Shown here: piece after piece, positions 1 to 64,000 of the stretch
How positions within the stretch are numbered: position 1 is the stretch's first letter
Layout of the letters: every line of letters begins with the position of its first letter
From: Cyclobacterium sp.
GTDB lineage: Bacteria > Bacteroidota > Bacteroidia > Cytophagales > Cyclobacteriaceae
Length of the DNA: 64,000 nt
Direction: 5' to 3'
Assembly: GCF_014762705.1 (NCBI RefSeq)
Contig: NZ_JABURL010000107.1
Location: forward strand, 1 to 64,000
Position numbers and translations under genes: made by a program
Notes under the pieces: generated by a model
Seen by the model: only the letters and a program-made list of their open reading frames with translations
Database searches by the model: none
Told to the model about the DNA's origin: nothing

Positions 1-50
1 ATAATGGTTAATTTTGACTAATACAGTATCACCTAAAATAATAAATTATA

Positions 51-398
51 ATGGATTTTAAAAAATTTGAAAAGCTTAAGCTGAATTACAAAAAGTTTAT
101 CACCGAAGCTGAAGAGGCCATCAATAAAGAAACAGCAAAGGATCAGACCAGGTCCGTTTGGTTTGACAGGGAAACCATTGAAAAATTATTGGCACAAACT
201 GATCCAAAATCAGGCGGGATTAAGGTTTTTATGGGCATGTATGATAAGGATACCTTGTCAGAAAGAGAAGACCAGGACCGTGCCGAAGCCTATATTGGTA
301 AATTAACCCTGGTGCTTGCGGCATCAGACGATAATCAGGATCCCGATCAGGAAACCATGATCGTAAATGGGGGCAAGGTTTGTCCTCCGGATTGTTGA
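51..398 (+). CDS. Small hypothetical protein ending in CPPDC
   Basis: I do not recognise the family. The product is 115 residues, soluble and strongly charged, with a lysine-rich N-terminus and a conserved-looking core that contains VWFDRETIEKLL and GGIKVFMGMYD. It ends in a CPPDC pair of cysteines, which could bind a metal or form a disulfide. There is no signal peptide or membrane segment. It sits 31 bp upstream of a multi-pass membrane protein and a two-component pair on the same strand, so it is probably the first gene of that operon. The ATG is the first in-frame start and the reading frame is clean. A role in the downstream signalling pathway is inference from position only. Confidence 0.75.
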   Translation: MDFKKFEKLKLNYKKFITEAEEAINKETAKDQTRSVWFDRETIEKLLAQTDPKSGGIKVFMGMYDKDTLSEREDQDRAEAYIGKLTLVLAASDDNQDPDQETMIVNGGKVCPPDC

Positions 399-429
399 TA
401 TTGCTTCCTGATTTATTCCAACCATTCCC

Positions 430-1110
430 ATGACACCGCTCTTATACTATTCCTTTATTGGTTTAGGACTGTCGTTTTCATTGGTTTTTTTCTATTTTAA
501 CCATAAATATGGTTTGGGAGAGAAAAAAACACATCTATTCATTTTTATTATTATTGTATACGTAATGGCTTTTGAGTTGTATGCCTATTACCTGGTACAA
601 CAAGGTCAAAGAAACGTATTGGTATACAACCTTTTTTTCGTGATCGGGGAGACCTTATTGATTTTGGCTTACCTGAATTCCCTGATAGATCAGGTAAAGG
701 TTAAACGGCTGTTGTTGATTTTTATCTTCTTTTTTTTGACCTGCGCTACTATCAATTCTTTTTTTTTCCAAAATCCCACCATGATGTTTCAGCATTACAC
801 ACATCTCTTGGGAAGCATTGGTATTATTGTAGTATGTTGTTACCTGTTGTACCGGGTCTTTTTGGTGGAAGGCTATTGGGATCAACCGCTGTTGAGTGTT
901 CCCCATTTTTGGAATATTGCGGCCATCCTCCTTTTTTATTGCCCTAATTTCATTTATTTCGGTTCCATTAATATTTTATGGGATATTGATAAATGGTACC
1001 TTACGATACTTGCCTCCATGAACAGGATTTTTGCTGCCCTGCTTTATTTAATTTTTGGATTGTCCTTTTACTCTACTTTGATCTATAGGATGAGCAGGAA
1101 TGGAAGATAA
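430..1110 (+). CDS. Multi-pass membrane protein, possible sensor partner
   Basis: This 226-residue protein is almost wholly hydrophobic, with about seven predicted transmembrane helices separated by short loops. No catalytic motif is visible. The gene overlaps the start of the histidine kinase by 11 bp, so the two are probably translationally coupled. The kinase has one short membrane anchor and no recognisable sensory domain, so this protein may carry the input function. That is an inference from gene order. The number and spacing of helices resemble the small 7TM sensor modules of Bacteroidota, but I cannot assign it to 7TMR-DISM or any other named family. Confidence 0.75.
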   Translation: MTPLLYYSFIGLGLSFSLVFFYFNHKYGLGEKKTHLFIFIIIVYVMAFELYAYYLVQQGQRNVLVYNLFFVIGETLLILAYLNSLIDQVKVKRLLLIFIFFFLTCATINSFFFQNPTMMFQHYTHLLGSIGIIVVCCYLLYRVFLVEGYWDQPLLSVPHFWNIAAILLFYCPNFIYFGSINILWDIDKWYLTILASMNRIFAALLYLIFGLSFYSTLIYRMSRNGR

Positions 1111-1879
1111 TGCGTTAAATACTTTCCTTGCCATTCTTACCGGAGTAGTATTAATGGTTATCATGGCAGTATTTATCATTACGATCGTGGTTATTCACCG
1201 ACAGCGACAAATTAAAAACCGTCACAAAATACAAATTCTGAAGGCAGACTATGAAAACACCATATTAAACGCGGAAAAAGAGATCCGTGAGCAAACCTTG
1301 TATCATGTGAGTCAGGAATTGCACGACAACATCGGGCAGTTGTTGTCTCTCACGAAATTGGTTTTGAATAACCCGGATGGTTCAGGCCTTAGTGAAGGGA
1401 AGAAATTGATCAACCAAATCATAAGGGAAGTAAGGAGTCTATCCAAATCAATCAACAAGGATTATATCAGGGAAGTGGAATTTGAGCGTTTTCTGATAGA
1501 AGAGTTAAGCAGGATCGAAAAAAGTGGATATTGCGCTACTGCTTTCAAAAAGTCGGGGAGTCCGGTCAATTTTATAGATGGAGACAAAAAGTTGGTATTG
1601 ATACGGATGGTTCAGGAGTGTCTGAACAATGCCATCAAACATGCCTCTCCAACCTTGATTAGCATCAAACTTTCTATGGATGAAGAAATGTTTTTATTGA
1701 CCATAGAAGACGATGGGGTAGGTTTTGATGCCTCAGAGCCTTCCAATGGCTTAGGTATAAAGAACCTCAAATCCAGAATTCAGGCCATTGAAGGCCAGGT
1801 AGAAGTGAACTCTGCCCCACAAAAGGGAACACAAATATGCATTTCATTAGAAAAAAATATTTTGAGTAAACATGGTTAA
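1100..1879 (+). CDS. Sensor histidine kinase, NarL-partner (HisKA_3) type
   Basis: The 259-residue kinase has one N-terminal transmembrane helix (about residues 8-33), a short linker, a dimerisation and phosphoacceptor segment, and a HATPase_c domain. The phosphoacceptor is His75 in the sequence QELHDNIGQ, typical of HisKA_3 kinases that pair with LuxR/NarL regulators. The ATP site shows an N box with Asn176 (QECLNNAIKHA), a G1 box DDGVGFD at 204-210 and a G2 box GLGI at 217-220. There is no periplasmic or PAS sensor. It overlaps the upstream membrane protein and, by 8 bp, the downstream response regulator, which is its likely cognate partner. The signal is unknown. Confidence 0.92.
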   Translation: MEDNALNTFLAILTGVVLMVIMAVFIITIVVIHRQRQIKNRHKIQILKADYENTILNAEKEIREQTLYHVSQELHDNIGQLLSLTKLVLNNPDGSGLSEGKKLINQIIREVRSLSKSINKDYIREVEFERFLIEELSRIEKSGYCATAFKKSGSPVNFIDGDKKLVLIRMVQECLNNAIKHASPTLISIKLSMDEEMFLLTIEDDGVGFDASEPSNGLGIKNLKSRIQAIEGQVEVNSAPQKGTQICISLEKNILSKHG

Positions 1880-2516
1880 CAAAACCAGAATATTATTGGC
1901 CGATGATCACAAGCTTTTTGCGGCAGGTATTCAAAACCTGCTTTCCAGAGAAGCTGATTTCGAGATAGTAGGGGTATTCCACAACGGTAAAGAGGCAAAA
2001 GAGGCCCTGGAAAATTTAAAGGTAGACCTTGTGATCACAGACATGAACATGCCTGGTACAAATGGCCTGGCGATTCTTCAGCATATCAAGAAGAAAAGGT
2101 GGAAAATCAAAACAATAGTACTCTCCATGTACGATGAAGAAGAAATTTTCCGGAAATGTATCAAACAGGGTGTGAATGCCTATATCCTGAAAAATGCAGA
2201 TACCGACGAGCTGATCTTTACTATCAGAGAAGTGATGGAAGACAGGTACCTGGCCAATTTTGACCATGTATTGAAACAAGCTGAAGACGATGATTTTGAG
2301 CAATACGATCACTTCAAAATGGCCTTCAAGCTCTCCAAAAGGGAAATTGAGATATTAAAGTGGATTGCAAAAGGTAAAACCAGTAAAGAGATAGCCGATG
2401 CGCTTCACCTGAGCGTGTTTACGGTGGAGACACACCGGAAACACCTGCATCAAAAGCTGGAAGTATCTTCCATGGCAGAATTGGTCAAAAAGGCATTGGA
2501 GATGGGGCTGGGGTAG
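1872..2516 (+). CDS. Response regulator, NarL/FixJ family (LuxR-type HTH)
   Basis: The 214-residue protein has a receiver domain at about 5-125 and a LuxR/GerE helix-turn-helix at about 148-212. Asp57 in LVITDMNMPG is the expected phosphoacceptor, with acidic residues Asp11 and Asp12 forming the metal site. The HTH contains the typical run LSKREIEILKWIAKGKTS followed by EIADALHLS and VETHRKH. It overlaps the kinase gene and ends 1 bp before the stop of the convergent psd gene, so the two transcripts end face to face with almost no spacer. Its targets cannot be read from the window. Confidence 0.95.
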   Translation: MVNKTRILLADDHKLFAAGIQNLLSREADFEIVGVFHNGKEAKEALENLKVDLVITDMNMPGTNGLAILQHIKKKRWKIKTIVLSMYDEEEIFRKCIKQGVNAYILKNADTDELIFTIREVMEDRYLANFDHVLKQAEDDDFEQYDHFKMAFKLSKREIEILKWIAKGKTSKEIADALHLSVFTVETHRKHLHQKLEVSSMAELVKKALEMGLG

Positions 2517-2517
2517 G

Positions 2518-3180
2518 TTAGGCCTTGAACCTGGCCAGAGGAGTAATCCCTGCTCTGGTACTTTGATTGACATCCACCAAAATTTCAGCATCTGTGGGGA
2601 TAAAAACATCCACCCTGGATCCGAATTTGATGAACCCAAATTCATGCCCCTGTACCACAGGGTCTCCTTCTGCTACATACCATTTGATCCTCCTGGCCAC
2701 AGCACCCGCAATTTGGCGCACCATTAGTTGAATGCCACTGGGGTGCTCAATTACCAGAGAAGTTCTCTCGTTGTCTGAACTTGATTTTGGGTGCCAGGCC
2801 ACCAGAAATTTGCCAGGGTGGTACTTAAAATACTTAAGGATTCCCGTAATGGGAGACCTGTTGACATGTACATTGATTGGTGACATGAAAATGGATACCT
2901 GCACCCTTTCCTCATTAAGGAATTCATCCTCAAGGGTTTTTTCTATGGTAACAACTTTTCCATCAGCGGGAGCATAGATCAGCTGTGGATCATCAGGAAG
3001 GGGTATGGCAGGGTTTCGGAAGAATTGCAACACAGCCAGGTACAGTATGATGCTGCCCAATAAAAACAGATTCAGAAACAAATCCATTTCAGGTATCAAT
3101 TGATGCAGTCCTATATTGATGCCGGCAAGGACAATTAGCGTCCAGAACAAAAGTGATTTTCCTTCTTTATGAATGGTCAT
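2518..3180 (-). CDS. psd: Phosphatidylserine decarboxylase proenzyme (archaeal/type A-like, short form)
   Basis: The enzyme decarboxylates phosphatidylserine to phosphatidylethanolamine, the main phospholipid of Bacteroidota. The 220-residue length fits the short PSD-A class, compared with about 300 for the proteobacterial enzyme. Two hydrophobic segments lie near residues 10-55 and anchor it to the inner membrane. Key motifs are PADG (71-74), a conserved INVHVNRSP (102-110), and the self-cleavage site FGSRVD, where the Gly187-Ser188 bond is cut to make the pyruvoyl cofactor. The gene is downstream of cdsA on the same strand with 108 bp between them, so two steps of phospholipid synthesis are grouped here. 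Confidence 0.95.
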   Translation of the reverse strand: MTIHKEGKSLLFWTLIVLAGINIGLHQLIPEMDLFLNLFLLGSIILYLAVLQFFRNPAIPLPDDPQLIYAPADGKVVTIEKTLEDEFLNEERVQVSIFMSPINVHVNRSPITGILKYFKYHPGKFLVAWHPKSSSDNERTSLVIEHPSGIQLMVRQIAGAVARRIKWYVAEGDPVVQGHEFGFIKFGSRVDVFIPTDAEILVDVNQSTRAGITPLARFKA

Positions 3181-3288
3181 GGTAATAAAACGTTAATTCA
3201 AAAACAGGTTCCCTGTCTTCCCTTTAAAGCGAGAAACCGATAAGGTGGGCACATCTCCTTACAATATTAAAATTTTTTTAAGGAAATA

Positions 3289-4134
3289 TTAAAATATTTT
3301 CAAGAATGCTACGATAAATGGGGTAGATAACAATAATCCATCAAAACGATCCATAAACCCTCCATGTCCGGGAAGGCCTTTTCCGGAATCCTTAATCGCA
3401 ATGCTTCTTTTAAAGAGGGACTCTATCAGGTCTCCATAGGTGCCCGCAATGATAATGATGGTCATGATGCAAAACCATTGCCATTCCGGAAGAACAGTGA
3501 AATTTTTGGAAATAAAATAAGTGACCACTATTGCCGTAAAAGCCCCACCAAGACTACCCTCCCATGATTTTTTAGGAGAAACCCTCTCAAATAGTTTGGT
3601 TTTTCCAAATTTGGTGCCAGCAAAAAAAGCCCCGGAATCACTTGCCCAGAGGATAAAAAGTGAGCCAATTATGATTTCGTAATGAAATGTCTTGTCTACG
3701 GAAAATGCAGCAACGGTTAATAGGGAAAAGGGAATGGCCACATAGAATATACCCAAAATGGTATAGGCAATGCCAGTGAAAGGTTTTTTGTCAGATTTCC
3801 TGTAAAGTTTGATGAAAAAAATCATCGAAACCAGCGGAAATACAAGAAAATAATAGGCAATGGGTATGATTTTCATCTCTTCCAGAAAAGTAAAGGTAAA
3901 AATCAAAAGCCCCACAAAGGTACCAAAGCTTTTGAGTGGTAGCATTCCGTCCAATCCCGAAAGCTTATAAAATTCCATTTGGGTAAAACCAAGAATGATG
4001 GCAAATATGACAAAGTAAGACCATTCGCTGTAAAGGGCACTGCTGATGATGGCAATGGCCCCAATCAATGCGGTGATCACACGTTGGGCGAGATTGCTGT
4101 AATTGCTGATACTAAAACGAGATCTCATGATCAA
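3289..4134 (-). CDS. cdsA: Phosphatidate cytidylyltransferase
   Basis: CdsA makes CDP-diacylglycerol from phosphatidic acid and CTP at the inner membrane. The 281-residue protein has about eight transmembrane helices. Near the C-terminus it carries the family signature: SLFKRSIAIKD followed by PGHGGFMDRFDG. The start overlaps the end of the DUF2007 gene by 23 bp; a second ATG two codons downstream (4128) is an equally possible start. It is in the middle of a four-gene minus-strand set, CPBP protease, DUF2007, cdsA, psd, an order often met in Cytophagales. The family assignment is secure. Confidence 0.96.
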   Translation of the reverse strand: MIMRSRFSISNYSNLAQRVITALIGAIAIISSALYSEWSYFVIFAIILGFTQMEFYKLSGLDGMLPLKSFGTFVGLLIFTFTFLEEMKIIPIAYYFLVFPLVSMIFFIKLYRKSDKKPFTGIAYTILGIFYVAIPFSLLTVAAFSVDKTFHYEIIIGSLFILWASDSGAFFAGTKFGKTKLFERVSPKKSWEGSLGGAFTAIVVTYFISKNFTVLPEWQWFCIMTIIIIAGTYGDLIESLFKRSIAIKDSGKGLPGHGGFMDRFDGLLLSTPFIVAFLKIF

Positions 4135-4318
4135 TAATATTTATTGCCTTAACGGCATCTTCCGTGAATACCATCACTTCGATGTTACCATGAATCCTGT
4201 AAACCGGGTCTTTTTTATTTAAAATAACTGCTGCAATGCCTTTTTCTTCCAAAACCCCTTTCACGATCTCTGCCCTGATAGGAGAATCCGTTTCGAAAAC
4301 TTTATGCCACTTCCCCAT
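4112..4318 (-). CDS. DUF2007 domain small protein
   Basis: The 68-residue protein matches the DUF2007 (putative signal-transducing) family in length and layout. It opens with WHKVFETDSPIRAEIVKGVLEE, the usual start in which the helix samples which copy of a duplicated region is used, and continues with an alternating strand/helix fold containing LNKKDP and GNIEVMVFTEDAVKA. It is cytoplasmic. Function is not established for the family. It overlaps the CPBP protease gene upstream by 17 bp and cdsA downstream by 23 bp, which points to coupled translation in one operon. Confidence 0.85.
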   Translation of the reverse strand: MGKWHKVFETDSPIRAEIVKGVLEEKGIAAVILNKKDPVYRIHGNIEVMVFTEDAVKAINIIDHEISF

Positions 4319-5285
4319 AGGTTTCAGTTTTCTGGAAGGTTAAAAACTTTTTCCAGCTGATTAGAAAAACAATCAATCCCAAGACTACATATTCCCAATA
4401 AAGGTTCGATGCATCTTCCATGTCGAACTCGATAAGGCTTAGTTTATTCAAATAGACCAGGATTAATGTAAATGTATTGTTTAGAATATGTGCCAGCATC
4501 GGATAAATCAAAGTACCTGAATAAAGGTAAAGGTAACCAAATAATGCTCCTAACATGAGTCTGGGTAAAAAACCATAAAACTGAAAATGAATGGCTGAAA
4601 AAATGAATGCCGTGATCCATACACCTAAATGAGCATTTCCAGTGTAATTATGCAATTTGGGCTGTATAATTCCCCGGAAAAGGTATTCCTCGCCCACACC
4701 TGCCAGTATGCCTATAACCAATATTCCCATTAATAATTCAGCGGTGGAATCAAAATCCGTCAGGAACTTTGTCAATTCCATGAGCTGGTCTTCCTTCTCC
4801 CTGAACATGGCTTCCAGTTCGCTCAAAGCCTCGGGAAATTCCACGTTCATGTTCAGATAGACCAAAAGTGAATTGAAGAGCACAAAGCCAAAAAGTAAGG
4901 GGAGTATTATCCATAGTTTACCGGGCTCTGCCCTGGCAAATTGTTTTTTGATTTTTAGCGTCTTTTTATCCACCAACCGGATAAATAACCAGCCACCCAG
5001 CAGAAAAGCCAATCCCCCGCCCAGGCCCTGAATAAACAAAAATGCCATTCTGCTGTTGGGATGATCAAGTGTTGTAGCGAGCAGATCGGGAAGTTCATCA
5101 AACGAAATGCCGAAGAATACTGGGATCAAACCAATGGCAATGGTTTGTAAAATTGCCAGCGTGCCAAAAACGATCAATACCAGTACGGTGATGGAAAGTA
5201 ACCAATGTTGGTTTGTCTGCTGGCCCGGTCGATGTTCATATATTTCCATATTCTCAGTAAATTTACATGAATTAGCGGGCACCAC
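4302..5285 (-). CDS. CPBP family intramembrane glutamic endopeptidase
   Basis: This 327-residue membrane protein belongs to the CPBP (Rce1-like) intramembrane protease family. About eight helices are visible. The catalytic motif EExxxR appears as GVGEEYLFRG in the middle of the protein, followed by FSAIHF with the second catalytic histidine and by AHILNNTF, the HxxxN motif. All three are intact, so the protein is probably active. The first residues MVPANSCKFTENMEIYEH offer a later start at the methionine of MEIYEH (about 13 codons in). Its substrates are unknown; in bacteria the family is tied to processing of peptides or membrane proteins. It leads a minus-strand operon with DUF2007, cdsA and psd. 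Confidence 0.92.
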   Translation of the reverse strand: MVPANSCKFTENMEIYEHRPGQQTNQHWLLSITVLVLIVFGTLAILQTIAIGLIPVFFGISFDELPDLLATTLDHPNSRMAFLFIQGLGGGLAFLLGGWLFIRLVDKKTLKIKKQFARAEPGKLWIILPLLFGFVLFNSLLVYLNMNVEFPEALSELEAMFREKEDQLMELTKFLTDFDSTAELLMGILVIGILAGVGEEYLFRGIIQPKLHNYTGNAHLGVWITAFIFSAIHFQFYGFLPRLMLGALFGYLYLYSGTLIYPMLAHILNNTFTLILVYLNKLSLIEFDMEDASNLYWEYVVLGLIVFLISWKKFLTFQKTETYGEVA

Positions 5286-5397
5286 AAGGTACTTGCTCTA
5301 TTAGCATTTAAATAAATTCAAGCCATATCGTCCAGAATATTGGCAATCTTATTGATATTCAAGGAAAAACAATCATTTTTGCAAAAAAATCCCAGGC

Positions 5398-6387
5398 GTG
5401 ATAAAAATCGGAGATTTAAATCTGGGGGAATTTCCCCTTTTACTGGCCCCTATGGAAGATGTCAGTGATCCACCATTCAGGGCTGTTTGCAAAAGCAACG
5501 GTGCGGACCTGATGTTTACGGAGTTCATTAGTTCGGAGGGGTTGATACGTGATGCAGCAAAATCGGTACAAAAACTCGATGTTTACGATTACGAAAGACC
5601 CATAGGTATTCAGATTTTTGGCAATGAAATAAGCTCCATGAGGGAAGCGGCAAGTATTGTCGAAGCAGCTGGCCCTGACATTCTTGACATCAATTATGGT
5701 TGTCCCGTCAATAAAGTAGCCTGTAAAGGAGCTGGAGCGGGAATTTTGCTGGATATTGATAAGATGGTTTCCATGACAGCGGAAATCGTTAAGGAGGTCA
5801 ATATTCCAGTCACCGTGAAGACAAGACTGGGTTGGGACGAAAACTCTATAAGGATAGAAGAGGTGACAGAAAGGCTACAGGATATTGGGATTCAGGCCAT
5901 CAGCATACATGCCCGCACGCGCAAGCAAATGTATAAAGGGGAGGCGAATTGGAAATACCTGGCGGATGTCAAGAATAATCCCAGGATAAAAATTCCTGTT
6001 TTTGGCAACGGGGATATTGATAGCCCCGAAAAAGCCAGAATCTACAGGGATAAATACGGTGTGGATGGCATCATGATCGGCAGGGCGGCCATTGGCTATC
6101 CCTGGATATTTAACGAGATCAAACATTATTTTTCAACAGGAAATTTATTGGCTGGTCCGGACCTTGAAGAAAGGGTAGCTGTGGCCAAAAGACACCTTGA
6201 TTTTTCTGTGGAATGGAAAGGGGAAAAACTGGGATTGCTTGAAATGAGAAGGCATTATACCAATTATTTCAGGGGGCTTCCTCACTTTAAACCTTACCGT
6301 ACGGCACTGGTTACTACTGAAGATTACCCTGGTGTAGTTCAGATCCTTGATGAAGTGTCAAAGGTATTTGCAGGAGCCGAATTCTAA
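5398..6387 (+). CDS. dusB: tRNA-dihydrouridine synthase, DusB type
   Basis: The enzyme is an FMN-dependent reductase that turns uridine into dihydrouridine in the tRNA D-loop, using NADPH. The 329-residue length is normal. It starts with a GTG codon just before IKIGDLNLG; no upstream ATG gives a better N-terminus. The FMN-binding TIM barrel begins with LLLAPMEDVSDPPFR, and the catalytic Cys102 sits in NYGCPVNKVACKGAGAGIL. VKTRLGW, ISIHARTRKQMY and GNGDI with IMIGRAA complete the Dus signatures. It stands alone on the plus strand before an EamA transporter. Confidence 0.96.
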   Translation: MIKIGDLNLGEFPLLLAPMEDVSDPPFRAVCKSNGADLMFTEFISSEGLIRDAAKSVQKLDVYDYERPIGIQIFGNEISSMREAASIVEAAGPDILDINYGCPVNKVACKGAGAGILLDIDKMVSMTAEIVKEVNIPVTVKTRLGWDENSIRIEEVTERLQDIGIQAISIHARTRKQMYKGEANWKYLADVKNNPRIKIPVFGNGDIDSPEKARIYRDKYGVDGIMIGRAAIGYPWIFNEIKHYFSTGNLLAGPDLEERVAVAKRHLDFSVEWKGEKLGLLEMRRHYTNYFRGLPHFKPYRTALVTTEDYPGVVQILDEVSKVFAGAEF

Positions 6388-6442
6388 ATCTGTTCATTTC
6401 TGATTTTACATTTTGTTTATTAAATGAAAATTTCGCCTGCAA

Positions 6443-7354
6443 ATGTCTGAAGCCGACAAGTTTCAACAGCTCAAAAACTGGGGGATGTTGATTGTCCTGG
6501 CCTTGATTTGGGGGAGTTCGTTCATTTTGATCAAAAAAGCCCTACTGGTTTTTTCAGCCGGTGAGGTGGGAGCTTTAAGGATCGTTACAGCAGGTACGGT
6601 TTTGCTTCCTTTGGCCATGCCAGTTTTAAAGCATTTGACCGGGCGGCAGATGGGGTACCTTCTGGTGATCGGTTTTGTGGGAAGTTTTATCCCTTCTTTT
6701 TTATTTGCTACTGCCCAGACCAACCTTTCTTCTTCTCTGGCAGGGGTAATCAATGCGCTCACCCCTTTGATGGTGGTGCTGGTGGGAGCCTTGTTTTTTC
6801 ATGCCACCATTACCTGGAGGATTTCCCTGGGCTTAATCATTGCTTTCCTGGGAGTGGGGATATTGGTATTGGCCGGTTCTGACAGTGGATTTTCGTTTTT
6901 TTCAGACTTTAATTTTTATGGTCTTTTCGTAGTTTGCGCTACGGTATGTTATGGGCTGAATGTAAATATCATCAAGTACCGCGTACCGGAAATCAAACCA
7001 AAAACGATTACAGCCATATCTTTGATGATGGTTTTACCTCTGGCGGCTATATATTTATTGGCTTATACCCGATTTTCATTTAAGCTTCTTCATGTGGATG
7101 GTGCCTGGACGGCAGCAGGCTATGTTACGGTCTTGGGGATTATCGGTACTGCCGCCGCATTGGTGCTTTTCAATACCATGGTCAAAATGGTGACTCCTGT
7201 TTTCGCCAGCTCTGTGACTTACCTGGTGCCATTGGTGGCCATTTTCTGGGGTGTCTGGGATGGAGAAAAATTATTTCCATTGCATTATTTTGGGATCTTT
7301 GCCGTAATCATTGGAGTCTGGATTGGCAACCGTAGATCAGGGCATTCAAAATAA
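6443..7354 (+). CDS. EamA/DMT family transporter
   Basis: The 303-residue protein has about ten transmembrane helices arranged as two EamA repeats. The first repeat starts with MLIVLALIWGSSFILIKKAL, the usual GSSF motif of drug/metabolite exporters, and the second contains GTAAALVLFN and PVFASSVTYLVPLVAIFWG. DMT proteins export amino acids, nucleosides or drugs; the substrate cannot be read from the sequence. It follows dusB by 55 bp and precedes an MscS channel, all on the plus strand, but there is no functional link I can defend. Confidence 0.93.
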   Translation: MSEADKFQQLKNWGMLIVLALIWGSSFILIKKALLVFSAGEVGALRIVTAGTVLLPLAMPVLKHLTGRQMGYLLVIGFVGSFIPSFLFATAQTNLSSSLAGVINALTPLMVVLVGALFFHATITWRISLGLIIAFLGVGILVLAGSDSGFSFFSDFNFYGLFVVCATVCYGLNVNIIKYRVPEIKPKTITAISLMMVLPLAAIYLLAYTRFSFKLLHVDGAWTAAGYVTVLGIIGTAAALVLFNTMVKMVTPVFASSVTYLVPLVAIFWGVWDGEKLFPLHYFGIFAVIIGVWIGNRRSGHSK

Positions 7355-7425
7355 TTCTTCTTCTACGTTGAATTATTGCTATTTATTTGCCTAGTTTAAA
7401 GCTTGATTTTGATTACACCATTAAC

Positions 7426-8343
7426 ATGTTTGACAACCTCTTAGATTTTGACATTGATGTAGCCTTGAGGAACAGGATCCTACAGACCCTCCTGATAATT
7501 TTTATCATGTGGTTGATCAACAAAATTTCCGTAAGGCTGATCTACAGAGGGGATGCAGTGGAACTGAAACGGCAGTACCATTGGAGAAAGGTCATAGAAT
7601 ACACTTCTTTTATCGTTGGGATACTGATCATAGGCAACCTTTGGATCAATAATTTTCAATCCGTCACTACCTTTTTCGGACTGCTATCAGCAGGTATAGC
7701 CATTGCCCTGAAGGATATTTTTGTCAATATTGCCGGATGGGCCTTTATTTACCTGAGAAAACCATTTGATGTGGGCGACCGGATTCAAATCGGAGAAGTA
7801 CAAGGAGATGTCATAGATCTCAGGCTTTTCCAATTTTCTTTACTTGAAATAGGGAATTGGGTGGATGCAGATCAAAGTACGGGGAGGGTTATCCATGTGC
7901 CCAACGGCAAGGTTTTTATGGATGCCCAGGCCAATTACTCCATCGGCTTCAATTATATCTGGAACGAACAAAATATATACATTACCCTCAGGAGTGATTT
8001 CAAAAAGGCAAAGGCTATTTTGTTGGAAATCTTAAACGAACACCTGAAAGAAGATTTGAAGCTGGCAGAGCGGGTGTTTAAAAAAGCCAAGCAGGATCAT
8101 TTGATCGTTTACAAGCAGTTTACGCCAATGATTTTTACGAAGATTACCGAACGGGGCATTCAGCTCTCCATGCGCTATTTGTGCGACCCAAAAAAAAGAA
8201 GGATGTTTGAGCATGCCATTACGGAAAGCGTTCTGGAACGACTGGATCCCGAAGACAATATCCGCATTGCCTACCCTACCTCTACCATCCTGCTCCATCA
8301 GGATAAGGTCCATCCGGAAACAAACCCTAGCAAGGGAAAATAA
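7426..8343 (+). CDS. MscS-family mechanosensitive ion channel
   Basis: The product has three N-terminal helices and an MscS beta/alpha domain. The pore helix contains GLLSAGIAIALKDIFVNIAGW, followed by the RKPFDVGDRI signature and VIHVPNGKVF. I chose ATG 7426 (MFDNLL) because the 13 codons before it depend on a TTG start and encode nothing family-like; a start at 7387 remains possible. From that ATG it is 305 residues. Such channels open on osmotic downshock and release solutes. An insertion of about a dozen residues between the VGDRI strand and IHVPNG (QFSLLEIGNWVDADQSTGR) differs from the compact second MscS gene at 21401 and matches the larger MscS subfamily seen in many Bacteroidota. Confidence 0.9.
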   Translation: MFDNLLDFDIDVALRNRILQTLLIIFIMWLINKISVRLIYRGDAVELKRQYHWRKVIEYTSFIVGILIIGNLWINNFQSVTTFFGLLSAGIAIALKDIFVNIAGWAFIYLRKPFDVGDRIQIGEVQGDVIDLRLFQFSLLEIGNWVDADQSTGRVIHVPNGKVFMDAQANYSIGFNYIWNEQNIYITLRSDFKKAKAILLEILNEHLKEDLKLAERVFKKAKQDHLIVYKQFTPMIFTKITERGIQLSMRYLCDPKKRRMFEHAITESVLERLDPEDNIRIAYPTSTILLHQDKVHPETNPSKGK

Positions 8344-8693
8344 TTTCGGCGAATATTTGGGACTGGAAAAGCATCCTTGAAATTAACAACCAAATCTCGA
8401 GTTGGATAAAAAAATTCAGTTAGTAGGTTAGGGGGTTTGTGAAAGAAGAGAAAACCGTTTCTACTGGTTCCTGCCATTTAGTTCTCCCACTTATGCTTTG
8501 GATCGAAAAAATTTTTTATAAATTTTTTATTTATTTTTTTTGTTTAAATCATTCTTTTTATATAATTTAATACTTTTGTTAACAATTTCGTATACTATTA
8601 AAGGTTTAAATCATCGTTTTTTGTATCGGTTCCGATTTAATCGGATTAACAGGTTTTTTGAAGTTTTGATGTTTTATTTAATAGTTGTTTACA
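8344..8693. other. AT-rich intergenic stretch with a possible promoter
   Basis: No convincing gene is visible here. The second half is very AT-rich with several T runs, unlike the flanking genes. A match to the Bacteroidota -7 box TAnnTTTG (tacttttg) lies at 8571-8578, but the nearest TTTG upstream is too far away to be a standard -33 box. It may drive the lipoprotein gene that starts at 8694. The base composition change marks the left edge of the 8.4-10.6 kb islet. Confidence 0.4.
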
Positions 8694-9560
8694 ATGAAAA
8701 ATTCACGGATTTATTATATATCTATAATTATTTTGTCTCTTATATCATGTAATGATATAGAATCTGATCCTTCCCTGGAAAATCAATTCCAGGGAACATA
8801 TACTCAGGAAATTGAACAAATGAAAGCCTTTTATAATACAGGATTAGATTTGGCAATTGAACAGTTGGAAATAAGCGTTCCTGTAAAGCTTCAAAGTAAT
8901 CATGATTTGGAGGAAAGATTACTCATGGGAATCCTGGATGGATTAAACAATGAAATTTTTTCTTTACCTAGCGATGGTTTTAACACTTATTCCTTCAGAA
9001 TGAATGAATTGTTGAACCTAACAAATAGGCCAAATAATAGGCTTAAAAATATATTGTTAAGTGATGCAAACATTTTTAATGAAAGCCAGATAAAAATGAC
9101 TGAACCTTTTATTCAGAAATTACTTACAACAGAAAACCCCACTGACGCAAAAAGTGTCGCTAATTTATTTGAAAGGGAAATCATAGAATCTTCATTAAAC
9201 TATGGCGAAAAGGTCTCATTGCTTTCACTTTCATTTGGAGCTATAGTTGTTTCGGATTTTATTCTTAATGACGGAATTGAAAAGATCAGGGATAAAATAA
9301 AGGACAGTATTGATAATGAAAACCAGGTTGCAGGTTGTTCAGTTAATATGAGAAATGTTTGGGGTGATGCAGTTGTTGGTTTTGCCGCAGGAGCGACCGC
9401 TGGTTGTTATGCAGGTGCAACCGCCGGGACTGTCGCATTTCCAGTTGTAGGTACTGTTACTGGATGCGTCAGCGCTGGGATGGTAAGTGGGGCAGGTGGT
9501 TTTATTTCTGGTGCTTCCTACAGCATTATTTCCGGTTTACTTTTATCTTGTTTTAGATAA
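8694..9560 (+). CDS. Lipoprotein with C-terminal glycine-zipper-like domain
   Basis: The start is ATG 8694, which places a signal peptide and lipobox LISC (Cys19) at the N-terminus; the aspartate at 21 follows closely. The 288-residue product has an acidic helical middle part (about 30-215) with no family I recognise. The last 70 residues form a glycine/alanine-rich, membrane-active-looking segment with GxxxG repeats (GFAAGATAGCYAGATAG, then GTVTGCVSAGMVSGAGG) and four cysteines spaced through it. That layout resembles glycine-zipper and class II bacteriocin cores. The gene is AT-rich, lies in an islet with an hsdR remnant, and is followed 27 bp later by a two-helix membrane protein. A toxin/immunity or surface-effector role is only a guess. 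Confidence 0.8.
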   Translation: MKNSRIYYISIIILSLISCNDIESDPSLENQFQGTYTQEIEQMKAFYNTGLDLAIEQLEISVPVKLQSNHDLEERLLMGILDGLNNEIFSLPSDGFNTYSFRMNELLNLTNRPNNRLKNILLSDANIFNESQIKMTEPFIQKLLTTENPTDAKSVANLFEREIIESSLNYGEKVSLLSLSFGAIVVSDFILNDGIEKIRDKIKDSIDNENQVAGCSVNMRNVWGDAVVGFAAGATAGCYAGATAGTVAFPVVGTVTGCVSAGMVSGAGGFISGASYSIISGLLLSCFR

Positions 9561-9587
9561 AAATAAACATGGGTAAAAAAAAATTAA

Positions 9588-9806
9588 ATGAAAAATCTAA
9601 TTATGAATATTAACCAACCTAAAAAGACTAAAAAACGATTTATTATTGGCAGCATTGGAATGGCAATAATATTTATGGCCTTTGGTTCATATGGATCATT
9701 TAGCCCTCTTGAAGTCGGTTTTTATACTTCAATAGGAGCTGCAGTTCTTTGGTATTACCTGAGCTATTATGTTTTTAAATGGCTGCTTGATAAAGGTAAG
9801 GTCTAA
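9588..9806 (+). CDS. Small two-helix membrane protein
   Basis: The 72-residue protein has a basic N-terminus (QPKKTKKR) and two transmembrane helices, about residues 19-36 and 44-66, joined by a short loop. A second in-frame ATG at 9603 (MNINQP) is an alternative start. No family is recognised. It lies 27 bp downstream of the glycine-zipper lipoprotein on the same strand and shares its AT-rich composition, so they are likely cotranscribed. Size and topology would suit an immunity or accessory protein for the lipoprotein, but nothing in the sequence proves that. Confidence 0.65.
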   Translation: MKNLIMNINQPKKTKKRFIIGSIGMAIIFMAFGSYGSFSPLEVGFYTSIGAAVLWYYLSYYVFKWLLDKGKV

Positions 9807-9813
9807 ATTATTA

Positions 9814-9834
9814 TCGTATTTATTAAAAATACGA
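9814..9834 (+). terminator. Small hairpin after the two-helix protein gene
   Basis: An 8-bp perfect stem (tcgtattt with aaatacga) and a 5-nt loop lie 8 bp after the stop codon. It is AT-rich and has no clear T-run, so termination is only possible, not shown. Confidence 0.35.
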
Positions 9835-10028
9835 ATTTAGCAGTTTGATCGAAAAGGCAGGTTCAAAATTTGGACTTGCTTTTTGTTGCTATGTCCTTTC
9901 CTTCTATTTGTGTTTACTTTATTCCACCGGTAATTGTTAAATGCTTCAGGAAGGCAAGCTGAAAGCCAGCTTTTAACCCCATATTGAACCCGACCGGATT
10001 ATGGAAAAAGGCCCGGTCAGCCTTGCCA

Positions 10029-10420
10029 TCATTCATTCAGCTTTTTATAAATTTTCTTCATCATCAATTCCTTTACCAGGTCGCCAAAGATTTTATCTTC
10101 CAGGATTATTTCAAAGATTTCCTGATTTTGATCCATGCGTCCAATGAGCTTGTCAATGAACTTATCGTTAAAAGCAAATTTGAACGTGTCCATTTTGTTT
10201 ACTCTTGCCTGGGTCTGTAAGGTTTCATCTTCCATCAATTCCGATTCTATCTGGTCAAAAAATAGCTTGTCAGCTTCTTCAAAATTGGTCCCGAAGCGGT
10301 CATTGAGCACATTGATGATTTCGGAGAGCAAAGCTTCTTCCTCTTTGGTCCTTTTCAACCCTGCTTCTGTAGTGCCACTTAGGGCTCCTTCTTCCCCTTT
10401 TCCAATTCTATAGCACCTGG
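10029..10420 (-). pseudogene. hsdR: C-terminal remnant of type I restriction enzyme R subunit (hsdR)
   Basis: About 110-130 codons match the C-terminal helical domain of HsdR, the motor and nuclease subunit of type I restriction systems. The run LSEIINVLNDRFGTNF, then EADKLFFDQIESELMED and the ending ELMMKKIYKKLNE, is the usual end of the EcoR124-like R subunit. A complete HsdR is about 1000 residues. Homology appears to extend in frame upstream of the nearest start (a TTG at 10358) through GEEGALSGTTEAG, and the frame is then closed by a stop near 10470. No nuclease, helicase, HsdM or HsdS sequence remains. This is a scar left by loss of a restriction-modification locus. Confidence 0.82.
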
Positions 10421-10697
10421 GAAGTACAAAAAAAGATAGCTTACCACATGTACAACATTTTGCGTTACCTATAAAATATCAGACACCTATATTCATTTTC
10501 TTGTGTTCGAACCAAGGGGCCTCTGATTTACAGGTAGCTTTATTGTCAAATTTGATAATTAACGAAAATTTAAATGATAAGTGGGTGGTGTTTACTAATG
10601 AACCTGGATTGACGGTGGTCAATAGCCTTTCCTGAATTCTCTCAGATGCAATGCTGGGGACAGGGTTTTTTGTCTTGATATTTGATACCCAAAACCC
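10421..10697. other. Gene-free decayed stretch next to the hsdR remnant
   Basis: No gene is visible. Together with the hsdR stump this makes about 340 bases without an intact reading frame. Short inverted repeats occur: attgac/gtcaat at 10608-10623, and agggtttt/aaaaccct at 10662-10669 and 10691-10698. The latter overlaps the stop codon of the YpdA-like gene and could end its minus-strand transcript. A sequence resembling a tRNA T-arm near 10505 was judged too weak to call. Confidence 0.4.
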
Positions 10698-11687
10698 TTA
10701 TTTTTCCACTTTTGAAGGTATGGCTTTCTTTTTTACAATATCATCAATGATGGCCCGGGCATGTACAATGGTATTTTCAATAAAAAATTCCCGGGTATTC
10801 AATCCGCCACAAACAACCCCTGCCAGATACAAACCGGGCACATTGGATTCCTGACTGCTGTCGTCATAGCAGGGTTGCCTTTTTTCATCCAGGCTTAGTT
10901 CTACACCCAACTGGTCCAGCAAGGCAAAATTTGGCTTGTAGCCGGTCATGGCAAGCACATAATCATTTTCGATGGTTATTTCACCTTCCGGTGTGTTCAG
11001 TACCACTTCCTTTTCCCTGATTTCCTTGATGGTGGTGTTGTAATAGCCCTTGATCGATCCTTCCTTGATCCGGTTTTCTATGTCCGGTAAAACCCAGTAT
11101 TTCACGGTTTGGTCAATTTGGGGTTTCATCACCACCATGGTCACCTCTGCACCTTTTCGCCAGGTTTCCAGGGCTACATCTACTGCAGAATTGCCACCAC
11201 CGACCACTACTATTTTCTGCCCGATATAAGGCCAGGGTTCTTTATAATAATGGGTTACTTTTGGTAGTTCCTCCCCAGGAACATTCATGGTATTGGGTAA
11301 GTCGTAAAACCCTGTAGCCAATACCAGTTTTTCTGCCTGATACTCGCCTTTAGATGTTTTGATGGCAAACCCATCACCCTTTTTCTCCAGTTGGAGTACC
11401 TCTTCGTACAAGCTGATTTTTAGCTGATAATGTTTGACTATCCTTCTATAATATTCCAGTGCTTCAGGCCGGGTTGGTTTATTGGAGATGGACATGAAGG
11501 GGATATCTCCCATCTCCAACTTCTCGGAGGTGGAAAAAAAAGTCATATTGACAGGATAGTTAAAAATTGAATTGGTCAGTACCCCCTTTTCCACTATCAG
11601 GTAGTCCAGATTTTTCTTTTGGGCTTCTATACCGCAGGCCAATCCTATAGGCCCGGCCCCAATAATCAACAATTCCAACTTTTTCAT
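10698..11687 (-). CDS. ypdA: YpdA-family putative bacillithiol disulfide reductase
   Basis: The 329-residue flavoprotein has an FAD-binding Rossmann motif at the N-terminus (IIGAGPIGLACG) and a second, NADPH-binding motif (VVVGGGNSAVDVALE) near residue 155. The phrase NYPVNMTFFSTSEKLEMGDIPF is characteristic of YpdA, which is proposed to reduce bacillithiol disulfide. The residue at position 14, a cysteine in the Staphylococcus enzyme and suggested to be catalytic, is isoleucine here; Cys18 is the nearest cysteine. The protein ends VPGLYLAGVVCGG, then a tail with EFFIENTIVHA. It is a single minus-strand gene 43 bp downstream of the NRDE gene. Family assignment is firm; the substrate is from family knowledge. 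Confidence 0.9.
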   Translation of the reverse strand: MKKLELLIIGAGPIGLACGIEAQKKNLDYLIVEKGVLTNSIFNYPVNMTFFSTSEKLEMGDIPFMSISNKPTRPEALEYYRRIVKHYQLKISLYEEVLQLEKKGDGFAIKTSKGEYQAEKLVLATGFYDLPNTMNVPGEELPKVTHYYKEPWPYIGQKIVVVGGGNSAVDVALETWRKGAEVTMVVMKPQIDQTVKYWVLPDIENRIKEGSIKGYYNTTIKEIREKEVVLNTPEGEITIENDYVLAMTGYKPNFALLDQLGVELSLDEKRQPCYDDSSQESNVPGLYLAGVVCGGLNTREFFIENTIVHARAIIDDIVKKKAIPSKVEK

Positions 11688-11730
11688 ATGATTATTAACA
11701 TGATTTTTGAATCATAGTTCCTGATTGTAG

Positions 11731-12483
11731 CTATTTTACCTGAATCGCAAATTCGTTGATTTCCTTTTGAGGTACGGTACGGATTTCTTTAATCTCCGCG
11801 GTTCCATCCTGGTGCCAGAGCACAGCAGTGGTATTTACTGTGCCATAATAATCACCAACCTGAATAAATTGGGCTGATACGGCTTTTTCCAGTTCATCAG
11901 ATAAACCAGTTTCAGGAAGGTCTTTTTCAGGAGCAGGCATTTTGGATTGAAGCAAACCCAACAATTCATCAAGGCCGGGTTTTTTGTGGTCAAGCATGGT
12001 TTTCAACTGCTCCTTTGCCCGAATTACTTTTGGCCAGGGAGTATCCAGAAAGGCATTGGATATGGCATGTATTCCCGGTGCTACCCGTTGAATGCCTCCG
12101 CCGTAGTTTGAATAAACATACAATGCATCTCCTTCCCCCACCAGCAGGTTAAATCCATTATAGTTTTCTCTGGCTTTTTCTACCTGCTTCAAATAGGACA
12201 ATGGCGAAAGCTTGCCATCTAAAAAACCAGATACCAGCTCCCCCCTGGATCTCTCCCGCGGCTTTTCCCTGGACATGTCCCGGAAATTGGTCAATGCGGC
12301 AAAACGGCCATTCGGATGGAAACCCAGCCAGGTACCCCCTTCTTTCAAATCCTTGCCCGCATAGATCCCATTTTCCCACTGGTGAAGAGATTGGGTAGGC
12401 CTTTGAAAGTACTCATCCCTGTTGGCTACCAATATCAGTTTGTAATCCGGATGCTGCTGCCAACTAAAAGTAATCAAACACAT
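11731..12483 (-). CDS. NRDE family (TANGO2-like) protein
   Basis: The start is taken at ATG 12483, which gives the invariant MC N-terminus of the family (MCLITFSW); an upstream in-frame extension adds residues of no family value. The 250-residue product shows VANRDEYFQRPT, the NRDE motif itself, then GGTWLGFHPNGRFAALTNFRD and GFNLLVG. NRDE proteins have an Ntn-hydrolase-like fold, and the conserved Cys2 could be a nucleophile after methionine removal. Human TANGO2 is implicated in haem or lipid handling; the bacterial role is open. The gene diverges from blaI and shares its 142-bp upstream region, which contains BlaI operators. A second NRDE gene is at 55793. Confidence 0.9.
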   Translation of the reverse strand: MCLITFSWQQHPDYKLILVANRDEYFQRPTQSLHQWENGIYAGKDLKEGGTWLGFHPNGRFAALTNFRDMSREKPRERSRGELVSGFLDGKLSPLSYLKQVEKARENYNGFNLLVGEGDALYVYSNYGGGIQRVAPGIHAISNAFLDTPWPKVIRAKEQLKTMLDHKKPGLDELLGLLQSKMPAPEKDLPETGLSDELEKAVSAQFIQVGDYYGTVNTTAVLWHQDGTAEIKEIRTVPQKEINEFAIQVK

Positions 12484-12548
12484 GTACAAATTAAACGAGA
12501 AGCATGTTACAGAAAAAAACAATAATGAAAATTTTTAACAAATTTTAA

Positions 12549-12564
12549 TACGATAAAAATCGTA
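12549..12564 (+). promoter_or_regulatory. BlaI-type operator 1
   Basis: The sequence TACGATAAAAATCGTA is an inverted repeat with 6-bp arms TACGAT/ATCGTA and a 4-bp AT spacer. It is the exact reverse complement of operator 2 at 12578. It lies between the NRDE and blaI genes and upstream of the -33 box of the blaI promoter. BlaI/MecI proteins bind such TACA/TACG-type dyads as dimers. Confidence 0.8.
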
Positions 12565-12570
12565 TAAAAC

Positions 12571-12601
12571 TTTGACTTACGATTTTTATCGTATATATTT
12601 G
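12571..12601 (+). promoter_or_regulatory. blaI promoter, Bacteroidota sigma-ABfr type
   Basis: A -33 box TTTG (12571-12574) and a -7 box TATATTTG (12594-12601), matching TAnnTTTG, are separated by 19 bp, the consensus spacing. Operator 2 fills the spacer between them and operator 3 begins 1 bp after the -7 box. Repressor bound here would block the polymerase, so blaI and the M56 gene are very likely autorepressed. The start codon at 12626 follows within about 25 bp. Confidence 0.82.
12578..12593 (+). promoter_or_regulatory. BlaI-type operator 2, inside the promoter
   Basis: TACGATTTTTATCGTA has perfect 6-bp arms and a TTTT spacer, the reverse complement of operator 1. Its centre is 29 bp from that of operator 1. 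It occupies the spacer between the -33 and -7 boxes. Confidence 0.82.
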
Positions 12602-12602
12602 G

Positions 12603-12618
12603 TACGAAATCAATCGTA
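12603..12618 (+). promoter_or_regulatory. BlaI-type operator 3, degenerate copy
   Basis: TACGAAATCAATCGTA keeps the same 16-bp layout with one mismatch in the left arm. Its centre is 25 bp downstream of that of operator 2, next to the expected transcription start. Confidence 0.68.
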
Positions 12619-12625
12619 TTTAAAG

Positions 12626-13003
12626 ATGAAGGAAAAACCAACAGCGGCAGAATTGGAAGTATTGGCGATTATCTGGGACATGGGCGAAGCCAGCGTGCGG
12701 GAGGTACACGAGGAATTGGCCCGGGATAAGGAGACCGGTTATACGACCACCTTGAAAATCATGCAAAACATGCATGGAAAAGGTTTACTTAGCCGGGATG
12801 ATCAAAAAAGAAAACATGTTTACCGTGCTGTAGTGAGTCAGAAGGATACCCAGCAATCACTTGTGAAAAGTTTTATCAGCAAGACTTTTGGTGGATCAGC
12901 AAAGAAACTGGTCATGCAAGCCCTCGGACAAAGTGATCCCTCCAGGGAGGAAATTGAAGAAATCAGAGCGTTTTTAGACGAAATAGAGAACAAAGGCTCA
13001 TGA
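12626..13003 (+). CDS. BlaI/MecI/CopY family transcriptional repressor
   Basis: The start is ATG 12626 (MKEKPTAAELEVL), the standard N-terminus of BlaI regulators; the 18 codons upstream overlap the promoter and operators. The 125-residue protein has a winged helix with ELEVLAIIWDMGEASVREVHEEL and TTTLKIMQNMHGKGLL, then a helical dimerisation tail ending EIEEIRAFLDEIENKG. In BlaI/MecI systems the tail region is cut by the partner M56 protease, releasing the repressor. Three matching dyads lie directly upstream, so autorepression is expected. It overlaps the M56 gene by 4 bp (ATGA). Confidence 0.95.
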   Translation: MKEKPTAAELEVLAIIWDMGEASVREVHEELARDKETGYTTTLKIMQNMHGKGLLSRDDQKRKHVYRAVVSQKDTQQSLVKSFISKTFGGSAKKLVMQALGQSDPSREEIEEIRAFLDEIENKGS

Positions 13004-14787
13004 AACTGCACTGGTCGTTTTCGAACTTACCGGAAGTACTGGGCTGGGCCTTGCTTCATTCCTTGTGGCAATTTCTTTTGCTGGCCGGCTTATGTGCTCT
13101 GATACTGCGTATTCCGATATTCCGGAGACCCAAATACCGCTACCTGGCAGGTTTTTCCGGCCTGATCCTGATGTTCCTGTGCTTTCTGTCCACCGTCTGG
13201 TATGAATACTTGCAACTGACGGCCGTGTCTGTCATGCCATCGGCTGTACCGATTTACCTGACCCTGCCTTCCGGACCGGGCGAGAAACACCCCGAGTTGA
13301 CCATTTTGGTCGTTGATTTTTTCCATCAGGCGATTCCTTATCTGGTCAATGTCTGGTTTATTGGCGTGGTTTTTTATATGCTGCGCCTGTTGGGCAATTT
13401 TGCCAATTTGCAACAAATCAAAAGAAGGTCTTCGTCAGATTTACCAAGTTGGATTTCAGATAGTACCAGAGCCTGTCTGGAAAAAATGGGAATCAGGCTT
13501 CCGGTCTCCGTCAGGAAGAGCGATGAAATAGAAGTTCCCCTGGCATTCGGTATACTTAAACCCATGATACTGATCCCGGCCAGCTTGCTTGTCAGTATGC
13601 CAGCCAGTCAACTGGAGGCCATATTGGCGCATGAGCTGGCCCATGTACGCCGCCATGATTTTGCGTTCAACTTATTTCAGTCGTTTCTTGAAATGATCTT
13701 TTTCTACCATCCGGGCTTTTGGTGGATCAATGAGATAGTGAGGGAGTCCAGAGAGCAGGCTACTGATGATTTAGCGATAGCCTGCGGAGCAAAAGGCCCA
13801 GATCTGGCACATGCCCTGGCCCACCTCGTTAACAGGACCGGCATACAGGCTCCCCATCTGGCTATGGCCGCAAAAAAATCGGGTTTCCCCACGCTTCGCA
13901 GGATACAGAGAATGATGGGAATGAAACCCTCCTCAATAATCCACACACCATTAATTACTAAAACCATGATGATTACTAGTTTGCTAAGCTTCGTGCTATT
14001 GCTGGGAACAGCTCAGCAGGAAGAACTTCCCGGTGAAAATTGGCTGGAGACCCGGGTCAATTACACCACAATTTATAATGTAGACCGGGACATGCCCATT
14101 GGATTGCGCCTGGGTATTGCTTCCGCAGACAGCCTGCCAGGCTCAGCGGCCGGAGACATCCTTCTAGATGTGGAGGTAGACATTGACTCAATTGGTAATT
14201 TTGTAGAAACATTTGTGTATACAGATAGCCTCCCGGATATGCCGTTCCTGTCGCTTCCCCCACCTCCGGTGTTCCCATCCTTTCCCGCAGTTCCTGCATT
14301 TCCAGATGCCGAGCCCTTTATTTCCAGGACCTTTGCGGAGGGGTTTGGAGACAGTATCCGTACATATGCCTTAAAAATCGTTCAGTTCCACAGGGATACA
14401 ACTCCTGACGGCCTGGCTCAAAAGGAAAGATTTGAACAAAAAATGCAGGCATTTCAACAGAAAATGGCTGAATCTCAAAAGGTTTTTCAGGAAAAGATGC
14501 AGGCTTGGGAAGCAGAATTTAAGCCAAAGATGGAGGAGTTTGAAGCAAAAATGGAGGCATGGACAAAAGAGAATGAACCCAGGATAAAGGAATTTGAAGC
14601 GAAGATGGAGGCCTGGAGAAAGGAAAACGAACCGAGGATTGAGGAGTTTGAAGCTAAAATGGAAGCCTGGAGCAAGCAGCAAGAGGCAAAATTTGAAGCC
14701 ATTGAAGAAAAGATGCGGGAAAGGCAGGAAAAGATAAAAGAAGTAGAAGAAAGCGTAAAAAACCATCCCTCAGATCCCGATAGATAA
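13000..14787 (+). CDS. M56 (BlaR1-like) membrane metallopeptidase with coiled-coil repeat tail
   Basis: The 595-residue protein has N-terminal helices (about 12-38, 48-68, 112-135), then the M56 zinc peptidase domain with the HELAH motif at His211-Glu212-His215 and the downstream ESREQATDD segment supplying the third ligand. A further helix lies at about 318-337 (LITKTMMITSLLSFVLLLG). Beyond it there is no penicillin-binding domain. Instead a proline-rich linker leads to a highly charged helix at about 475-575 with near-identical 18-residue units (EFEAKMEAW, then KENEPRI). By analogy with BlaR1 it would sense an envelope signal and cleave the BlaI-like repressor. The signal is probably not a beta-lactam. 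Confidence 0.92.
   Translation: MKLHWSFSNLPEVLGWALLHSLWQFLLLAGLCALILRIPIFRRPKYRYLAGFSGLILMFLCFLSTVWYEYLQLTAVSVMPSAVPIYLTLPSGPGEKHPELTILVVDFFHQAIPYLVNVWFIGVVFYMLRLLGNFANLQQIKRRSSSDLPSWISDSTRACLEKMGIRLPVSVRKSDEIEVPLAFGILKPMILIPASLLVSMPASQLEAILAHELAHVRRHDFAFNLFQSFLEMIFFYHPGFWWINEIVRESREQATDDLAIACGAKGPDLAHALAHLVNRTGIQAPHLAMAAKKSGFPTLRRIQRMMGMKPSSIIHTPLITKTMMITSLLSFVLLLGTAQQEELPGENWLETRVNYTTIYNVDRDMPIGLRLGIASADSLPGSAAGDILLDVEVDIDSIGNFVETFVYTDSLPDMPFLSLPPPPVFPSFPAVPAFPDAEPFISRTFAEGFGDSIRTYALKIVQFHRDTTPDGLAQKERFEQKMQAFQQKMAESQKVFQEKMQAWEAEFKPKMEEFEAKMEAWTKENEPRIKEFEAKMEAWRKENEPRIEEFEAKMEAWSKQQEAKFEAIEEKMRERQEKIKEVEESVKNHPSDPDR
14536..14700 (+). repeat. 54-bp in-frame tandem repeats in the M56 gene
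   Basis: Two complete units (14536-14589 and 14590-14643) and a diverging third unit encode EFEAKMEAW plus a variable residue and KENEPRI. The protein repeat is more conserved than the DNA, so the units are an old duplication kept by selection. Looser copies (KMQAFQQ, KMQAWEAEF) precede them. Confidence 0.8.
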
Positions 14788-14850
14788 CCAGTTTTATTGT
14801 TGTGTTGTAACCCGGCATAAAAAGTTTTTAGTTCCACCATGGAGAAATAA

Positions 14851-14886
14851 AAAAGGGGTTGTTTTACTAGTGAAACAACCCCTTTT
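14851..14886. terminator. Bidirectional terminator between convergent genes
   Basis: A perfect 14-bp stem (aaaaggggttgttt with aaacaacccctttt) and an 8-nt loop. The A/T ends give a U-run in both directions. It lies between the convergent M56 gene and the ThuA-type lipoprotein gene. Confidence 0.9.
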
Positions 14887-14913
14887 CTGTACGGTAGATA
14901 TAGGTTAAAGGGC

Positions 14914-17900
14914 TTATTCGCTCTTCATTTCCATTGACATGATTGCCATATTGACTGATTCTTCCTCGTTTAAAGCAGCCGTCACAATGTAAAGATCCTC
15001 ATATCCCAGGTTGCCAGCATCTTTAAAAGACAGCTCAAAAGGATACTGTGCCCTACCTGCTTCAGGTTTCTTCCTGATTACCGCCTGACTTAGCATTTTC
15101 CCCTCCGGGCTTCCAATTCTGGCTTCAATCTTGTAACCAAAATCAAAAGGATTTTGGGAACCTGCCAGGAAGGTAATGCCCGAAATGCCATCCAAATCGA
15201 TTTGTTTTAATGCAAAATGGCCTTTTGAGGTAGGTGCCAATAAAATTTGTTGTCCATTTACATCATAGGCATTGAATCCTTCAATTTCGTCCACATTCCC
15301 TAAATTGATTTTACTGTTTCTCAGGAATACGGAGGTAGAAGAACTCAGGGGTTTAATATTTTCAGCTCCCCGATCTGTATAACTGGCATTCAGTATCATT
15401 ACGCCATTTGGGGCCATTTCTTTGCCCATTGCTGGTTCTATTACACCGCTAGCCGGAAGTGAAGCCGCCAGGCTCTCCAGGTCTCCCAGTGATAATACCC
15501 AGGCAACGATTTTTCTGGCATCCCCTTCCTTGAGATCCGGATTGGCAGGCATCATGGTCTCTCCCCAAACTCCGGAGCCACCTTTGAGGATTTTATTGAC
15601 CAAATAATCCGCAGCAGCGGCATCTCCCTCATATTTTTGGGATACCGCTGTATAGGCTGGCCCTATGGAAGCGGCATCTACCTTGTGGCAGGTTTTACAA
15701 GTAAGTGATTCCATGATACTTTTGCCGGCCATGGCTTCTGACATGACCTGGTGACCCACGGAGGCTTCTGCCATATCAAATCCGTCGATGTAATCTGCCG
15801 AAACGTATAGGGAGGATAAATCTTCCCCTGCTGTGGGATCGTCGGGATCATTGACACTGACTTCATAGGCTACTTTCTTATCTGGGAAATAGAAACTGCC
15901 GTTGCTGGTAAATTCAATATTGATTTCCGGAGCCACATTCCCTGCATATACATTAATCGTATTGCTATTGGCCGTTTCATTGTCCGGGTCGTTCACCTGA
16001 AGGGAAATGTCATAGTCCCCAATGGCATTGTAGGTGTACGTCAACTCCGGAACATCCGTAGTAATGGATTCTCCATTTCCCAAATCCCAGTTATAGGTCA
16101 GTGGGTCATTTTCAGGATCCATAACATCAGCTTGGAGACTTACCTCCAGGGGCAGGCTTCCGGAGGTCTTGTCGGAGGATAATCCTGCAATTACCGGAGC
16201 CCTGTTGCCAGGATTATAGTTGATTACTGAAAGGGCCGCATCCGGATTGGCACTGAACCAGCCATTTCCATATTCCAACAGGTACAACTTGCCATCAGGA
16301 CCAAGTTCAAGGTCGATCAGGGCATTGTGTCTGACACCCTCCATGAAAGGTTCCATTTTCAAATAATCCCCATTTTCATCCATGGTAACCACTTTTATCC
16401 AGCCCCTGATCCATTCGTAAATGAATAGCTTTCCATCGTAGTAATCCGGAAGACCCCCACCGTTTGGATAAAGATCGGAATAATATACAGGACCTGCCAT
16501 GGCATTTCTTCCGCCTGTCCCTACTTGCGGAAATGCTTCTGATTGGTCATAAGGATAATAGATAAAGGCCGGTTGGGCTGGAGGAAGCTCCCTTAAACCG
16601 GTATTGTTTTGGGATATGTTTACCGGAGAAAGGGGATCAAACTGTCTACCTGGTTCACCAGTATCAAAATCATAGGCATTGTAGGGGTAGTTGTCCCCTA
16701 CGAAGAATGGCCAACCAAAAAAGCCGGCTTTCTTGGCCTGATTGACCTCATCATATCCCCTGGGACCCCTCACTCCCAAGCTGTCTGCCCTTGCATCAGG
16801 CCCTACTTCACCCCAATACAGGTAACCTGTTTTCTTGTCTACGGAGATTCGGTATGGGTTTCGGTTACCTTGAACATAAATTTCCGGTTTGGTTCCTTCC
16901 ATCCCCTCGGGATAAAGATTCCCTTCAGGGATACTGTAGCTTCCATCTTCATTGACTTTGATCCGGATTATTTTTCCTCTCAGGTCATTGGTATTTCCCG
17001 AAGACCTGGCGGCATCGTACTGCTCAAATCCGGGCCTATCGTCCAGAGGAGCATATCCCCTTAAGGTATGCTCCTGGTTTGGTTGATTAAATGGCGTTGA
17101 ATTGTCGCCTGCCGATACGTAGAGCAAACCTTCACTGTCGAAGGCAATGGACCCGCCTGTATGGCAGCAAATATCCCGTTGGGAATAAAACTCCAGAATG
17201 ACCTGTTCGGAATCCATTTTCCATTCGTCATCTTCAAATTTAAACCTGGCTAGCCGGTTGACGGATTTGCCCGTGGGACTGTAGAAAACATATACCCAAT
17301 GGTTATTCTCGAAATCAGGATCTATCTGGATGCCCATCAGGCCTTCCTCTGCATTTACCCTTGGCACATCTGTTTTCCAATAAACATCCAGGCTTGTCAA
17401 TTGAGTGGTGGTGGAATCACCTGCTTTATAATGCAGGATTTCCCCTCTTCTTTGTGCAATCAAAATATCCAGATTGGGGAGAATGGCCATCTCAGTGGGT
17501 TCGGTAAATTCGCCCTTTACCATGGACACTTTTTCAAACCGATTGGCTTCGGGAACCCTCTTGCTAATGGCTTTTGAATAGTCAAGCTTCTTATTTGCTC
17601 CAATGGCGTACTTGATACCTTCAAGCAGGTGTTGCAGGTACAGTTCCTCCTCAAAGGAAGCCGATGTATGTCCTCCTCCGGTGTAAAAAGCCCTTCCACC
17701 ATCATACTCATGGTACCAGGCAATGGGATGCTCGCCCATGTCTTCTCCTCCCTGATAACTGTCCTCATCCAGGGTCATCAATACCTGTACACTTTCATTG
17801 AAATCCTTGTAACTGTACCATTCATCGGTTCTGGTCCATTGGTCCGGTAAGAAAGAAGTACTGCTGTGGGACTTATCTACTACATCAATAAGCCCTTCCT

Positions 17901-18348
17901 GTACATTGGGATGTGGGTCATTGATGCCCGGATGATCAGAAAAATACCCTCCAGCCATTTTTCCATACCAGGCCCAATCATACTCAGTATCCGCTGCAGC
18001 ATGGATGCCTACATAAGCACCCCCAGCTTGTATGTACCTTTCAAAATCCGCTTCCTGGTAATGGTTAAGTACATCTCCAGTGGTACTAAGAAATATAACC
18101 GCACTGTATTGTTCCAGAATTTCTTCGGTAAACAATGCTGCATTGGTGGTGGTGTCTACCTGAAAACCATTTTCCTCTCCTAATTTTAAAATTGCCTGAA
18201 TACCATCCGGGATGGATTCATGGTAATAACCCAATGTTTTGGAGAAAACCAATACTTTTGGGTCTCCGGATCTGGTTGAACAGGCCCCTATAAAAAGCCC
18301 GGCAAACAAAAGGGCCATAAAGCCCTTCATCACGCGTTTGATATACAT
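14914..18348 (-). CDS. Large lipoprotein: ThuA, glucose/sorbosone dehydrogenase, PKD and cytochrome c domains
   Basis: The 1144-residue protein is exported and lipidated (lipobox IGAC, Cys23). Domains in order: ThuA-like (about 30-245, starting KVLVFSKTLGYYHESIP), a PQQ-dependent GSDH-type beta-propeller (about 265-715, with DLRGKIIRI, GNRNPYRISVD and WGEVGPDA), a PKD domain (about 720-805, with DPENDPLTYNWDLGNG), a cytochrome c domain with the haem site CKTCH (Cys884, Cys887, His888), and a C-terminal beta domain, possibly carbohydrate-binding. Such proteins are thought to oxidise sugars at the cell surface and pass electrons through the haem. Substrate unknown. It is monocistronic and ends at a strong shared terminator. 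Confidence 0.92.
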   Translation of the reverse strand: MYIKRVMKGFMALLFAGLFIGACSTRSGDPKVLVFSKTLGYYHESIPDGIQAILKLGEENGFQVDTTTNAALFTEEILEQYSAVIFLSTTGDVLNHYQEADFERYIQAGGAYVGIHAAADTEYDWAWYGKMAGGYFSDHPGINDPHPNVQEGLIDVVDKSHSSTSFLPDQWTRTDEWYSYKDFNESVQVLMTLDEDSYQGGEDMGEHPIAWYHEYDGGRAFYTGGGHTSASFEEELYLQHLLEGIKYAIGANKKLDYSKAISKRVPEANRFEKVSMVKGEFTEPTEMAILPNLDILIAQRRGEILHYKAGDSTTTQLTSLDVYWKTDVPRVNAEEGLMGIQIDPDFENNHWVYVFYSPTGKSVNRLARFKFEDDEWKMDSEQVILEFYSQRDICCHTGGSIAFDSEGLLYVSAGDNSTPFNQPNQEHTLRGYAPLDDRPGFEQYDAARSSGNTNDLRGKIIRIKVNEDGSYSIPEGNLYPEGMEGTKPEIYVQGNRNPYRISVDKKTGYLYWGEVGPDARADSLGVRGPRGYDEVNQAKKAGFFGWPFFVGDNYPYNAYDFDTGEPGRQFDPLSPVNISQNNTGLRELPPAQPAFIYYPYDQSEAFPQVGTGGRNAMAGPVYYSDLYPNGGGLPDYYDGKLFIYEWIRGWIKVVTMDENGDYLKMEPFMEGVRHNALIDLELGPDGKLYLLEYGNGWFSANPDAALSVINYNPGNRAPVIAGLSSDKTSGSLPLEVSLQADVMDPENDPLTYNWDLGNGESITTDVPELTYTYNAIGDYDISLQVNDPDNETANSNTINVYAGNVAPEINIEFTSNGSFYFPDKKVAYEVSVNDPDDPTAGEDLSSLYVSADYIDGFDMAEASVGHQVMSEAMAGKSIMESLTCKTCHKVDAASIGPAYTAVSQKYEGDAAAADYLVNKILKGGSGVWGETMMPANPDLKEGDARKIVAWVLSLGDLESLAASLPASGVIEPAMGKEMAPNGVMILNASYTDRGAENIKPLSSSTSVFLRNSKINLGNVDEIEGFNAYDVNGQQILLAPTSKGHFALKQIDLDGISGITFLAGSQNPFDFGYKIEARIGSPEGKMLSQAVIRKKPEAGRAQYPFELSFKDAGNLGYEDLYIVTAALNEEESVNMAIMSMEMKSE

Positions 18349-18611
18349 ACTTTGTTTGATTTTTGCAGCAATATAAAGAATATCTTTTTTATGTAGCTTC
18401 CGTTTATCAATATTTTAGTTTAAATGCCCCTAAACCCTATTTTGATTATAAAATCCTGCGAATTGCGGGTGCTAATTCCTTACCAGGAAAAGGGGTAATA
18501 CTCTGATAAGCCGGACCATTTAAACATCTACTCCAATTTCAGCAAAACCTCCTCGAACCAGTGTGGAAAGTTTTGCCTGTTTCAGGTACAACAAAGTCAA
18601 AAAAGAAACAA

Positions 18612-19481
18612 TTAACCATGCATTGCCAAATAAATGAAAAACAGATTCAGGGCTGTAGCGGATATTTTGTTCATCCACATGGCCATCTGGTGGCTGACAT
18701 ATTTTTGCGGATTTTTTTGGACCAGTAAAAACCAAAGCGAAAAATAGCTCACCACTGGCAACATGGCGAATAAAAAAGCCCAAATGGCTGAAGATAAATT
18801 CATACTTATAAAATACTGCACAAAGGCCAGGCCTCCCAGCAGGAACCAGATGGCTGCAAAACCAAATGTTCCTGTTATCCCAAGTTTGATGCTTAGGGTG
18901 ATATCCCCTCTTTTAAGATCTTCCTCATGTTGGTATACCTGCGTCAGCGGATAGGATCCCAATAGAAGCACACTCGTAAGCATGGCCGGTATCCAGACCT
19001 CTTTTTGTGCCAACTCAGCTAAACCAGACCCTGAAAACCCCTCATAACACATCCCGAAAGTAAATGCCCCCTGAAAAAGGCCCGCAGTAAGCCAGCTGAT
19101 GAAAGGGTATTTTTTTAGCCGGATAGCCGGATGACTGTAGGCCATGGACACCAAACCGTAAACCAATACCATGAATAAAAAAACAGGACCCAAAAGTGTG
19201 GACAACAAAAGGGCGAGGAAAAAAAATGTTTGGGAGAGATAGTAAAGCCCTTTGGTTACCTTTTTGGGGTTTTTCAACCCGCCAATGCTCTTTTCGTCCT
19301 TGTCAAAATAACTGTTGTAGCCATTGCTGGAGGGATAAAGCAAAAAATGAAGGATGACCCATACCCAAATGGCTCTGAATGTATCCACTTGGGGAACGGT
19401 AGCCAATGCAAACAAAAATACGGGCATCAGGTAAAAAGAAAAGGGGATTCTTAAGTGTTCCCAACTGGATTTTTTAAACAT
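18612..19481 (-). CDS. UbiA-family prenyltransferase
   Basis: The 289-residue protein has about eight helices and the two acidic motifs of UbiA enzymes: NGYNSYFDKDEKSIGG near residue 55 (the N/DxxxD site) and YQHEEDLKRGDITLSIKLG near residue 185. UbiA enzymes move a prenyl chain onto an aromatic or other acceptor in the membrane, as in quinone synthesis. Here it diverges from a type III polyketide synthase gene with 87 bp between start codons, so a polyketide-derived phenolic ring is the natural acceptor to propose. It lacks the context of menA or ubiA quinone genes. Function beyond the family is inference. Confidence 0.88.
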   Translation of the reverse strand: MFKKSSWEHLRIPFSFYLMPVFLFALATVPQVDTFRAIWVWVILHFLLYPSSNGYNSYFDKDEKSIGGLKNPKKVTKGLYYLSQTFFFLALLLSTLLGPVFLFMVLVYGLVSMAYSHPAIRLKKYPFISWLTAGLFQGAFTFGMCYEGFSGSGLAELAQKEVWIPAMLTSVLLLGSYPLTQVYQHEEDLKRGDITLSIKLGITGTFGFAAIWFLLGGLAFVQYFISMNLSSAIWAFLFAMLPVVSYFSLWFLLVQKNPQKYVSHQMAMWMNKISATALNLFFIYLAMHG

Positions 19482-19568
19482 AACTAGAAAGCTTGATAAC
19501 TTTTCGCCAAGGCAACTGTTTTTTACTTATCTTGAAAATTACAATAAAATTCAGCTAAATTGAAATCC

Positions 19569-20645
19569 ATGCAAAGCCATATCGTCAGTATTGGGCTGGC
19601 CAACCCGGGAAATCCCATCCCACAGGAAAACATCAGTCGTTTTATGCAAATGGCTCATGGACTGGATAGCAGTGAAAGCAGGAAATTAAGTTTTGTCTAC
19701 CGCAAATCCGGAATTCAGCAACGGTATAGTGCTTTGAAGGATTTTAATCATGAAGATCCGGATAAGTTTAATTTTTTTCCCAACAACAATACCCTGGAGC
19801 CTTTTCCGGGTACAGCCAGCAGGATGCATGTTTTCCGGAAAGAGGCGCCCCTTTTGGCAAACCTTGCCATTCAGCGCTGCTTGCTGAAGGCAGATGAATT
19901 GCCCGGTAATGTTACCCATCTGGTATTGGTTTCCTGCACCGGAATGTATGCTCCGGGTGTAGAAATGGACATTATTCAGGCAATGGGTTTCAGCAATACC
20001 ATAGAGAGGTATGCGATTCATTTTATGGGCTGCTACGCTGCATTCAATGCGATTAAGTTGGCAGACAGGATATGCCGAAGCGAACCAGAAGCAAAGGTAT
20101 TGCTGGTAGGTGTGGAACTTTGCACCATTCATTTTCAAAAAGACTACAATGAGGACAATGTCATTGCCAATGCTTTGTTTGGTGATGGGGCTGCAGCGGT
20201 GCTCATAAAAACTTCTGCGGGGGGCCTTGGCATCAAGCAATACCAAAGCAATATTTTGATAGAGGGGGAGTCAGAAATGGCCTGGTCCATTGGGGATTTT
20301 GGATTTGAAATGAAACTCAGTAAGTACATACCAGAATTGTTGAGCAATGGGATACAGGAGTTTAAGATCAATTTGGAGAAAAAGTTTGGCATTTCCCGGA
20401 TCAGTCAGTTTGCCATTCATCCCGGGGGGAAACAAATTTTAAGAAAAATAGAAGCTGCCTTTGGTATTGGAGAAAAACAGAACTTTCATTCCCACCGGAT
20501 TTTGGAGAAATTTGGAAACATGTCCTCCGTCACCATTTTATTCGTTTTGGCGGCTATTCTGGAAGACCCTACCATTCAGGGGGAAATATTGGCCATGGGT
20601 TTTGGCCCGGGGTTAACATTGGAAACATTACTGATAGAAAAATGA
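19569..20645 (+). CDS. Type III polyketide synthase (chalcone synthase-like)
   Basis: The enzyme condenses an acyl-CoA starter with malonyl-CoA units to make an aromatic polyketide or pyrone. I chose ATG 19569 over the TTG at 19560; the protein is then 358 residues, normal for the family. The thiolase-fold triad is intact: Cys123 in LVSCTGMYAPG, His284 in FAIHPGG and Asn317 in KFGNMSSV. LFGDGAAAVLI is also typical. It overlaps the methyltransferase gene downstream and faces a UbiA prenyltransferase, suggesting that the product is methylated and prenylated. The C-terminus MGFGPGLTLETLL is the family end. Confidence 0.95.
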   Translation: MQSHIVSIGLANPGNPIPQENISRFMQMAHGLDSSESRKLSFVYRKSGIQQRYSALKDFNHEDPDKFNFFPNNNTLEPFPGTASRMHVFRKEAPLLANLAIQRCLLKADELPGNVTHLVLVSCTGMYAPGVEMDIIQAMGFSNTIERYAIHFMGCYAAFNAIKLADRICRSEPEAKVLLVGVELCTIHFQKDYNEDNVIANALFGDGAAAVLIKTSAGGLGIKQYQSNILIEGESEMAWSIGDFGFEMKLSKYIPELLSNGIQEFKINLEKKFGISRISQFAIHPGGKQILRKIEAAFGIGEKQNFHSHRILEKFGNMSSVTILFVLAAILEDPTIQGEILAMGFGPGLTLETLLIEK

Positions 20646-21352
20646 TGGGTAAATTTTCACGAAGGAGTCAGGCCAAAGAATTGATGGACGATTTGCAATG
20701 CAATGGAAGGGAATTGGAACAGACGCTTCGGGAACTGAAAACCATCAACAGGCTGCTGGGTGGCAACAGCGTCACCACCTCTGGTTTGGAACAACTGATC
20801 AGGGAAAGACCACAGGAGGTTTATTCCATTGCAGACCTGGGTTGTGGAGGAGGCGATATGGCCATGCTGATAAAAAAATGGTCCAGCGATAGGGGCTACT
20901 CCAGCCAGGTGATCGGGGTAGATGCTAACCCGCACATTATAAACCTTGCAAAGCAGCATGCAAGGGCGGCAGAGGTGGATGTTGACTTCAGGGTGGGCAA
21001 TGTGTTTGATCCCGGATTTCTGAAGCAAGAAGCGGATATTTTGACATGTACCTTATTTACCCATCATTTTACAAATGAAGAACTCATCGAACTTTTAGCA
21101 AACCTCAAATCTGTGGGCAGGCTGGGATTGGTGATCAATGACTTGCACCGTCATTTCCTGGCTTATTATAGCATAATGGGCCTGACGGCATTGTTTTCAC
21201 GGTCTGGAATGGTAAAAAATGACGCCCCTCTTTCTGTATTGAGGGCTTTTTCCAAATCGGACTGGGAGCAAATACTGAAGGCTTCAGGAGTGGGAAAATT
21301 CAAAATTTCCTGGCATTGGGCATTCAGGTGGCAGGTTATTTGCTGGTTCTGA
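20642..21352 (+). CDS. Class I SAM-dependent methyltransferase
   Basis: The 236-residue enzyme has the Rossmann SAM-binding motif I as IADLGCGGGDMAML (near residue 60) and motif II as VIGVDANPHIINLA, followed by FRVGN and LTCTLFTHHFTN. It is soluble except for a hydrophobic patch near 175. It starts at either of two overlapping ATGs (20642 or 20645) that overlap the polyketide synthase stop, so the two are translationally coupled. The likely acceptor is the polyketide product, as an O- or C-methyl acceptor. Bacteroidota commonly pair a type III synthase with such a methyltransferase. Confidence 0.9.
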   Translation: MMGKFSRRSQAKELMDDLQCNGRELEQTLRELKTINRLLGGNSVTTSGLEQLIRERPQEVYSIADLGCGGGDMAMLIKKWSSDRGYSSQVIGVDANPHIINLAKQHARAAEVDVDFRVGNVFDPGFLKQEADILTCTLFTHHFTNEELIELLANLKSVGRLGLVINDLHRHFLAYYSIMGLTALFSRSGMVKNDAPLSVLRAFSKSDWEQILKASGVGKFKISWHWAFRWQVICWF

Positions 21353-21400
21353 GTAAATTTTCGTATTTTAAAATTATTAAAACCAAAATCATTCTAAACT

Positions 21401-22252
21401 ATGGATATAGATACTATTGATTTCGCAGGCATGATGGAAAATGCTGTGCCATTTATTTTGCTAGCCCTGAAGAGTATTCTGATTGCCGTAATTATTTATT
21501 TTATCGGTAAATGGGTAATTAATTTTACACTTAAGGCGATAGATAAAGTTTTTGTCAAATATGAAGTAGAACCTTCCTTATCCAGTTTTTTGAGAAGCTT
21601 TTTAAAGGGATTATTATATGTTTTGTTGATACTGGCGGTATTGTCCACCTTGGGGGTTGAAGTAACCGCTTTTATTGCCATTTTAGGTGCTGCTGGTTTG
21701 GCCGTTGGTCTGGCCCTTCAGGGTTCATTGGCCAATTTTGCAGGAGGAATCCTGATACTGATTTTCAAGCCTTTTAAAGTGGGAGATACCATTGAAGCAC
21801 AGGGAACCTTAGGCTCCGTAGAAAACATTGCTATTCTTTATACCACTGTTCGAAATTTTGACAATAAGGTGGTAACCATTCCTAACGGAGCCCTGGCAAA
21901 CAATAGTATTACCAATTTTTCTGTCAAGCCTACCCGTCGTGTGGAAATGGCTGTGGGTGTAGCTTACGGAACGGATTTGAAAAAGACCCGGCAGGTCATT
22001 TTGGACACCTTGAAAAAGGATGATCGGATTCATGAAGATCCTGCTCCTGCTGTTTATTTCACCAATTTTGGCGATAATTCACTAGATTTGTCAGTAAGGT
22101 GTTGGGCAGATGCAGATAATTTGTGGCCGGTATTCTGGGATAATATGGAAACCATTAAGGAGTCTCTGGAAGCGCACGACATAGAAGTACCTTTTCCTCA
22201 GCGGGATGTGCATCATTTTTTTCCGGAAGGAAAGCCTGAAATTAAAGGATAA
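21401..22252 (+). CDS. Small-conductance MscS-type mechanosensitive channel
   Basis: The 283-residue channel matches E. coli MscS in length and order. Three helices come first (about 18-40, 62-82, 88-115), the last being the glycine/alanine-rich pore helix with AILGAAGLAVGLALQGSLANFAGG. The beta domain then has FKPFKVGDTIEAQGTLGSVENI and the signature TIPNGALANNSITNFS. The C-terminal alpha/beta domain ends HHFFPEGKPEIKG. It releases solutes on hypo-osmotic shock. It is separate from the methyltransferase (48 bp gap) and probably has its own promoter. Confidence 0.95.
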   Translation: MDIDTIDFAGMMENAVPFILLALKSILIAVIIYFIGKWVINFTLKAIDKVFVKYEVEPSLSSFLRSFLKGLLYVLLILAVLSTLGVEVTAFIAILGAAGLAVGLALQGSLANFAGGILILIFKPFKVGDTIEAQGTLGSVENIAILYTTVRNFDNKVVTIPNGALANNSITNFSVKPTRRVEMAVGVAYGTDLKKTRQVILDTLKKDDRIHEDPAPAVYFTNFGDNSLDLSVRCWADADNLWPVFWDNMETIKESLEAHDIEVPFPQRDVHHFFPEGKPEIKG

Positions 22253-22274
22253 TCCTATCAAAAGGGTGAAAAAG

Positions 22275-22312
22275 CCGGAGCCTCCAACACTACCAAGTTA
22301 AAGAGGCTCCGG
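22275..22312 (+). terminator. GC-rich hairpin after the MscS gene
   Basis: A perfect 10-bp stem (ccggagcctc with gaggctccgg) encloses an 18-nt loop, 22 bp after the stop codon. No T-run follows; the next bases are C/A-rich. It probably marks the 3' end of the mscS transcript, possibly by a processing or protective role and not by classic intrinsic termination. Confidence 0.5.
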
Positions 22313-22405
22313 GCAAACCCTACATTAAAAAATAACCAACTACCAAAATTCAATCAACTTCTCATCCAACGGCACACGTAATTTATTTTCTAAAAAATAA
22401 AATCT

Positions 22406-23212
22406 TTACTCCGGATGATTTAGTAAACATCCATCGCTGTCATAATTGACCAATATTTTTTCATTTTTATCGCTGATCAGTTGCATGCTTCCCTCGGAAG
22501 GTGCAGGTACACCCGATTCCATACATTCCTGCAGAAAAACGATTGATTTTACAATTTCAAAAGATGTTTTGGAATAATTGTCCGTTGACAATGTTCCTGA
22601 TCCAGATAAATAAATTCTAAAACCGGCATTTTCCGTAGACAACTGTAGATCTCTGATATACGACTGATCCAAGGTGAACTTTTGTCTGTTCGAATTGGTC
22701 AGCTGGAAATTTTTCGCTTCAGAAGCAAATCTTAAGCTTCTGCTTTCTGCCTGATATCCTTTATTTTCCAATTTTCGCTGACCTTCCATTTGTTTTCCGT
22801 TTAAGGAAAAATTTTCAAATCCAATGGTCAATTGGCTACCTTTATGCAGGAAATTAGCGGTGTAGGAAATGGTAAGTGTACCTTTTTTTTCCAAACCTCT
22901 ATTGCTGACACAACCTTCGCCATAATCTACTGTTATCCTTTTGTTTTTTTCATCCCTGCTAATTCTTGTACCGGGGCAGCTTGATTCGTCCAGCAAAGGC
23001 ATGATCTTTTGCTGGGTTAAATCCTGTTGCATCGCGGAAAGTACCAAAAGATCCACTTCCTCTATTAATCCCATCATTTCAGAAACCTCCAAAGTGGGAA
23101 TGATTGCAGATGTTGAACTCAGGTCCTCCTGTTCCGTTGAAATACAGGAAATAAGAATGAAAGGAAAGATTGCAACCAACCATTTTACCAAATATAGTTT
23201 TGGATTTCCCAT
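22406..23212 (-). CDS. Hypothetical lipoprotein
   Basis: ATG 23212 is the preferred start because it places a signal peptide with lipobox LISC (Cys23) at the N-terminus; an upstream in-frame extension of 28 codons looks untranslated. The product is about 268 residues. After the lipobox it has a serine/threonine-rich linker and then a beta-rich domain with SCPGTRISRD, a repeated alternation of KGTLTISY and QLTIGFENFSLNGK, and a closing CLLNHPE. Four cysteines outside the lipobox may pair. I recognise no family, though the fold looks like small periplasmic beta-sandwich lipoproteins of Bacteroidota. It is monocistronic. Confidence 0.75.
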   Translation of the reverse strand: MGNPKLYLVKWLVAIFPFILISCISTEQEDLSSTSAIIPTLEVSEMMGLIEEVDLLVLSAMQQDLTQQKIMPLLDESSCPGTRISRDEKNKRITVDYGEGCVSNRGLEKKGTLTISYTANFLHKGSQLTIGFENFSLNGKQMEGQRKLENKGYQAESRSLRFASEAKNFQLTNSNRQKFTLDQSYIRDLQLSTENAGFRIYLSGSGTLSTDNYSKTSFEIVKSIVFLQECMESGVPAPSEGSMQLISDKNEKILVNYDSDGCLLNHPE

Positions 23213-23672
23213 CTGTATCCTTCTGCTTAAGTCAATGATCGTTTGTTTGTAATCGAAAAGTAATACTGAATAAATTGTTAAACTAGTAAAAAACAAATTA
23301 ATTTATTATAAATATTGACAAAACATATATTTGATTTCAAAAAACAAAAAAATAGATATACTTTCAAAAATCCACTTAAAAGTGTGTTTTCCTAAATAAA
23401 AAATGCAGCTTGAATTAATATTATTTGTTATTCTGATTAGTTGCAGCTTTTTTTGTCAATAATGTTTTATTTTTTATTTAAAAATTATAGTTATTGCTTT
23501 GCAGGATCAGGAACTGCGTTTTTGACCTTTAAGTTTTAAGTGATATCATTAAGCATTATTAGGGAATTTGGCGAAGGCAAAAAAAGCGGATAAGTCTTGA
23601 TTATGAAGGATTATCTGTAAGCCCAAAAATTAATTTTATCTTTGGCCCCTGATCCATGAACCAACAGCATAC
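23213..23672. other. AT-rich divergent intergenic region
   Basis: About 460 bases between a minus-strand lipoprotein gene and the MutS-like gene, with no visible coding sequence. It is AT-rich with several A and T runs. A -7-like box TATCTTTG lies at 23637-23644, 29 bp before the MutS-like start codon, but no clear TTTG stands 19 bp upstream. A direct repeat tgcagct occurs at about 23404 and 23443. Confidence 0.4.
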
Positions 23673-25433
23673 ATGAATACTTCATTTGAGCTTACCGATC
23701 CGGACAAATCTCTGGAACTGGCCCGAAATAGGATACTACTTCTTTCCATAGGCAGGTTGATTTTATTTTTTCTGATGGGAATAGTCCTGGTGGTCGGAAT
23801 TGCTGATGCACATTGGACCGTTTTGTTTTTTATACCCCTGAGTATTCTTTTTGTTTGGCTTATCCTTCAATTCAATCACCAAAAAGATGTCGAAGGTTTT
23901 TATCTGGCAGTAAAGGAAATTGCCGACATGAAACAAAAACGGAAGGAGAGAGACTTGTCAGACTTTGATTCCGGGTCCAAATTTTTGGATCCAAGACATC
24001 CTTTTTCCAGTGACCTTGACCTCTTTGGGGAGCATTCGCTTTATCAATTGATCAATCATACCGTAAGTAAAGGAGGAAGTAAGAAACTCGCTCAATGGAT
24101 GAGGTTTTCCCTGCCCCGGGAGGAGGCAGGGAGGAAACAGGAAGCTTTGATGGAATTGAGTAAAAAAGAAAAATTTCTTGTTGTCTTTGAGGCACTGGGA
24201 AAGGCTTTTCTGAAGCAGGAAAAATCCAAGGTACTTTTCTATCAATGGCTGAAAAGCCCGGTTACCTGGAGGCCTGTTTATCTCCTGCCAATGATTCTGG
24301 GACCGATTTCAGGATTACTGGTTTTGATTGGGGTCTTGTTTGGTTATATCCCTGCTGCCTACCTGAGTTTGTTTATTTTGATCGGACTTGGCGTATTGAG
24401 CCTGGTTTTCAAGCCCCTGATGAAGGCCATGAAGGCCATGCCCAATGACAGTGACCTGAAGACTTTCCAGGCATGGGCTGGTTTGTTGGAGGAAGAAAAC
24501 TTTGACCATCCTTTGCTGCAAACCTATCAGGAACCGGTTAAAAATCATGGATTTTTGGCTTCCGATGCTTTGAAACAACTGGAAAGCCTAACATTCTTGA
24601 TTCAGAACAGAACCAATTTAATGTACCTGATTTTCAATGTGTTTTTCTGGACAGACTTTTATCTGCTTTACCGTCTGTCCAGTTGGAAAGAAGAGGTAGG
24701 AAAAAGCATGAAAGACTGGGAAGAAAATTTCGAGAATTGGGAAGCCCTGGTCTCTTTGGCTTCTTTTATACAAGAGGAAAAGCTGGCCAACCCAGCCAGC
24801 TGGTCAACGGAGAAAGTGTTGACCATGAAAGCGGTAAAACATCCTTTGATCAAACCTGAGCACTGTATTGCCAATGATTTTTCCCTAAATGAAAAGGAAC
24901 AAGTAGTCTTACTCACAGGGTCCAACATGTCCGGAAAGACTACATTCATGCGCACAGTGGGCATCAATTTGGTATTGGCTGGAATGGGTGTACCCCCTTT
25001 TGCGGAAACCTTTATCTGCGGCCCTTTTCAATTGTATACGAGCATGAGAAATACGGATAGCCTGGGCGAAAGTGTGAGTTCTTTTTATGCCGAGCTGGCC
25101 AGGATCAAAGGATTACTGGATCATGCTGCCAATGGTACGCCCATATTTTACCTTTTGGATGAAATATTAAAAGGTACCAACACCTCGGATAGGATCACGG
25201 GTAGTGAGGCATTGATACGACAGCTGGCTCAAAGTGCCTCCAAAGGCATCATTTCCACACATGACATAGAATTGAGCGAATTGGAAAACCGCTTGCCTTC
25301 CTTGGTCAACTATAGTTTTCACCATGATATTCAGCAGGACAAAATTGTTTTTGATTATACGATCAAACGAGGACCCTGTCCAAATTTCAACGCTCAAAAA
25401 CTTATGGAACTAATGGGAATAAAGATCAACTGA
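23673..25433 (+). CDS. Membrane-anchored MutS-family ATPase
   Basis: The 586-residue protein has a C-terminal MutS ATPase domain (about 385-586): Walker A GSNMSGKT at 416-423, then a Walker B LLDEILKGTN and STHDIELSELE. The N-terminal two thirds differ from mismatch-repair MutS. Two hydrophobic hairpins (about 22-65 and 200-245) look like transmembrane segments, and there is no mismatch-recognition domain. It belongs to the MutS-related proteins common in Bacteroidota, of unknown function. The ATPase core is fully intact. Whether the hydrophobic parts span the membrane needs direct testing. It is monocistronic on the plus strand, followed by a small stress-type membrane protein. Confidence 0.88.
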   Translation: MNTSFELTDPDKSLELARNRILLLSIGRLILFFLMGIVLVVGIADAHWTVLFFIPLSILFVWLILQFNHQKDVEGFYLAVKEIADMKQKRKERDLSDFDSGSKFLDPRHPFSSDLDLFGEHSLYQLINHTVSKGGSKKLAQWMRFSLPREEAGRKQEALMELSKKEKFLVVFEALGKAFLKQEKSKVLFYQWLKSPVTWRPVYLLPMILGPISGLLVLIGVLFGYIPAAYLSLFILIGLGVLSLVFKPLMKAMKAMPNDSDLKTFQAWAGLLEEENFDHPLLQTYQEPVKNHGFLASDALKQLESLTFLIQNRTNLMYLIFNVFFWTDFYLLYRLSSWKEEVGKSMKDWEENFENWEALVSLASFIQEEKLANPASWSTEKVLTMKAVKHPLIKPEHCIANDFSLNEKEQVVLLTGSNMSGKTTFMRTVGINLVLAGMGVPPFAETFICGPFQLYTSMRNTDSLGESVSSFYAELARIKGLLDHAANGTPIFYLLDEILKGTNTSDRITGSEALIRQLAQSASKGIISTHDIELSELENRLPSLVNYSFHHDIQQDKIVFDYTIKRGPCPNFNAQKLMELMGIKIN

Positions 25434-25522
25434 AACAGGTGAAAAATAACCGGTTAATTTTTTTGGCATACATTTTGGTAATTTATGTATAAAATATATA
25501 AATTAATTTAACCAACAACACT

Positions 25523-25675
25523 ATGGGTTCTTTATTGTATTTAATTGCCATCATCCTTGTGATAGGATGGATTTTTGGAGCATTTGTTTATAGCGTAGGT
25601 GGACTGATTCATATTCTATTGGTCTTAGCCGTGATTGCGGTATTGTTTCGCCTGATAGGTGGAAGATCTGTATAG
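25523..25675 (+). CDS. Lmo0937-family small membrane protein
   Basis: This short gene encodes 50 residues starting MGSLLYLIAIILVIGWIFGA and ending FRLIGGRSV. It is two hydrophobic helices with a GGLIHILLVLAVIA segment, the signature of the lmo0937 (DUF5670) family, whose members are widespread and often stress-induced. No function is established. A hairpin with a T-run follows 22 bp after the stop, and a possible promoter lies upstream around 25460, so it is probably its own transcription unit. Confidence 0.88.
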   Translation: MGSLLYLIAIILVIGWIFGAFVYSVGGLIHILLVLAVIAVLFRLIGGRSV

Positions 25676-25700
25676 CCGTTTTCATAATATTTAAGTAAAA

Positions 25701-25725
25701 GCTGCCCAAATGGGCGGCTTTTTTT
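25701..25725 (+). terminator. Rho-independent terminator
   Basis: A 7-bp stem gctgccc/gggcggc (one G-T pair) with a 4-nt loop is followed by seven T residues. It ends the small membrane protein transcript and insulates purK. Confidence 0.88.
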
Positions 25726-25784
25726 GTTTCCATTCGTATATTATACCTATTTTTGCTTTCAATATATAGTAAACCAGCAATATC

Positions 25785-26924
25785 GTGCACATAAATTACC
25801 AGCAACAAACCTTAGGTATTTTGGGTGGAGGGCAATTGGGCAGGATGCTCATTCAATCAGGGATCAATTACAACCTGAACATTCATATCCTGGATCCTGA
25901 TGCAAATGCTCCCTGTAAAAACCTATGTAACCATTTTGTTCAGGGAGATTTGAAGGACTACCAGACTGTTTATGACTTTGGAAAGGCATGTGATGTGGTT
26001 TCCATAGAAATTGAGCACGTCAATACGCAGGCCCTGTATCAATTGGAGAAGGAAGGTAAAAAAGTTTTTCCCCAGCCCCATATCATTGAAATGATTCAGG
26101 ACAAAAGGAAGCAAAAACAATTTTACCTGGATCATGATATCCCTACTGCCCGATTTTTGCTGACCGATGACAAAGAAGATGTGAGGCAACATGTGGAGTT
26201 CTTGCCTGCGGTGCATAAATTGGGGAAAGAGGGCTACGACGGGCGTGGCGTACAGCTCATCCGGGAGGCCGCTGAACTGGACAAGGCCTTTGATGCTCCG
26301 GGTTTACTCGAAAAGTTTGTGGATTTTGACAAGGAGTTGGCTGTGATAGTCGCCAGAAATGAACAGGGAGAAGTAAAAACCTTCCCATCAGTGGAATGTG
26401 CTTTCCATCCCGAACACAATCTGGTAGAATTTTTATTTTCACCGGCAACCATTTCATCTGAAACAGACAATAAGGCGCAGGACCTGGCCATCGAGGTGAT
26501 CGAGAAATTGGGTATGGTAGGCTTGTTGGCGGTGGAAATGTTTGTTACGAAAAACGGGGAAATTCTTGTCAACGAGATTGCCCCCCGCCCGCACAATAGC
26601 GGTCACCACACCATAGAAGCAAATTTCACCTCTCAGTTTGAGCAGCATCTTCGGGCAGTGATGGGCATGCCTTTGGGGTATACCGGTATTCGGAGTGCAG
26701 CGGCAATGGTCAATTTACTGGGTGAAGCCGGGTTTACAGGCGAAGCACTTGTGGAGGGATTGGATGAAGCGATTCAGGAAAAAGGGGTGTATCTGCATCT
26801 TTATGGAAAAAAACTGACCAAACCTTTTCGCAAAATGGGACATGTGACGGTGTTGGAAGAAGATATGAAAAAGCTGAGAGAGAAAGCTCAGCGAATAAAA
26901 GAATTAATTAAAATTAAAGCATGA
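25785..26924 (+). CDS. purK: 5-(carboxyamino)imidazole ribonucleotide synthase
   Basis: PurK uses ATP and bicarbonate to carboxylate aminoimidazole ribonucleotide in purine synthesis. It is an ATP-grasp protein of 379 residues, normal for the family. It starts at a GTG codon just before [21 protein letters not shown], the usual PurK N-terminus, and no ATG lies better. Later motifs include [14 protein letters not shown] and [17 protein letters not shown], the ATP/Mg-binding signature. It overlaps purE by 4 bp (ATGA), so both halves of the two-step AIR carboxylation are made together. Confidence 0.97.
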
Positions 26925-27439
26925 GCGATATCAAGGTAGGCATTATCATGGGAAGCCAGTCGGATCTTCCGGTCATGGCGGAAGCAGCGAAATTTTTAGA
27001 GGAGATCGAAGTTGGTTACGAGCTAACGATCGTTTCGGCCCACAGGACACCGGATAGGATGATCGATTATGCCGGAAAGGCAAGGGAAAGAGGCATTAAG
27101 GTAATTATAGCCGGGGCAGGGGGAGCAGCGCATCTCCCGGGAATGGTGGCATCCCTGACCAGCCTACCGGTAATTGGGGTGCCTGTAAAGTCCTCCAATT
27201 CTATCGATGGCTGGGACAGTATTCTTTCAATTCTCCAGATGCCCTCAGGTATTCCGGTAGCCACAGTAGCATTGAATGGGGCAAAGAATGCCGGTATCCT
27301 CGCTGCTTCCATCGTAGGGGCTTTTGATGAAGCGGTAGGCAACCGCATGACAGCTTTCAAAAAATCCATGAAGGCAAAGGTGGAAGCCAGTGCACAGGAA
27401 GTAGAACAAAAGGGTTGGAGGAAAATATTGGGGGAATAG
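26921..27439 (+). CDS. purE: N5-carboxyaminoimidazole ribonucleotide mutase
   Basis: PurE shifts the carboxyl group of N5-CAIR to give CAIR, the step after PurK. The 172-residue protein has the class I signature: [19 protein letters not shown] with the active-site histidine, [12 protein letters not shown] and PVIGVPV. The presence of purK next door confirms the class I bacterial route. Its start overlaps the purK stop (ATGA). Confidence 0.97.
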
Positions 27440-27570
27440 GTCGTATTTTATTACCGTTATATTTCCATATATTTTAGTGATTTTTTTAGGGCAATTCAAT
27501 TTTTACCATAGAAATGGGACAAAAGGGGAAATTTATCCTTCTTTTCTGTATAACTATAACATTACCTCCC

Positions 27571-28056
27571 ATGAAATCTGCAATTGCGTATCCGATGATA
27601 GCTTTTTTCTTTTTTCATACTGCTTGTATAGATTCGGAAGCGCCCATTCTCCCAGGGGCACTGACGGGTACCTGGAAAGAACGATTTGAAATCGAAAACC
27701 AAGACCTGAAATTGGTGCAGGTGGAAACCATTAATTTTTACGATAATGATACCTTTGAGCGCTGGATGGGTTACTGGGATCCCGATACCAATGTGATGCT
27801 GGGCTACAGGTATTTGGCAGAAGGTAATTACACGCTGGAAGGGAGACGGTTAATGATGCGGGAAAGCAAGCGCCTGCTCCATGTTGGAGGCACTTTTTAT
27901 GGGGAATTGGATCAACTTAGCGCTGTGAACCCTTACCCTGAGACCTGGGCCGACCTGGCATTAGATGAGAATGGAACCCGATTGGACATGTATCTTTCCT
28001 GTAATCCAGTTTCTTCTGCCCGCTGCAACCCGAAAAAAACATTTACCAAGCTGTGA
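27571..28056 (+). CDS. Hypothetical lipoprotein, lipocalin-like
   Basis: ATG 27571 gives a signal peptide ending in HTAC (Cys19), a plausible lipobox; an upstream ATG at 27514 would add 19 residues that weaken it. The mature part is about 140 residues, beta-rich, with GALTGTWKERFEI and regularly spaced strands such as VETINFYDNDTFERW. That opening resembles small lipocalin-like or META-like proteins of Bacteroidota in which a GTW motif starts the barrel. Two cysteines near the end (LSCNPVSSARC) may be paired. Function is unknown. It follows purE by 131 bp and may have its own promoter. Confidence 0.72.
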   Translation: MKSAIAYPMIAFFFFHTACIDSEAPILPGALTGTWKERFEIENQDLKLVQVETINFYDNDTFERWMGYWDPDTNVMLGYRYLAEGNYTLEGRRLMMRESKRLLHVGGTFYGELDQLSAVNPYPETWADLALDENGTRLDMYLSCNPVSSARCNPKKTFTKL

Positions 28057-28197
28057 TTATTTCAGTGACCTGAAATTGAATGAATTTATGGAGACCTGTA
28101 CTGGAATAAAACATAACGTTATATAAATCTTCCTGAAAAATAATCCATTCCCATAATGACTTCCTCTTGGTGAGCATTTAAAATGCTGGTTTTTAAA

Positions 28198-29157
28198 TCA
28201 CAAATTTCTGCTTCCCTTTTCAATGATTATTTCCTTTTTTTTCACAATCATAGCATGGTCCTCAGGATGGAGTTCTGGACCATACTTTTCAGCATAAACG
28301 CGCGTAAATGCTGCCCCAAAAAACAAGATCAGGCAGGAGTAAGATACCCATAGCAATACCAGCACCACCGAACCAGCTGCTCCATAGGTGGAAGCAGGTT
28401 CGGCAATTCCAAAATAGAGGCTCAGCAGGATTTTTCCCAGGTTAAATAAAAAGGCCGTGATAAACCCTCCCAGCCAAACTGAGTGCCAGCGGACTTTCAT
28501 GTCGGGCATAAATTTAAAAATCAAAACAAACAAGCCTCCCAGGACACCTGTGGAAAACAAAAACTCCAATACATAAGCAATTTCCACATATCCGGGTTCC
28601 CATAAACGAGCCAGGTAGGTACTGACCAAAGTCAATGCTGTAGAAATTACAAAACTAATGATCAATAAAAAAGCAATGGCCATGACAAATGCCAAACTCA
28701 AGGCCCGGTCTTTGATAATTTTCCAGTATCCAGCTTTAGGATCAATTTTCACACCCCAAATTTCATTCATGGATATCTGGAGCTGGTAAAATACACCTGT
28801 AGCACCAAATACCAACACCGCAATACCAAAAATGGTAGCAAATAAGGTCCTGCCATCTTTTTGGGTATTCTCTATGATGGCAATTACCGCATAGGCTGCA
28901 TCTGCACCTAGTGCTTCTGAAATTTCGCCCGTAATTTGCCCTTCAACAATTTCCTTGCCCCAAATATTGCCAACCGTGTTGATAATGATGATCAGCAAAC
29001 CAGGTAGCGACAAAACGGCATAATAGGCTACTACCGCCCCAAGCCTCCAGGGATTGTTAGCATTCCAGATTTTACCAGCGCTCCAAAAAAGTCCGGGTAA
29101 ATGGACGATCTTAAATATTCCGGGCTTTTTTAAATGGGCACTTTTTCTTCTTATCAT
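28198..29157 (-). CDS. YihY/BrkB family inner membrane protein
   Basis: Start at ATG 29157 (MIRRKSAHL) leaves out 17 codons that precede a basic N-terminus. The 319-residue protein has about six helices and a cytoplasmic tail with KKKEIIIEKG. Family marks are WNANNPWRLGAVVAYYAVLSLPGLLIII near the N-terminus and GAAGSVVLVLLWVSYSCLILFFGAAFTRVYAE near the C-terminus, which is the YihY signature. Although once linked to ribonuclease BN and to serum resistance, the function is unsettled. It is a single minus-strand gene. Confidence 0.92.
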   Translation of the reverse strand: MIRRKSAHLKKPGIFKIVHLPGLFWSAGKIWNANNPWRLGAVVAYYAVLSLPGLLIIIINTVGNIWGKEIVEGQITGEISEALGADAAYAVIAIIENTQKDGRTLFATIFGIAVLVFGATGVFYQLQISMNEIWGVKIDPKAGYWKIIKDRALSLAFVMAIAFLLIISFVISTALTLVSTYLARLWEPGYVEIAYVLEFLFSTGVLGGLFVLIFKFMPDMKVRWHSVWLGGFITAFLFNLGKILLSLYFGIAEPASTYGAAGSVVLVLLWVSYSCLILFFGAAFTRVYAEKYGPELHPEDHAMIVKKKEIIIEKGSRNL

Positions 29158-29305
29158 TTCAAAAAAATAAATATTACCTGAATAGCAGGCAATATTTTCA
29201 TCTAGCATTAATCATGCCCTTATTATGTAATATTCCGTTTATTCCAAATGGGGTAACCGTCAAATTATACAAGGTAAATTATTTATCATGCTTAATCTCT
29301 CTCCA

Positions 29306-29757
29306 TTACCAACTCCATCCAAGGGTTGTTTGCCAGATATAATCCGCTGAGCGGGAAGATTGAAATGGCTGATTATCGTAATTCAAAGTCATGCCTTTTT
29401 TGATGTAAAAATCCAAAGGCATGTCGTATTTGAGGTCCAACCGGTAATCAATTCTTACCCTGTCCTTTTCCGTTAGGCTTGGGTAATCAAAAATATTGCT
29501 GAGCAGGCTTACATCACCCATATCGAAAATATTCAATTCGGAGGCAATCCATGCTTCAACACTCCTCTGGTCCATAGACTCTCCTGAAAAATTCTCATTA
29601 TTGAACGCCAGACCTGCAAAAACCCTTTTTCCATGGATTTGATTTCCCCAATCAGGTATTGGTTGTTTTTTACCAACAAAGAATCGCTTTGGGCATGGAT
29701 TTCTGTGACAGAAAACAACAAAAAAATTAAAAAGAGATATATGGAACGGCTTATCAT
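29306..29757 (-). pseudogene. Internally deleted, frameshifted outer membrane protein gene (DUF481-like)
   Basis: Two parts of one gene remain. The first, from ATG 29757, encodes a signal peptide (cleavage after about residue 22) and a start of a repressor-like NQYLIGEIKSMEKGF, as in DUF481 proteins. The frame then breaks near 29620, where the next frame opens with AGLAFNNENFSGES, running on through EAWIASELNIFD, DYRLDLKYDMPLDFY and LNYDNQPF to the closing aromatic residues TLGWSW of a beta barrel. About 150 codons remain of a protein that in this family is often 250-350. The middle of the barrel is missing and the join is out of frame, so the gene cannot make a full product. Confidence 0.72.
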
Positions 29758-29864
29758 GTCATTTTTTTATGCAAAAATGTTGGGCCTGATTTTAGGGAAA
29801 GAGAAGGTTTGGTGGTATTTGTAAGCATACCTGTGTTTATTTAATTTTTCCCAATAAAATCTAT

Positions 29865-31895
29865 TCAATAAGTCAAGCCAAATCCAAAAGGATAGAGGGT
29901 ATCGTCTTCAGGATATCCCGGTGCATCGGGTGCCTGTTCTACTACAGCTTCTGGTTTATTCGCCAGGGCAAAGGGAAGCTTTCCGCTTGGCTTGAATTTT
30001 CCGGTAAGGATGTCCAGCAGGGCAGCATCATTGACGCCAAAAGTGGCCAGAATTGCGCCTGAATTGAGAAAACCACAATCTTCATCCAGCACATAGGGCT
30101 GCCTGAAATCAATGGCCAAAATGGTATTTTCAGGGCCAACATTATCCATAATACTTTTTATTTCAGTCAAAGAAGGGCTAATTTCCCAGGATGTGGATCC
30201 ATCCATTGCTGAAAATGCGAGCATATCAAGTTCTTTGGGAGCTGCACCCCCAAAGCGACGTCCACTTTCTCTTCCACTGTTGGTAACATTTACCCTGATG
30301 ATGGCATAGTCAATATCATCGCTGATTTGCATAACGCCATCATTTTCATCCTGCTGATCACCGGCAACTGCCTTGATGGCTGCCCATTTTGGGTCAGCAA
30401 AGACTTCATGATTCACACCCATGGTATATACCACGAGTGAGTCACCTTTTTCAGGCAGTGCCATGGGCAGGTTTATTTTGTTTTGCAGCAGTACGATCGA
30501 TTTTCTTTGGGCGATATCGGCTTTCCTTTGGTGTGCCGGATTCCCCAGCAGGTAAGCCGCCCGGTTGGGGTCCACGTAAGGATTTTCAAACAATCCCAAT
30601 TCGAATTGTTCCCTTAACAACCTTTCTACAGAAAGATCGACCCTGCTTTCTGAAAGTTTCCCGGATTGAACCAAGTCCAAAAGTTGTTTATTGTCATTGA
30701 ATCCGGAAAGCACATCTGTCCCTGCTTCAATGGCAATGAGGATTTGCTCCTCTATGCTTTTGTCTTCCAGTCCCCAGGCCCGATCCCCAATGATGCCAGT
30801 ATCAGAGTTGATATAACCTTTGAATCCAAGTTTATCCCTCAATAAATCCGTAAGGATTCCCTTTGAGAAGGCCATTCCTACATCATTGGGCATGTAGGGT
30901 TGGCCTACAGGAATGCCATAATAGGCCATGATGGATGATGCGCCTGCCTCGATAGCCGCCTGAAAGGGTGCCAGGTGATAGTCAAAATTATTCGATGGAT
31001 AGGCCTGGTTTTTCCCAAAGTCGTAATGGGGATCTCCTCCTCCTTCCTGTGGGCCTCCACCGGGAAAATGCTTGATGGTCAGGGCAACGCTATTGGTATT
31101 CAGGGATTCGCCCTGCAGGTTTTTGACCAATACCGATATGATATTGGAGGCCAACTCACTGTCTTCGGTGAAGGTTTCATGCACCCTGTACCAGCGTGGT
31201 TCGGTAGACAGGTCAGCCATATAGCCATACATGCCACGCAGGCCAACGGCAGTCCATTCTTTGGCCATGATTTTGGCAAAGTCAGCAATCAATGCCATAT
31301 CCCTTGTCGCTGCCAAACCACTTTCTTTGGGCCAGCCGGAAAAAGACCCGGAAGAAACATTTATTCCCGCCCTGGCATCAAAGTCCACATGGTTTCTGGC
31401 ATTGGACTTAAAAACAACGGGTATACCAAGCCGGGTATTCTCTGCCAGTTCCTGGATAGAATTGGTAAATTGGGCAGCCTCATAGGGGTTGATCTCCACA
31501 CCACCAAAAGAGTTGCCTGCAGCTGATCGGTTTGGCTTATCCTTTAGCGCATTCCTGAATACAAAGCGGGTCATTTTTTCATCTTCTATGAATTGGACTG
31601 CCTGTGCTGTCATTTTCCCGTATTCTCCTGCATTCAGCGTATTGATCAGTAGCATGCCCACCTTTTCTTCCAAGTTCATCAGGCCAAGCAGGTTTTCGAT
31701 CCGCTTTTCCACCGGAAGGCGCCAATCCTCATAGCCATCCAGATGCTTGTTTTTGTTAAGGTCTTTGAAACGCAATTGTCCTTCATGTAAAAGATTAACA
31801 GCCCGGGCTTCGACTGGGGGTTGGTGGGAATAGGTGCCCTGTGCATGGCCCTGGAAGCAGAAAAATAAAATAGAAAGTCGGAATAGGTAGCTCAT
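29865..31895 (-). CDS. Glycoside hydrolase family 3 (beta-glucosidase-type), exported
   Basis: The 676-residue protein starts with a Sec signal peptide (MSYLFRLSILFFCFQGHAQG) and carries the GH3 (alpha/beta)8 N-terminal domain and the C-terminal sandwich domain. LTIKHFPGGGPQEGGGDPHYD is the conserved KHFPG loop, and the catalytic nucleophile is Asp365 in GYINSDTGIIGD. The C-terminus ends LYPFGFGLTY, the typical GH3 end. No fibronectin III domain follows, so it is a two-domain form. Substrate is a beta-linked glucoside or xyloside, not resolvable here. It lies alone on the minus strand between a pseudogene and a small membrane protein. Confidence 0.94.
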   Translation of the reverse strand: MSYLFRLSILFFCFQGHAQGTYSHQPPVEARAVNLLHEGQLRFKDLNKNKHLDGYEDWRLPVEKRIENLLGLMNLEEKVGMLLINTLNAGEYGKMTAQAVQFIEDEKMTRFVFRNALKDKPNRSAAGNSFGGVEINPYEAAQFTNSIQELAENTRLGIPVVFKSNARNHVDFDARAGINVSSGSFSGWPKESGLAATRDMALIADFAKIMAKEWTAVGLRGMYGYMADLSTEPRWYRVHETFTEDSELASNIISVLVKNLQGESLNTNSVALTIKHFPGGGPQEGGGDPHYDFGKNQAYPSNNFDYHLAPFQAAIEAGASSIMAYYGIPVGQPYMPNDVGMAFSKGILTDLLRDKLGFKGYINSDTGIIGDRAWGLEDKSIEEQILIAIEAGTDVLSGFNDNKQLLDLVQSGKLSESRVDLSVERLLREQFELGLFENPYVDPNRAAYLLGNPAHQRKADIAQRKSIVLLQNKINLPMALPEKGDSLVVYTMGVNHEVFADPKWAAIKAVAGDQQDENDGVMQISDDIDYAIIRVNVTNSGRESGRRFGGAAPKELDMLAFSAMDGSTSWEISPSLTEIKSIMDNVGPENTILAIDFRQPYVLDEDCGFLNSGAILATFGVNDAALLDILTGKFKPSGKLPFALANKPEAVVEQAPDAPGYPEDDTLYPFGFGLTY

Positions 31896-32098
31896 GGTTA
31901 TTCAAAATTTTAATACAATCGATTCGAAAGGAAGATGATCTTGTCAAATTAGAGAAAAATGCCATAAATGATTCGTTTCCCGAAAAGATTTTTGCCCAAT
32001 AGGCCTAAAAACCTTGCCTTTTCCACATTTTTTAGTTTTCACTAGAAAAAAGAAGACAATAATTTTAGCTCAACAAATTATATTGGACTAGCAATTTA

Positions 32099-32437
32099 TC
32101 ACCTCTCTTCCATTATTGGGATGTCTTTTTCTTCCTGTAATTTTTCCCTTTGCACATACCGGTAATGGGTGATACCATAAGTTGCCAGCAAAAGAGCAAA
32201 CAAAACCCAGTTTAAAACAATGATTTTTTTGTGTATGAGGCGGTAGGTTAAAAAAAAAGAGGCTATAAAAGCGATCAAAGCAAAAATCAGCCCCCAGCCC
32301 AATACTATGGCGCCACCGGCCAAACCCTGTCCCTTTCCCGCATCAATCCAACCTGCATACAACATTCCAATCAAAAAGAAGACGACAAGGGAAAGCAAGC
32401 TAAATAGCAGACTGGCGGGTTTGAATAGCTTTTTCAT
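32099..32437 (-). CDS. Small three-helix membrane protein
   Basis: The 112-residue protein has three transmembrane helices, about residues 9-28, 42-65 and 74-90, and a charged C-terminal tail (KLQEEKDIPIMEER). No family is recognised. It stands alone between the GH3 gene and a 490-base gap. Composition and codon use match the neighbourhood. Confidence 0.7.
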   Translation of the reverse strand: MKKLFKPASLLFSLLSLVVFFLIGMLYAGWIDAGKGQGLAGGAIVLGWGLIFALIAFIASFFLTYRLIHKKIIVLNWVLFALLLATYGITHYRYVQREKLQEEKDIPIMEER

Positions 32438-32930
32438 AATGGAATTGGGGATTTGTTAAAGAATTAGTTTTTAATGACAAAAGGAATGGCGGCATTCGGA
32501 AAATAGAGAAACCGTTATGCCTGCATAATATTACTTCGAAGGTAAAATAGGATCGTTTTAAGGAAAGACTTAAGGACATAATGTATTCTTATTGAGCAGT
32601 ATACATTAAATATAATCAAAAAATACATAAATCTGCCAACTGTCCTATAATCCCCCTGGCTGACAACATATGGTTCGGGGATAACCTGTTTTTACTTTAT
32701 TGCTGAACTAAAGCCTAAAAAAAGAGGCTGAAAGCTGGTGCCACCCTCCGGCTAAAAAATAGAATATCGAACCCCTGCCCAATCAAGTATTGGGCCATTA
32801 ATGCCCATACGGGACATTAAATATTTAGCAACTTATCTATTGATAATGGGTACAAATCCTGCAATGGATTGACCAAAAAATCTACAGATTTGTTTTGGTC
32901 AATCCATGAGGAAAGCATTTTTTCGAATTT
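32438..32930. other. 493-base gap with several hairpins
   Basis: No gene is visible. The stretch contains small hairpins, such as gcccaat/attgggc at 32777-32795 and agcct/aggct near 32712, and the strong inverted repeat at 32864-32907. The middle part is AT-rich. It could hold a promoter for the small membrane protein or a small RNA, but no motif decides this. Confidence 0.5.
32864..32907. terminator. Long perfect inverted repeat after the DUF3127 gene
   Basis: The stem atggattgaccaaaa/ttttggtcaatccat is 15 bp and perfect, with an inner 5-bp stem (aatct/agatt). It lies 23 bp beyond the stop codon of the minus-strand DUF3127 gene and is a likely 3'-end structure for that transcript. No long T-run follows. 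Confidence 0.6.
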
Positions 32931-33302
32931 TTAAAAAGGCAAAATATCTCCTTCGCTGTCATCGCTGAAAGTGCTGACATCGGGCTGGTCATTTTTCTGG
33001 GTACCAGCTGCAGCTCCTCCTCCGCCTCCATTGTTATTTTCCTGACTGTTTACCCGCCAAACCTTCACATCTGTATACCATCTTCCATTGTATTCCCTGC
33101 TTTCCACTTCTATGCTGGCGGTGATTTCGCTGCCTTCCTGTATATTAAACTGGTCAATTTTATCGCCCCAAACGGTAAGGCAGACTTTTTTTGGATACTG
33201 ACCCGGGGTTTCCATGATATAATCCCTTTTTCGCCAGGTCCCATTCCTGCCATTGCCTGATTGCTCTTCTAGTGCCTGAATGATTTTTCCTGATATTTCC
33301 AT
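32931..33302 (-). CDS. DUF3127 OB-fold protein with SSB-like acidic tail
   Basis: The 123-residue protein has the DUF3127 domain at about 1-88 (MEISGKIIQALEEQSG, WRKRDYIMETPGQYPK, EVESREYNGRWYTDVKVWR), which resembles the OB fold of phage and bacterial SSB-like proteins. A glycine-rich linker with a run of glycines and asparagines follows. The last ten residues, DDSEGDILPF, mimic the acidic tip of bacterial SSB, which ends in DDDIPF and recruits DNA repair and replication proteins. The domain plus tail suggest single-strand DNA binding or a related partner role. It is monocistronic, with its start 116 bp downstream of the GMC oxidoreductase gene on the same strand. Confidence 0.88.
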   Translation of the reverse strand: MEISGKIIQALEEQSGNGRNGTWRKRDYIMETPGQYPKKVCLTVWGDKIDQFNIQEGSEITASIEVESREYNGRWYTDVKVWRVNSQENNNGGGGGAAAGTQKNDQPDVSTFSDDSEGDILPF

Positions 33303-33417
33303 GTTTGCTGGTTGATGATTGAAAAAACGAAGGTACTTAAAAGCGATTGGATTTTAAAACCTTCTCCCATCCGAATATACACCGAACTGGCTTGCAAACG
33401 GATTTTATTGTAGCCCC

Positions 33418-35118
33418 CTATCCCAGGTTCTTTACCGCATGATCCACTGCACGGGCAGCAAAAGCCATGTAGGTCAGAGAGGGGTTTTGCGTACTGGTGG
33501 AAGTCATACAGGCTCCATCCGTTACATATACATTGGGGCAGCTGTGGATCTGGTTCCACTCATTCAGGACCGAGGTTTTGGGATCCTTTCCCATTCTCGC
33601 TCCTCCCATTTCGTGTATGTCCAAGCCGGGTGCCCGCTTGTCGTCGCGGGTGCGGATATTGGTAAAGCCCGCCGCCTCAAACATTTCGGTCATTTGTTCC
33701 AGATAATCCTTGATCATCGCCTCATCATTGGCATCGTAATCCATGGATATTTTCAGCTGGGGAATTCCCCAGGCATCTTTAAGGTTGGGATCCAAATTTA
33801 CCTGGCTTTCGGCTTTGGGAATGGTTTCACCCATCATGTGTGATCCGACCCTCCATGGACCATATTCCTCCCGGGTCATGGCTTTTTCCAGTTCATCTCC
33901 AATTCCGGAGTAGTCATTGATCATGCTGCGGTTGGCACTGAAACCTGCCGCATAGCCTCTCAGGAAATCAGTTTCCTGTTTGTAGACATTCCTGAAGCGT
34001 GGGAAATAACCGGATGTGGGCCTTCTTCCCTCGGTGGTATAGTTCTTAAGGCCATCGTATTCTCCGGAAATACCTGCCCGGTAATTGTGGAATGCCACGT
34101 ATTTGCCGAGTACACCGCTGTCGTTGCCCAGACCATTGGGGAAGCGGTTTGATGTGGAGTTGAGTAATATCAGGTTGGTATTCAGGGCACTGGCATTGAC
34201 AAAGATGACCTCAGCATAATATTCGGTGGTCTCTTTGGTTTGCGCATCTATTACCCGTACTCCCGTAGCTTTTCCTTTATCCTCATCATAAATGATGGAA
34301 TGTACCACAGCGTGGTGCTGCATGCTCAGGTTACCCGTTTTGGCGGCCCAGGGCAAGGTGGAAGAGTTGCTGCTAAAATAGCCTCCAAAGGGACAGCCCC
34401 TTTGGCAAAGGGTGCGATTCTGGCAAAGTGCCCTTCCCTGTTTGGCATAAAACTCCTGGTTACCTGTAATGTGGGCACACCTGGCCACAATGATTTCCCT
34501 TTCCGGATAATTTTCCCTGAGAAAATCCTTAAAGTACTGCTCCCCTGCCGTGAGTTCAAAAGGAGGTAAAAACTCACCGTCCGGCAAATTTGGTTTACCA
34601 TCCCTGTTACCTGAAACGCCAATAAATTTTTCTACATGGCTGTACCAGGGAGCGATATCCTTGTACCGGATGGGCCAGTCCACGGCAAAGCCATCCCTGG
34701 CGGGGCCTTCAAAATCAAAATCGCTCCAACGCTGTACCTGCCGGGCCCAAAGCAGGGATTTCCCACCGGTTTGGTAGCCCCTGATCCAGTCAAAAGGCTT
34801 TTCCTGGACATAGGGATGTTCGGTATCTTTGACAAAAAAATGCTGGGCATCTTCCCGGAAAGCATAACAGCGACTGACTACCGGGTTTTCTTTTTTGACA
34901 GATTCAGGGATATTGCCCCGGTGCTCAAATTCCCAGGGCATCATGTTGGTGGTGGGGTAATCTTGTACATGTTTTACTTCCCTCCCCCTTTCCAGTACCA
35001 GTGTTTTCAGTCCTTTTTCACAAAGCTCCTTGGCTGCCCAGCCTCCACTCATGCCCGATCCGATCACGATGGCATCATAGGTGTTTTCTTGTCTGCTTTT
35101 TATATTCAAATTCGCCAT
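33418..35118 (-). CDS. GMC-family oxidoreductase
   Basis: The 566-residue flavoenzyme starts with an FAD-binding motif (DAIVIGSGMSGGWAAKEL) preceded by a short N-terminus. It carries other GMC marks: GGKSLLW, FVNASALNTNLILLNS and, near the end, DIHEMGGARMGKDPKTSVLN and VYVTDGACMTSTSTQNPSLTYMAF, in which the catalytic histidine-asparagine pair would lie. The type is the Bacteroidota form that pairs with a gluconate 2-dehydrogenase subunit 3 protein, encoded just upstream (15 bp gap). The two probably make a periplasmic sugar or sugar-alcohol dehydrogenase. The enzyme has no signal of its own and may be carried out by the partner. Confidence 0.93.
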   Translation of the reverse strand: MANLNIKSRQENTYDAIVIGSGMSGGWAAKELCEKGLKTLVLERGREVKHVQDYPTTNMMPWEFEHRGNIPESVKKENPVVSRCYAFREDAQHFFVKDTEHPYVQEKPFDWIRGYQTGGKSLLWARQVQRWSDFDFEGPARDGFAVDWPIRYKDIAPWYSHVEKFIGVSGNRDGKPNLPDGEFLPPFELTAGEQYFKDFLRENYPEREIIVARCAHITGNQEFYAKQGRALCQNRTLCQRGCPFGGYFSSNSSTLPWAAKTGNLSMQHHAVVHSIIYDEDKGKATGVRVIDAQTKETTEYYAEVIFVNASALNTNLILLNSTSNRFPNGLGNDSGVLGKYVAFHNYRAGISGEYDGLKNYTTEGRRPTSGYFPRFRNVYKQETDFLRGYAAGFSANRSMINDYSGIGDELEKAMTREEYGPWRVGSHMMGETIPKAESQVNLDPNLKDAWGIPQLKISMDYDANDEAMIKDYLEQMTEMFEAAGFTNIRTRDDKRAPGLDIHEMGGARMGKDPKTSVLNEWNQIHSCPNVYVTDGACMTSTSTQNPSLTYMAFAARAVDHAVKNLG

Positions 35119-35133
35119 GGCGTATGTTTCTTT

Positions 35134-35676
35134 TTATGCGTTTTCAATCTTTTTGTTTCCGAAAAAACGGGCCGGAATCAATTCATAAGGTTTGATCTCC
35201 GTCATGAAGTACTCGGAATTCAGGTAGCCCTGCAGTGCAAATTGTTTGGTGATGGCCAGAAATTTCGCCATGAGGGCTGCATCAGACTCTGGAGCTGCTT
35301 CCATGCCCATGGTCTGCCGGATCGCATCCGCTGCTTCCTTTTGATCCATTTTTGAGAAGGCCTGGCCAAAATTTTGTTTAGTGAAATCATCCCATTGTTT
35401 CAGACCCGCTACAAAGCTTTGCTGTTGGTTTTCTTTGAGACAATCATTGCACATGACAAGAACGAAATCCTGCAATTGAATCTCTTCCGCCCTTTTCAAG
35501 GTAGTCCCGGGAAAAATGGTATTGGTGATCCGTGTCAACAGCGCTTTCTGGGAGGCGGTAATGTTTAGGTTTTGATAGGCTTGCAAAATGGCTTCCTCAC
35601 TGAAATCGCAGGATGGTATCATGATTACACCTCCTGTGAGGACCGCCAATTGCTTCATGGCTGATCTTCTATCCAT
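35134..35676 (-). CDS. Gluconate 2-dehydrogenase subunit 3 family protein
   Basis: ATG 35676 is preferred: it gives MDRRSAMKQLAVLTGG, a twin-arginine-type motif followed by a hydrophobic stretch and a lipobox-like IPSC (Cys23). The 180-residue product is the small subunit of the family, with a helical body and KALLTRITNTIFPGT, LQDFVLVMCNDC and QFALQGYLNSEYFMTEIKPYELIPARF, the usual end. It probably anchors the GMC oxidoreductase at the membrane and moves it through the Tat system. It is the first gene of a two-gene minus-strand operon. Confidence 0.9.
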   Translation of the reverse strand: MDRRSAMKQLAVLTGGVIMIPSCDFSEEAILQAYQNLNITASQKALLTRITNTIFPGTTLKRAEEIQLQDFVLVMCNDCLKENQQQSFVAGLKQWDDFTKQNFGQAFSKMDQKEAADAIRQTMGMEAAPESDAALMAKFLAITKQFALQGYLNSEYFMTEIKPYELIPARFFGNKKIENA

Positions 35677-35819
35677 CTTTATTGGTAGATTAATTGAAAT
35701 TAGTAGCGACAAGTTATTGATTTTTTGATTAAGTGCCACAGGTTTTTTTTATCGGTGGTGGATTAACGCGAAAATGGGGTAATTTTGACATTCCGTATAT
35801 TCAATGCTAAAAACTAAAC

Positions 35820-38075
35820 TTGATGCTTAGAATTGTAACCTTTATTCTTTTATTTTTATTGCCATGGATCATTCAGGCCCAGACCACGATCAAAGTTCTG
35901 GATGGGCAATCCCAGCAGCCTGTTCCCTATGCTTCCCTGAAAGGAAATAACCAGCAAACTTATGTAGCTGATGGGGAGGGAAATATCAGACTGACACTGG
36001 ATGAACCTACCGAAATGCAATTGAGTCATGTGGCCTTTGAGAGCCGGCGGGTGTTGGTTCCTATTTCCGGCCTGTTGACCGTATCTTTGCAGCGGGCAGA
36101 GAATTCCCTTACGGAGGTGGTGGTGAGTTCTTTTGATTCTGAAAGACCTCTTTTAGAACAGGCCGCAGGGATTGCCAGGGTTAGCGAGTCAGATTTGTAC
36201 CGGTTCAATGAAAATTCTTTGGTCCATGCATTTAATACCAAACCTGGTATCAGGGTAGAGGAAAGGGCTCCTGCCAGCTACAGGATCTCAATTCGTGGAA
36301 GTTCCCTGCGTGCTCCTTTTGGTGTTAGAAATGTTAAGGTCTACTGGAATGGCATGCCTTTCACAGCAGCAGATGGGACCACCCCCCTCAACATGCTGGA
36401 TCTCTCCAACATTCAGAATACGGAAATCATCAAGGGGCCTGCCGGAAGCATTTATGGCGCAGGTAACGGGGGAGTGATCAGTTTCAGTAGTGATCAGGAG
36501 GTAACAGAAAATAAAATCAGTACAGATCTTTCTTTCGGCGATTTTGGCATGGTCCGTTATCGAATAGGAGTAGACCAGCAAATGGAAGAGGGTGGGATCA
36601 AAGTGGCCTACGTCAAACAAAAAGCAGACGGCTACCGCGATCATACCGCCATGGACAGAGAGGTACTTCAGCTGACAGCCCATTTCAAGCCATCTGAAAA
36701 GCAAAGACTGACCACACAGTTGTTATATTCCGACCTTTATTACGAATTGCCGGGTGCGCTGACAGCGGCCCAGGTGGAAGAAAATCCCCGTCAGGCAAGA
36801 CCCGGATCGGCTGCCCAAAATGCATCCATTGATCAGCAGTCCATGTATGGTATTTTGTCGCACGATTACCAATTCAACCCTAATTTCAGCAATAAAACTT
36901 CAATTTATATCAATACAGTGGATTTTGAAAATCCATTTAACCTGGATTATAAAAAAGAGACACAGTTTAGCTATGGCGGCAGGTCCAGCTTTAACTATGA
37001 TGGTACCTGGGGACCCATTCCAGTAAGACTGATTGGCGGGGGAGAATACCAGTTTTCCAAAACTGCAGCCCAGAATTTTGGCAACCGGGGCGGACAAGCT
37101 GATACGGTTCGGTTTAGTGATGAATTGCTGACCACCACCGCATTCCTTTTTCAGCAGATAGAAGCAGAACTTTCAGACAGGTTTTTGATGACACTGGGCC
37201 TCAGCGAAAATTTTTCCAGCTTTGACATTGCAAGAAATATCGATGCGATCAATGGGATGCCTTCTACGGCCAGGCGAACTTTTGATCCGGTAATCATCCC
37301 CAGGATTGCCTTATCCGCAAAACTAAACCCCACAGCCGCACTGCATGCCAGTATCAGTTCGGGATTTTCACCCCCAACCATTGATGAGGTTAGGACCAAC
37401 GAAGGCACCATTAACCTGAATTTGGAAGCAGAAAAGGGGATCAACTATGAGATAGGTTATCGCTCCAGCTTCAATCAGGGTAGGGTCAATGTAGATGCTT
37501 CTGCTTTTTATTTCAAACTGGATGAAACCATCACCACTTTTACCAATGAGCAGGGAGTAGTCTTGTTTCGGAATGCAGGTGCTACCGATCAAAAGGGAAT
37601 TGAAGTATTGGTGGATTATGCCCTGATTCGGAATCAATTGGCTTTTGTACAAGAACTGAAACTTACCCATACATTTGCAGGACATTATTTTACATTTGCA
37701 GATTTCGTACAGGGAGAAAACGACTATTCAGGAAATGACCTGACAGGAGTGGCTCCCCATACTGTGGTAAATCAGGTGGATATTCGGACCAGGCCTGGGT
37801 TTTACCTTAATTTTACCCATCAATTTGTAGATGATATCCCGCTCAATGATGCGAATACTGTCTACCAGGATGCCTATCACCTGATGAATGCAAGAGCCGG
37901 CTGGAGGGGAAGTGCAAGTACCAGGTTGGATGTAGAAGTTTTTGCCGGGGTGGAAAACCTATCGAATGCCAGTTACAGTCTGGGCAATGACTTGAACCCC
38001 TTTGGAGGCAGGTATTTTCAGCCTGCCGCAACAAGAAACTTTTATGGAGGAATAAAGGTTGGTTTAAAATATTAG
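35820..38075 (+). CDS. TonB-dependent outer membrane receptor
   Basis: The 751-residue protein has a signal peptide (cleavage after IQA, about residue 21), a CarboxypepD_reg-like beta domain (about 23-90), a plug (about 110-225, with ISIRGSSLRAPFG and AGSIYGAGNGGVISFSS) and a 22-strand barrel ending in an aromatic C-terminus (GGIKVGLKY). It imports a siderophore or other complexed nutrient using TonB energy. No SusD partner is beside it, so a siderophore or vitamin substrate is more likely than a glycan. It is followed within 15 bp by a nitroreductase and then gldD. Confidence 0.92.
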   Translation: MMLRIVTFILLFLLPWIIQAQTTIKVLDGQSQQPVPYASLKGNNQQTYVADGEGNIRLTLDEPTEMQLSHVAFESRRVLVPISGLLTVSLQRAENSLTEVVVSSFDSERPLLEQAAGIARVSESDLYRFNENSLVHAFNTKPGIRVEERAPASYRISIRGSSLRAPFGVRNVKVYWNGMPFTAADGTTPLNMLDLSNIQNTEIIKGPAGSIYGAGNGGVISFSSDQEVTENKISTDLSFGDFGMVRYRIGVDQQMEEGGIKVAYVKQKADGYRDHTAMDREVLQLTAHFKPSEKQRLTTQLLYSDLYYELPGALTAAQVEENPRQARPGSAAQNASIDQQSMYGILSHDYQFNPNFSNKTSIYINTVDFENPFNLDYKKETQFSYGGRSSFNYDGTWGPIPVRLIGGGEYQFSKTAAQNFGNRGGQADTVRFSDELLTTTAFLFQQIEAELSDRFLMTLGLSENFSSFDIARNIDAINGMPSTARRTFDPVIIPRIALSAKLNPTAALHASISSGFSPPTIDEVRTNEGTINLNLEAEKGINYEIGYRSSFNQGRVNVDASAFYFKLDETITTFTNEQGVVLFRNAGATDQKGIEVLVDYALIRNQLAFVQELKLTHTFAGHYFTFADFVQGENDYSGNDLTGVAPHTVVNQVDIRTRPGFYLNFTHQFVDDIPLNDANTVYQDAYHLMNARAGWRGSASTRLDVEVFAGVENLSNASYSLGNDLNPFGGRYFQPAATRNFYGGIKVGLKY

Positions 38076-38089
38076 CATTTAGATTGATT

Positions 38090-38701
38090 ATGAATAACAG
38101 ACCCATATTTAATATAGAAGAAGTCAATAAAATCATCAGGAACAGAAGGTCGCAGTTTGTGGCCCAGTTTAAGGAAAATGACCCTGTTGATGATCACATC
38201 ATTTTGGAAATGTTGGAAAATGCCAATTGGGCCCCTACGCACAAGCTGACAGAGCCTTGGAGATTTGTGGTTTTTTCCGGTGAAGGCTTGCACAAACTTG
38301 CTGAATTTCAATCGAACCTTTACAAAGAGCGAAGTGAGAAATCCGGCAAATTTATAGCCGCCACCTACAACAAGTTCAGAGAAAACCCCCTGAAGGCATC
38401 CCACATCATTGCCATTTGCATGAAGAAGGACTTGAGGGCCAACCTTCCCGAAATGGAAGAAGTAGCGGCCGTGTCCATGGCAGTTCAAAACATGTACCTG
38501 ACTGCAAGTGCCCATGGTTTGGCGGCTTATTGGGGTACTGGTGGTCCTACTTTCTGGCCCGAAGCCAAACCTTTTTTTGGTCTGGAAGAGGAAGACATGC
38601 TGATGGGCTTTTTCTATGTGGCTAAGCCCGCATCCGACCGCTGGCCCGAGGGCAGACGAAATCCTATTTCTGAAAAAGTAACCTGGATTAAGGAAAAATG
38701 A
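38090..38701 (+). CDS. Nitroreductase family protein
   Basis: ATG 38090 (MNNRPIFNIEE) is the likely start; a TTG two codons upstream is possible. The 203-residue FMN protein has the family N-terminus IIRNRRSQFVAQF, then LEMLENANWAPTHKLTEPWRFVVF and MAVQNMYLTASAHGLAAYWGTGG. It uses NAD(P)H to reduce nitro groups or quinones. It is related to the YdjA-like subgroup (short, about 200 residues). It overlaps gldD by 4 bp, so it is cotranscribed with this gliding gene. No functional link between the two is known to me. Confidence 0.92.
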   Translation: MNNRPIFNIEEVNKIIRNRRSQFVAQFKENDPVDDHIILEMLENANWAPTHKLTEPWRFVVFSGEGLHKLAEFQSNLYKERSEKSGKFIAATYNKFRENPLKASHIIAICMKKDLRANLPEMEEVAAVSMAVQNMYLTASAHGLAAYWGTGGPTFWPEAKPFFGLEEEDMLMGFFYVAKPASDRWPEGRRNPISEKVTWIKEK

Positions 38702-39303
38702 GGTCCTTGCAAAAATATGGCCCTAAACCTGCAAGGAGCATTTGTTGGTTTTTCATGGTCATCTTGCTGTTCAGTGCCTGTGGTGAAGATTTTATTCCCA
38801 AACCCAAAGGATATAACCGGATAGATCTTCCCGACCACGAGTTTGAGTCATTGGATATGGATCTTCCCTATTCTTTTGAGCATTCCAGCCACCTGCAAAT
38901 CGAACCTGACTCCTTTAATCTGGAAGAGAAAAATTGGATCAACCTGCATTATACTTCCCTTAATGCGAGAGTACACCTTACATATAAGGCGATAGAAGGG
39001 AAAAAGGAAAATCTCAAATCCTACCTCGACGATGCCCTTAACCTGACTTTCAAACATCAGATCAAAGCTTACGGTATTGATGAAGGGATAGTCAGGACTC
39101 CTACAGGATATACCGGATTGGTTGCCGAATTAAGCGGTGAAGTACCTACCCAGTTTCAGTTTTTTGTAACTGACTCTACCCAACATTTTCTCCGCGGCGC
39201 CTTGTATTTCAGGACAGCCGTAAAAAATGATTCCCTTGCTCCAATCATCGAATACATCAAAACGGACATGATGCATCTGATTAATACTGTTGAATTTGAT
39301 TGA
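38698..39303 (+). CDS. gldD: Gliding motility lipoprotein GldD
   Basis: GldD is an outer-envelope lipoprotein needed for gliding and linked to the type IX secretion and motility system in Bacteroidota. The 201-residue protein has a lipobox FSAC (Cys28) after an N-terminal signal with a basic stretch and a hydrophobic core. The mature part starts GEDFIPKPKGYNRIDLP, the typical GldD opening, and contains LPYSFEHS, WINLHYTSLNARVHLTYK and HFLRGALYFRTAVKNDSL. Its normal Flavobacterium neighbours (gldE, ssb, mutY) are absent; here it follows a nitroreductase. Confidence 0.95.
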   Translation: MRSLQKYGPKPARSICWFFMVILLFSACGEDFIPKPKGYNRIDLPDHEFESLDMDLPYSFEHSSHLQIEPDSFNLEEKNWINLHYTSLNARVHLTYKAIEGKKENLKSYLDDALNLTFKHQIKAYGIDEGIVRTPTGYTGLVAELSGEVPTQFQFFVTDSTQHFLRGALYFRTAVKNDSLAPIIEYIKTDMMHLINTVEFD

Positions 39304-39434
39304 TAATGCCAGTTTAATTGTCTATCTTACAAGATTATGTGCTTATAGGCCTATTTAGGTTTATTTTCACACAGCCCCACCTCTCTGCATTCCACCCATT
39401 GATAATCACCCTATTACAATTTAAATAATAATAT

Positions 39435-40502
39435 ATGGCAACGCCAAAATTTTCCAAGTCTACCATTTCTTTTCATCAGGACCTGAAGAAGAGAGTTGGA
39501 GAATATTTCATAAACAAGAAATTACCCCGCTCTGGAAACAGTCCGCTTTACTTTAAAGCAGGGGTCATGGTTTTGTCGTTTATCTTTTTATACGTCCACC
39601 TGGTTTTCTTTACACCCCACTGGGCCATTGCCTTGGTGGAATGTTTGGCTTTAGGTGCTTTGACGGCCTTTATTGGTTTCAATGTCATGCATGATGGCGC
39701 CCATGGCAGCTTTAGTGATAAAGCCTGGATTAATAAAATGGCGGGAATCTCCATCAATTTTCTTGGTGCAAATGTGTTCATGTGGAAAACCAAACACAAT
39801 GTGGTACACCATTCTTATACCAATGTGGAAGGGGTGGATGATGATCTCAATGCCGGTTCTTTTTTAAGGCTTTCCCCGAGTCAGAAGAAATTCAAAATTC
39901 ACCGTTTCCAGCATTATTATTTCCCTTTAACTTATGCATTATTGTATTTGTATTGGGTATTTTTTACCGATTATAAAAAATATGTGACCAGAAAAGTGGG
40001 CATGGTTCCTATTCAGAAGATGAAACTTTCTGACCACATTAGCTTTTGGAGCTTTAAAGCCATTCATTTGATATTATTTGTCGCTATTCCTGTGTACATG
40101 ATGGGATGGAGTCAGTGGATAGTTGGGTTTTTGGTCTACAGTTTATTTGCCGGTCTTTTACTGACCATGGTTTTTCAATTGGCGCATAGCCTGGAAGAAA
40201 CAGCCTTTCCTGTACCATCTCCGGCTACCAATAGTCTGGAAGACGAATGGATGATCCATCAAATCCGTACCACAGCTAATTTTGCTACGGGATATAAATT
40301 ATTGACCTGGTTTTTGGGAGGCCTCAATTATCAGGTGGAGCACCACCTTTTTCCCAAAATTTCACATATCCATTACCCGGCAATCAGCAAAATCATCAAA
40401 CAGGCTTGTAAGGATTATAACATCAATTATCTGGAGCATGAAAAACTCCGATGGGCCTTTTTGTCTCATTTCAGACACTTGAGGGTTCTGGGTAAAGCCT
40501 AA
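39435..40502 (+). CDS. Fatty acid desaturase (front-end/delta-type, membrane)
   Basis: The 355-residue enzyme has about four to six helices and the three histidine boxes: HDGAH (86-90), HNVVHH (121-126) and QVEHH (300-304). The Q in the third box is the mark of delta-5/delta-6 front-end enzymes, here without a fused cytochrome b5 domain. It introduces double bonds in membrane lipids, often in response to cold. The 17 residues after the last box are hydrophilic and end LSHFRHLRVLGKA. It is monocistronic, with a promoter region at about 39310-39430. Confidence 0.93.
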   Translation: MATPKFSKSTISFHQDLKKRVGEYFINKKLPRSGNSPLYFKAGVMVLSFIFLYVHLVFFTPHWAIALVECLALGALTAFIGFNVMHDGAHGSFSDKAWINKMAGISINFLGANVFMWKTKHNVVHHSYTNVEGVDDDLNAGSFLRLSPSQKKFKIHRFQHYYFPLTYALLYLYWVFFTDYKKYVTRKVGMVPIQKMKLSDHISFWSFKAIHLILFVAIPVYMMGWSQWIVGFLVYSLFAGLLLTMVFQLAHSLEETAFPVPSPATNSLEDEWMIHQIRTTANFATGYKLLTWFLGGLNYQVEHHLFPKISHIHYPAISKIIKQACKDYNINYLEHEKLRWAFLSHFRHLRVLGKA

Positions 40503-40516
40503 CTTCTCCTGGCAAG

Positions 40517-40548
40517 CTTGCCAATTCCATTAATACCGCTTACATTTG
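40517..40548 (+). promoter_or_regulatory. Promoter of the thiamine-regulated receptor gene
   Basis: A -7 box TACATTTG (40541-40548) matches TAnnTTTG, and a -33-like cttg lies at 40517-40520 with a 20-bp spacer. The TPP riboswitch begins about 10 bp later, as expected for transcription of the leader from here. Confidence 0.68.
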
Positions 40549-40557
40549 TCAAAAGAT

Positions 40558-40635
40558 CATTAGGGGTGCCCCAATATCACGGGCTGAGATCATACCCATA
40601 TTACCTGATCCGGGTAGTGCCGGCGAAGGGAAATG
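40558..40635 (+). promoter_or_regulatory. TPP (thiamine pyrophosphate) riboswitch, THI element
   Basis: The leader contains the conserved THI-box core in order: taggggtgcc, ggctgagatcatacc, acctgatccgggta and tgccggcgaaggg. It lies 100 bp upstream of a TonB-dependent receptor gene. A downstream stem aaggaata/tattcctt at 40682-40703 and a second aatagc/gctatt at 40639-40664 may form the expression platform. TPP binding would normally lower expression of the receptor, so the receptor likely imports thiamine or a precursor. Confidence 0.95.
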
Positions 40636-40734
40636 AGAAATAGCTAATCGTACGTAATGCTATTGGGTAAACAACTAAAAGAAGGAATACCCCTTTATTC
40701 CTTTCATGTTTAACCGAAGAAATAAATTTAAGTT

Positions 40735-43140
40735 ATGTTTCGCATGTATCTGGCAACCGTTTTTCTGTTGCTATGCCATTGGGCCCAGGCCCAATACCAT
40801 ATTGAAGGGGTAATAGTTGATGCCGATAATGGCATGGCCCTTTCAGGAGCCAATATTTATATCGAAGAAATAGAAAAAGGTACTGTCGCTGACAGGGAAG
40901 GAAAATTTAGTCTGGAGGGTTTGAATGAAAAGAATTACACTCTAAGGGTAACTTTTGTAGGATACCAGACCCACAGACTTACTGTCCCGGTTTCTTCCGG
41001 GAAATCGCTGCTCATCCGCCTGAATCCCCTGACCCTGACCACAGAGGAGTTTATCGTAACAGGGACCCGGGCATCGGCCACCACCCCTACTACCTTTCAG
41101 ATGATAGACAAAGCAGCGCTATCAAAAAACAACCTCGGTCAGGATTTGCCTTTGCTGCTCAATTATACCCCATCCATTGTCACCCATTCAGATGCCGGAG
41201 CCGGTGTGGGATATACAGGTTTGCGGATCCGGGGCACTGACCAGACCAGAATCAATGTTACCGTGAATGGTATTCCCCTCAACGATGCAGAATCCCATGG
41301 TGTGTTCTGGGTCAATATGCCCGATTTTGCCTCTTCCGTAGAAAACATACAGATTCAAAGGGGTGTAGGTACCTCTACCAATGGAGCGGCTACCTTTGGC
41401 GCCAGCCTCAATATCCAAACCGATACCAAAAAGGAGGAAGCCTATGCAGAAACAGACCACTCCTTTGGCTCTTTCAATACCAGAAAGCATACTGTCAAGG
41501 CAGGTTCAGGCCTGATCAATGACAGATGGGCTGTGGATGCAAGGCTTTCCAGAATTTCTTCCGATGGGTATATAGACCGGGCATTTTCTGACCTGAAGTC
41601 TTATTTCGTTTCGGGAGGATATTTTGGTGAGGACCATGTATTCAAAGTCAATGTTTTCTCTGGATCGGAACAAACCTATCAGGCATGGAATGGCGTGCCC
41701 GAAAACCTGCTGGAGAACAACCGCACCTACAATGGTTATACCTATGAAAATGAAACCGATAATTACCAGCAAGACCATTACCAATTTATTTACGCAGGGA
41801 ATTGGGGAAGCAATATGAAAGCCAACTTTGCGCTGCACTACACCCAGGGGCAGGGATACTACGAACAGTTCAGACCTGACGACAACCTGCCCGATAATTA
41901 TGGGATTGAGCCCATATCCATTGGCAATGAGCTGATCAACAGTACCGATATCATTCGTAGAAGATGGCTGGACAATGATTTTTATGGAGCCGTTTTTTCG
42001 CTCAACTACGTTTCCACTGATGGGAAGTTGGATGCCATTGTGGGTGGGGGAGCCAACCGGTATGATGGGGACCATTTTGGCGAAATCATCTGGATGGGAG
42101 TCACCGGTGGTACCAACATCAGAGACAGGTATTATGACAATGTAGCGGTAAAAGATGACCGTAACCTGTACCTGAAAACTACCTACGAAGTACAAGACAG
42201 GTTGTACTTGTTTGCAGACCTTCAATGGCGGAATATTTATTACCGCTTTAACGGGATAAACAGTGATCTCAGGGATATCTCCGGTAGCCAGGATTATAAC
42301 TTCTTCAATCCCAAATTGGGGATATCCTATGAAACAGGAAATGGGAAAACCCTTTATGTTTCCTACGCAGTGGCCAATCGTGAGCCTGTGCGTGCGGATT
42401 TTACGGATTCCCCGTTGACTGAAATCCCCAGACCGGAAAAATTGAATAACGTAGAGGCCGGGCTCAGGATAAATAAGACCAGTTACCAGTACAGTGCCAA
42501 CCTTTATTATATGGGTTACAAGGACCAGTTGGTACTTACAGGTCAGCTAAATGATGTTGGGGCATATATCCGTGAAAATGTGGCTAGCAGCTACAGGGCC
42601 GGTATTGAGCTGGATGCTGCAGTGGTGGTGGCCCCCCGATGGACCCTTGGAGGAAACATTGCCCTGAGCAGAAACAAGATCGATTCCTTTACAGAGTACA
42701 ATGACGTATATGATGAAAATTGGGGTTTCGCAGGTCAGGAAAGCACCACCTATTCGGACACGGATATTGCTTTTTCCCCTGGCCTGGTGGGTAGTGCTAT
42801 CATCGATTTCAGGCCTCTGGAAAATATGGAGATCAGTCTGCTCAACAAATATGTGGGCCGGCAGTACCTGGACAACACACAAAAAGAAGACAGGAGTCTC
42901 GACCCATTCTGGACCACAGACCTTAGGCTGTCCTATAGCTGGTCCCCCGGTTGGGTCAGGGAATTGAATTTCTCATTAAAGGTGAACAATATTTTCAATG
43001 AATTGTACGAACCAAATGGGTATACTTTTAGCTATTTTGTGCCAAATGAAGGTGCCAATGGCAGGGAACTGGTAACTGAAAACTACTATTATCCCATGGC
43101 GGGGACCAATTTTCTGGCTGGTGTCTCCATTCGGTTTTGA
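40735..43140 (+). CDS. TonB-dependent receptor, likely for thiamine uptake
   Basis: The 801-residue protein has a signal peptide (cleavage after WAQA, about residue 19), a CarboxypepD_reg-like domain (about 22-100, YHIEGVIVDADNGMALSGANIYIEE), a plug (about 115-235, with GLRIRGTDQTRINVTVNGIPLNDAES) and a barrel ending AGVSIRF with a C-terminal phenylalanine. It is under a TPP riboswitch, which gives the strongest evidence that its substrate is thiamine or a thiamine precursor. No PnuT or thiamine kinase gene is adjacent, so inner membrane transport must be encoded elsewhere. A 13-bp terminator follows. Confidence 0.93.
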   Translation: MFRMYLATVFLLLCHWAQAQYHIEGVIVDADNGMALSGANIYIEEIEKGTVADREGKFSLEGLNEKNYTLRVTFVGYQTHRLTVPVSSGKSLLIRLNPLTLTTEEFIVTGTRASATTPTTFQMIDKAALSKNNLGQDLPLLLNYTPSIVTHSDAGAGVGYTGLRIRGTDQTRINVTVNGIPLNDAESHGVFWVNMPDFASSVENIQIQRGVGTSTNGAATFGASLNIQTDTKKEEAYAETDHSFGSFNTRKHTVKAGSGLINDRWAVDARLSRISSDGYIDRAFSDLKSYFVSGGYFGEDHVFKVNVFSGSEQTYQAWNGVPENLLENNRTYNGYTYENETDNYQQDHYQFIYAGNWGSNMKANFALHYTQGQGYYEQFRPDDNLPDNYGIEPISIGNELINSTDIIRRRWLDNDFYGAVFSLNYVSTDGKLDAIVGGGANRYDGDHFGEIIWMGVTGGTNIRDRYYDNVAVKDDRNLYLKTTYEVQDRLYLFADLQWRNIYYRFNGINSDLRDISGSQDYNFFNPKLGISYETGNGKTLYVSYAVANREPVRADFTDSPLTEIPRPEKLNNVEAGLRINKTSYQYSANLYYMGYKDQLVLTGQLNDVGAYIRENVASSYRAGIELDAAVVVAPRWTLGGNIALSRNKIDSFTEYNDVYDENWGFAGQESTTYSDTDIAFSPGLVGSAIIDFRPLENMEISLLNKYVGRQYLDNTQKEDRSLDPFWTTDLRLSYSWSPGWVRELNFSLKVNNIFNELYEPNGYTFSYFVPNEGANGRELVTENYYYPMAGTNFLAGVSIRF

Positions 43141-43165
43141 TAACCCCAGGTATGATTGATTTTTC

Positions 43166-43205
43166 AAACCCCAAAAGGAAAAAGATTACCTTTTGGGGTT
43201 TTCTT
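43166..43205. terminator. Terminator between convergent genes
   Basis: A perfect 13-bp stem (aaaccccaaaagg with ccttttggggttt) and a 10-nt loop, ending in a T-rich tract, between the receptor gene and the convergent flavoprotein gene. Confidence 0.88.
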
Positions 43206-44324
43206 TTACCGGATCGGGTTTCCGTGAGTTTGACGAATTAGTTTTTTGGAAAGAAAAGAAGAATTTTTCAGCAGACCAACAGCCAGGGAAGAAACCATAG
43301 GGGCACCGAATAGTTTTTGAACATTCCTGCCTAATCTTAGACGAGACTGAAAAAATGCTTTCCAATTTTTTTGATAGCATTGCTGAATGTCTGCTAATTT
43401 ATTGTGTTTCAACAAGGCATCTGCAGCCAGTTTGCCCGTGTGTATGGCTATGGCCATACCATTACCGCAAAGTGGGGTAATCATGCCTGCAGCATCCCCA
43501 AGCATCAGGATGTTGTTTTCTACAGGAGCTTTGGTGGCAAAGCTGATTTCATTGATGACTTCCGGCCTGTCCCATAAAAAATGAGCTTTTTTAAATATTT
43601 CCCGGATATGAGGATTGGCAAATAAATGTTTTTCTTCCATGGCCCCGATACTGCCTGCAGTCTTGAGTTGTTCCCTGCTGCCCAGGTAGCAAAGGTTAAA
43701 ACGGCCATTTTCAATCTTATTGATTCCCAAATAACCCCCATTGTAATTGTGCAAGGCTACTATTTGGTCTTCCTGACCGGCTATTTCTATATGGTATTTG
43801 ACCCCGATGTAGGGACTTCTTTGTTGAACAAATTCTCTGTTGAGCTGCTTATCAATTTTTGACCTTTTGCCATATGCTCCCAATACAAAGGCGGCGGGAA
43901 GTGATGACCCTTCACTGGTTTCCACCATGAAGTGTTGTTTTTCAGGTAAGAAATCAATAGCTGTTACTTGGGTTTTTTGGAGAAATTTTACCCCTTCCCC
44001 CAGACATTTTTGGTAAAAATGATTGTCCAGAACATACCTGCTGATGCCAAAACCACCCAGTTCCAAAGGGAAGTCTGCTTGATCACCATTTACTGCACTT
44101 AATCTGAAATGATTGATGCTGGCTGGATAATGCTCGAATGGAAATAATCCCTCTTTGACCAAAAAATCCTTTACTTCATTGGAAACGTACTCCCCACAGA
44201 CCCGGTGGAAGGGATAAGCCTTTTTTTCAATTACCAACACACTCCTACCCTGCCTGGCCAAAAGATAGGCAGCAGTAAGACCTGATAAACCTCCTCCTAC
44301 GATTATAATGTGGTTTTCAAACAT
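43206..44324 (-). CDS. FAD-dependent oxidoreductase, geranylgeranyl-reductase-like
   Basis: ATG 44324 (MFENHIII) is preferred because it puts the FAD-binding GGGLSGLTAAYLLARQG close to the N-terminus; a TTG/ATG start six codons upstream adds nothing. The 372-residue protein has the reductase-type features: HRVCGEYVSNEV, then GDAAGMITPLCGNGMAIAIHTGKLAADAL near residue 280. Proteins of this family reduce or oxidise polyprenyl or aromatic compounds. In many Bacteroidota a protein of this kind is encoded beside a type III polyketide synthase and methyltransferase, which here lie about 23 kb away at 19569-21352. Confidence 0.9.
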   Translation of the reverse strand: MFENHIIIVGGGLSGLTAAYLLARQGRSVLVIEKKAYPFHRVCGEYVSNEVKDFLVKEGLFPFEHYPASINHFRLSAVNGDQADFPLELGGFGISRYVLDNHFYQKCLGEGVKFLQKTQVTAIDFLPEKQHFMVETSEGSSLPAAFVLGAYGKRSKIDKQLNREFVQQRSPYIGVKYHIEIAGQEDQIVALHNYNGGYLGINKIENGRFNLCYLGSREQLKTAGSIGAMEEKHLFANPHIREIFKKAHFLWDRPEVINEISFATKAPVENNILMLGDAAGMITPLCGNGMAIAIHTGKLAADALLKHNKLADIQQCYQKNWKAFFQSRLRLGRNVQKLFGAPMVSSLAVGLLKNSSFLSKKLIRQTHGNPIR

Positions 44325-44447
44325 GTTCGAAGATCTAACCATTATCTATTCTTATGGTTTAAGGTATTGGGATTTATTTCTGGTAAAAATTTAGTATAGG
44401 TTTCAATTTAAAACTTTAATTTCGGCATTCAATTAAATCAAATTATA

Positions 44448-46949
44448 ATGAAGAAACATATTCCGAATTTCAGGATCTCCTTTTTTTTGTTGATTTGTGC
44501 AGGCCTGGGCTTAAACCTTATTTTGGCAGATCAGGCCCAGGCACAATGGATTTTTAAGAAAAAGGACAAAAAGGAAGCCGAAAAAGAGGAGGAAAAACCT
44601 AAAACAAAAGATGGTTTAAAGCCATACAGTGAGGTCATTACCGATAAGGCCATTTCAAAAAGTGGTCTGTTTACCGTTCATGATGTAGAAGGAAAATACT
44701 ATTATGAAATTCCGGAAGATATGCTGGGAAGGGAGATGCTGATGGTTACTACTATTGCCAAAACAGCCACGGGAATCGGCTATGGAGGTGAAAGGACCAA
44801 TACCCAAATGTTGCGCTGGGACAAGAACGACAAGAACATTTTACTAAAGGTGGTTTCCTATTCCAACACCGCCGCTGACTCCCTGCCGATTTATAATGCA
44901 GTTAGGAATTCCAACCTGGAACCCATTCTTTATCGCTTTGATGTGGAGGCAAGGGGTAAGGATGATAAAGGCTGGGTAATTGAAGTAACCGATCTTTTTT
45001 CGAAGGATGTTCAGGCACTGGGCTTGCAAAATAGCCGTCGGAAACAGTATAAAGTATCCCGACTGGATACGGACCGCACCTACGTGGATCGAATAAGTAC
45101 CTATCCTACCAATATTGAGGCAAGATATGTGCTTACTTATGCTGCTTCCGAGCCTCCTTCCAATGCCAGCACGGGATTGATAACCGTAGAAATGAACAGC
45201 AGTATGGTATTGTTGCCGGAGGAGCCCATGATGCAGCGCCTGGCAGATCGAAGGGTAGGCTGGTTCAGCACAGGGGTTACAGATTATGGATTAGATGCCC
45301 AAAAGGCGAGAAAAAGGACCTACCTGGATCGTTGGCGGCTTGAAGTAAAGGAGGAAGACATGGAGAAATTCAAAGCCGGTGAATTGGTTGAACCAAAAAA
45401 GCAAATTGTCTATTACATTGATCCAGCCACTCCCCGAAAGTGGGTACCCTATCTCAAGGCAGGTGTTGAGGATTGGAATGTGGCCTTTGAAGAAGCAGGA
45501 TTTAAAAATGCCATTGTAGCCAAAGATGCCCCTGGTAAGGAAGAAGATCCGGATTGGCATCCTGAAGATGCCAGGTACTCAGTAATCCGGTACTTTGCCT
45601 CAGACATCCAAAATGCCTATGGTCCCCATGTATCAGATCCCCGTTCTGGTGAAATCATCGAATCGGATATCGGCTGGTACCACAATGTGATGAACCTGCT
45701 GCGCAACTGGTTTTTTGTTCAGACGGCTGCCATCAATCCGGAGGCCAGAGGAACAGAGTTTAAGGATGAGGTGATGGGCCGCCTGATCCGTTTTGTATCT
45801 GCACATGAGGTCGGACACACCTTGGGATTGCCCCATAATTTTGCTTCTTCCTTTGCTTATCCGGTAGACTCCCTGCGCTCGGCAACGTTTACGGCCGAAT
45901 ATGGAACCGCCCCATCCATCATGGATTATGCCCGTTTCAATTATATTGCTCAGCCAGAGGATGAGGGGGTGCATGTGTACCCTGAAGTAGGTCCATATGA
46001 TAAATTTGCAATTGGCTGGGGTTACAGGCCTATACCCGAAGCCAATTCACCGGAAGAGGAGCAAGCTATTCTGGACCAATGGATTGTAGAGAAAAATGGA
46101 GATCCTGTTTTTAGATATGGCAGGCAGGGCAATGTATATGATCCTAGTACCCAAAGTGAGGACCTGGGCAATAATGCCATGAAAGCTTCGGAATATGGGA
46201 TCAAAAACCTGAAAAGGATACTACCAAACCTGATCGAATGGACTGCCGATGAAGACAAGCCATTTAAGGATTACAGTGATCTGGAGGAAATATATGGTCA
46301 GGTATTGGGGCAATTCAACCGGTATATGGGGCATGTAAAGACCAATATCGGAGGCGTATATGAAATCTATAAAGCTGCCGAACAGGATGAGCCAGTATAT
46401 ACCCATGTAGATAAGACTACTCAAAAGGAGGCCATGGCTTTTTTGAACCGGGAATTGTTTGCCAGCCAGGATTGGCTCACAGATACTGCCATTACCAGTA
46501 GAATTGAAGATTTCGGGCTGCTGGACCGCATCAGAAAGTTGCAGGTAAACACCCTGAATGCTGTTCTTGAATGGGGTAGATTGGGCCGTGTGATGGAGAA
46601 TAATGCCATCAACGGTCAAGAGGCCTATGACCTGCTGGAGCTAATGGAGGATCTCAGAAAAGGAATATGGTCGGAATTACCTGATGGAAAATCCATTGAT
46701 GTAAACCGCAGGAGTTTGCAGCGGGCGCATATTGAAAGACTGCAGGTATTGCTTACCGATGAGGCCAGTGGGAGATCCGCAGCATCCCTGAATGCTTCCC
46801 AGTCGGATATCCGCCCGGCGGCAAGGGCATGCCTCAAAACCCTACAGGGCCAGATTGAACGGGCCATTCCGAGGACTTCCGATAGGATGAGCAAAATTCA
46901 CCTTGAGGATAGCCTGGAAAGGATCAAAAGCATTTTGGATCCTGACTGA
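44448..46949 (+). CDS. Large exported zinc metalloprotease (metzincin type, DUF5117/DUF5118)
   Basis: The 833-residue protein has a signal peptide (cleavage after QAQA, about residue 28) followed by a lysine/glutamate-rich stretch. The catalytic domain carries HEVGHTLGLPH, a full HExxHxxGxxH zinc motif at His453, His457 and His463, with the Met-turn as SIMDYARFN. The preceding beta region and the following helical region match the DUF5117/DUF5118-type proteases of Bacteroidota. It is probably a periplasmic or surface protease of unknown substrate. The gene is alone on its strand and ends near a bidirectional hairpin. Confidence 0.93.
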   Translation: MKKHIPNFRISFFLLICAGLGLNLILADQAQAQWIFKKKDKKEAEKEEEKPKTKDGLKPYSEVITDKAISKSGLFTVHDVEGKYYYEIPEDMLGREMLMVTTIAKTATGIGYGGERTNTQMLRWDKNDKNILLKVVSYSNTAADSLPIYNAVRNSNLEPILYRFDVEARGKDDKGWVIEVTDLFSKDVQALGLQNSRRKQYKVSRLDTDRTYVDRISTYPTNIEARYVLTYAASEPPSNASTGLITVEMNSSMVLLPEEPMMQRLADRRVGWFSTGVTDYGLDAQKARKRTYLDRWRLEVKEEDMEKFKAGELVEPKKQIVYYIDPATPRKWVPYLKAGVEDWNVAFEEAGFKNAIVAKDAPGKEEDPDWHPEDARYSVIRYFASDIQNAYGPHVSDPRSGEIIESDIGWYHNVMNLLRNWFFVQTAAINPEARGTEFKDEVMGRLIRFVSAHEVGHTLGLPHNFASSFAYPVDSLRSATFTAEYGTAPSIMDYARFNYIAQPEDEGVHVYPEVGPYDKFAIGWGYRPIPEANSPEEEQAILDQWIVEKNGDPVFRYGRQGNVYDPSTQSEDLGNNAMKASEYGIKNLKRILPNLIEWTADEDKPFKDYSDLEEIYGQVLGQFNRYMGHVKTNIGGVYEIYKAAEQDEPVYTHVDKTTQKEAMAFLNRELFASQDWLTDTAITSRIEDFGLLDRIRKLQVNTLNAVLEWGRLGRVMENNAINGQEAYDLLELMEDLRKGIWSELPDGKSIDVNRRSLQRAHIERLQVLLTDEASGRSAASLNASQSDIRPAARACLKTLQGQIERAIPRTSDRMSKIHLEDSLERIKSILDPD

Positions 46950-46979
46950 AAATCCTTGTTAAAGTAAGTTTCAACCAAT

Positions 46980-47010
46980 AACCCTGGCTTGTTTTTTATG
47001 AGCCGGGGTT
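46980..47010. terminator. Possible bidirectional terminator
   Basis: A 10-bp stem aaccctggct/agccggggtt (one G-T pair) with an 11-nt T-rich loop, between the protease gene and the convergent DUF2892 gene. Confidence 0.6.
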
Positions 47011-47218
47011 ACCCTTCCCTGTTTGTACAGGTTTTCATCCCAAATAAGGTATACAAGGGACAAAAACTAACCAGGCTGGTCAGCAGGAATATGGCGGCAA
47101 CCACCATTAAAACCGTACCCAGGGTGGCTGTTACGGCTCCTGTATAATACAAGTAAATGGCCACCAGCGCAATGATGGTTCTGACAACGCGATCGGCAGT
47201 ACCCATGTTCTTTTTCAT
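47009..47218 (-). CDS. DUF2892 family small membrane protein
   Basis: ATG 47218 (MKKNMGTADRVVRTIIAL) is the typical DUF2892 start; a longer frame upstream is not family-like. The 69-residue protein has two helices separated by TGAVTATLGT, and a C-terminal FCPLYTLFGMKTC with two cysteines. This is the YgaP-type inner membrane domain, often fused to or near rhodanese and sulfur-handling genes. It lies downstream of the hydrolase-OsmC gene on the same strand, and the 47-63 kb region is rich in redox genes. Confidence 0.9.
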   Translation of the reverse strand: MKKNMGTADRVVRTIIALVAIYLYYTGAVTATLGTVLMVVAAIFLLTSLVSFCPLYTLFGMKTCTNREG

Positions 47219-47385
47219 GACGATGTGTTTAAGTGAATAAATAACTTTACCAGGCCATAGATAATGGAAAGACAAAGGAGGCAGACCAGAATCAACCTTA
47301 ACAATTTTTTTATTAGCTAAATTTAGCGATTCACAGCATGATAAAAGGTGATAAGGGTCACCTTTGGAAATAAAATCCACTTATT

Positions 47386-48606
47386 TTAATTGGGATGATC
47401 TTTAAATCTGGTATCGATGATAATGTCTTCTTCTAAAGTCCGGTGTACCGGACATTTATTGGCTATTTCCAATAGCCTTTTTCGCTGGGTCTCATCCACA
47501 TCTCCGGTTATTTCCAGGCTTCGTGTAAAACGACTGACCTTGGCTTTTTTATCATCCACATTATCGCTATCCTTTCTGTGTACTTTGTCGTGGTCCAGGT
47601 AAACATTGATTTCTTCCAGACGCCACTTTTTACGTTGTGCATACATCTGTAGTGTCATGGCCGTACAGGTACCCAGGGCCGCCATCAATAGGTCATATGG
47701 CGTAGGGCCCAGATTATCACCCCCCACTTCTTCCGGTTCATCTGCCAGCAAGTGATGATAGCGGGTTTTTACTTCAGAGGTATACCCATTTCCTGCCAGA
47801 CGTACTTTCACTTCGTGTCCTTTGGTGTCATTTGGCTGAACCTTTGCCGGAATATATTTCTTGACCCAGGCACTGACCATTTCCCCAACATATTCACTGT
47901 CCGTGGTATCGGAAAGCAGATGGTCTGCTCCATCAAGGGAAATAAAGCTTTTGGGATGAAAGGCTTTTTCGTAAAGTTTGGCAGCATGATTGATAGCAAC
48001 AATGCTATCCTGGGGAGAATGCAGGATGAGAATGGGCTTCCTTAATTGGGAAAGGCAGGCCCTCAGGTCCTTTTGACGGAGATCCTGAATAAAAGATTGA
48101 TTGATAGCAAACCCTCTTCCGCCAATATTTACCCTGGATGTCCCTTTCTTTTCTATGGTATCCAGGTGGTCTTCGAACAGGTGAGAAATATGTTCCACAT
48201 CAGAGGGGCTGCCTATAGTAGCCAATGCTTTTATATCCGGCAGGGATTGGGCGGCATAAATGGCAGCTGCACCTCCAAAGGAGTGACCTATTAATAAGGA
48301 GGGGGCTTCGTATGCTGTAGCCAAGAAATTGGCAGCATCGATCAGGTCGCTGATATTGGATGACAAATCGGTATTTTCAAATTCTCCATCGCTGTTTCCC
48401 AAACCCGTAAAATCAAAACTCATCACCGCTACACCCATTTGCGATAGGGTGTTGCAGATGTTCTGAACAGCTTTCAGGTTTTTGCTACAGGTGAAGCAAT
48501 GGGCAAAGAGCGCATAAAATCGGGGAGGCTGATCCAGCGGATGATAGATAAAAGCAGCCAAATTGAATTCTTTCCTGTTCTTGAAAAATACTTTTTCGGT
48601 TTTCAT
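47386..48606 (-). CDS. Alpha/beta hydrolase-OsmC fusion protein
   Basis: The 406-residue protein joins an alpha/beta hydrolase (about 1-255) to an OsmC-like domain (about 275-406). The hydrolase has the nucleophile elbow GHSFGG with Ser109 and the late DGADHLL with the catalytic histidine. The OsmC part shows ALGTCTAMTLQMYAQRKKW and NKCPVHRTLEEDI, with the two redox cysteines that reduce organic peroxides. The fusion is a known architecture. It suggests a coupled removal of peroxidised lipids or esters. It is probably transcribed alone, from upstream of 48606. Confidence 0.94.
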   Translation of the reverse strand: MKTEKVFFKNRKEFNLAAFIYHPLDQPPRFYALFAHCFTCSKNLKAVQNICNTLSQMGVAVMSFDFTGLGNSDGEFENTDLSSNISDLIDAANFLATAYEAPSLLIGHSFGGAAAIYAAQSLPDIKALATIGSPSDVEHISHLFEDHLDTIEKKGTSRVNIGGRGFAINQSFIQDLRQKDLRACLSQLRKPILILHSPQDSIVAINHAAKLYEKAFHPKSFISLDGADHLLSDTTDSEYVGEMVSAWVKKYIPAKVQPNDTKGHEVKVRLAGNGYTSEVKTRYHHLLADEPEEVGGDNLGPTPYDLLMAALGTCTAMTLQMYAQRKKWRLEEINVYLDHDKVHRKDSDNVDDKKAKVSRFTRSLEITGDVDETQRKRLLEIANKCPVHRTLEEDIIIDTRFKDHPN

Positions 48607-48663
48607 GGTATAAAGGATGTCTGCTAGCTATGTTTTTAAGAAAAGGCAATATGAAGAAAAAAG

Positions 48664-48693
48664 GGGAAACCGGGATATTTATACCGGTTTCCC
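48664..48693 (-). terminator. Rho-independent terminator on the minus strand
   Basis: A perfect 10-bp stem gggaaaccgg/ccggtttccc and a 10-nt AT loop, followed on the minus strand by a T-rich tract. It ends the membrane protein transcript. Confidence 0.85.
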
Positions 48694-48729
48694 TATCCTT
48701 TTTGGGTGATGGCAACTTTTATTTTAACC

Positions 48730-49167
48730 CTATTGGAGGACTGCCCTCTCTTCTTTTCCAAATAGTCCTTTATTGATAATAAAGATGAAAGGAACCACAA
48801 AAACCCAATGTCGTAGCAGAGAGCCTATGGCCATCATCGGACCCTGATTACTTCCGGCCACCCCTGCTCCCAACAAGGGAAACATAAAGAACCATACCAG
48901 GGCAATGGTTTGTGCCGTGATAAAGATAAAGGGCCTCAACCAATGGGGGCCCCAAAGTGATGGGGCGATAGCCGCATAAAGTATGGCCAACAGGATACCA
49001 TTACTGAAATGGCCAAAGACACCATAAGCTAATCCCAAACCGGTTTTTTCACCCAGGAGGGCAGGAATATCCCACCACTCTCCGGACATCAGCAGTCCGA
49101 ATACATCGAATAATAGGGTACCGATAATTCCTGCAATAATCGCATTTTTCCAATTAATCTGTTGCAT
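48730..49167 (-). CDS. Four-helix membrane protein of unknown function
   Basis: The 145-residue protein has four helices: about residues 7-28, 48-68, 78-104 and 117-135. It starts MQQINWKNAIIAGIIGTLLFD. Loops carry SGEWWDIPALLGEKTGLGL and NQGPMMAIGSLLRHW. No named family is clear. It lies 32 bp downstream of an AhpD-like gene on the same strand and probably belongs to its operon, so a link to oxidative stress is possible. Confidence 0.75.
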   Translation of the reverse strand: MQQINWKNAIIAGIIGTLLFDVFGLLMSGEWWDIPALLGEKTGLGLAYGVFGHFSNGILLAILYAAIAPSLWGPHWLRPFIFITAQTIALVWFFMFPLLGAGVAGSNQGPMMAIGSLLRHWVFVVPFIFIINKGLFGKEERAVLQ

Positions 49168-49199
49168 GACGAATAGATTTTAAGATTTAGGATTTGGTC

Positions 49200-49742
49200 T
49201 TAATTCAATGGGGCTGCTTCGGGAAAGTCAATTGGAACTTTTGTGACATTGTGCAGCATATTGGTAATCGCCTTTTCGCCAATGGCCACGATGGTATCTA
49301 CCAGATTTTCTTTATCATATCCGGCTTCAAAGAAATTTTCCAGAACAGCGTCATCTATTTTTCCGGCATTTTCCATGACCGATTTGGCGAGTTTTGCCAA
49401 GGCATCAAATTTTGGATTGAAGCTTGCTTTTCCCCTTCGGAGTTCCAGGATTTCTTCATCTGAAAACCCGTTCATCTTACCGATGGCTGTGTGGGCTGCC
49501 AGACAATAGGTGCAACCATTGATTTGACTGATCACCAGATTGACCACTTCTTTTTCCTTATTGTTCAGGCTGGTTTTGCCATTGGCGAAGGCGGTATATC
49601 TGGCCAGTGCGTTGTTTGAAAGGGCATAGGTGGCATAAATGTTAGGGACAAACCCCACGCCGCCTTCGATCTTTTCCAAAATGGCCTTATTTTCTTCGCT
49701 TACCGATGATTTAGTTGGTACGTCAAATTTAATGTTACGCAT
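49200..49742 (-). CDS. Carboxymuconolactone decarboxylase (AhpD-like) family protein
   Basis: The 180-residue protein has the CMD fold with the redox motif GCTYCLAAH: Cys77, Cys80 and His84. This is the AhpD-type arrangement, in which the cysteine pair is a disulfide reductant for peroxidases. The N-terminus opens KFDVPTKSSVSEENKAILEKIEG, and a second helical half ends ITNMLHNVTKVPID. It is the first gene of a two-gene minus-strand operon with a membrane protein. A paralogue is at 61176. Confidence 0.92.
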   Translation of the reverse strand: MRNIKFDVPTKSSVSEENKAILEKIEGGVGFVPNIYATYALSNNALARYTAFANGKTSLNNKEKEVVNLVISQINGCTYCLAAHTAIGKMNGFSDEEILELRRGKASFNPKFDALAKLAKSVMENAGKIDDAVLENFFEAGYDKENLVDTIVAIGEKAITNMLHNVTKVPIDFPEAAPLN

Positions 49743-49894
49743 AGCTTTTTTGTTTTTGTTTTAATGATGTTACAAAGTTGCAATGCAAGACATCCAAAGA
49801 AAATGGCAATACCCCCTTATTCCTTGTCAATTATTCCCGAATGATGGAATTATGAGAAAGAAGAAGGCTTTTGGTGAATTAAGATATGAAAAAG

Positions 49895-50761
49895 TCATTG
49901 GCTAGCAGGTGTTTCCAGGCTGGAAACGAAACGGATGATTTCATCTACCATGGCTTCGCGTTCTGTAAAAGGGATCAGGTGTCCTTTATTTTCGAAGGTT
50001 TTTATTTCCAGCCAATTTTCGGGGATGTTGTTTTTGGAGAAGGCTACATTTCCATAAGGAACCAAACCATCCTCATCCCCATGTATATGGAGTATGGGTT
50101 TTTTGACCTGTTGCCAATCACCTATGAAAGTATTTAGCTCAGCTTCATGACTGTATTTCTCATCTGCCGCTACCCTTAGCGAACGGGGTGCCATCCAACG
50201 GGTACCTTTATAAAGAGCCAGTTTGCCAAACCACAGGTATTTTTCCTGTTCCGGATCAATGGCCGGGGAAATCATAATGGTTCCCTTCAACCAATCGGGG
50301 TTCTGAATGGCGATGTATCCCGAAATGGTGCCGCCAAAAGAATGTCCGATTGGTACGACATTTTTGTCTACCTGGGAGTAGGCGAGTATTTGTTGAATGG
50401 CTTCATATTGTTGGGGTATGGGCTGGTAATCGCCATAGTCGGAGTACCCGTAACCTGGCCGGTCCACTACCATGATGGAAAAGGCCTCCCTTAATCGCTC
50501 ATCTTTCAGGTAAGACAGAAAAGAAGAAGAGGAACCGGGTGCCCCATGGATAAATAATAACAGCGGGACAGTTGGATTTTCATTTTTATACCAGAGCCAC
50601 CTGAGTGTATCCAAAGGCGCATGGTAAATTTCGTACTCCAGTCCTTCTTTATTCATCCTTTGATATAGGGTTCTGTCACTTTCCCTAAAAGACAGGCAAC
50701 CTGAGCAGATGGCTGCAAAAAAAATAATATAGCTGATCAGAAGGATATTTTTATGCTTCAT
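49895..50761 (-). CDS. Alpha/beta hydrolase lipoprotein
   Basis: The 288-residue protein has a lipobox near FAAICSGC (Cys19 or Cys22) after a hydrophobic signal, so it is exported and lipidated. The hydrolase fold has the oxyanion HGAPGSSSS, the nucleophile elbow GHSFGG with Ser141, an acidic HGDEDGLVP and the catalytic histidine in FENKGHLIPF. The substrate is not known; esters or peptides are typical. It is alone on the minus strand between an AhpD-like gene and the OB-fold gene. Confidence 0.9.
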   Translation of the reverse strand: MKHKNILLISYIIFFAAICSGCLSFRESDRTLYQRMNKEGLEYEIYHAPLDTLRWLWYKNENPTVPLLLFIHGAPGSSSSFLSYLKDERLREAFSIMVVDRPGYGYSDYGDYQPIPQQYEAIQQILAYSQVDKNVVPIGHSFGGTISGYIAIQNPDWLKGTIMISPAIDPEQEKYLWFGKLALYKGTRWMAPRSLRVAADEKYSHEAELNTFIGDWQQVKKPILHIHGDEDGLVPYGNVAFSKNNIPENWLEIKTFENKGHLIPFTEREAMVDEIIRFVSSLETPASQ

Positions 50762-50904
50762 TATTGGTTTTTGTTATCATTAACGTGGTTTTAACCGTCC
50801 TGGTTTTTTATCCGTTTCGTTAGCTTTTTTTGATTATGCTCAACTTCTTCGTCAGGAAATAAGGGTATCCACGACTATTCTGGCGAAATAAACATACAGC
50901 AAAC

Positions 50905-51384
50905 ATGAAAAAAAACAAATGGCTTAAGCCAGTGCTCATTACTATTTCTGCCGCAGGCCTCATTGGTCTGGCAGTCGTAGCCTACCTGCTAAACATGCCC
51001 CATAGAGATGTACAATCCACAAAAACAGATTATGCCATTTCTGCAAAATTATTGGTGGACGAATTTCTCGCTGATGCAGAATTGGCCTATGAAAAATACC
51101 TTGATGAAGAAGGTGAATCAAAAGTACTAGAAGTAGAGGGGGAGATTTATGAGGTCAGTAAGGATTATAATGAGCAAACCGTGGTACTTCTTAAAGATCC
51201 CAATGAGTCCGCAGGTGTAAGCTGTACCTTCCTTCCTTCTGATAGAGAATTTGAGCAACTATTAAAGGTTGGTGCAAAGATAAAGGTCAAGGGAGTCATT
51301 CGGTCAGGAGCTAATTATGATGCCGACCTTGAAATGTATGAACATGTAATTTTTGAAAAGTGTGACCTGGTCACCAATGTATAA
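50905..51384 (+). CDS. OB-fold (tRNA_anti-like) membrane-anchored protein
   Basis: The 159-residue protein begins with a short basic segment and one hydrophobic helix (about 9-29), either a signal anchor or a signal peptide. The rest is an OB-fold domain like the tRNA_anti-like family, with LEVEGEIYEVSKDYNEQTVVLL and GAKIKVKGVIRSGANYD. Such small exported OB proteins are common in Bacteroidota beside YceI genes. Six bp downstream lies the start region of a YceI gene, so they are probably cotranscribed. Confidence 0.84.
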   Translation: MKKNKWLKPVLITISAAGLIGLAVVAYLLNMPHRDVQSTKTDYAISAKLLVDEFLADAELAYEKYLDEEGESKVLEVEGEIYEVSKDYNEQTVVLLKDPNESAGVSCTFLPSDREFEQLLKVGAKIKVKGVIRSGANYDADLEMYEHVIFEKCDLVTNV

Positions 51385-51417
51385 TTTATAATGAATAAAA
51401 TTAAAATGTTAACAATC

Positions 51418-51975
51418 ATGAAAACCAAATCAATTGTTTTAGTCGCTTCCCTCATAATGCTCATCTCGGCAGCATTTGTTTCTCCATTTGAAAAGTTGGT
51501 TAGCCAAAAAACCCATATCAGCTTTTTTTCCTCCACTCCGGTGGAAGATATTACTGCTGATAATTACAAAGCCACTAGCACCCTGGATACCTCCACAGGA
51601 GAACTGGTGTTTTCGGTTCCCATGCAAAGTTTTGAATTTGAAAAGGCTTTGATGCAAAAGCATTACAATGGGAAGGATTTTCTGGATACCAAATCTTTTC
51701 CTAAATCCAAATTTGTTGGCAAGATCAGCAATTTGGATCAGGTAGATTTTACCAGGGACGGTACCTACGTGGCCTTAGTCATTGGAGAAATGACGATTAA
51801 AGATGTCACCAATCCTATAGAAGAAAAAGGTACCATCATGGTGCAAGGTGGCAAGGTGGCTGCGGAAAGCACATTCGAGCTTACCCTTGCCGATTACGGC
51901 ATAAATTTCGAAAAGGGGAAACCTGCTTCCAACATTGCCAAAACCATTGAAATCACCTTTAAAGGAGAATATTAA
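51418..51975 (+). CDS. YceI family protein
   Basis: The ATG at 51418 (MKTKSIVLVASLIMLISAAF) gives a Sec signal peptide; two upstream in-frame ATGs (51391, 51406) add only a few residues. The 185-residue product has a YceI lipocalin-like barrel: SFFSSTPVEDITADNYK, GELVFSVPMQSFEFEKALMQ, and FPKSKFVGKISN, followed by MTIKDVTNPIE. YceI proteins bind polyprenoid lipids or amides in the periplasm. Its neighbours are an OB-fold protein upstream and an outer membrane protein downstream. Confidence 0.92.
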   Translation: MKTKSIVLVASLIMLISAAFVSPFEKLVSQKTHISFFSSTPVEDITADNYKATSTLDTSTGELVFSVPMQSFEFEKALMQKHYNGKDFLDTKSFPKSKFVGKISNLDQVDFTRDGTYVALVIGEMTIKDVTNPIEEKGTIMVQGGKVAAESTFELTLADYGINFEKGKPASNIAKTIEITFKGEY

Positions 51976-52004
51976 GATAAGGGTTAGTTGATGCTGGGGT
52001 TAGT

Positions 52005-52039
52005 AAAGTGCATGGGTGCCATGTGGTGCCCTGCACTTT
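52005..52039 (+). terminator. Hairpin after the YceI gene
   Basis: A stem of about 15 bp with one bulged base (outer arms aaagtgca/tgcacttt) and a 4-nt loop, about 30 bp after the YceI stop. It may end the OB-YceI transcript or separate it from the next operon. Confidence 0.65.
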
Positions 52040-52069
52040 CTTCCCGGCAAATCTGAGTTCTAAAAAGAC

Positions 52070-53065
52070 ATGAAGACTAAAATTGCCTGTTTGCTTTTAC
52101 TAATCACTTCCTCTCTTATGCAGGAGGCCTGGTGCCAGGCATGCTGTTCCGGTGGCGTTCCGGTAGGTGGGACCTTGGGTTTGGGAACTGCAGATCCAAA
52201 AGCAGTGCAATTTTTATTCACCTATGACCACAATGTGCTCCGGGATCTAATGGATGGTAATGCGCTTTTGTCAGATGACACACGTAGCCGGTTGACCCGG
52301 TCTTTTCTGATGGAGGTGAATTATGGCATCCATGGGCGCTTTGCCCTAACCTTGGTGCTGCCTTTTGTGAGGCAGGAAAGAAGCATCCGGGAGTACAACA
52401 ATCAAATTGGCTTTACACGGGCTCAGGGCTTGGGCGACATGGTCTTTTTGCTCAAATACCGAATGTTGAATCCACTGAAACACCCAAACAGGGAATGGCT
52501 GATAGGGGCCGGTCCAAAAATTCCCACCGGAAGAACAGATTTTAAAAACAACCAGGGCCTAACCATGGTCGCAGACATGCAACCGGGCTCCGGTTCACTT
52601 GATGGTATGTTTTGGTCCTTTTACCAACAGTCCAAATTTTTAACTCCTTCCATGAGTTTATTGGGTATCCTTACCTACAGGGCTTCGGGTAAGAACCGTA
52701 ATTATAACCAAACCCAGGTATACCAGTTTGGAAATGAATTTCAGGCCAATCTGGGAGTTAATTACAACCTGTTTGTGCACTGGCCAATGGATGTATTTGT
52801 ATTTGGCAGGTACAGGAGCCAGACAGTGGATTTGGTAGACGGAAATACCTTTCCGGGTTCCGGAGGGAAGTGGGTCTATCTGATTCCTGGTCTTGGTGTA
52901 CATTTTAATCCGGACCTGTCTTTACGGGCATGGGCGGATTTTCCTTTATACCGTTCATTGAATGGCTCGCAATTAACCACCTCCTATAAGTATTCCTTGT
53001 CTTTGTTTTTCAATATATCAAAGAAAAGCAAGGCACCTGTTTTTAATTTAAAATTGGATGAGTGA
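52070..53065 (+). CDS. Outer membrane beta-barrel protein with cysteine-rich N-terminus
   Basis: The 331-residue protein has a signal peptide (cleavage near EAWC, about residue 23) followed by CQACCSGGVPVGG, a cysteine-rich head suggestive of metal binding. The rest is a beta barrel with regular amphipathic strands (FALTLVLPFVRQERS, WLIGAGPKIPTGRTDF, VFGRYRSQTVDLVDG) of the transporter-like type. It overlaps the next gene by one base (TGATG), so it is translationally coupled to a DUF3179 protein. Its substrate is unknown; a link to metals is inferred from the cysteines only. Confidence 0.84.
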   Translation: MKTKIACLLLLITSSLMQEAWCQACCSGGVPVGGTLGLGTADPKAVQFLFTYDHNVLRDLMDGNALLSDDTRSRLTRSFLMEVNYGIHGRFALTLVLPFVRQERSIREYNNQIGFTRAQGLGDMVFLLKYRMLNPLKHPNREWLIGAGPKIPTGRTDFKNNQGLTMVADMQPGSGSLDGMFWSFYQQSKFLTPSMSLLGILTYRASGKNRNYNQTQVYQFGNEFQANLGVNYNLFVHWPMDVFVFGRYRSQTVDLVDGNTFPGSGGKWVYLIPGLGVHFNPDLSLRAWADFPLYRSLNGSQLTTSYKYSLSLFFNISKKSKAPVFNLKLDE

Positions 53066-54156
53066 TGAAAAAAACACATAATATTAGGATGATTCCCCTT
53101 CTTCTGGCATTATCAATCAGCTGTGGGGAGCCGGAAGGACCCGACTTTCGTCCCGGAGGCGGAGGCAGCAATACTTCAGGTGGCAGTCAAAACTGGCTTA
53201 TTCCTGAAAATGAAGTTTTTGATGGTGGCCCTGGAAAAGACGGTATACCTGCGTTAAACGAGCCCAACCTTGTGGCCGGATCTGAAATAGACTATCTGGA
53301 GGAAACAGATTTGGTATTGGGTTTTGCCGCAGAAGGGGAGGCAGTGGCTTATCCCCATAAAATATTGGATTGGCACGAAATCATCAACCATGAAGTGGGG
53401 GCAACCGCTCTTGCTGTGATTTATTGTCCACTAACCGGTACCGGAATTGGCTGGGACAGGAACATCTCCGCAGGTAAAACGACTTTTGGTGTTTCCGGGC
53501 TTTTGTACAATACCAATGTGATACCATACGATCGCCTGACAGACACCAATTGGTCTCAAATGCGCTTTGAAGCCGTAAATGGAGAGTTGATAGGGGAAGA
53601 GCCCGAAGTGATTTCCCTGATAGAAACCAGCTGGGCTACCTGGAAGGCAATGTATCCCGAGACAAAGGTGGTTTCCCGGGAAACGGGACACAACCGAAAT
53701 TACGCCAATTACCCCTACGGAGATTACAAATCCAATCACAGCAGTCTACTGTTTCCTGTCAATAAAACCGATGACCGGCTCCAGGCCAAAAAAAGAGTTC
53801 TGGGAATAATGAATGGAGAAAATTTGAAAGTTTACCCCATTGAAAATTTTGCTGAGCAGACCCGGTTGGTCTATGACACCTTTGAGGAGGAACCAGTTGC
53901 CGTAATTGGGAATAGCGCAGCCAATATCCTGGTTGCCCTCAATCGCAGGCTTTCTGACGGTACAGTACTTGATTTTACCTTGGGTGCATCGTCCAATTCC
54001 TGGATACTGGTAGATCAGGAAGGAAACCAGTGGAATTTATTTGGAGAGGCAATTTCAGGACCCCGGGAAGGGGAGGTACTGGGGAAGTTTCCGCAAATGA
54101 TGGGTTTTTGGTTTTCCTGGCCGCCATTTTTTGAAAATATAGCGGTATATGAATAA
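53065..54156 (+). CDS. DUF3179 domain lipoprotein
   Basis: ATG 53065 overlaps the previous stop as TGATG; a GTG one codon upstream is possible. The 363-residue protein has a lipobox SISC (Cys20) and a glycine/serine-rich linker. The DUF3179 domain (about 55-363) contains GGPGKDGIPALNEP, AVAYPHKILDWHEIINHEVG, IYCPLTGTGIGWDR and FGVSGLLYNTNVIPYDR, and the usual end MMGFWFSWPPFFENIAVYE. The CPLTGT segment is the family signature. Function is unknown. It overlaps the glutamate-synthase-like gene by 8 bp. Confidence 0.94.
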   Translation: MKKTHNIRMIPLLLALSISCGEPEGPDFRPGGGGSNTSGGSQNWLIPENEVFDGGPGKDGIPALNEPNLVAGSEIDYLEETDLVLGFAAEGEAVAYPHKILDWHEIINHEVGATALAVIYCPLTGTGIGWDRNISAGKTTFGVSGLLYNTNVIPYDRLTDTNWSQMRFEAVNGELIGEEPEVISLIETSWATWKAMYPETKVVSRETGHNRNYANYPYGDYKSNHSSLLFPVNKTDDRLQAKKRVLGIMNGENLKVYPIENFAEQTRLVYDTFEEEPVAVIGNSAANILVALNRRLSDGTVLDFTLGASSNSWILVDQEGNQWNLFGEAISGPREGEVLGKFPQMMGFWFSWPPFFENIAVYE

Positions 54157-55729
54157 GCCTGAAAATAAATATATCTGGATTCCTGGTATGTTAATTGGTC
54201 TTCAAATGCTTTTCGCTATGGCGGGCTGGTATGGATTAATCAGTTGGTTTTGGGTGGTACCCCTACTGCTTGTACTAACAATAGCTGTATTAGACTTGAG
54301 TCAAAAAAAGCATACTGTTAGAAGGAATTTTCCGGTAATTGGAAATTTTCGGTATTTTTTTGAAACTATCAGACCTGAAATCATGCAATATTTTATTGAA
54401 TCGGATGTTGACGGCGCTCCGATCAATCGCATGTTTCGGTCTCTGGTATATCAAAGGTCTAAAAATCAATTGGATACCACCCCATTCGGAACAAAAATGG
54501 ATGTGTACAAAGTTGGTTACGAATGGATGAACCATGCAATATTCAACTCGGCTGTTGCCACTTCTGAGATCCCACCACGGGTGATCATTGGGGGCAGAGA
54601 TTGCCGGCAGCCCTATTCCTCCAGCCTTTTGAATATATCTGCGATGAGTTTTGGTGCTTTAAGTAAAAATGCTGTTTTGGCCATGAATAAAGGAGCCAAA
54701 ATAGGAGGCTTTGCACAAAATACCGGTGAGGGGGGCATTAGCGATTACCATTTGGCAAAAGGAGGAGATTTAATTTGGCAAATTGGAACGGGATATTTTG
54801 GCTGCCGAAAGAAGGATGGTTCCTTTTGTGAGACGACCTTTAGATCGGCAGCCAGCTTACCCTCTGTCAAAATGGTTGAAATTAAGCTTTCTCAGGGGGC
54901 AAAACCAGGCCACGGAGGGATGTTGCCAGCACTTAAAAATACTCCGGAAGTGGCCAGATACAGGCATCTGGAGCCATTTAAGGATGTCCATTCCCCACCT
55001 TTCCATTCCGAATTTTCTGATGCAGCCGCTCTCCTGCGTTTCATCCTGAAATTGCGTAGTTTGAGTGCAGGTAAACCTGTTGGATTTAAGTTTTGTGTCT
55101 CAGGAGAGGATGACTTTCGCCTGCTATGTGAGGAAATGATCAGAACTGGAATTTATCCTGATTTTATTACCGTAGATGGTGGAGAAGGGGGAACGGGGGC
55201 CGCTCCTGTTGAGTTCAGCAATTCTTTAGGCATGCCTTTGCGCGATGGTTTAGCCCTTGTCCGCGATATGCTCCTGGCTTATGGTATCAGAAAAGAGCTT
55301 AAACTCATGGCCTCTGGTAAAATAATTACCGGTTTCCACATGGCAAGAATACTGGCCCTGGGCGCAGATGCTTGTTACTCAGCCAGGGCCATGATGATGG
55401 CGACGGGTTGTATACAAGCACTTCGTTGCAATTCAAATACCTGTCCTGTGGGAGTGGCCACACAGCAGGAAAGGTTGGTGAGAGGATTGGACGTTGCCGA
55501 TAAGTCAAAGAGGGTGGCCAATTACCATGAAAAAACCATTGCTAGTTTAATGGAACTTTCCAATGCAGCGGGTTTGTCATCACCTTTGGACATTGAGCGC
55601 CGGCACATCCACCGCAGAATTAGTACGACACGCGTTAAAACCTATGCCCAGATTTATCCTTTTCGGTTGAAAGAACGCCTTGATAGCAAAAAAGTCAATA
55701 GGGAATTAAACTCTACAGATGTAGGATAG
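54149..55729 (+). CDS. FMN-binding glutamate synthase family protein
   Basis: The 526-residue protein has two N-terminal helices (about 8-28 and 31-48) and then the FMN-binding synthase domain of glutamate synthase: SSSLLNISAMSFGALSKNAV, NTGEGGISDYH, DLIWQIGTGYFGCR, TVDGGEGGTGAAPVEF, and NSNTCPVGVATQ. It lacks the amidotransferase domain and the four-cysteine iron-sulfur signature. The CNSNTCPVGVATQ segment carries cysteines at the position of the 3Fe-4S ligands of the full enzyme, though the complete set is not clear. The membrane anchor and coupling to DUF3179 set it apart from GltB. Its true substrate is open. Confidence 0.9.
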   Translation: MNKPENKYIWIPGMLIGLQMLFAMAGWYGLISWFWVVPLLLVLTIAVLDLSQKKHTVRRNFPVIGNFRYFFETIRPEIMQYFIESDVDGAPINRMFRSLVYQRSKNQLDTTPFGTKMDVYKVGYEWMNHAIFNSAVATSEIPPRVIIGGRDCRQPYSSSLLNISAMSFGALSKNAVLAMNKGAKIGGFAQNTGEGGISDYHLAKGGDLIWQIGTGYFGCRKKDGSFCETTFRSAASLPSVKMVEIKLSQGAKPGHGGMLPALKNTPEVARYRHLEPFKDVHSPPFHSEFSDAAALLRFILKLRSLSAGKPVGFKFCVSGEDDFRLLCEEMIRTGIYPDFITVDGGEGGTGAAPVEFSNSLGMPLRDGLALVRDMLLAYGIRKELKLMASGKIITGFHMARILALGADACYSARAMMMATGCIQALRCNSNTCPVGVATQQERLVRGLDVADKSKRVANYHEKTIASLMELSNAAGLSSPLDIERRHIHRRISTTRVKTYAQIYPFRLKERLDSKKVNRELNSTDVG

Positions 55730-55792
55730 GCCTGAGAACGGACAAATTATCCTTTTCATCCTTTTTAGGATTTTATTTAATCCAATACGGTG

Positions 55793-56500
55793 CTATATAG
55801 TGTAAAAAAATGGACCGTATGTCTTTTTTGCTTTCAGGTCAACATGGATCATGGAAGGGGTAAACAGGGAATTCCGGATTTGGGTTATGCTAACGGTTTG
55901 CATGCCTTCATCCCTGCGCATTAATATATCATAAGTTGAATCTTTGCCGTGACAACTGCTGTGGAAACCCATCATGTCAAAATCCGGATGGGCGGACTTT
56001 TCCATGATCCATTGATAAAACCATTTTTCTCTTTTAATGCGTTGTTCCTCGGTATACAAGGTTGGAGAGGACCAAATCTTCGGTTTGTCCTTGCTAAGTG
56101 TGTTTAGAAAGGTAGAATTTCCATCCCACTTCAACTCAAAAAAAGAACGGGCTTTGATCATCAGCAGCGTAAACGGTTCTACTTGGTGAAAATCAAAACT
56201 TTCAATAAATTTTTCGAAATCCTTGTACTCCAATGATTCCAGCAACATTTTTCCCCTGCTGACTACCTGTGTAGATTTTTTTTCGTGTTTTTCAAAAGCA
56301 CCATTTAGCAAGCAGGCAACCGTTTCATCCATGCAGGCGGCGATCCAGGTGCCTCCTGAGCGGAGATCTCTGGGATACATAATCTTCTTTCCGGCATGCC
56401 GATAGGACAGTGGGGGAAAAGTCTCTCTTCTGAAGGTTTCATCTCTGCTCGAAGTAAGGACATAACCATGCGGCAGGGGAATATAGGATACAGTACACAC
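55793..56500 (-). CDS. NRDE family protein, second copy
   Basis: The 235-residue protein begins MCTVSYIPLPHGYVLTSSRDE, with the conserved N-terminal Met-Cys and an SSRDE in place of the NRDE motif, then LRSGGTWIAACMDETVACLLNGAF. The central part differs from the first copy at 11731. As in that copy, Cys2 would be exposed after methionine removal. It is a single minus-strand gene between two plus-strand genes. Confidence 0.88.
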   Translation of the reverse strand: MCTVSYIPLPHGYVLTSSRDETFRRETFPPLSYRHAGKKIMYPRDLRSGGTWIAACMDETVACLLNGAFEKHEKKSTQVVSRGKMLLESLEYKDFEKFIESFDFHQVEPFTLLMIKARSFFELKWDGNSTFLNTLSKDKPKIWSSPTLYTEEQRIKREKWFYQWIMEKSAHPDFDMMGFHSSCHGKDSTYDILMRRDEGMQTVSITQIRNSLFTPSMIHVDLKAKKTYGPFFYTI

Positions 56501-56618
56501 GTAGGACTCGGCTTTTTATTATTGCACTTGATTCAAAATTATTAGTCGTTTATGCTGCTATTTCCTGACATTCCCAATTGGTTTTTATTGAAAAGTTCAG
56601 TTTATTGCAAGTATACAA

Positions 56619-57146
56619 ATGGTATGTTTTATGGGTATGCGATGGACAATACTGCTACTGCTTATGACTGGCACAAACCTAATGGCACAAGATTATTTTA
56701 ACAAGCAATATGCCGGTGTTTGGCAGCGTAACCTGGAATATTCCAAAGCCGTGGCGGAAGCCATGCCGGAGGCGAGCTACGATTTCAGCCCTTCGGAAGG
56801 AGCCATGTCTTTTCAGGGACAATGGCTTCACGTAGTGGATAATATCAGCATGTTGACCTCGCACATCACTGGTGAACGGAAAACATTTTACCGCAAAGAG
56901 GATGCGACCGGCTTAAATAAAGCAGATGTTCTGGACATCCTGAATCGGGCCAATGCCTACGTGCTGGATTTGATTCAAAATGGCTCCGATATCCTGTTAA
57001 ATGAGGAGATTGAATTTGGCGGCGTTGCCATGACCAAGGAGAACATTTTTTACCTGCTGCGCGATCACCAGGCCCATCATCGTGCCCAATGCCTGGTATA
57101 CCTTCGCATGGAAGGAATATCGGCTCCCGGATATGTTGGCTGGTAG
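56619..57146 (+). CDS. Exported DinB-family protein
   Basis: The 175-residue protein has a Sec signal peptide (MRWTILLLLMTGTNLMAQ, cleavage near LMAQ) and a DinB four-helix bundle. The start may be ATG 56619, 56631 or 56637. The likely metal ligands are a histidine in GQWLHVVDNISML and the RDHQAHHR motif near residue 150. DinB-type proteins act as thiol-dependent transferases or metalloenzymes, usually in the cytoplasm, so an exported form is less usual. It lies 82 bp upstream of an exported rhodanese, and both may share a promoter. Confidence 0.86.
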   Translation: MVCFMGMRWTILLLLMTGTNLMAQDYFNKQYAGVWQRNLEYSKAVAEAMPEASYDFSPSEGAMSFQGQWLHVVDNISMLTSHITGERKTFYRKEDATGLNKADVLDILNRANAYVLDLIQNGSDILLNEEIEFGGVAMTKENIFYLLRDHQAHHRAQCLVYLRMEGISAPGYVGW

Positions 57147-57228
57147 AAATCCTGTAAAAAAAATACTCGTTAGGTGATATTTTGCCGTATTTGGGAAATT
57201 ATTGCCTAAATAGAAGTGTTGGTTATTT

Positions 57229-57729
57229 ATGAAATCTTTCTTTCGAAAAATGCTCTTATTGTCCGCATGGACTTTTATCCTTGTTCCTGCTTTCTCCCAA
57301 AGCCTGCCTTTCAGAACCTTATTAAACACTACCTACGAAAAGGATTTTCCCCTGGCTTATCCCGAACAAAAAGACCTTTTGGGGGAGGCCGTGATTTTGG
57401 ACACCCGTGAGAAAGAAGAGTTTTCCGTCAGTCATCTTGAGGATGCCCGCTGGGTAGGTTATGAGACTTTTTCCCTGCATTCGGTTTCGGAAATTCCCAA
57501 AGATGAAACCATTGTCGTTTATTGCTCCATCGGTGCCCGCAGTCAGGAAATCGGCAAAAAATTAAAAGCGGCCGGTTACCAAAATGTATACAACCTTTAT
57601 GGGGGCATTTTTCATTGGGTCAACGAGGGTAATCCTGTCTATTCTCTCGATGCTGAACGCACAGAACGGGTACACACCTACAATAAAATGTGGGGCATGT
57701 GGGTAAATAAAGGAGAAAAGGTACACTGA
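57229..57729 (+). CDS. Exported rhodanese-like protein
   Basis: The 166-residue protein has a signal peptide (cleavage near FSQS, about residue 24) and a single rhodanese domain (about 50-155). The active-site loop is CSIGARS with Cys99, and YNLYGGIFHWVNEGNPV closes the fold. Rhodanese domains carry persulfide sulfur. The six-residue loop CSIGAR fits sulfurtransferases, not arsenate or phosphatase relatives. It ends beside the convergent MerA-like reductase. Confidence 0.9.
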   Translation: MKSFFRKMLLLSAWTFILVPAFSQSLPFRTLLNTTYEKDFPLAYPEQKDLLGEAVILDTREKEEFSVSHLEDARWVGYETFSLHSVSEIPKDETIVVYCSIGARSQEIGKKLKAAGYQNVYNLYGGIFHWVNEGNPVYSLDAERTERVHTYNKMWGMWVNKGEKVH

Positions 57730-57752
57730 TTATTTATCATTTAGGCTATCCA

Positions 57753-59120
57753 TTATATTGGTTCTAAGCTTTCCAGCAAGGTGGGGATCAATTCGCCTAC
57801 GGTGGGGTGAGGGAATACCCCATCACGAATTACGGTGTAGGAGAGTCCGCCATACATCACATTGAGAATACTACTGATAATTTCATCTCCTCCTACTCCC
57901 AGAACGGCAGCTCCAAGAATTTTCTCCGTTTTTTTATCTACAATTACCCGGATGAACCCATCCGTTTCTCCCTTCTCTTTTGCCCGGGCGATACGTTTCA
58001 TATCGCGGTATCCGACCAAAACCTCCAGGTTTTGATCTTTTGCCTCTTTTAGCGTGATGCCGGCACGGCCCAATGGAGGATCTACAAATAAACCATAGGT
58101 AAGTATACGGTCACTTACTTTTCGGTTTCCCTGTTCAAACAGGTTGGAATTAATGATTTCAAAATCGTTGTAGGCGGTATGTGTAAATGCACCCTTCCCG
58201 TTACAATCGCCCAGTGCAAAAATGCCGGAGATATTGGTTTCCAAAGTATCATTAACCTGAATATATCCTCTACCATCGGTCTTGATGCCTGCTTTTCCCA
58301 GATCAAGTTCAGCTGTATTGGGGATTCTACCTACCGCTACCAATACATGCGAACCGCGAATTTGTGGTGCCCCCTTTTCACAGGATACCGAAACAAGCAA
58401 TTGGCCATCTTTTTCTTCCTGCGCATCAATGCAGGTTGCATTTAGCCGAAATACGACGCCCTCTCGCTCCATTACCCGCTGTATTTCCCTGGAGACATCT
58501 TTATCCTCTCTGGAAATGATTCTGTCCGATTTTTCTATAATGGTCACTTTGCTTCCAAAGCGCCTGAACATCTGACCAAATTCCAGGCCTATATAGCTTC
58601 CGCCGATGATGATTAAATGCTCCGGTAGCTGTTCTAACTCAAGGATACTTTGATTTGTTAGAAAATTGACTTTTTTCAATCCCTCAGGGACAAGGGGTCT
58701 GGCACCGACATTGATATAAATTTTTTCTGCAGACAAAACTTTACCATTCACCTCTACGGTATGTGAGTCAGTAAACCTGGCAGCACCTTTGAAAAGGGTT
58801 ATATTTTCATTCTTTTCTATTCCGGCTGCCATTCCATCGACTGATTTTTTGATCAGTTCGTCTTTACGTTTTTTTACCTGGCTTAGATTTATCCGGGTAC
58901 CTTCCGGAATGTGTACGCCCAGCATTTCCCCATTGTGAGCATCAAACATTCTGCGTGCACTTGCCACGTATGTTTTGGTAGGTGTACAGCCTACATTCAG
59001 GCAGGTACCTCCCAAATGCTCCTTTTCAATGAAAGCCACTTTTTTACCTTTTGCTGCCATTTTAAAAGCCAGAGGGGTGCCCGCTTGTCCGGATCCGATA
59101 ATGATTGCGTCAAATTTCAT
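57753..59120 (-). CDS. Mercuric-reductase-like FAD disulfide oxidoreductase
   Basis: ATG 59120 (MKFDAIIIGSGQAG) is chosen over an extended start at 59144. The 455-residue flavoprotein has an FAD motif, the redox pair Cys40 and Cys45 in GGTCLNVGCTPTK, an NADPH motif GGSYIGLEFGQMFRRFG and the C-terminal FPHPTVGELIPTLL with the active-site histidine. The N-terminal HMA domain and the C-terminal cysteine pair that bind Hg(II) in MerA are absent, so mercury reduction is unlikely. It probably reduces a small disulfide or persulfide. It converges with the rhodanese gene, whose stop is 23 bp away. Confidence 0.92.
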   Translation of the reverse strand: MKFDAIIIGSGQAGTPLAFKMAAKGKKVAFIEKEHLGGTCLNVGCTPTKTYVASARRMFDAHNGEMLGVHIPEGTRINLSQVKKRKDELIKKSVDGMAAGIEKNENITLFKGAARFTDSHTVEVNGKVLSAEKIYINVGARPLVPEGLKKVNFLTNQSILELEQLPEHLIIIGGSYIGLEFGQMFRRFGSKVTIIEKSDRIISREDKDVSREIQRVMEREGVVFRLNATCIDAQEEKDGQLLVSVSCEKGAPQIRGSHVLVAVGRIPNTAELDLGKAGIKTDGRGYIQVNDTLETNISGIFALGDCNGKGAFTHTAYNDFEIINSNLFEQGNRKVSDRILTYGLFVDPPLGRAGITLKEAKDQNLEVLVGYRDMKRIARAKEKGETDGFIRVIVDKKTEKILGAAVLGVGGDEIISSILNVMYGGLSYTVIRDGVFPHPTVGELIPTLLESLEPI

Positions 59121-59219
59121 GGTCTTACGTTTTAGTTTTTTCAATTATTTTTTTAGAAACAAAGTGCTAAGAAAAATGTAGAATGATAAAGCGAAATAGG
59201 TTCTTCATTGGTTTTTTTG

Positions 59220-59489
59220 TCAATCTTTATGGACATAGACCGATGTTTTAGGATGATAGGCAAACCAGAAGTTCATCACGGTCGGGATAATATTTTTACC
59301 GGCATCCCTGATTTCGGCACTTTGGCTTTCTGCATCAAAACTAATAGACAGCATTTGTCCCTGAAATACATCTTTTATTTCATCCAATGGTATCGAAACC
59401 CGGGAAAGGTCAAATCCCTTTTTCTCCTGAGGAAAAGCAATCGTGGCCAGGGCAAATAGGAATAAGAAAAACAAGCTGCTTTTACCCAT
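59220..59489 (-). pseudogene. Short exported protein, probable DUF3179 remnant
   Basis: ATG 59489 gives MGKSSLFFLFLFALATIAFPQ, a signal peptide; a start at 59549 would add 20 basic residues. The mature part is only about 68 residues. It opens KKGFDLSRVSIPLDEI, as the start of DUF3179 proteins of the long type, and ends MNFWFAYHPKTSVY, which resembles the end of the same family, usually FWFAWYAFHP with four more residues. The large middle of the domain (about 200 residues) is absent. I read this as an internally deleted gene; the frame across the join is open, so a small protein could still be made. Confidence 0.6.
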
Positions 59490-59545
59490 TTTTTTCAATT
59501 GTACCCTTTTAAAAGATTTATGGAGGGTTTTTAAACTAATCTCTT

Positions 59546-59623
59546 TCATACGCCGGGCACCAAGGTGTAAAACATAAACAAACCGATTCCTACAAAAAGC
59601 AGGGAAATAGCCATGAATTGCAT
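59546..59623 (-). other. Tiny hydrophobic reading frame upstream of the DUF3179-like remnant
   Basis: A 25-codon frame begins at ATG 59623 (second ATG 59614) and encodes MAISLLFVGIGLFMFYTLVP, a single transmembrane helix, ending at TGA that overlaps the ATG at 59549 (ATGA). It may be a genuine tiny protein or the end of a lost gene. No further homology is recognised. Confidence 0.3.
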
Positions 59624-59925
59624 GAGGAATCAGTTTCGTTACCATCTTAATAGGATGTGCTTGAGTAGTCGTAAAAAAACCAATTCCTGACACTATGCTG
59701 CTGTAAATTCGGATGTTTTTCCTAACTGGCACAGCAACGTAATTTCGAAATGTCTTTTCCAAAAGTGATGACAGCTAGTTTGAAGTAGAACTTTTGCAAA
59801 AAAGTATCAAATTAGATTACCATTCCTTGTCAGGTTCGGGTGAATGATTCGACTAGTAAGGAAGGTAGGTCCAAACACACCTACCCGCAAACAATTCTTA
59901 TCAATAATTAAAACCTTTGTTCATT

Positions 59926-60441
59926 ATGAAAATTGCCAAATTATTACTTGTGGCGTTACCACTCGTCTTTCTTTCCGCTTATTCAACCCTTTCCCATTCA
60001 GAACCTGGGTCATTTAATTATATTGAAAAGGCACCTGATTTTGAAATAACCACCATAGATGGTGAGGAGATAAGTCTAAAGAAATCCCTAAAAGAAGAAA
60101 AGCCTACAGTGATTTACCTTACCGCTTCCTGGTGCCCAATGTGTGCCAAAAACTGGCCCAGTCTTTCAGAGGTTTATCCGGAGTTTAAAGATAAACTGAA
60201 CTTCGTTGCCGTTAGCATTGACCCCACAGACGATGAAGCGGTAATGAGGAAGCTGGTTAAAGAGAAAAATTTAACTTTTCCGGTAGCTGCCGGGAATCCC
60301 GAGCTAATGGTCAAACTTGGAGCCAAAGCCCAGGCTACCACCGTTGGAATAGATAAAAACGGTAATATCCAATTTATGGAGCGTGCTGTAATGAGTGCAT
60401 CCGAGTTCCGAAAAGTTTTTCAATCCCTGATAGACGCATAG
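59926..60441 (+). CDS. Exported TlpA/redoxin-type thiol-disulfide protein
   Basis: ATG 59926 (MKIAKLLLVALPLVFLSAY) is the start; the TTG three codons before is unlikely. The 171-residue protein has a signal peptide, then a thioredoxin fold with APDFEITTIDGEEISLK, the redox motif WCPMC (Cys70, Cys73) and a cis-proline region ATTVGIDKNG. It works in the periplasm as a reductant, for example in cytochrome c maturation or peroxide defence. A CcdA-type electron carrier follows 1 bp later, which would feed it electrons across the membrane. Confidence 0.93.
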   Translation: MKIAKLLLVALPLVFLSAYSTLSHSEPGSFNYIEKAPDFEITTIDGEEISLKKSLKEEKPTVIYLTASWCPMCAKNWPSLSEVYPEFKDKLNFVAVSIDPTDDEAVMRKLVKEKNLTFPVAAGNPELMVKLGAKAQATTVGIDKNGNIQFMERAVMSASEFRKVFQSLIDA

Positions 60442-60442
60442 A

Positions 60443-61111
60443 ATGGATTTTGTCTCTTTTTCATTTTTGCAAGGAATCATGGCATTTTTAGCTCCTTGTG
60501 CTGTGGCCCTGCTTCCGGGGTATATTATGGCTTATATATCCCGGAATGCAGGGATCGAGCGTTCCATGGTCCCCAAATTGCTCAGAGGACTCAAATTAGC
60601 TTTCTTCAGTATTTCAGGAATTCTGATCGTTTATGCTTTGGCTGGAACGCTAATTATTTTAGCAAGCCAGTTGCTCAAAGAAAACATGAAATTCATCACA
60701 GTGGGGATGGGAGGATTATTGGTATTTCTTGGCCTGCTCATGCTATTTGGGAAAAGCATTTCAATAAACATAAATTTTTCGGAACCCTCTACTAAAAGAG
60801 AGACCTCAGAAGCGTTCTTTTTTGGAATTGCCTATGCCATAGGGGCACTTGGATGTTTATTCCCTTTGTTTTTGGTGGTGGCTACCCAAGCCCTTGCTGC
60901 AGAAAACGTTTTGTTGGGAGGAAGTTACCTGCTGGCCTATTTTGTGGGTTTTGCCTTAATGATGGTATTAGCTATCGTATTGGCCACCTTTGCGCAAGAT
61001 TTGTTGAGAAAATACTTGCGGAAAATACTTCCCTACATGGAGCGGGCAGCAGGTTTTGTTTTAATCCTGTCCGGAATTTATATCATTTATTATCAGTTGG
61101 TGTTGTTTTAA
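60443..61111 (+). CDS. CcdA/DsbD-type cytochrome c biogenesis membrane protein
   Basis: The 222-residue protein has six helices and the two conserved cysteines of the family: APCAVALLPGY near residue 18 and LGCLFPLFLV near residue 138. It moves electrons from cytoplasmic thioredoxin to periplasmic partners. The start lies 1 bp after the redoxin stop, so the two form a matched pair. A strong terminator follows. Confidence 0.94.
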   Translation: MDFVSFSFLQGIMAFLAPCAVALLPGYIMAYISRNAGIERSMVPKLLRGLKLAFFSISGILIVYALAGTLIILASQLLKENMKFITVGMGGLLVFLGLLMLFGKSISININFSEPSTKRETSEAFFFGIAYAIGALGCLFPLFLVVATQALAAENVLLGGSYLLAYFVGFALMMVLAIVLATFAQDLLRKYLRKILPYMERAAGFVLILSGIYIIYYQLVLF

Positions 61112-61117
61112 AAAAAA

Positions 61118-61151
61118 ATCCTACCATACCTGGTACAGGTATTGGTAGGAT
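61118..61151. terminator. Bidirectional terminator
   Basis: A 15-bp stem with one bulged base (arms atcctaccatacctg and caggtattggtaggat) and a 3-nt loop, preceded by eight A and followed by a T-rich tract. It separates ccdA from the convergent AhpD-like gene. Confidence 0.9.
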
Positions 61152-61175
61152 ACTTTTTAGAAGTGGTCCAGGGGA

Positions 61176-61748
61176 TTAATCAGGCCATTTTCTTTCTGAA
61201 AATACCTCATCCAGCTCCGTATGGAAAATATGGTTGGAGTAATTGCTGATGGTTTTTACCGCAATGGCCAATATGATTTCCAAAATATGTTTTTCTTCGT
61301 ACCCTGCAGCCGTAAATTCAGCCACATCGGCCTTCGTCGGATAGCCTCTTTTCTCCAGCATTATTTTAGTGAAGGTAGACAGGGCGCTCATTTTTGGATC
61401 TTCAATCTCCTCTTGATTTCTTAGCGCATTGGTCAGTTCTTTGGGTAATTTAGACATGTTGTCAGCGATGTAACTATGTACCGAAGCGCAGTAATCACAG
61501 CCATTGTAAATGCTAATGGTCAAAAAGACAACTTCTTGTTCCACGGGGCTCAAACCGCTGTTTTTACGGAAATGATCGTAACCTACGGCATAGGTTTCCA
61601 TCAATCCTGGAGAATTGACCATGTTGGCATACATATTAGGGACCATGCCCATTTGCTTCTTTGGCTTTTCAAGTAAGGGCTTTTGGGCTTCGTTTGCTTC
61701 CTCAAGGCTTACTGGTTTTAACTTGGTTTGAAAATCGGTTTTGCTCAT
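61176..61748 (-). CDS. Carboxymuconolactone decarboxylase (AhpD-like) family protein, second copy
   Basis: The 190-residue protein has the same layout as the copy at 49200. It opens LEEANEAQKPLLEKPKKQMG and carries the redox motif GCDYCASVH: Cys84, Cys87 and His91. The second half ends ISNYSNHIFHTELDEVF. These proteins support peroxidases by disulfide exchange. It is alone on the minus strand, about 110 bp from a broken lipoprotein gene. Confidence 0.92.
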   Translation of the reverse strand: MSKTDFQTKLKPVSLEEANEAQKPLLEKPKKQMGMVPNMYANMVNSPGLMETYAVGYDHFRKNSGLSPVEQEVVFLTISIYNGCDYCASVHSYIADNMSKLPKELTNALRNQEEIEDPKMSALSTFTKIMLEKRGYPTKADVAEFTAAGYEEKHILEIILAIAVKTISNYSNHIFHTELDEVFSERKWPD

Positions 61749-61858
61749 AATAGTAGTACGTTTTAGTTTGGTTTTTTTGGTTCGATTTTACCAATGATGA
61801 ATGTACAATGGATTGCTAACCGGTAGTGTCATTTTGCGGACAAGCCAGGGGTTTCCTC

Positions 61859-62705
61859 CTATTTTTGCTCTATGACTTCGGCTCCCCGGGGCACTTCAAA
61901 GTAAGTTTGGGGCAGATCAGGTAAAAAGGAAAGGTCTGAGAGGGTAATATTCGTTACATATGCTCCCTTTTGTTGATCCTCCCACATGAAAGTTTCATAC
62001 CCGTCCGGAAAAAATATGCCATTAACCTCCTGCTCACCCTTCAGTACCATGATTTTTTCCGGTGTATGGCCACCATCCGGGAAGTAAGCCGGGTAGGAAA
62101 CAACGTAGCGATAGGCGGCAATCCTTCCTGAGTCCTTGTCCAGGTAAATGATATAGTAATCATCTGGAGCATCCCCTACGCCTTCTCCAAAAGTTGCCTT
62201 AATCAGGTCATAAGAAGTCCCCTCCTGAGATGCTTCTCCCAGGTCTTCAAGGTGCACGCCTTCATCCCCGAGTACAAAAGGGATACCAACAAAGTAATAG
62301 GGTGTGAGTGCCCAAAACCGGGCATCAAAGGGTATTTCTGAAGCATCAGGCACTGCCCAGGCCACCGAGCCGTCCCAGCCAAACTGCCGACTTGTATCGA
62401 CGGCCATTTGATGTCGTGCTTTGGCAGACCAATTATCACTGATTTGAATCGTGTTTCGGGGTGTATTCCCATCAAGGGGCTGGTAATTAGAGTGAAATTG
62501 GAGCGGACCATTTGCATACCACCGTTGCAAGCCACCATGTGCCTCCATCGCCTTCCAGATTTTTTGACCTGCGGGGCTGCTGTTGAGCCTTTCAGACCCG
62601 TTCTTCGATCCAGCTTTCTTTGGGATAGTCCTTTTCGCCAGTTGAGTTGCAGGACAGGCACAAAGGAATAAGGATGGCGGCTAAAATGTATGCGTTCTTT
62701 TTCAT
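61859..62705 (-). pseudogene. Frameshifted lipoprotein gene (DUF6503-like)
   Basis: The N-terminal part starts at ATG 62705 with a signal and lipobox CLSC (Cys19) and runs to a stop at 62592-62594, just after YPKESWIEERV. Removal of one base there restores a frame that continues ERLNSSPAGQKIWKAMEAHG, leading into the long open part that ends at 61859. The joined protein would be about 280 residues, exported and beta-rich, with WKAMEAHGGLQRWYANGPL typical of DUF6503-like proteins. A single inserted T (in cgggtctgaaagg) explains the break. It could be a real mutation, a programmed shift or a sequencing error. Confidence 0.78.
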
Positions 62706-62990
62706 GTGTTTATAATTTGTCTTTAAGCGGTCAGATGGAATCTTTGACGAATAAAATAATCATTGCCCCGTGTGTTTAATGATGATTTTAATCGTGTCGA
62801 TTTCATGAAATTTTTGGTAGTGCTTTAGCTATTTACTTTATCCCGAAATAGTCGGACCGGGAAGAGCATTTAAAGGAAGTATAAAGTATTCAATCCGTGT
62901 TATTTGTCGGATAGCCGACAGTTAACCAGATATCCGCTAATTGTGGTTCGGTATCGAATACAAGTCAGTTCTTTTCACTATTTTTAATTA

Positions 62991-63680
62991 ATGATACCAA
63001 AAGCCGCATTTCTCGAAAAACCTCAGTTATTGATTTTTGATGTCAATGAAACCTTATTGGATTTGAGTCCTGTAAAAGGGAGGGTGAATGAACTTAGGGG
63101 TGATGCACATGCCTTCAAGGAGTGGTTTTCCCTGCTGTTGCATTACTCCTGTGTGGAATCACTAAGCGGTAATTACCTTGAATTCGGCTCCATAGGCAAG
63201 GCCACACTGAAAATGGTTTTTCAGGAGTACCGGAAAGACATTCAGAAAAAGGAGATAGAGGAGGTGTTAGGTTTGATGGGTACACTTCCTGCCCACAAGG
63301 AGGTGCCCGAAGCCTTGGAATTGTTTCGACACGCGGGATATACGCTGGTGGCACTGAGCAACGGTAGCCTGGATCTGGTTCAAAAGCAACTGGATCATGC
63401 AGGGCTTTCCCCATTTTTTGAACGGATTTTCAGTGTCGATGTCACCGGTAAATTTAAGCCCGACCCGGCTACTTATATGCATGTATTGGATCAAATGCAG
63501 ATCCAAGCCAACAAAGGAATGTTGCTGGCGGCCCATGCCTGGGATATTCTCGGAGCCCAGCGAGTGGGAATGCAAACGGCATTTGTCTCCCGTCCTGGTA
63601 AGGTGTTATATCCGGAGGCACCCCTTCCGGAATACACCGGGAATTCGTTGGTGGAAATTGCCGTACAAATGGATCAATAG
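62991..63680 (+). CDS. Haloacid dehalogenase type II family protein
   Basis: The 229-residue protein is an HAD hydrolase of the L-2-haloacid dehalogenase class. The nucleophile is Asp17 in LIFDVNETLLDL, with VALSNGS (motif II), KFKPDPATY with the catalytic lysine (motif III), and AAHAWDILGAQRVGM (motif IV). The cap domain contains FKEWFSLLLHYS. It may release halide from short haloacids or act as a phosphatase; the motif NETLLDL favours dehalogenase. It precedes a Crp/Fnr regulator by about 100 bp. Confidence 0.9.
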   Translation: MIPKAAFLEKPQLLIFDVNETLLDLSPVKGRVNELRGDAHAFKEWFSLLLHYSCVESLSGNYLEFGSIGKATLKMVFQEYRKDIQKKEIEEVLGLMGTLPAHKEVPEALELFRHAGYTLVALSNGSLDLVQKQLDHAGLSPFFERIFSVDVTGKFKPDPATYMHVLDQMQIQANKGMLLAAHAWDILGAQRVGMQTAFVSRPGKVLYPEAPLPEYTGNSLVEIAVQMDQ

Positions 63681-63781
63681 TTTGATCGCTAAATTCAAAT
63701 TAGCCTGCATTAACTTCTCGAATTACGCCTTTCAATTGGTATCATTTCGTATTTTTATACCCATAGGAAAGTAGTTGAGAA

Positions 63782-64000
63782 ATGGAAAAAAGCAAGATTT
63801 GGTTTTTGGAAAATTTCAGTATGTTTAAAATGCTGTCACCGGAAGAAATGCAGGAGATGGATGCCTATACGGTGATGCGTGAGGTTCCTGAAAAACAAGT
63901 GATCTACCTTTCAGACGACGAGGCAAAGCACGTGTACATTTTAAAAAGGGGAAGAGTAAAAATATCCAGACTCTCCCAGGATGGTAGGGAGGTCATTTTG
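63782..64000 (+). CDS. Crp/Fnr family transcriptional regulator, 5' part
   Basis: The frame is open from ATG 63782 to the end of the window (73 codons). It encodes the start of a cyclic-nucleotide-binding domain: WFLENFSMFKMLSPEEMQEM, then VIYLSDDEAKHVYILKRGRVKIS and the following LSQDGREVIL, the first two thirds of the beta-roll. The DNA-binding part lies outside the window. It might control the HAD gene or the redox genes upstream, but that is only a guess from position. Confidence 0.85.
   Translation, partial: MEKSKIWFLENFSMFKMLSPEEMQEMDAYTVMREVPEKQVIYLSDDEAKHVYILKRGRVKISRLSQDGREVIL

Follow-up and report, generated by a model that had tools for sequence, protein, structure and literature searches.

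A DUF3179 lipoprotein gene paired with a COG4313-like channel gene lies in a candidate thiol-oxidant regulon of Cyclobacterium sp.

Systems of the RsrA/ChrR type, as well as RpoE2-HrsE of Haemophilus influenzae, are encoded by a sigma factor gene that overlaps a short gene specifying an HxxxCxxC protein, and RpoE2, together with an anti-sigma factor of 67 residues, is reported to govern envelope-oxidant genes in H. influenzae (PMC7907618). Among the sigma motifs described for F. psychrophilum there is one of the ECF type with a CGT -10 box, which has been tied to T9SS genes (PMC9723704). Our literature search found no description of an oxidant-type ECF regulon in Bacteroidota, no source joining ECF sigma factor and Bacteroidetes either with anti-sigma factor and YceI or with carboxymuconolactone decarboxylase, and nothing on DUF4833. 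COG4313 (Phenol_MetA_deg) channels, such as Pput2725 and SphA, with the fold also known from FapF, carry an N-terminal segment ahead of the first strand and have been implicated in the uptake of hydrophobic molecules (PMC4493636). DUF3179 is listed as a UxxC/T selenoprotein family (PMC9312934, PMC13188914), and one DUF3179 gene of Idiomarina is tabulated together with cytochromes; the passages found in this literature give no function for the domain, in agreement with the initial annotation of the locus described here.

The window, a stretch of 64,000 nucleotides from Cyclobacterium sp., contains a DUF3179 gene in a run of five genes, all on the plus strand and matched in a Pfam scan of the window ORFs:

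50905 to 51384, plus strand: OB-fold protein (tRNA_anti-like, PF12869) with one N-terminal hydrophobic segment (Pfam)
51391 to 51975, plus strand: YceI-like protein (PF04264; Pfam)
52070 to 53065, plus strand: outer-membrane barrel of the COG4313/PF13557 type, with A-C-C-S-G-G after the signal peptide (Pfam)
53065 to 54156, plus strand: DUF3179 lipoprotein (PF11376), a tandem duplication with H104 and C121 (YCPLTG; Pfam E 9.7e-84)
54149 to 55729, plus strand: membrane-anchored FMN protein of the glutamate-synthase type (PF01645; Pfam)

The Pfam matches and ORF coordinates bear out the gene identities and the overlaps first annotated: the channel and DUF3179 genes overlap by 1 base (TGATG) with the ATG at 53065, or by 4 bases with a GTG at 53062, and the DUF3179 and FMN genes overlap by 8 bases. 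Read directly from the sequence, the start of DUF3179 is lipobox-like and the N-terminus of the FMN protein is a long hydrophobic stretch. The "cysteine-rich head" initially assigned to the barrel does contain cysteines, within the short A-C-C-S-G-G stretch behind the signal peptide and not in a separate domain.

A channel gene with a Cys-Cys head was found directly upstream of DUF3179 in 67 of 80 related loci, and in the four of 194 genomes of the order in which the channel was detected (E<=1e-10) it always lies beside DUF3179. This adjacency is far above chance and strongly non-random, and the conserved unit, present across many bacteria, is one of two genes, a COG4313-like outer-membrane channel and a DUF3179 lipoprotein, which overlap by 4 bases in 23 of 68 pairs (neighbourhood ORFs being uncurated and called from the first possible start codon). 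Alignment A2 joins the window to all of the 80 loci but L060, L080 and L093 (77 in total). DUF3179 is widespread: it was detected in 31 of the 198 genomes sampled from the phylum and also, among 14 control genomes, in Haloferax. It is absent from all 11 congeners, nine of which keep the sigma factor described below, indicating that the response can do without the pair; gene order was compared for four of these nine. Alignments to four congeners skip positions 50309-56559 (G437), 50034-56560 (G434), 50684-56571 (G435) and 50603-57029 (G440) of the window. Because the alignments of G434 and G437 end within the hydrolase gene, deletion and gain of the cassette are equally likely; its G+C content (43.7%) does not differ from that of the window (43.0%).

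The DUF3179 protein matches its Pfam profile over positions 1-290 of 292 with 281.7 bits (cut-off 27), and its two halves align to each other (probability 99.6, E 8.9e-25), indicating an internal tandem duplication. Conservation was counted in a diverse set of 60 rows, four of which are the same gene fetched twice, leaving 56 distinct rows, at least one of them a misaligned partial: His104 is present in 54 of 54 rows and Cys121 in 53 of 56, with CxxC in 37 and two rows without Cys. The near-invariant Cys sits in a CxxT, here within YCPLTG at 120-125, and the Sec position of the literature probably corresponds to it. Within PF11376, the subfamily seen here is distinguished by being mostly CxxT with Cys, a lipoprotein and paired with a channel. 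In Foldseek searches, which gave no match at E<=0.001, the best high-probability matches were Rieske-type beta domains (8hn2, 3gce and 5cxm; TMt 0.49-0.58, E 0.0055-0.096). Membership of the Rieske family was rejected, given that CxH...CxxH is absent and HHalign probabilities against 24 Rieske segments of relatives were 0.2-7, so that the resemblance is one of fold only. Among PDB sequences, phmmer found only YebR (E 0.9), which we regard as a chance match, and a profile search with E values up to 10 found nothing. Acidic residues follow the lipid Cys in 29 of 51 DUF3179 lipoproteins, compared with 13 of 67 further lipoproteins predicted in these loci, all selected by a simple in-house pattern that 51 of 88 DUF3179 ORFs passed. 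Since such enrichment is a feature of surface export, the placing of these proteins across outer membrane, periplasm and inner membrane is uncertain; the K-(D/E)2 form of the surface-export signal LES reported for Bacteroidota lipoproteins (PMC5080379) is not matched by the CGEPEG of the window protein.

The channel scores 46.8 bits against PF13557 (cut-off 22), and its AF2 model (pLDDT 89.5, falling below 50 at residues 18-25) matches the COG4313 structure 4rl8 (Foldseek TMt 0.80, E 6.5e-11) and also FapF. Like COG4313 channels it has an N-terminal segment ahead of the first strand, but it differs from those described in its conserved double-Cys head and its fixed DUF3179 partner. In an unselected count over 68 channels, 52 heads are CC.GG, 10 are double-Cys variants and six N-termini were not captured, so that all 62 captured N-termini have two Cys within three residues; alignment A3, in contrast, was built from the window and 62 of 69 channel ORFs picked by a Cys motif, and its invariant Cys is thus a product of selection.

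The pair belongs to an island of about 28 kb, of which OB, YceI and TANGO2 are also members and which extends beyond the window to the genes of an ECF sigma factor and of a small anti-sigma factor with HxxxCxxC. Thiol and peroxide families are frequent among its genes and targets (CMD, OsmC, rhodanese, TlpA-like, flavoprotein disulfide reductase, DsrE and thioredoxin), and the island looks like an envelope oxidative-stress programme. Its further features in the window, with the promoter-like motif sites, are as follows:

47009 to 47380, minus strand: YgaP-like transmembrane protein (Pfam)
47386 to 48606, minus strand: hydrolase-OsmC fusion (Pfam)
49200 to 49742, minus strand: CMD (AhpD-like) protein (Pfam; 5 of 80 loci)
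49895 to 50761, minus strand: alpha/beta hydrolase, an island skeleton gene (Pfam)
50852 to 50877, plus strand: promoter-like motif TCAGG-N15-CGACTA, 27 bp upstream of the OB start
55793 to 56500, minus strand: TANGO2-like protein (Pfam; recurs in 5 of 80 loci)
56543 to 56568, minus strand: promoter-like motif before TANGO2 (motif search)
56619 to 57146, plus strand: DinB-family protein (Pfam)
57229 to 57729, plus strand: rhodanese-domain protein (Pfam)
57753 to 59144, minus strand: pyridine nucleotide-disulphide oxidoreductase (Pfam; 4 of 80 loci)
59220 to 59762 (ORF as called), minus strand: likely relic of another DUF3179 gene, without the core (BLAST; no match to Pfam or the profile), with in-frame ATGs lower down at 59645, 59549 and 59489
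59666 to 59690, minus strand: promoter-like motif inside the called remnant ORF, ahead of its later in-frame ATGs (motif search)
59830 to 59855, plus strand: promoter-like motif before the TlpA-like/DsbD-like pair (motif search)
59917 to 60441, plus strand: TlpA/ResA-like thiol-disulfide protein (Pfam)
60443 to 61111, plus strand: DsbD_2-type membrane protein (Pfam)
61176 to 61748, minus strand: second CMD protein (Pfam; 7 of 80 loci)

Of 35 island genes, 17 have counterparts near DUF3179 in three or more of the 80 loci (15 of 33 when the pair itself is set aside), against none of 49 control genes; the island borders were drawn after the genes had been inspected, and the two CMD genes match overlapping sets of loci. 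Homologs of OB and YceI lie inside the flanks of DUF3179 in seven and nine of the 80 loci, respectively. A search for OB in 50 genomes (those of 49 of the 80 loci, with longer flanks, and its own) gave 20 strong matches in 17 of the 49 DUF3179 genomes, seven of the 20 inside DUF3179 flanks. Among 31 clusters found in at least five loci, ten representatives were scanned with Pfam, two without a match; several of the remainder matched window genes, and the rest, among them peroxiredoxin, G6PD, YjeF and a TonB receptor, were named by eye.

The sigma and anti-sigma genes lie on the same contig at 73919-74900. The sigma factor has 205 residues and only Sigma70 regions 2 and 4 (Pfam), and the anti-sigma factor, encoded by an ORF that overlaps the sigma gene and contains HVKMCVVC, is assigned by motif and position only, since it has no Pfam match. 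Compared with RsrA/ChrR and RpoE2-HrsE, this system belongs to another phylum, has other targets and has its own motif, TCAGG-N14-16-CGWCTA, which is found upstream of the OB-to-FMN operon and of five further units in the island. The motif, read by eye from upstream regions that include counted sites (two in the window and the OB sites of L105 and L118), occurs six times in 84 kb (0.15 expected) and 28 times in the 80 DUF3179 loci (1.4 expected). Twenty-two of these 28 matches start 20-200 bp upstream of a gene start, against at most three for 300 permuted motifs, and 27 have a spacer of 14 or 15; eight lie inside some called ORF, including four within sigma-factor ORFs, where conserved coding could create them. 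Across the whole genome, the motif does not exceed its reversed control (11 versus 16 matches), the 11 consisting of the six in the island and five inside ORFs, and in most of 14 other genomes there is no clear excess over control. Both island and motif are well supported, the motif being shared and enriched among island units and other loci, with the sigma factor as its candidate reader. At the channel-DUF3179 pair itself, the motif is confined to some lineages: the strict form lies within 250 bp upstream of the operon in just 6 of 68 pairs (relaxed form 7, reversed control 1), and the pair may therefore be regulated otherwise in most genomes.

We favour, with modest confidence, the explanation that these genes constitute a thiol-oxidant regulon under an ECF sigma factor and a zinc anti-sigma factor, with DUF3179 as a redox lipoprotein that acts through Cys in partnership with the COG4313-like channel; the inducer and chemistry are as we infer them. 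The operon from OB through YceI, channel and DUF3179 to FMN lies in the island that also encodes the ECF sigma factor and the short ZAS-type anti-sigma factor (HxxxCxxC), where an oxidant or electrophile would free the sigma factor, which would then read the motif and turn the operon on. DUF3179 would be an oxidoreductase at the outer membrane, Cys-based or, in some relatives, Sec-based, passing on to the channel, or through it, redox equivalents or a thiol-reactive substrate; the Cys-Cys N-terminus of the channel would be located where COG4313 channels have a lumen-occluding segment. The FMN protein would have been recruited locally and may serve as a reductase in this response. A bolder form, which we regard as rather unlikely, would have DUF3179 as a surface-exposed Cys/Sec redox lipoprotein on the channel, with the Cys-Cys plug as a redox switch, the two making up a thiol-gated outer-membrane valve that in several lineages is set off by an oxidant response of Bacteroidota under an ECF sigma factor and a zinc anti-sigma factor.

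The initial annotation had inferred from the overlaps a coupled module of channel, DUF3179 and FMN genes serving a shared process, and had regarded random neighbourhoods of DUF3179 as evidence against it. The neighbourhoods are non-random for channel and DUF3179, and a shared redox process is favoured through the island and this two-gene core; the three-gene coupling, in contrast, is not seen elsewhere, the FMN gene adjoining DUF3179 in none of the 80 loci and, among the genomes searched, only in this one. A conserved three-gene operon was rejected on this count and on 12 neighbourhoods of closer FMN homologs (52-61% identity), none with channel, DUF3179 or OB alongside, although L224 has a weak channel homolog (29%) five genes from the FMN homolog. 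These same observations make it highly unlikely that the three proteins form one pathway from outer membrane through periplasm to inner membrane with the FMN protein as electron donor, in spite of the 8-base overlap in this genome and of distant Glu_synthase-type proteins (~31% identity, 313-339 residues) in island-like contexts in L115, L281 and L285.

Metal handling, in which the Cys-Cys head and the His and Cys of DUF3179 would coordinate copper or some other soft metal, with the pair serving as an export or sequestration module, is also improbable. It would fit the small Cys-containing protein, TonB receptor (named by eye) and HMA protein encoded upstream of the pair in five of the 80 loci (L097, L101, L109, L111 and L128), the HMA and, by eye, MerT-like genes near that of L093, and the link of short zinc anti-sigma/ECF pairs to copper as well in Proteobacteria. 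However, no metal family was matched among 24 island proteins scanned with Pfam on the contig (six had no match at all), His98 is not conserved family-wide whereas Cys121 is, and replacement by Sec would suit redox chemistry better than metal storage. The fold match of the channel to 4rl8 and FapF, and the role ascribed to COG4313 proteins, would accommodate uptake or release of a hydrophobic compound through an ordinary COG4313 channel, with DUF3179 as a lipoprotein that binds or modifies the substrate and has no redox function. We consider this quite unlikely, given that no catabolic genes for hydrophobic compounds were recognised among the 31 clusters (most named by eye) and that plain uptake leaves the double Cys of every captured N-terminus unexplained.

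DUF3179 now has a partner, a putative active site and an architecture of internal repeats, to which several lineages add a candidate regulon marked by a defined motif. The existence of an oxidant-type ECF regulon in Bacteroidota is thereby predicted, and a domain of unknown function becomes open to specific and cheap tests.

The initial annotation had taken three overlapping genes, with OB-fold and YceI genes upstream, for a coupled module with a shared process spanning outer membrane to inner membrane. The positions that it gave were correct, and all five genes lie on the same strand of the window, within an island of about 28 kb that continues along the contig past the window end and also holds the last gene listed here.

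+ strand: OB-fold protein (PF12869)
+ strand: YceI protein
+ strand: outer-membrane barrel (PF13557)
+ strand: DUF3179 protein (PF11376)
+ strand: glutamate-synthase-type FMN protein (PF01645)
Contig 70537-71622 (6537-7622 of L134, the own contig past the window): type III polyketide synthase-like gene, in the island, adjoining the second YceI gene

One base is common to the stop codon of the barrel gene and the start codon (ATG) of DUF3179, and DUF3179 overlaps the FMN gene by 8 bases. Of 235 confirmed loci that belong to this DUF3179 subfamily, the best 80, all from named public genomes (44-55% best-segment identity), served for comparison. In 67 of these 80, DUF3179 had a barrel homolog directly upstream in the same orientation; among the other 13, a contig end cuts two (L062 and L075) and in L054 the pair lies one gene further on. 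By first-start ORF calls, 23 of 68 pairs overlap by 4 bases and 29 overlap to some extent. Across the order some DUF3179 occurs in 46 of 194 genomes, and the barrel (E<=1e-10) in only four, adjoining DUF3179 in all four. An FMN homolog was near DUF3179 in a single one of the best 80 loci (L115), distant (31%) and about 3 kb off, and none of 12 neighbourhoods of closer FMN homologs (52-61%) had barrel, DUF3179 or OB adjoining; in one of them (L224) a weak barrel homolog lies five genes away. The FMN gene is outside the conserved barrel-DUF3179 unit, contrary to the proposed module.

In L057, another DUF3179 locus, the channel gene (6968-7786) is 87% identical to that of the window over 271 residues, while the adjacent DUF3179 is merely 51% identical, a mismatch possibly due to recombination. 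Five of the best 80 loci (L097, L101, L109, L111 and L128) carry small Cys-containing, TonB receptor (named by eye) and HMA genes upstream of the pair, neighbours that make a metal link possible.

Within the window, the island comprises CMD, hydrolase-OsmC, YgaP-like, TANGO2, DinB, rhodanese, disulfide-type flavoprotein and second CMD genes and a TlpA-like/DsbD-like pair. Past the window end follow DUF547, DinB, DUF4833, ATP-grasp-like and type III polyketide synthase-like genes, the second YceI, an NADPH-FMN-reductase and, last, an ECF sigma factor gene overlapping that of a short HxxxCxxC protein. Every ORF of the window and of the following 20 kb was compared with the best 80 of 235 loci. 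Between 44.4 and 75 kb, limits drawn with the genes already seen, 17 of 35 genes (15 of 33 if barrel and DUF3179 are not counted) recurred in at least three loci; beyond these limits none of 49 did. In 17 of 49 DUF3179-locus genomes there were 20 strong matches to OB (E up to 1.1e-30), seven of them inside the 8-kb flanks of DUF3179 (chance about 0.07, estimated using genome sizes). OB-YceI also lies near a sigma/anti-sigma pair in six further loci; five (L270, L271, L273, L282 and L283) are on other contigs or tens of kb from DUF3179, and L288 is on the contig of DUF3179 locus L068, just outside its 8-kb flank.

Upstream regions suggested the motif TCAGG-N15-CGACTA, searched as TCAGG-N14-16-CGWCTA. 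It occurred six times in 84 kb (0.15 expected), never outside the island. Five sites precede OB, TANGO2, the TlpA-like gene, DUF4833 and FMN reductase, that of FMN reductase falling within the anti-sigma ORF; the sixth is within the called ORF of a DUF3179 remnant, ahead of later ATGs. There is no genome-wide excess, since the own genome held 11 matches (the five beyond the island all within ORFs) and 16 of the reversed motif. In the best 80 of 235 loci, 28 matches were found (1.4 expected), with spacing 14 in 20, 15 in seven and 16 in one, and 22 started 20-200 bp ahead of a gene start; 300 letter-permuted motifs averaged 1.7 matches in total (maximum 14) and 0.14 at that distance (maximum 3). 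Four of the 28 fall within sigma-factor ORFs, where conserved coding may be their source. Counts in 14 whole genomes were small and mostly near the reversed control, so the case for the motif rests on position, not number. The strict motif preceded six of 68 pairs (seven relaxed; reversed control one), which makes the pair a candidate target in certain lineages but not in every one; other targets include OB, CMD, DUF547, peroxiredoxin, LysE, rhodanese, thioredoxin-like and DinB genes. A motif shared by the own genome and several others is well supported.

The remnant (59220-59762, - strand) is probably what is left of a second DUF3179 gene. It matches the C-terminal end of the second DUF3179 of L105 (49% over 51 aa) and, more weakly at its N terminus, L123, lacks the core bearing the Cys motif, and was not detected with Pfam or the DUF3179 family profile; the own genome has one DUF3179 match above the family cut-off.

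Counting the own genome, 10 of 12 genomes from the genus carry the island sigma factor (66-98% for the other nine), and DUF3179 occurs in the own genome only. In four congeners compared, the island is largely syntenic without the OB-to-TANGO2 stretch, which places the pair in an optional cassette, one with its own motif copies, either gained here or lost in congeners. Alignments to two congeners (G434 and G437) end within the hydrolase gene and restart at window 56560-56561, with differing left ends; this hydrolase-DinB junction may be a deletion hot spot.

The structure of DUF3179 was predicted with good confidence (pLDDT 88.5, pTM 0.85), and the two halves of the protein are homologous (HHalign probability 99.6, E 8.9e-25). 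The nearest solved folds were Rieske-type domains, weakly (none at E<=0.001), a likeness for which sequence gave no support. In L005 (1051-2178), from G132, a genome in the same family, the DUF3179 next to this channel type is circularly permuted within a single open frame, as would fit termini that lie near each other. Of 56 distinct diverse rows, 54 cover position 104 and every one of these has His there; Cys121 occurs in 53, and three positions further on 37 rows have Cys and 17 have Thr or Ser. DUF3179 is given as a UxxC/T family in two papers dealing with prokaryotic selenoproteins (PMC9312934, PMC13188914), and we infer that its Sec position is Cys121. Acidic residues follow the lipid Cys in 29 of 51 DUF3179 lipoproteins, against 13 of 67 other predicted lipoproteins from the same loci (p 4e-5), an enrichment resembling the trait described for surface lipoproteins in a passage of PMC5080379.

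The modelled barrel resembles channels of the COG4313 and FapF types; in a COG4313 channel, according to PMC4493636, an N-terminal segment occludes the lumen. Two Cys within three residues lie near the cleavage site in all 62 barrels whose N terminus was captured, and the conserved Gln ahead of that site fits the Bacteroidetes Q-rule as outlined in PMC5837995.

Zinc anti-sigmas of the ChrR/RsrA kind are described as holding zinc in the sigma-binding domain (PMC6852236), with precedent in RsrA for its release on oxidation (PMC6852236, PMC4960319), and RpoE2 of H. influenzae, whose anti-sigma has 67 residues, is reported in PMC7907618 to respond to HOCl with envelope-repair genes. By analogy with RsrA and RpoE2, the island should respond to an oxidant or electrophile, which would be its trigger. 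DUF3179 would then act as its outer-membrane thiol (selenol) oxidoreductase, with the barrel as partner channel; the match of sigma factor to motif, the DUF3179 chemistry and the inducer are all inferential. Our confidence is slightly lowered by the motif matches in sigma ORFs, and we lean modestly towards the whole reading, an oxidant regulon under an ECF sigma factor and zinc anti-sigma in which DUF3179 may serve as a redox lipoprotein with its channel.
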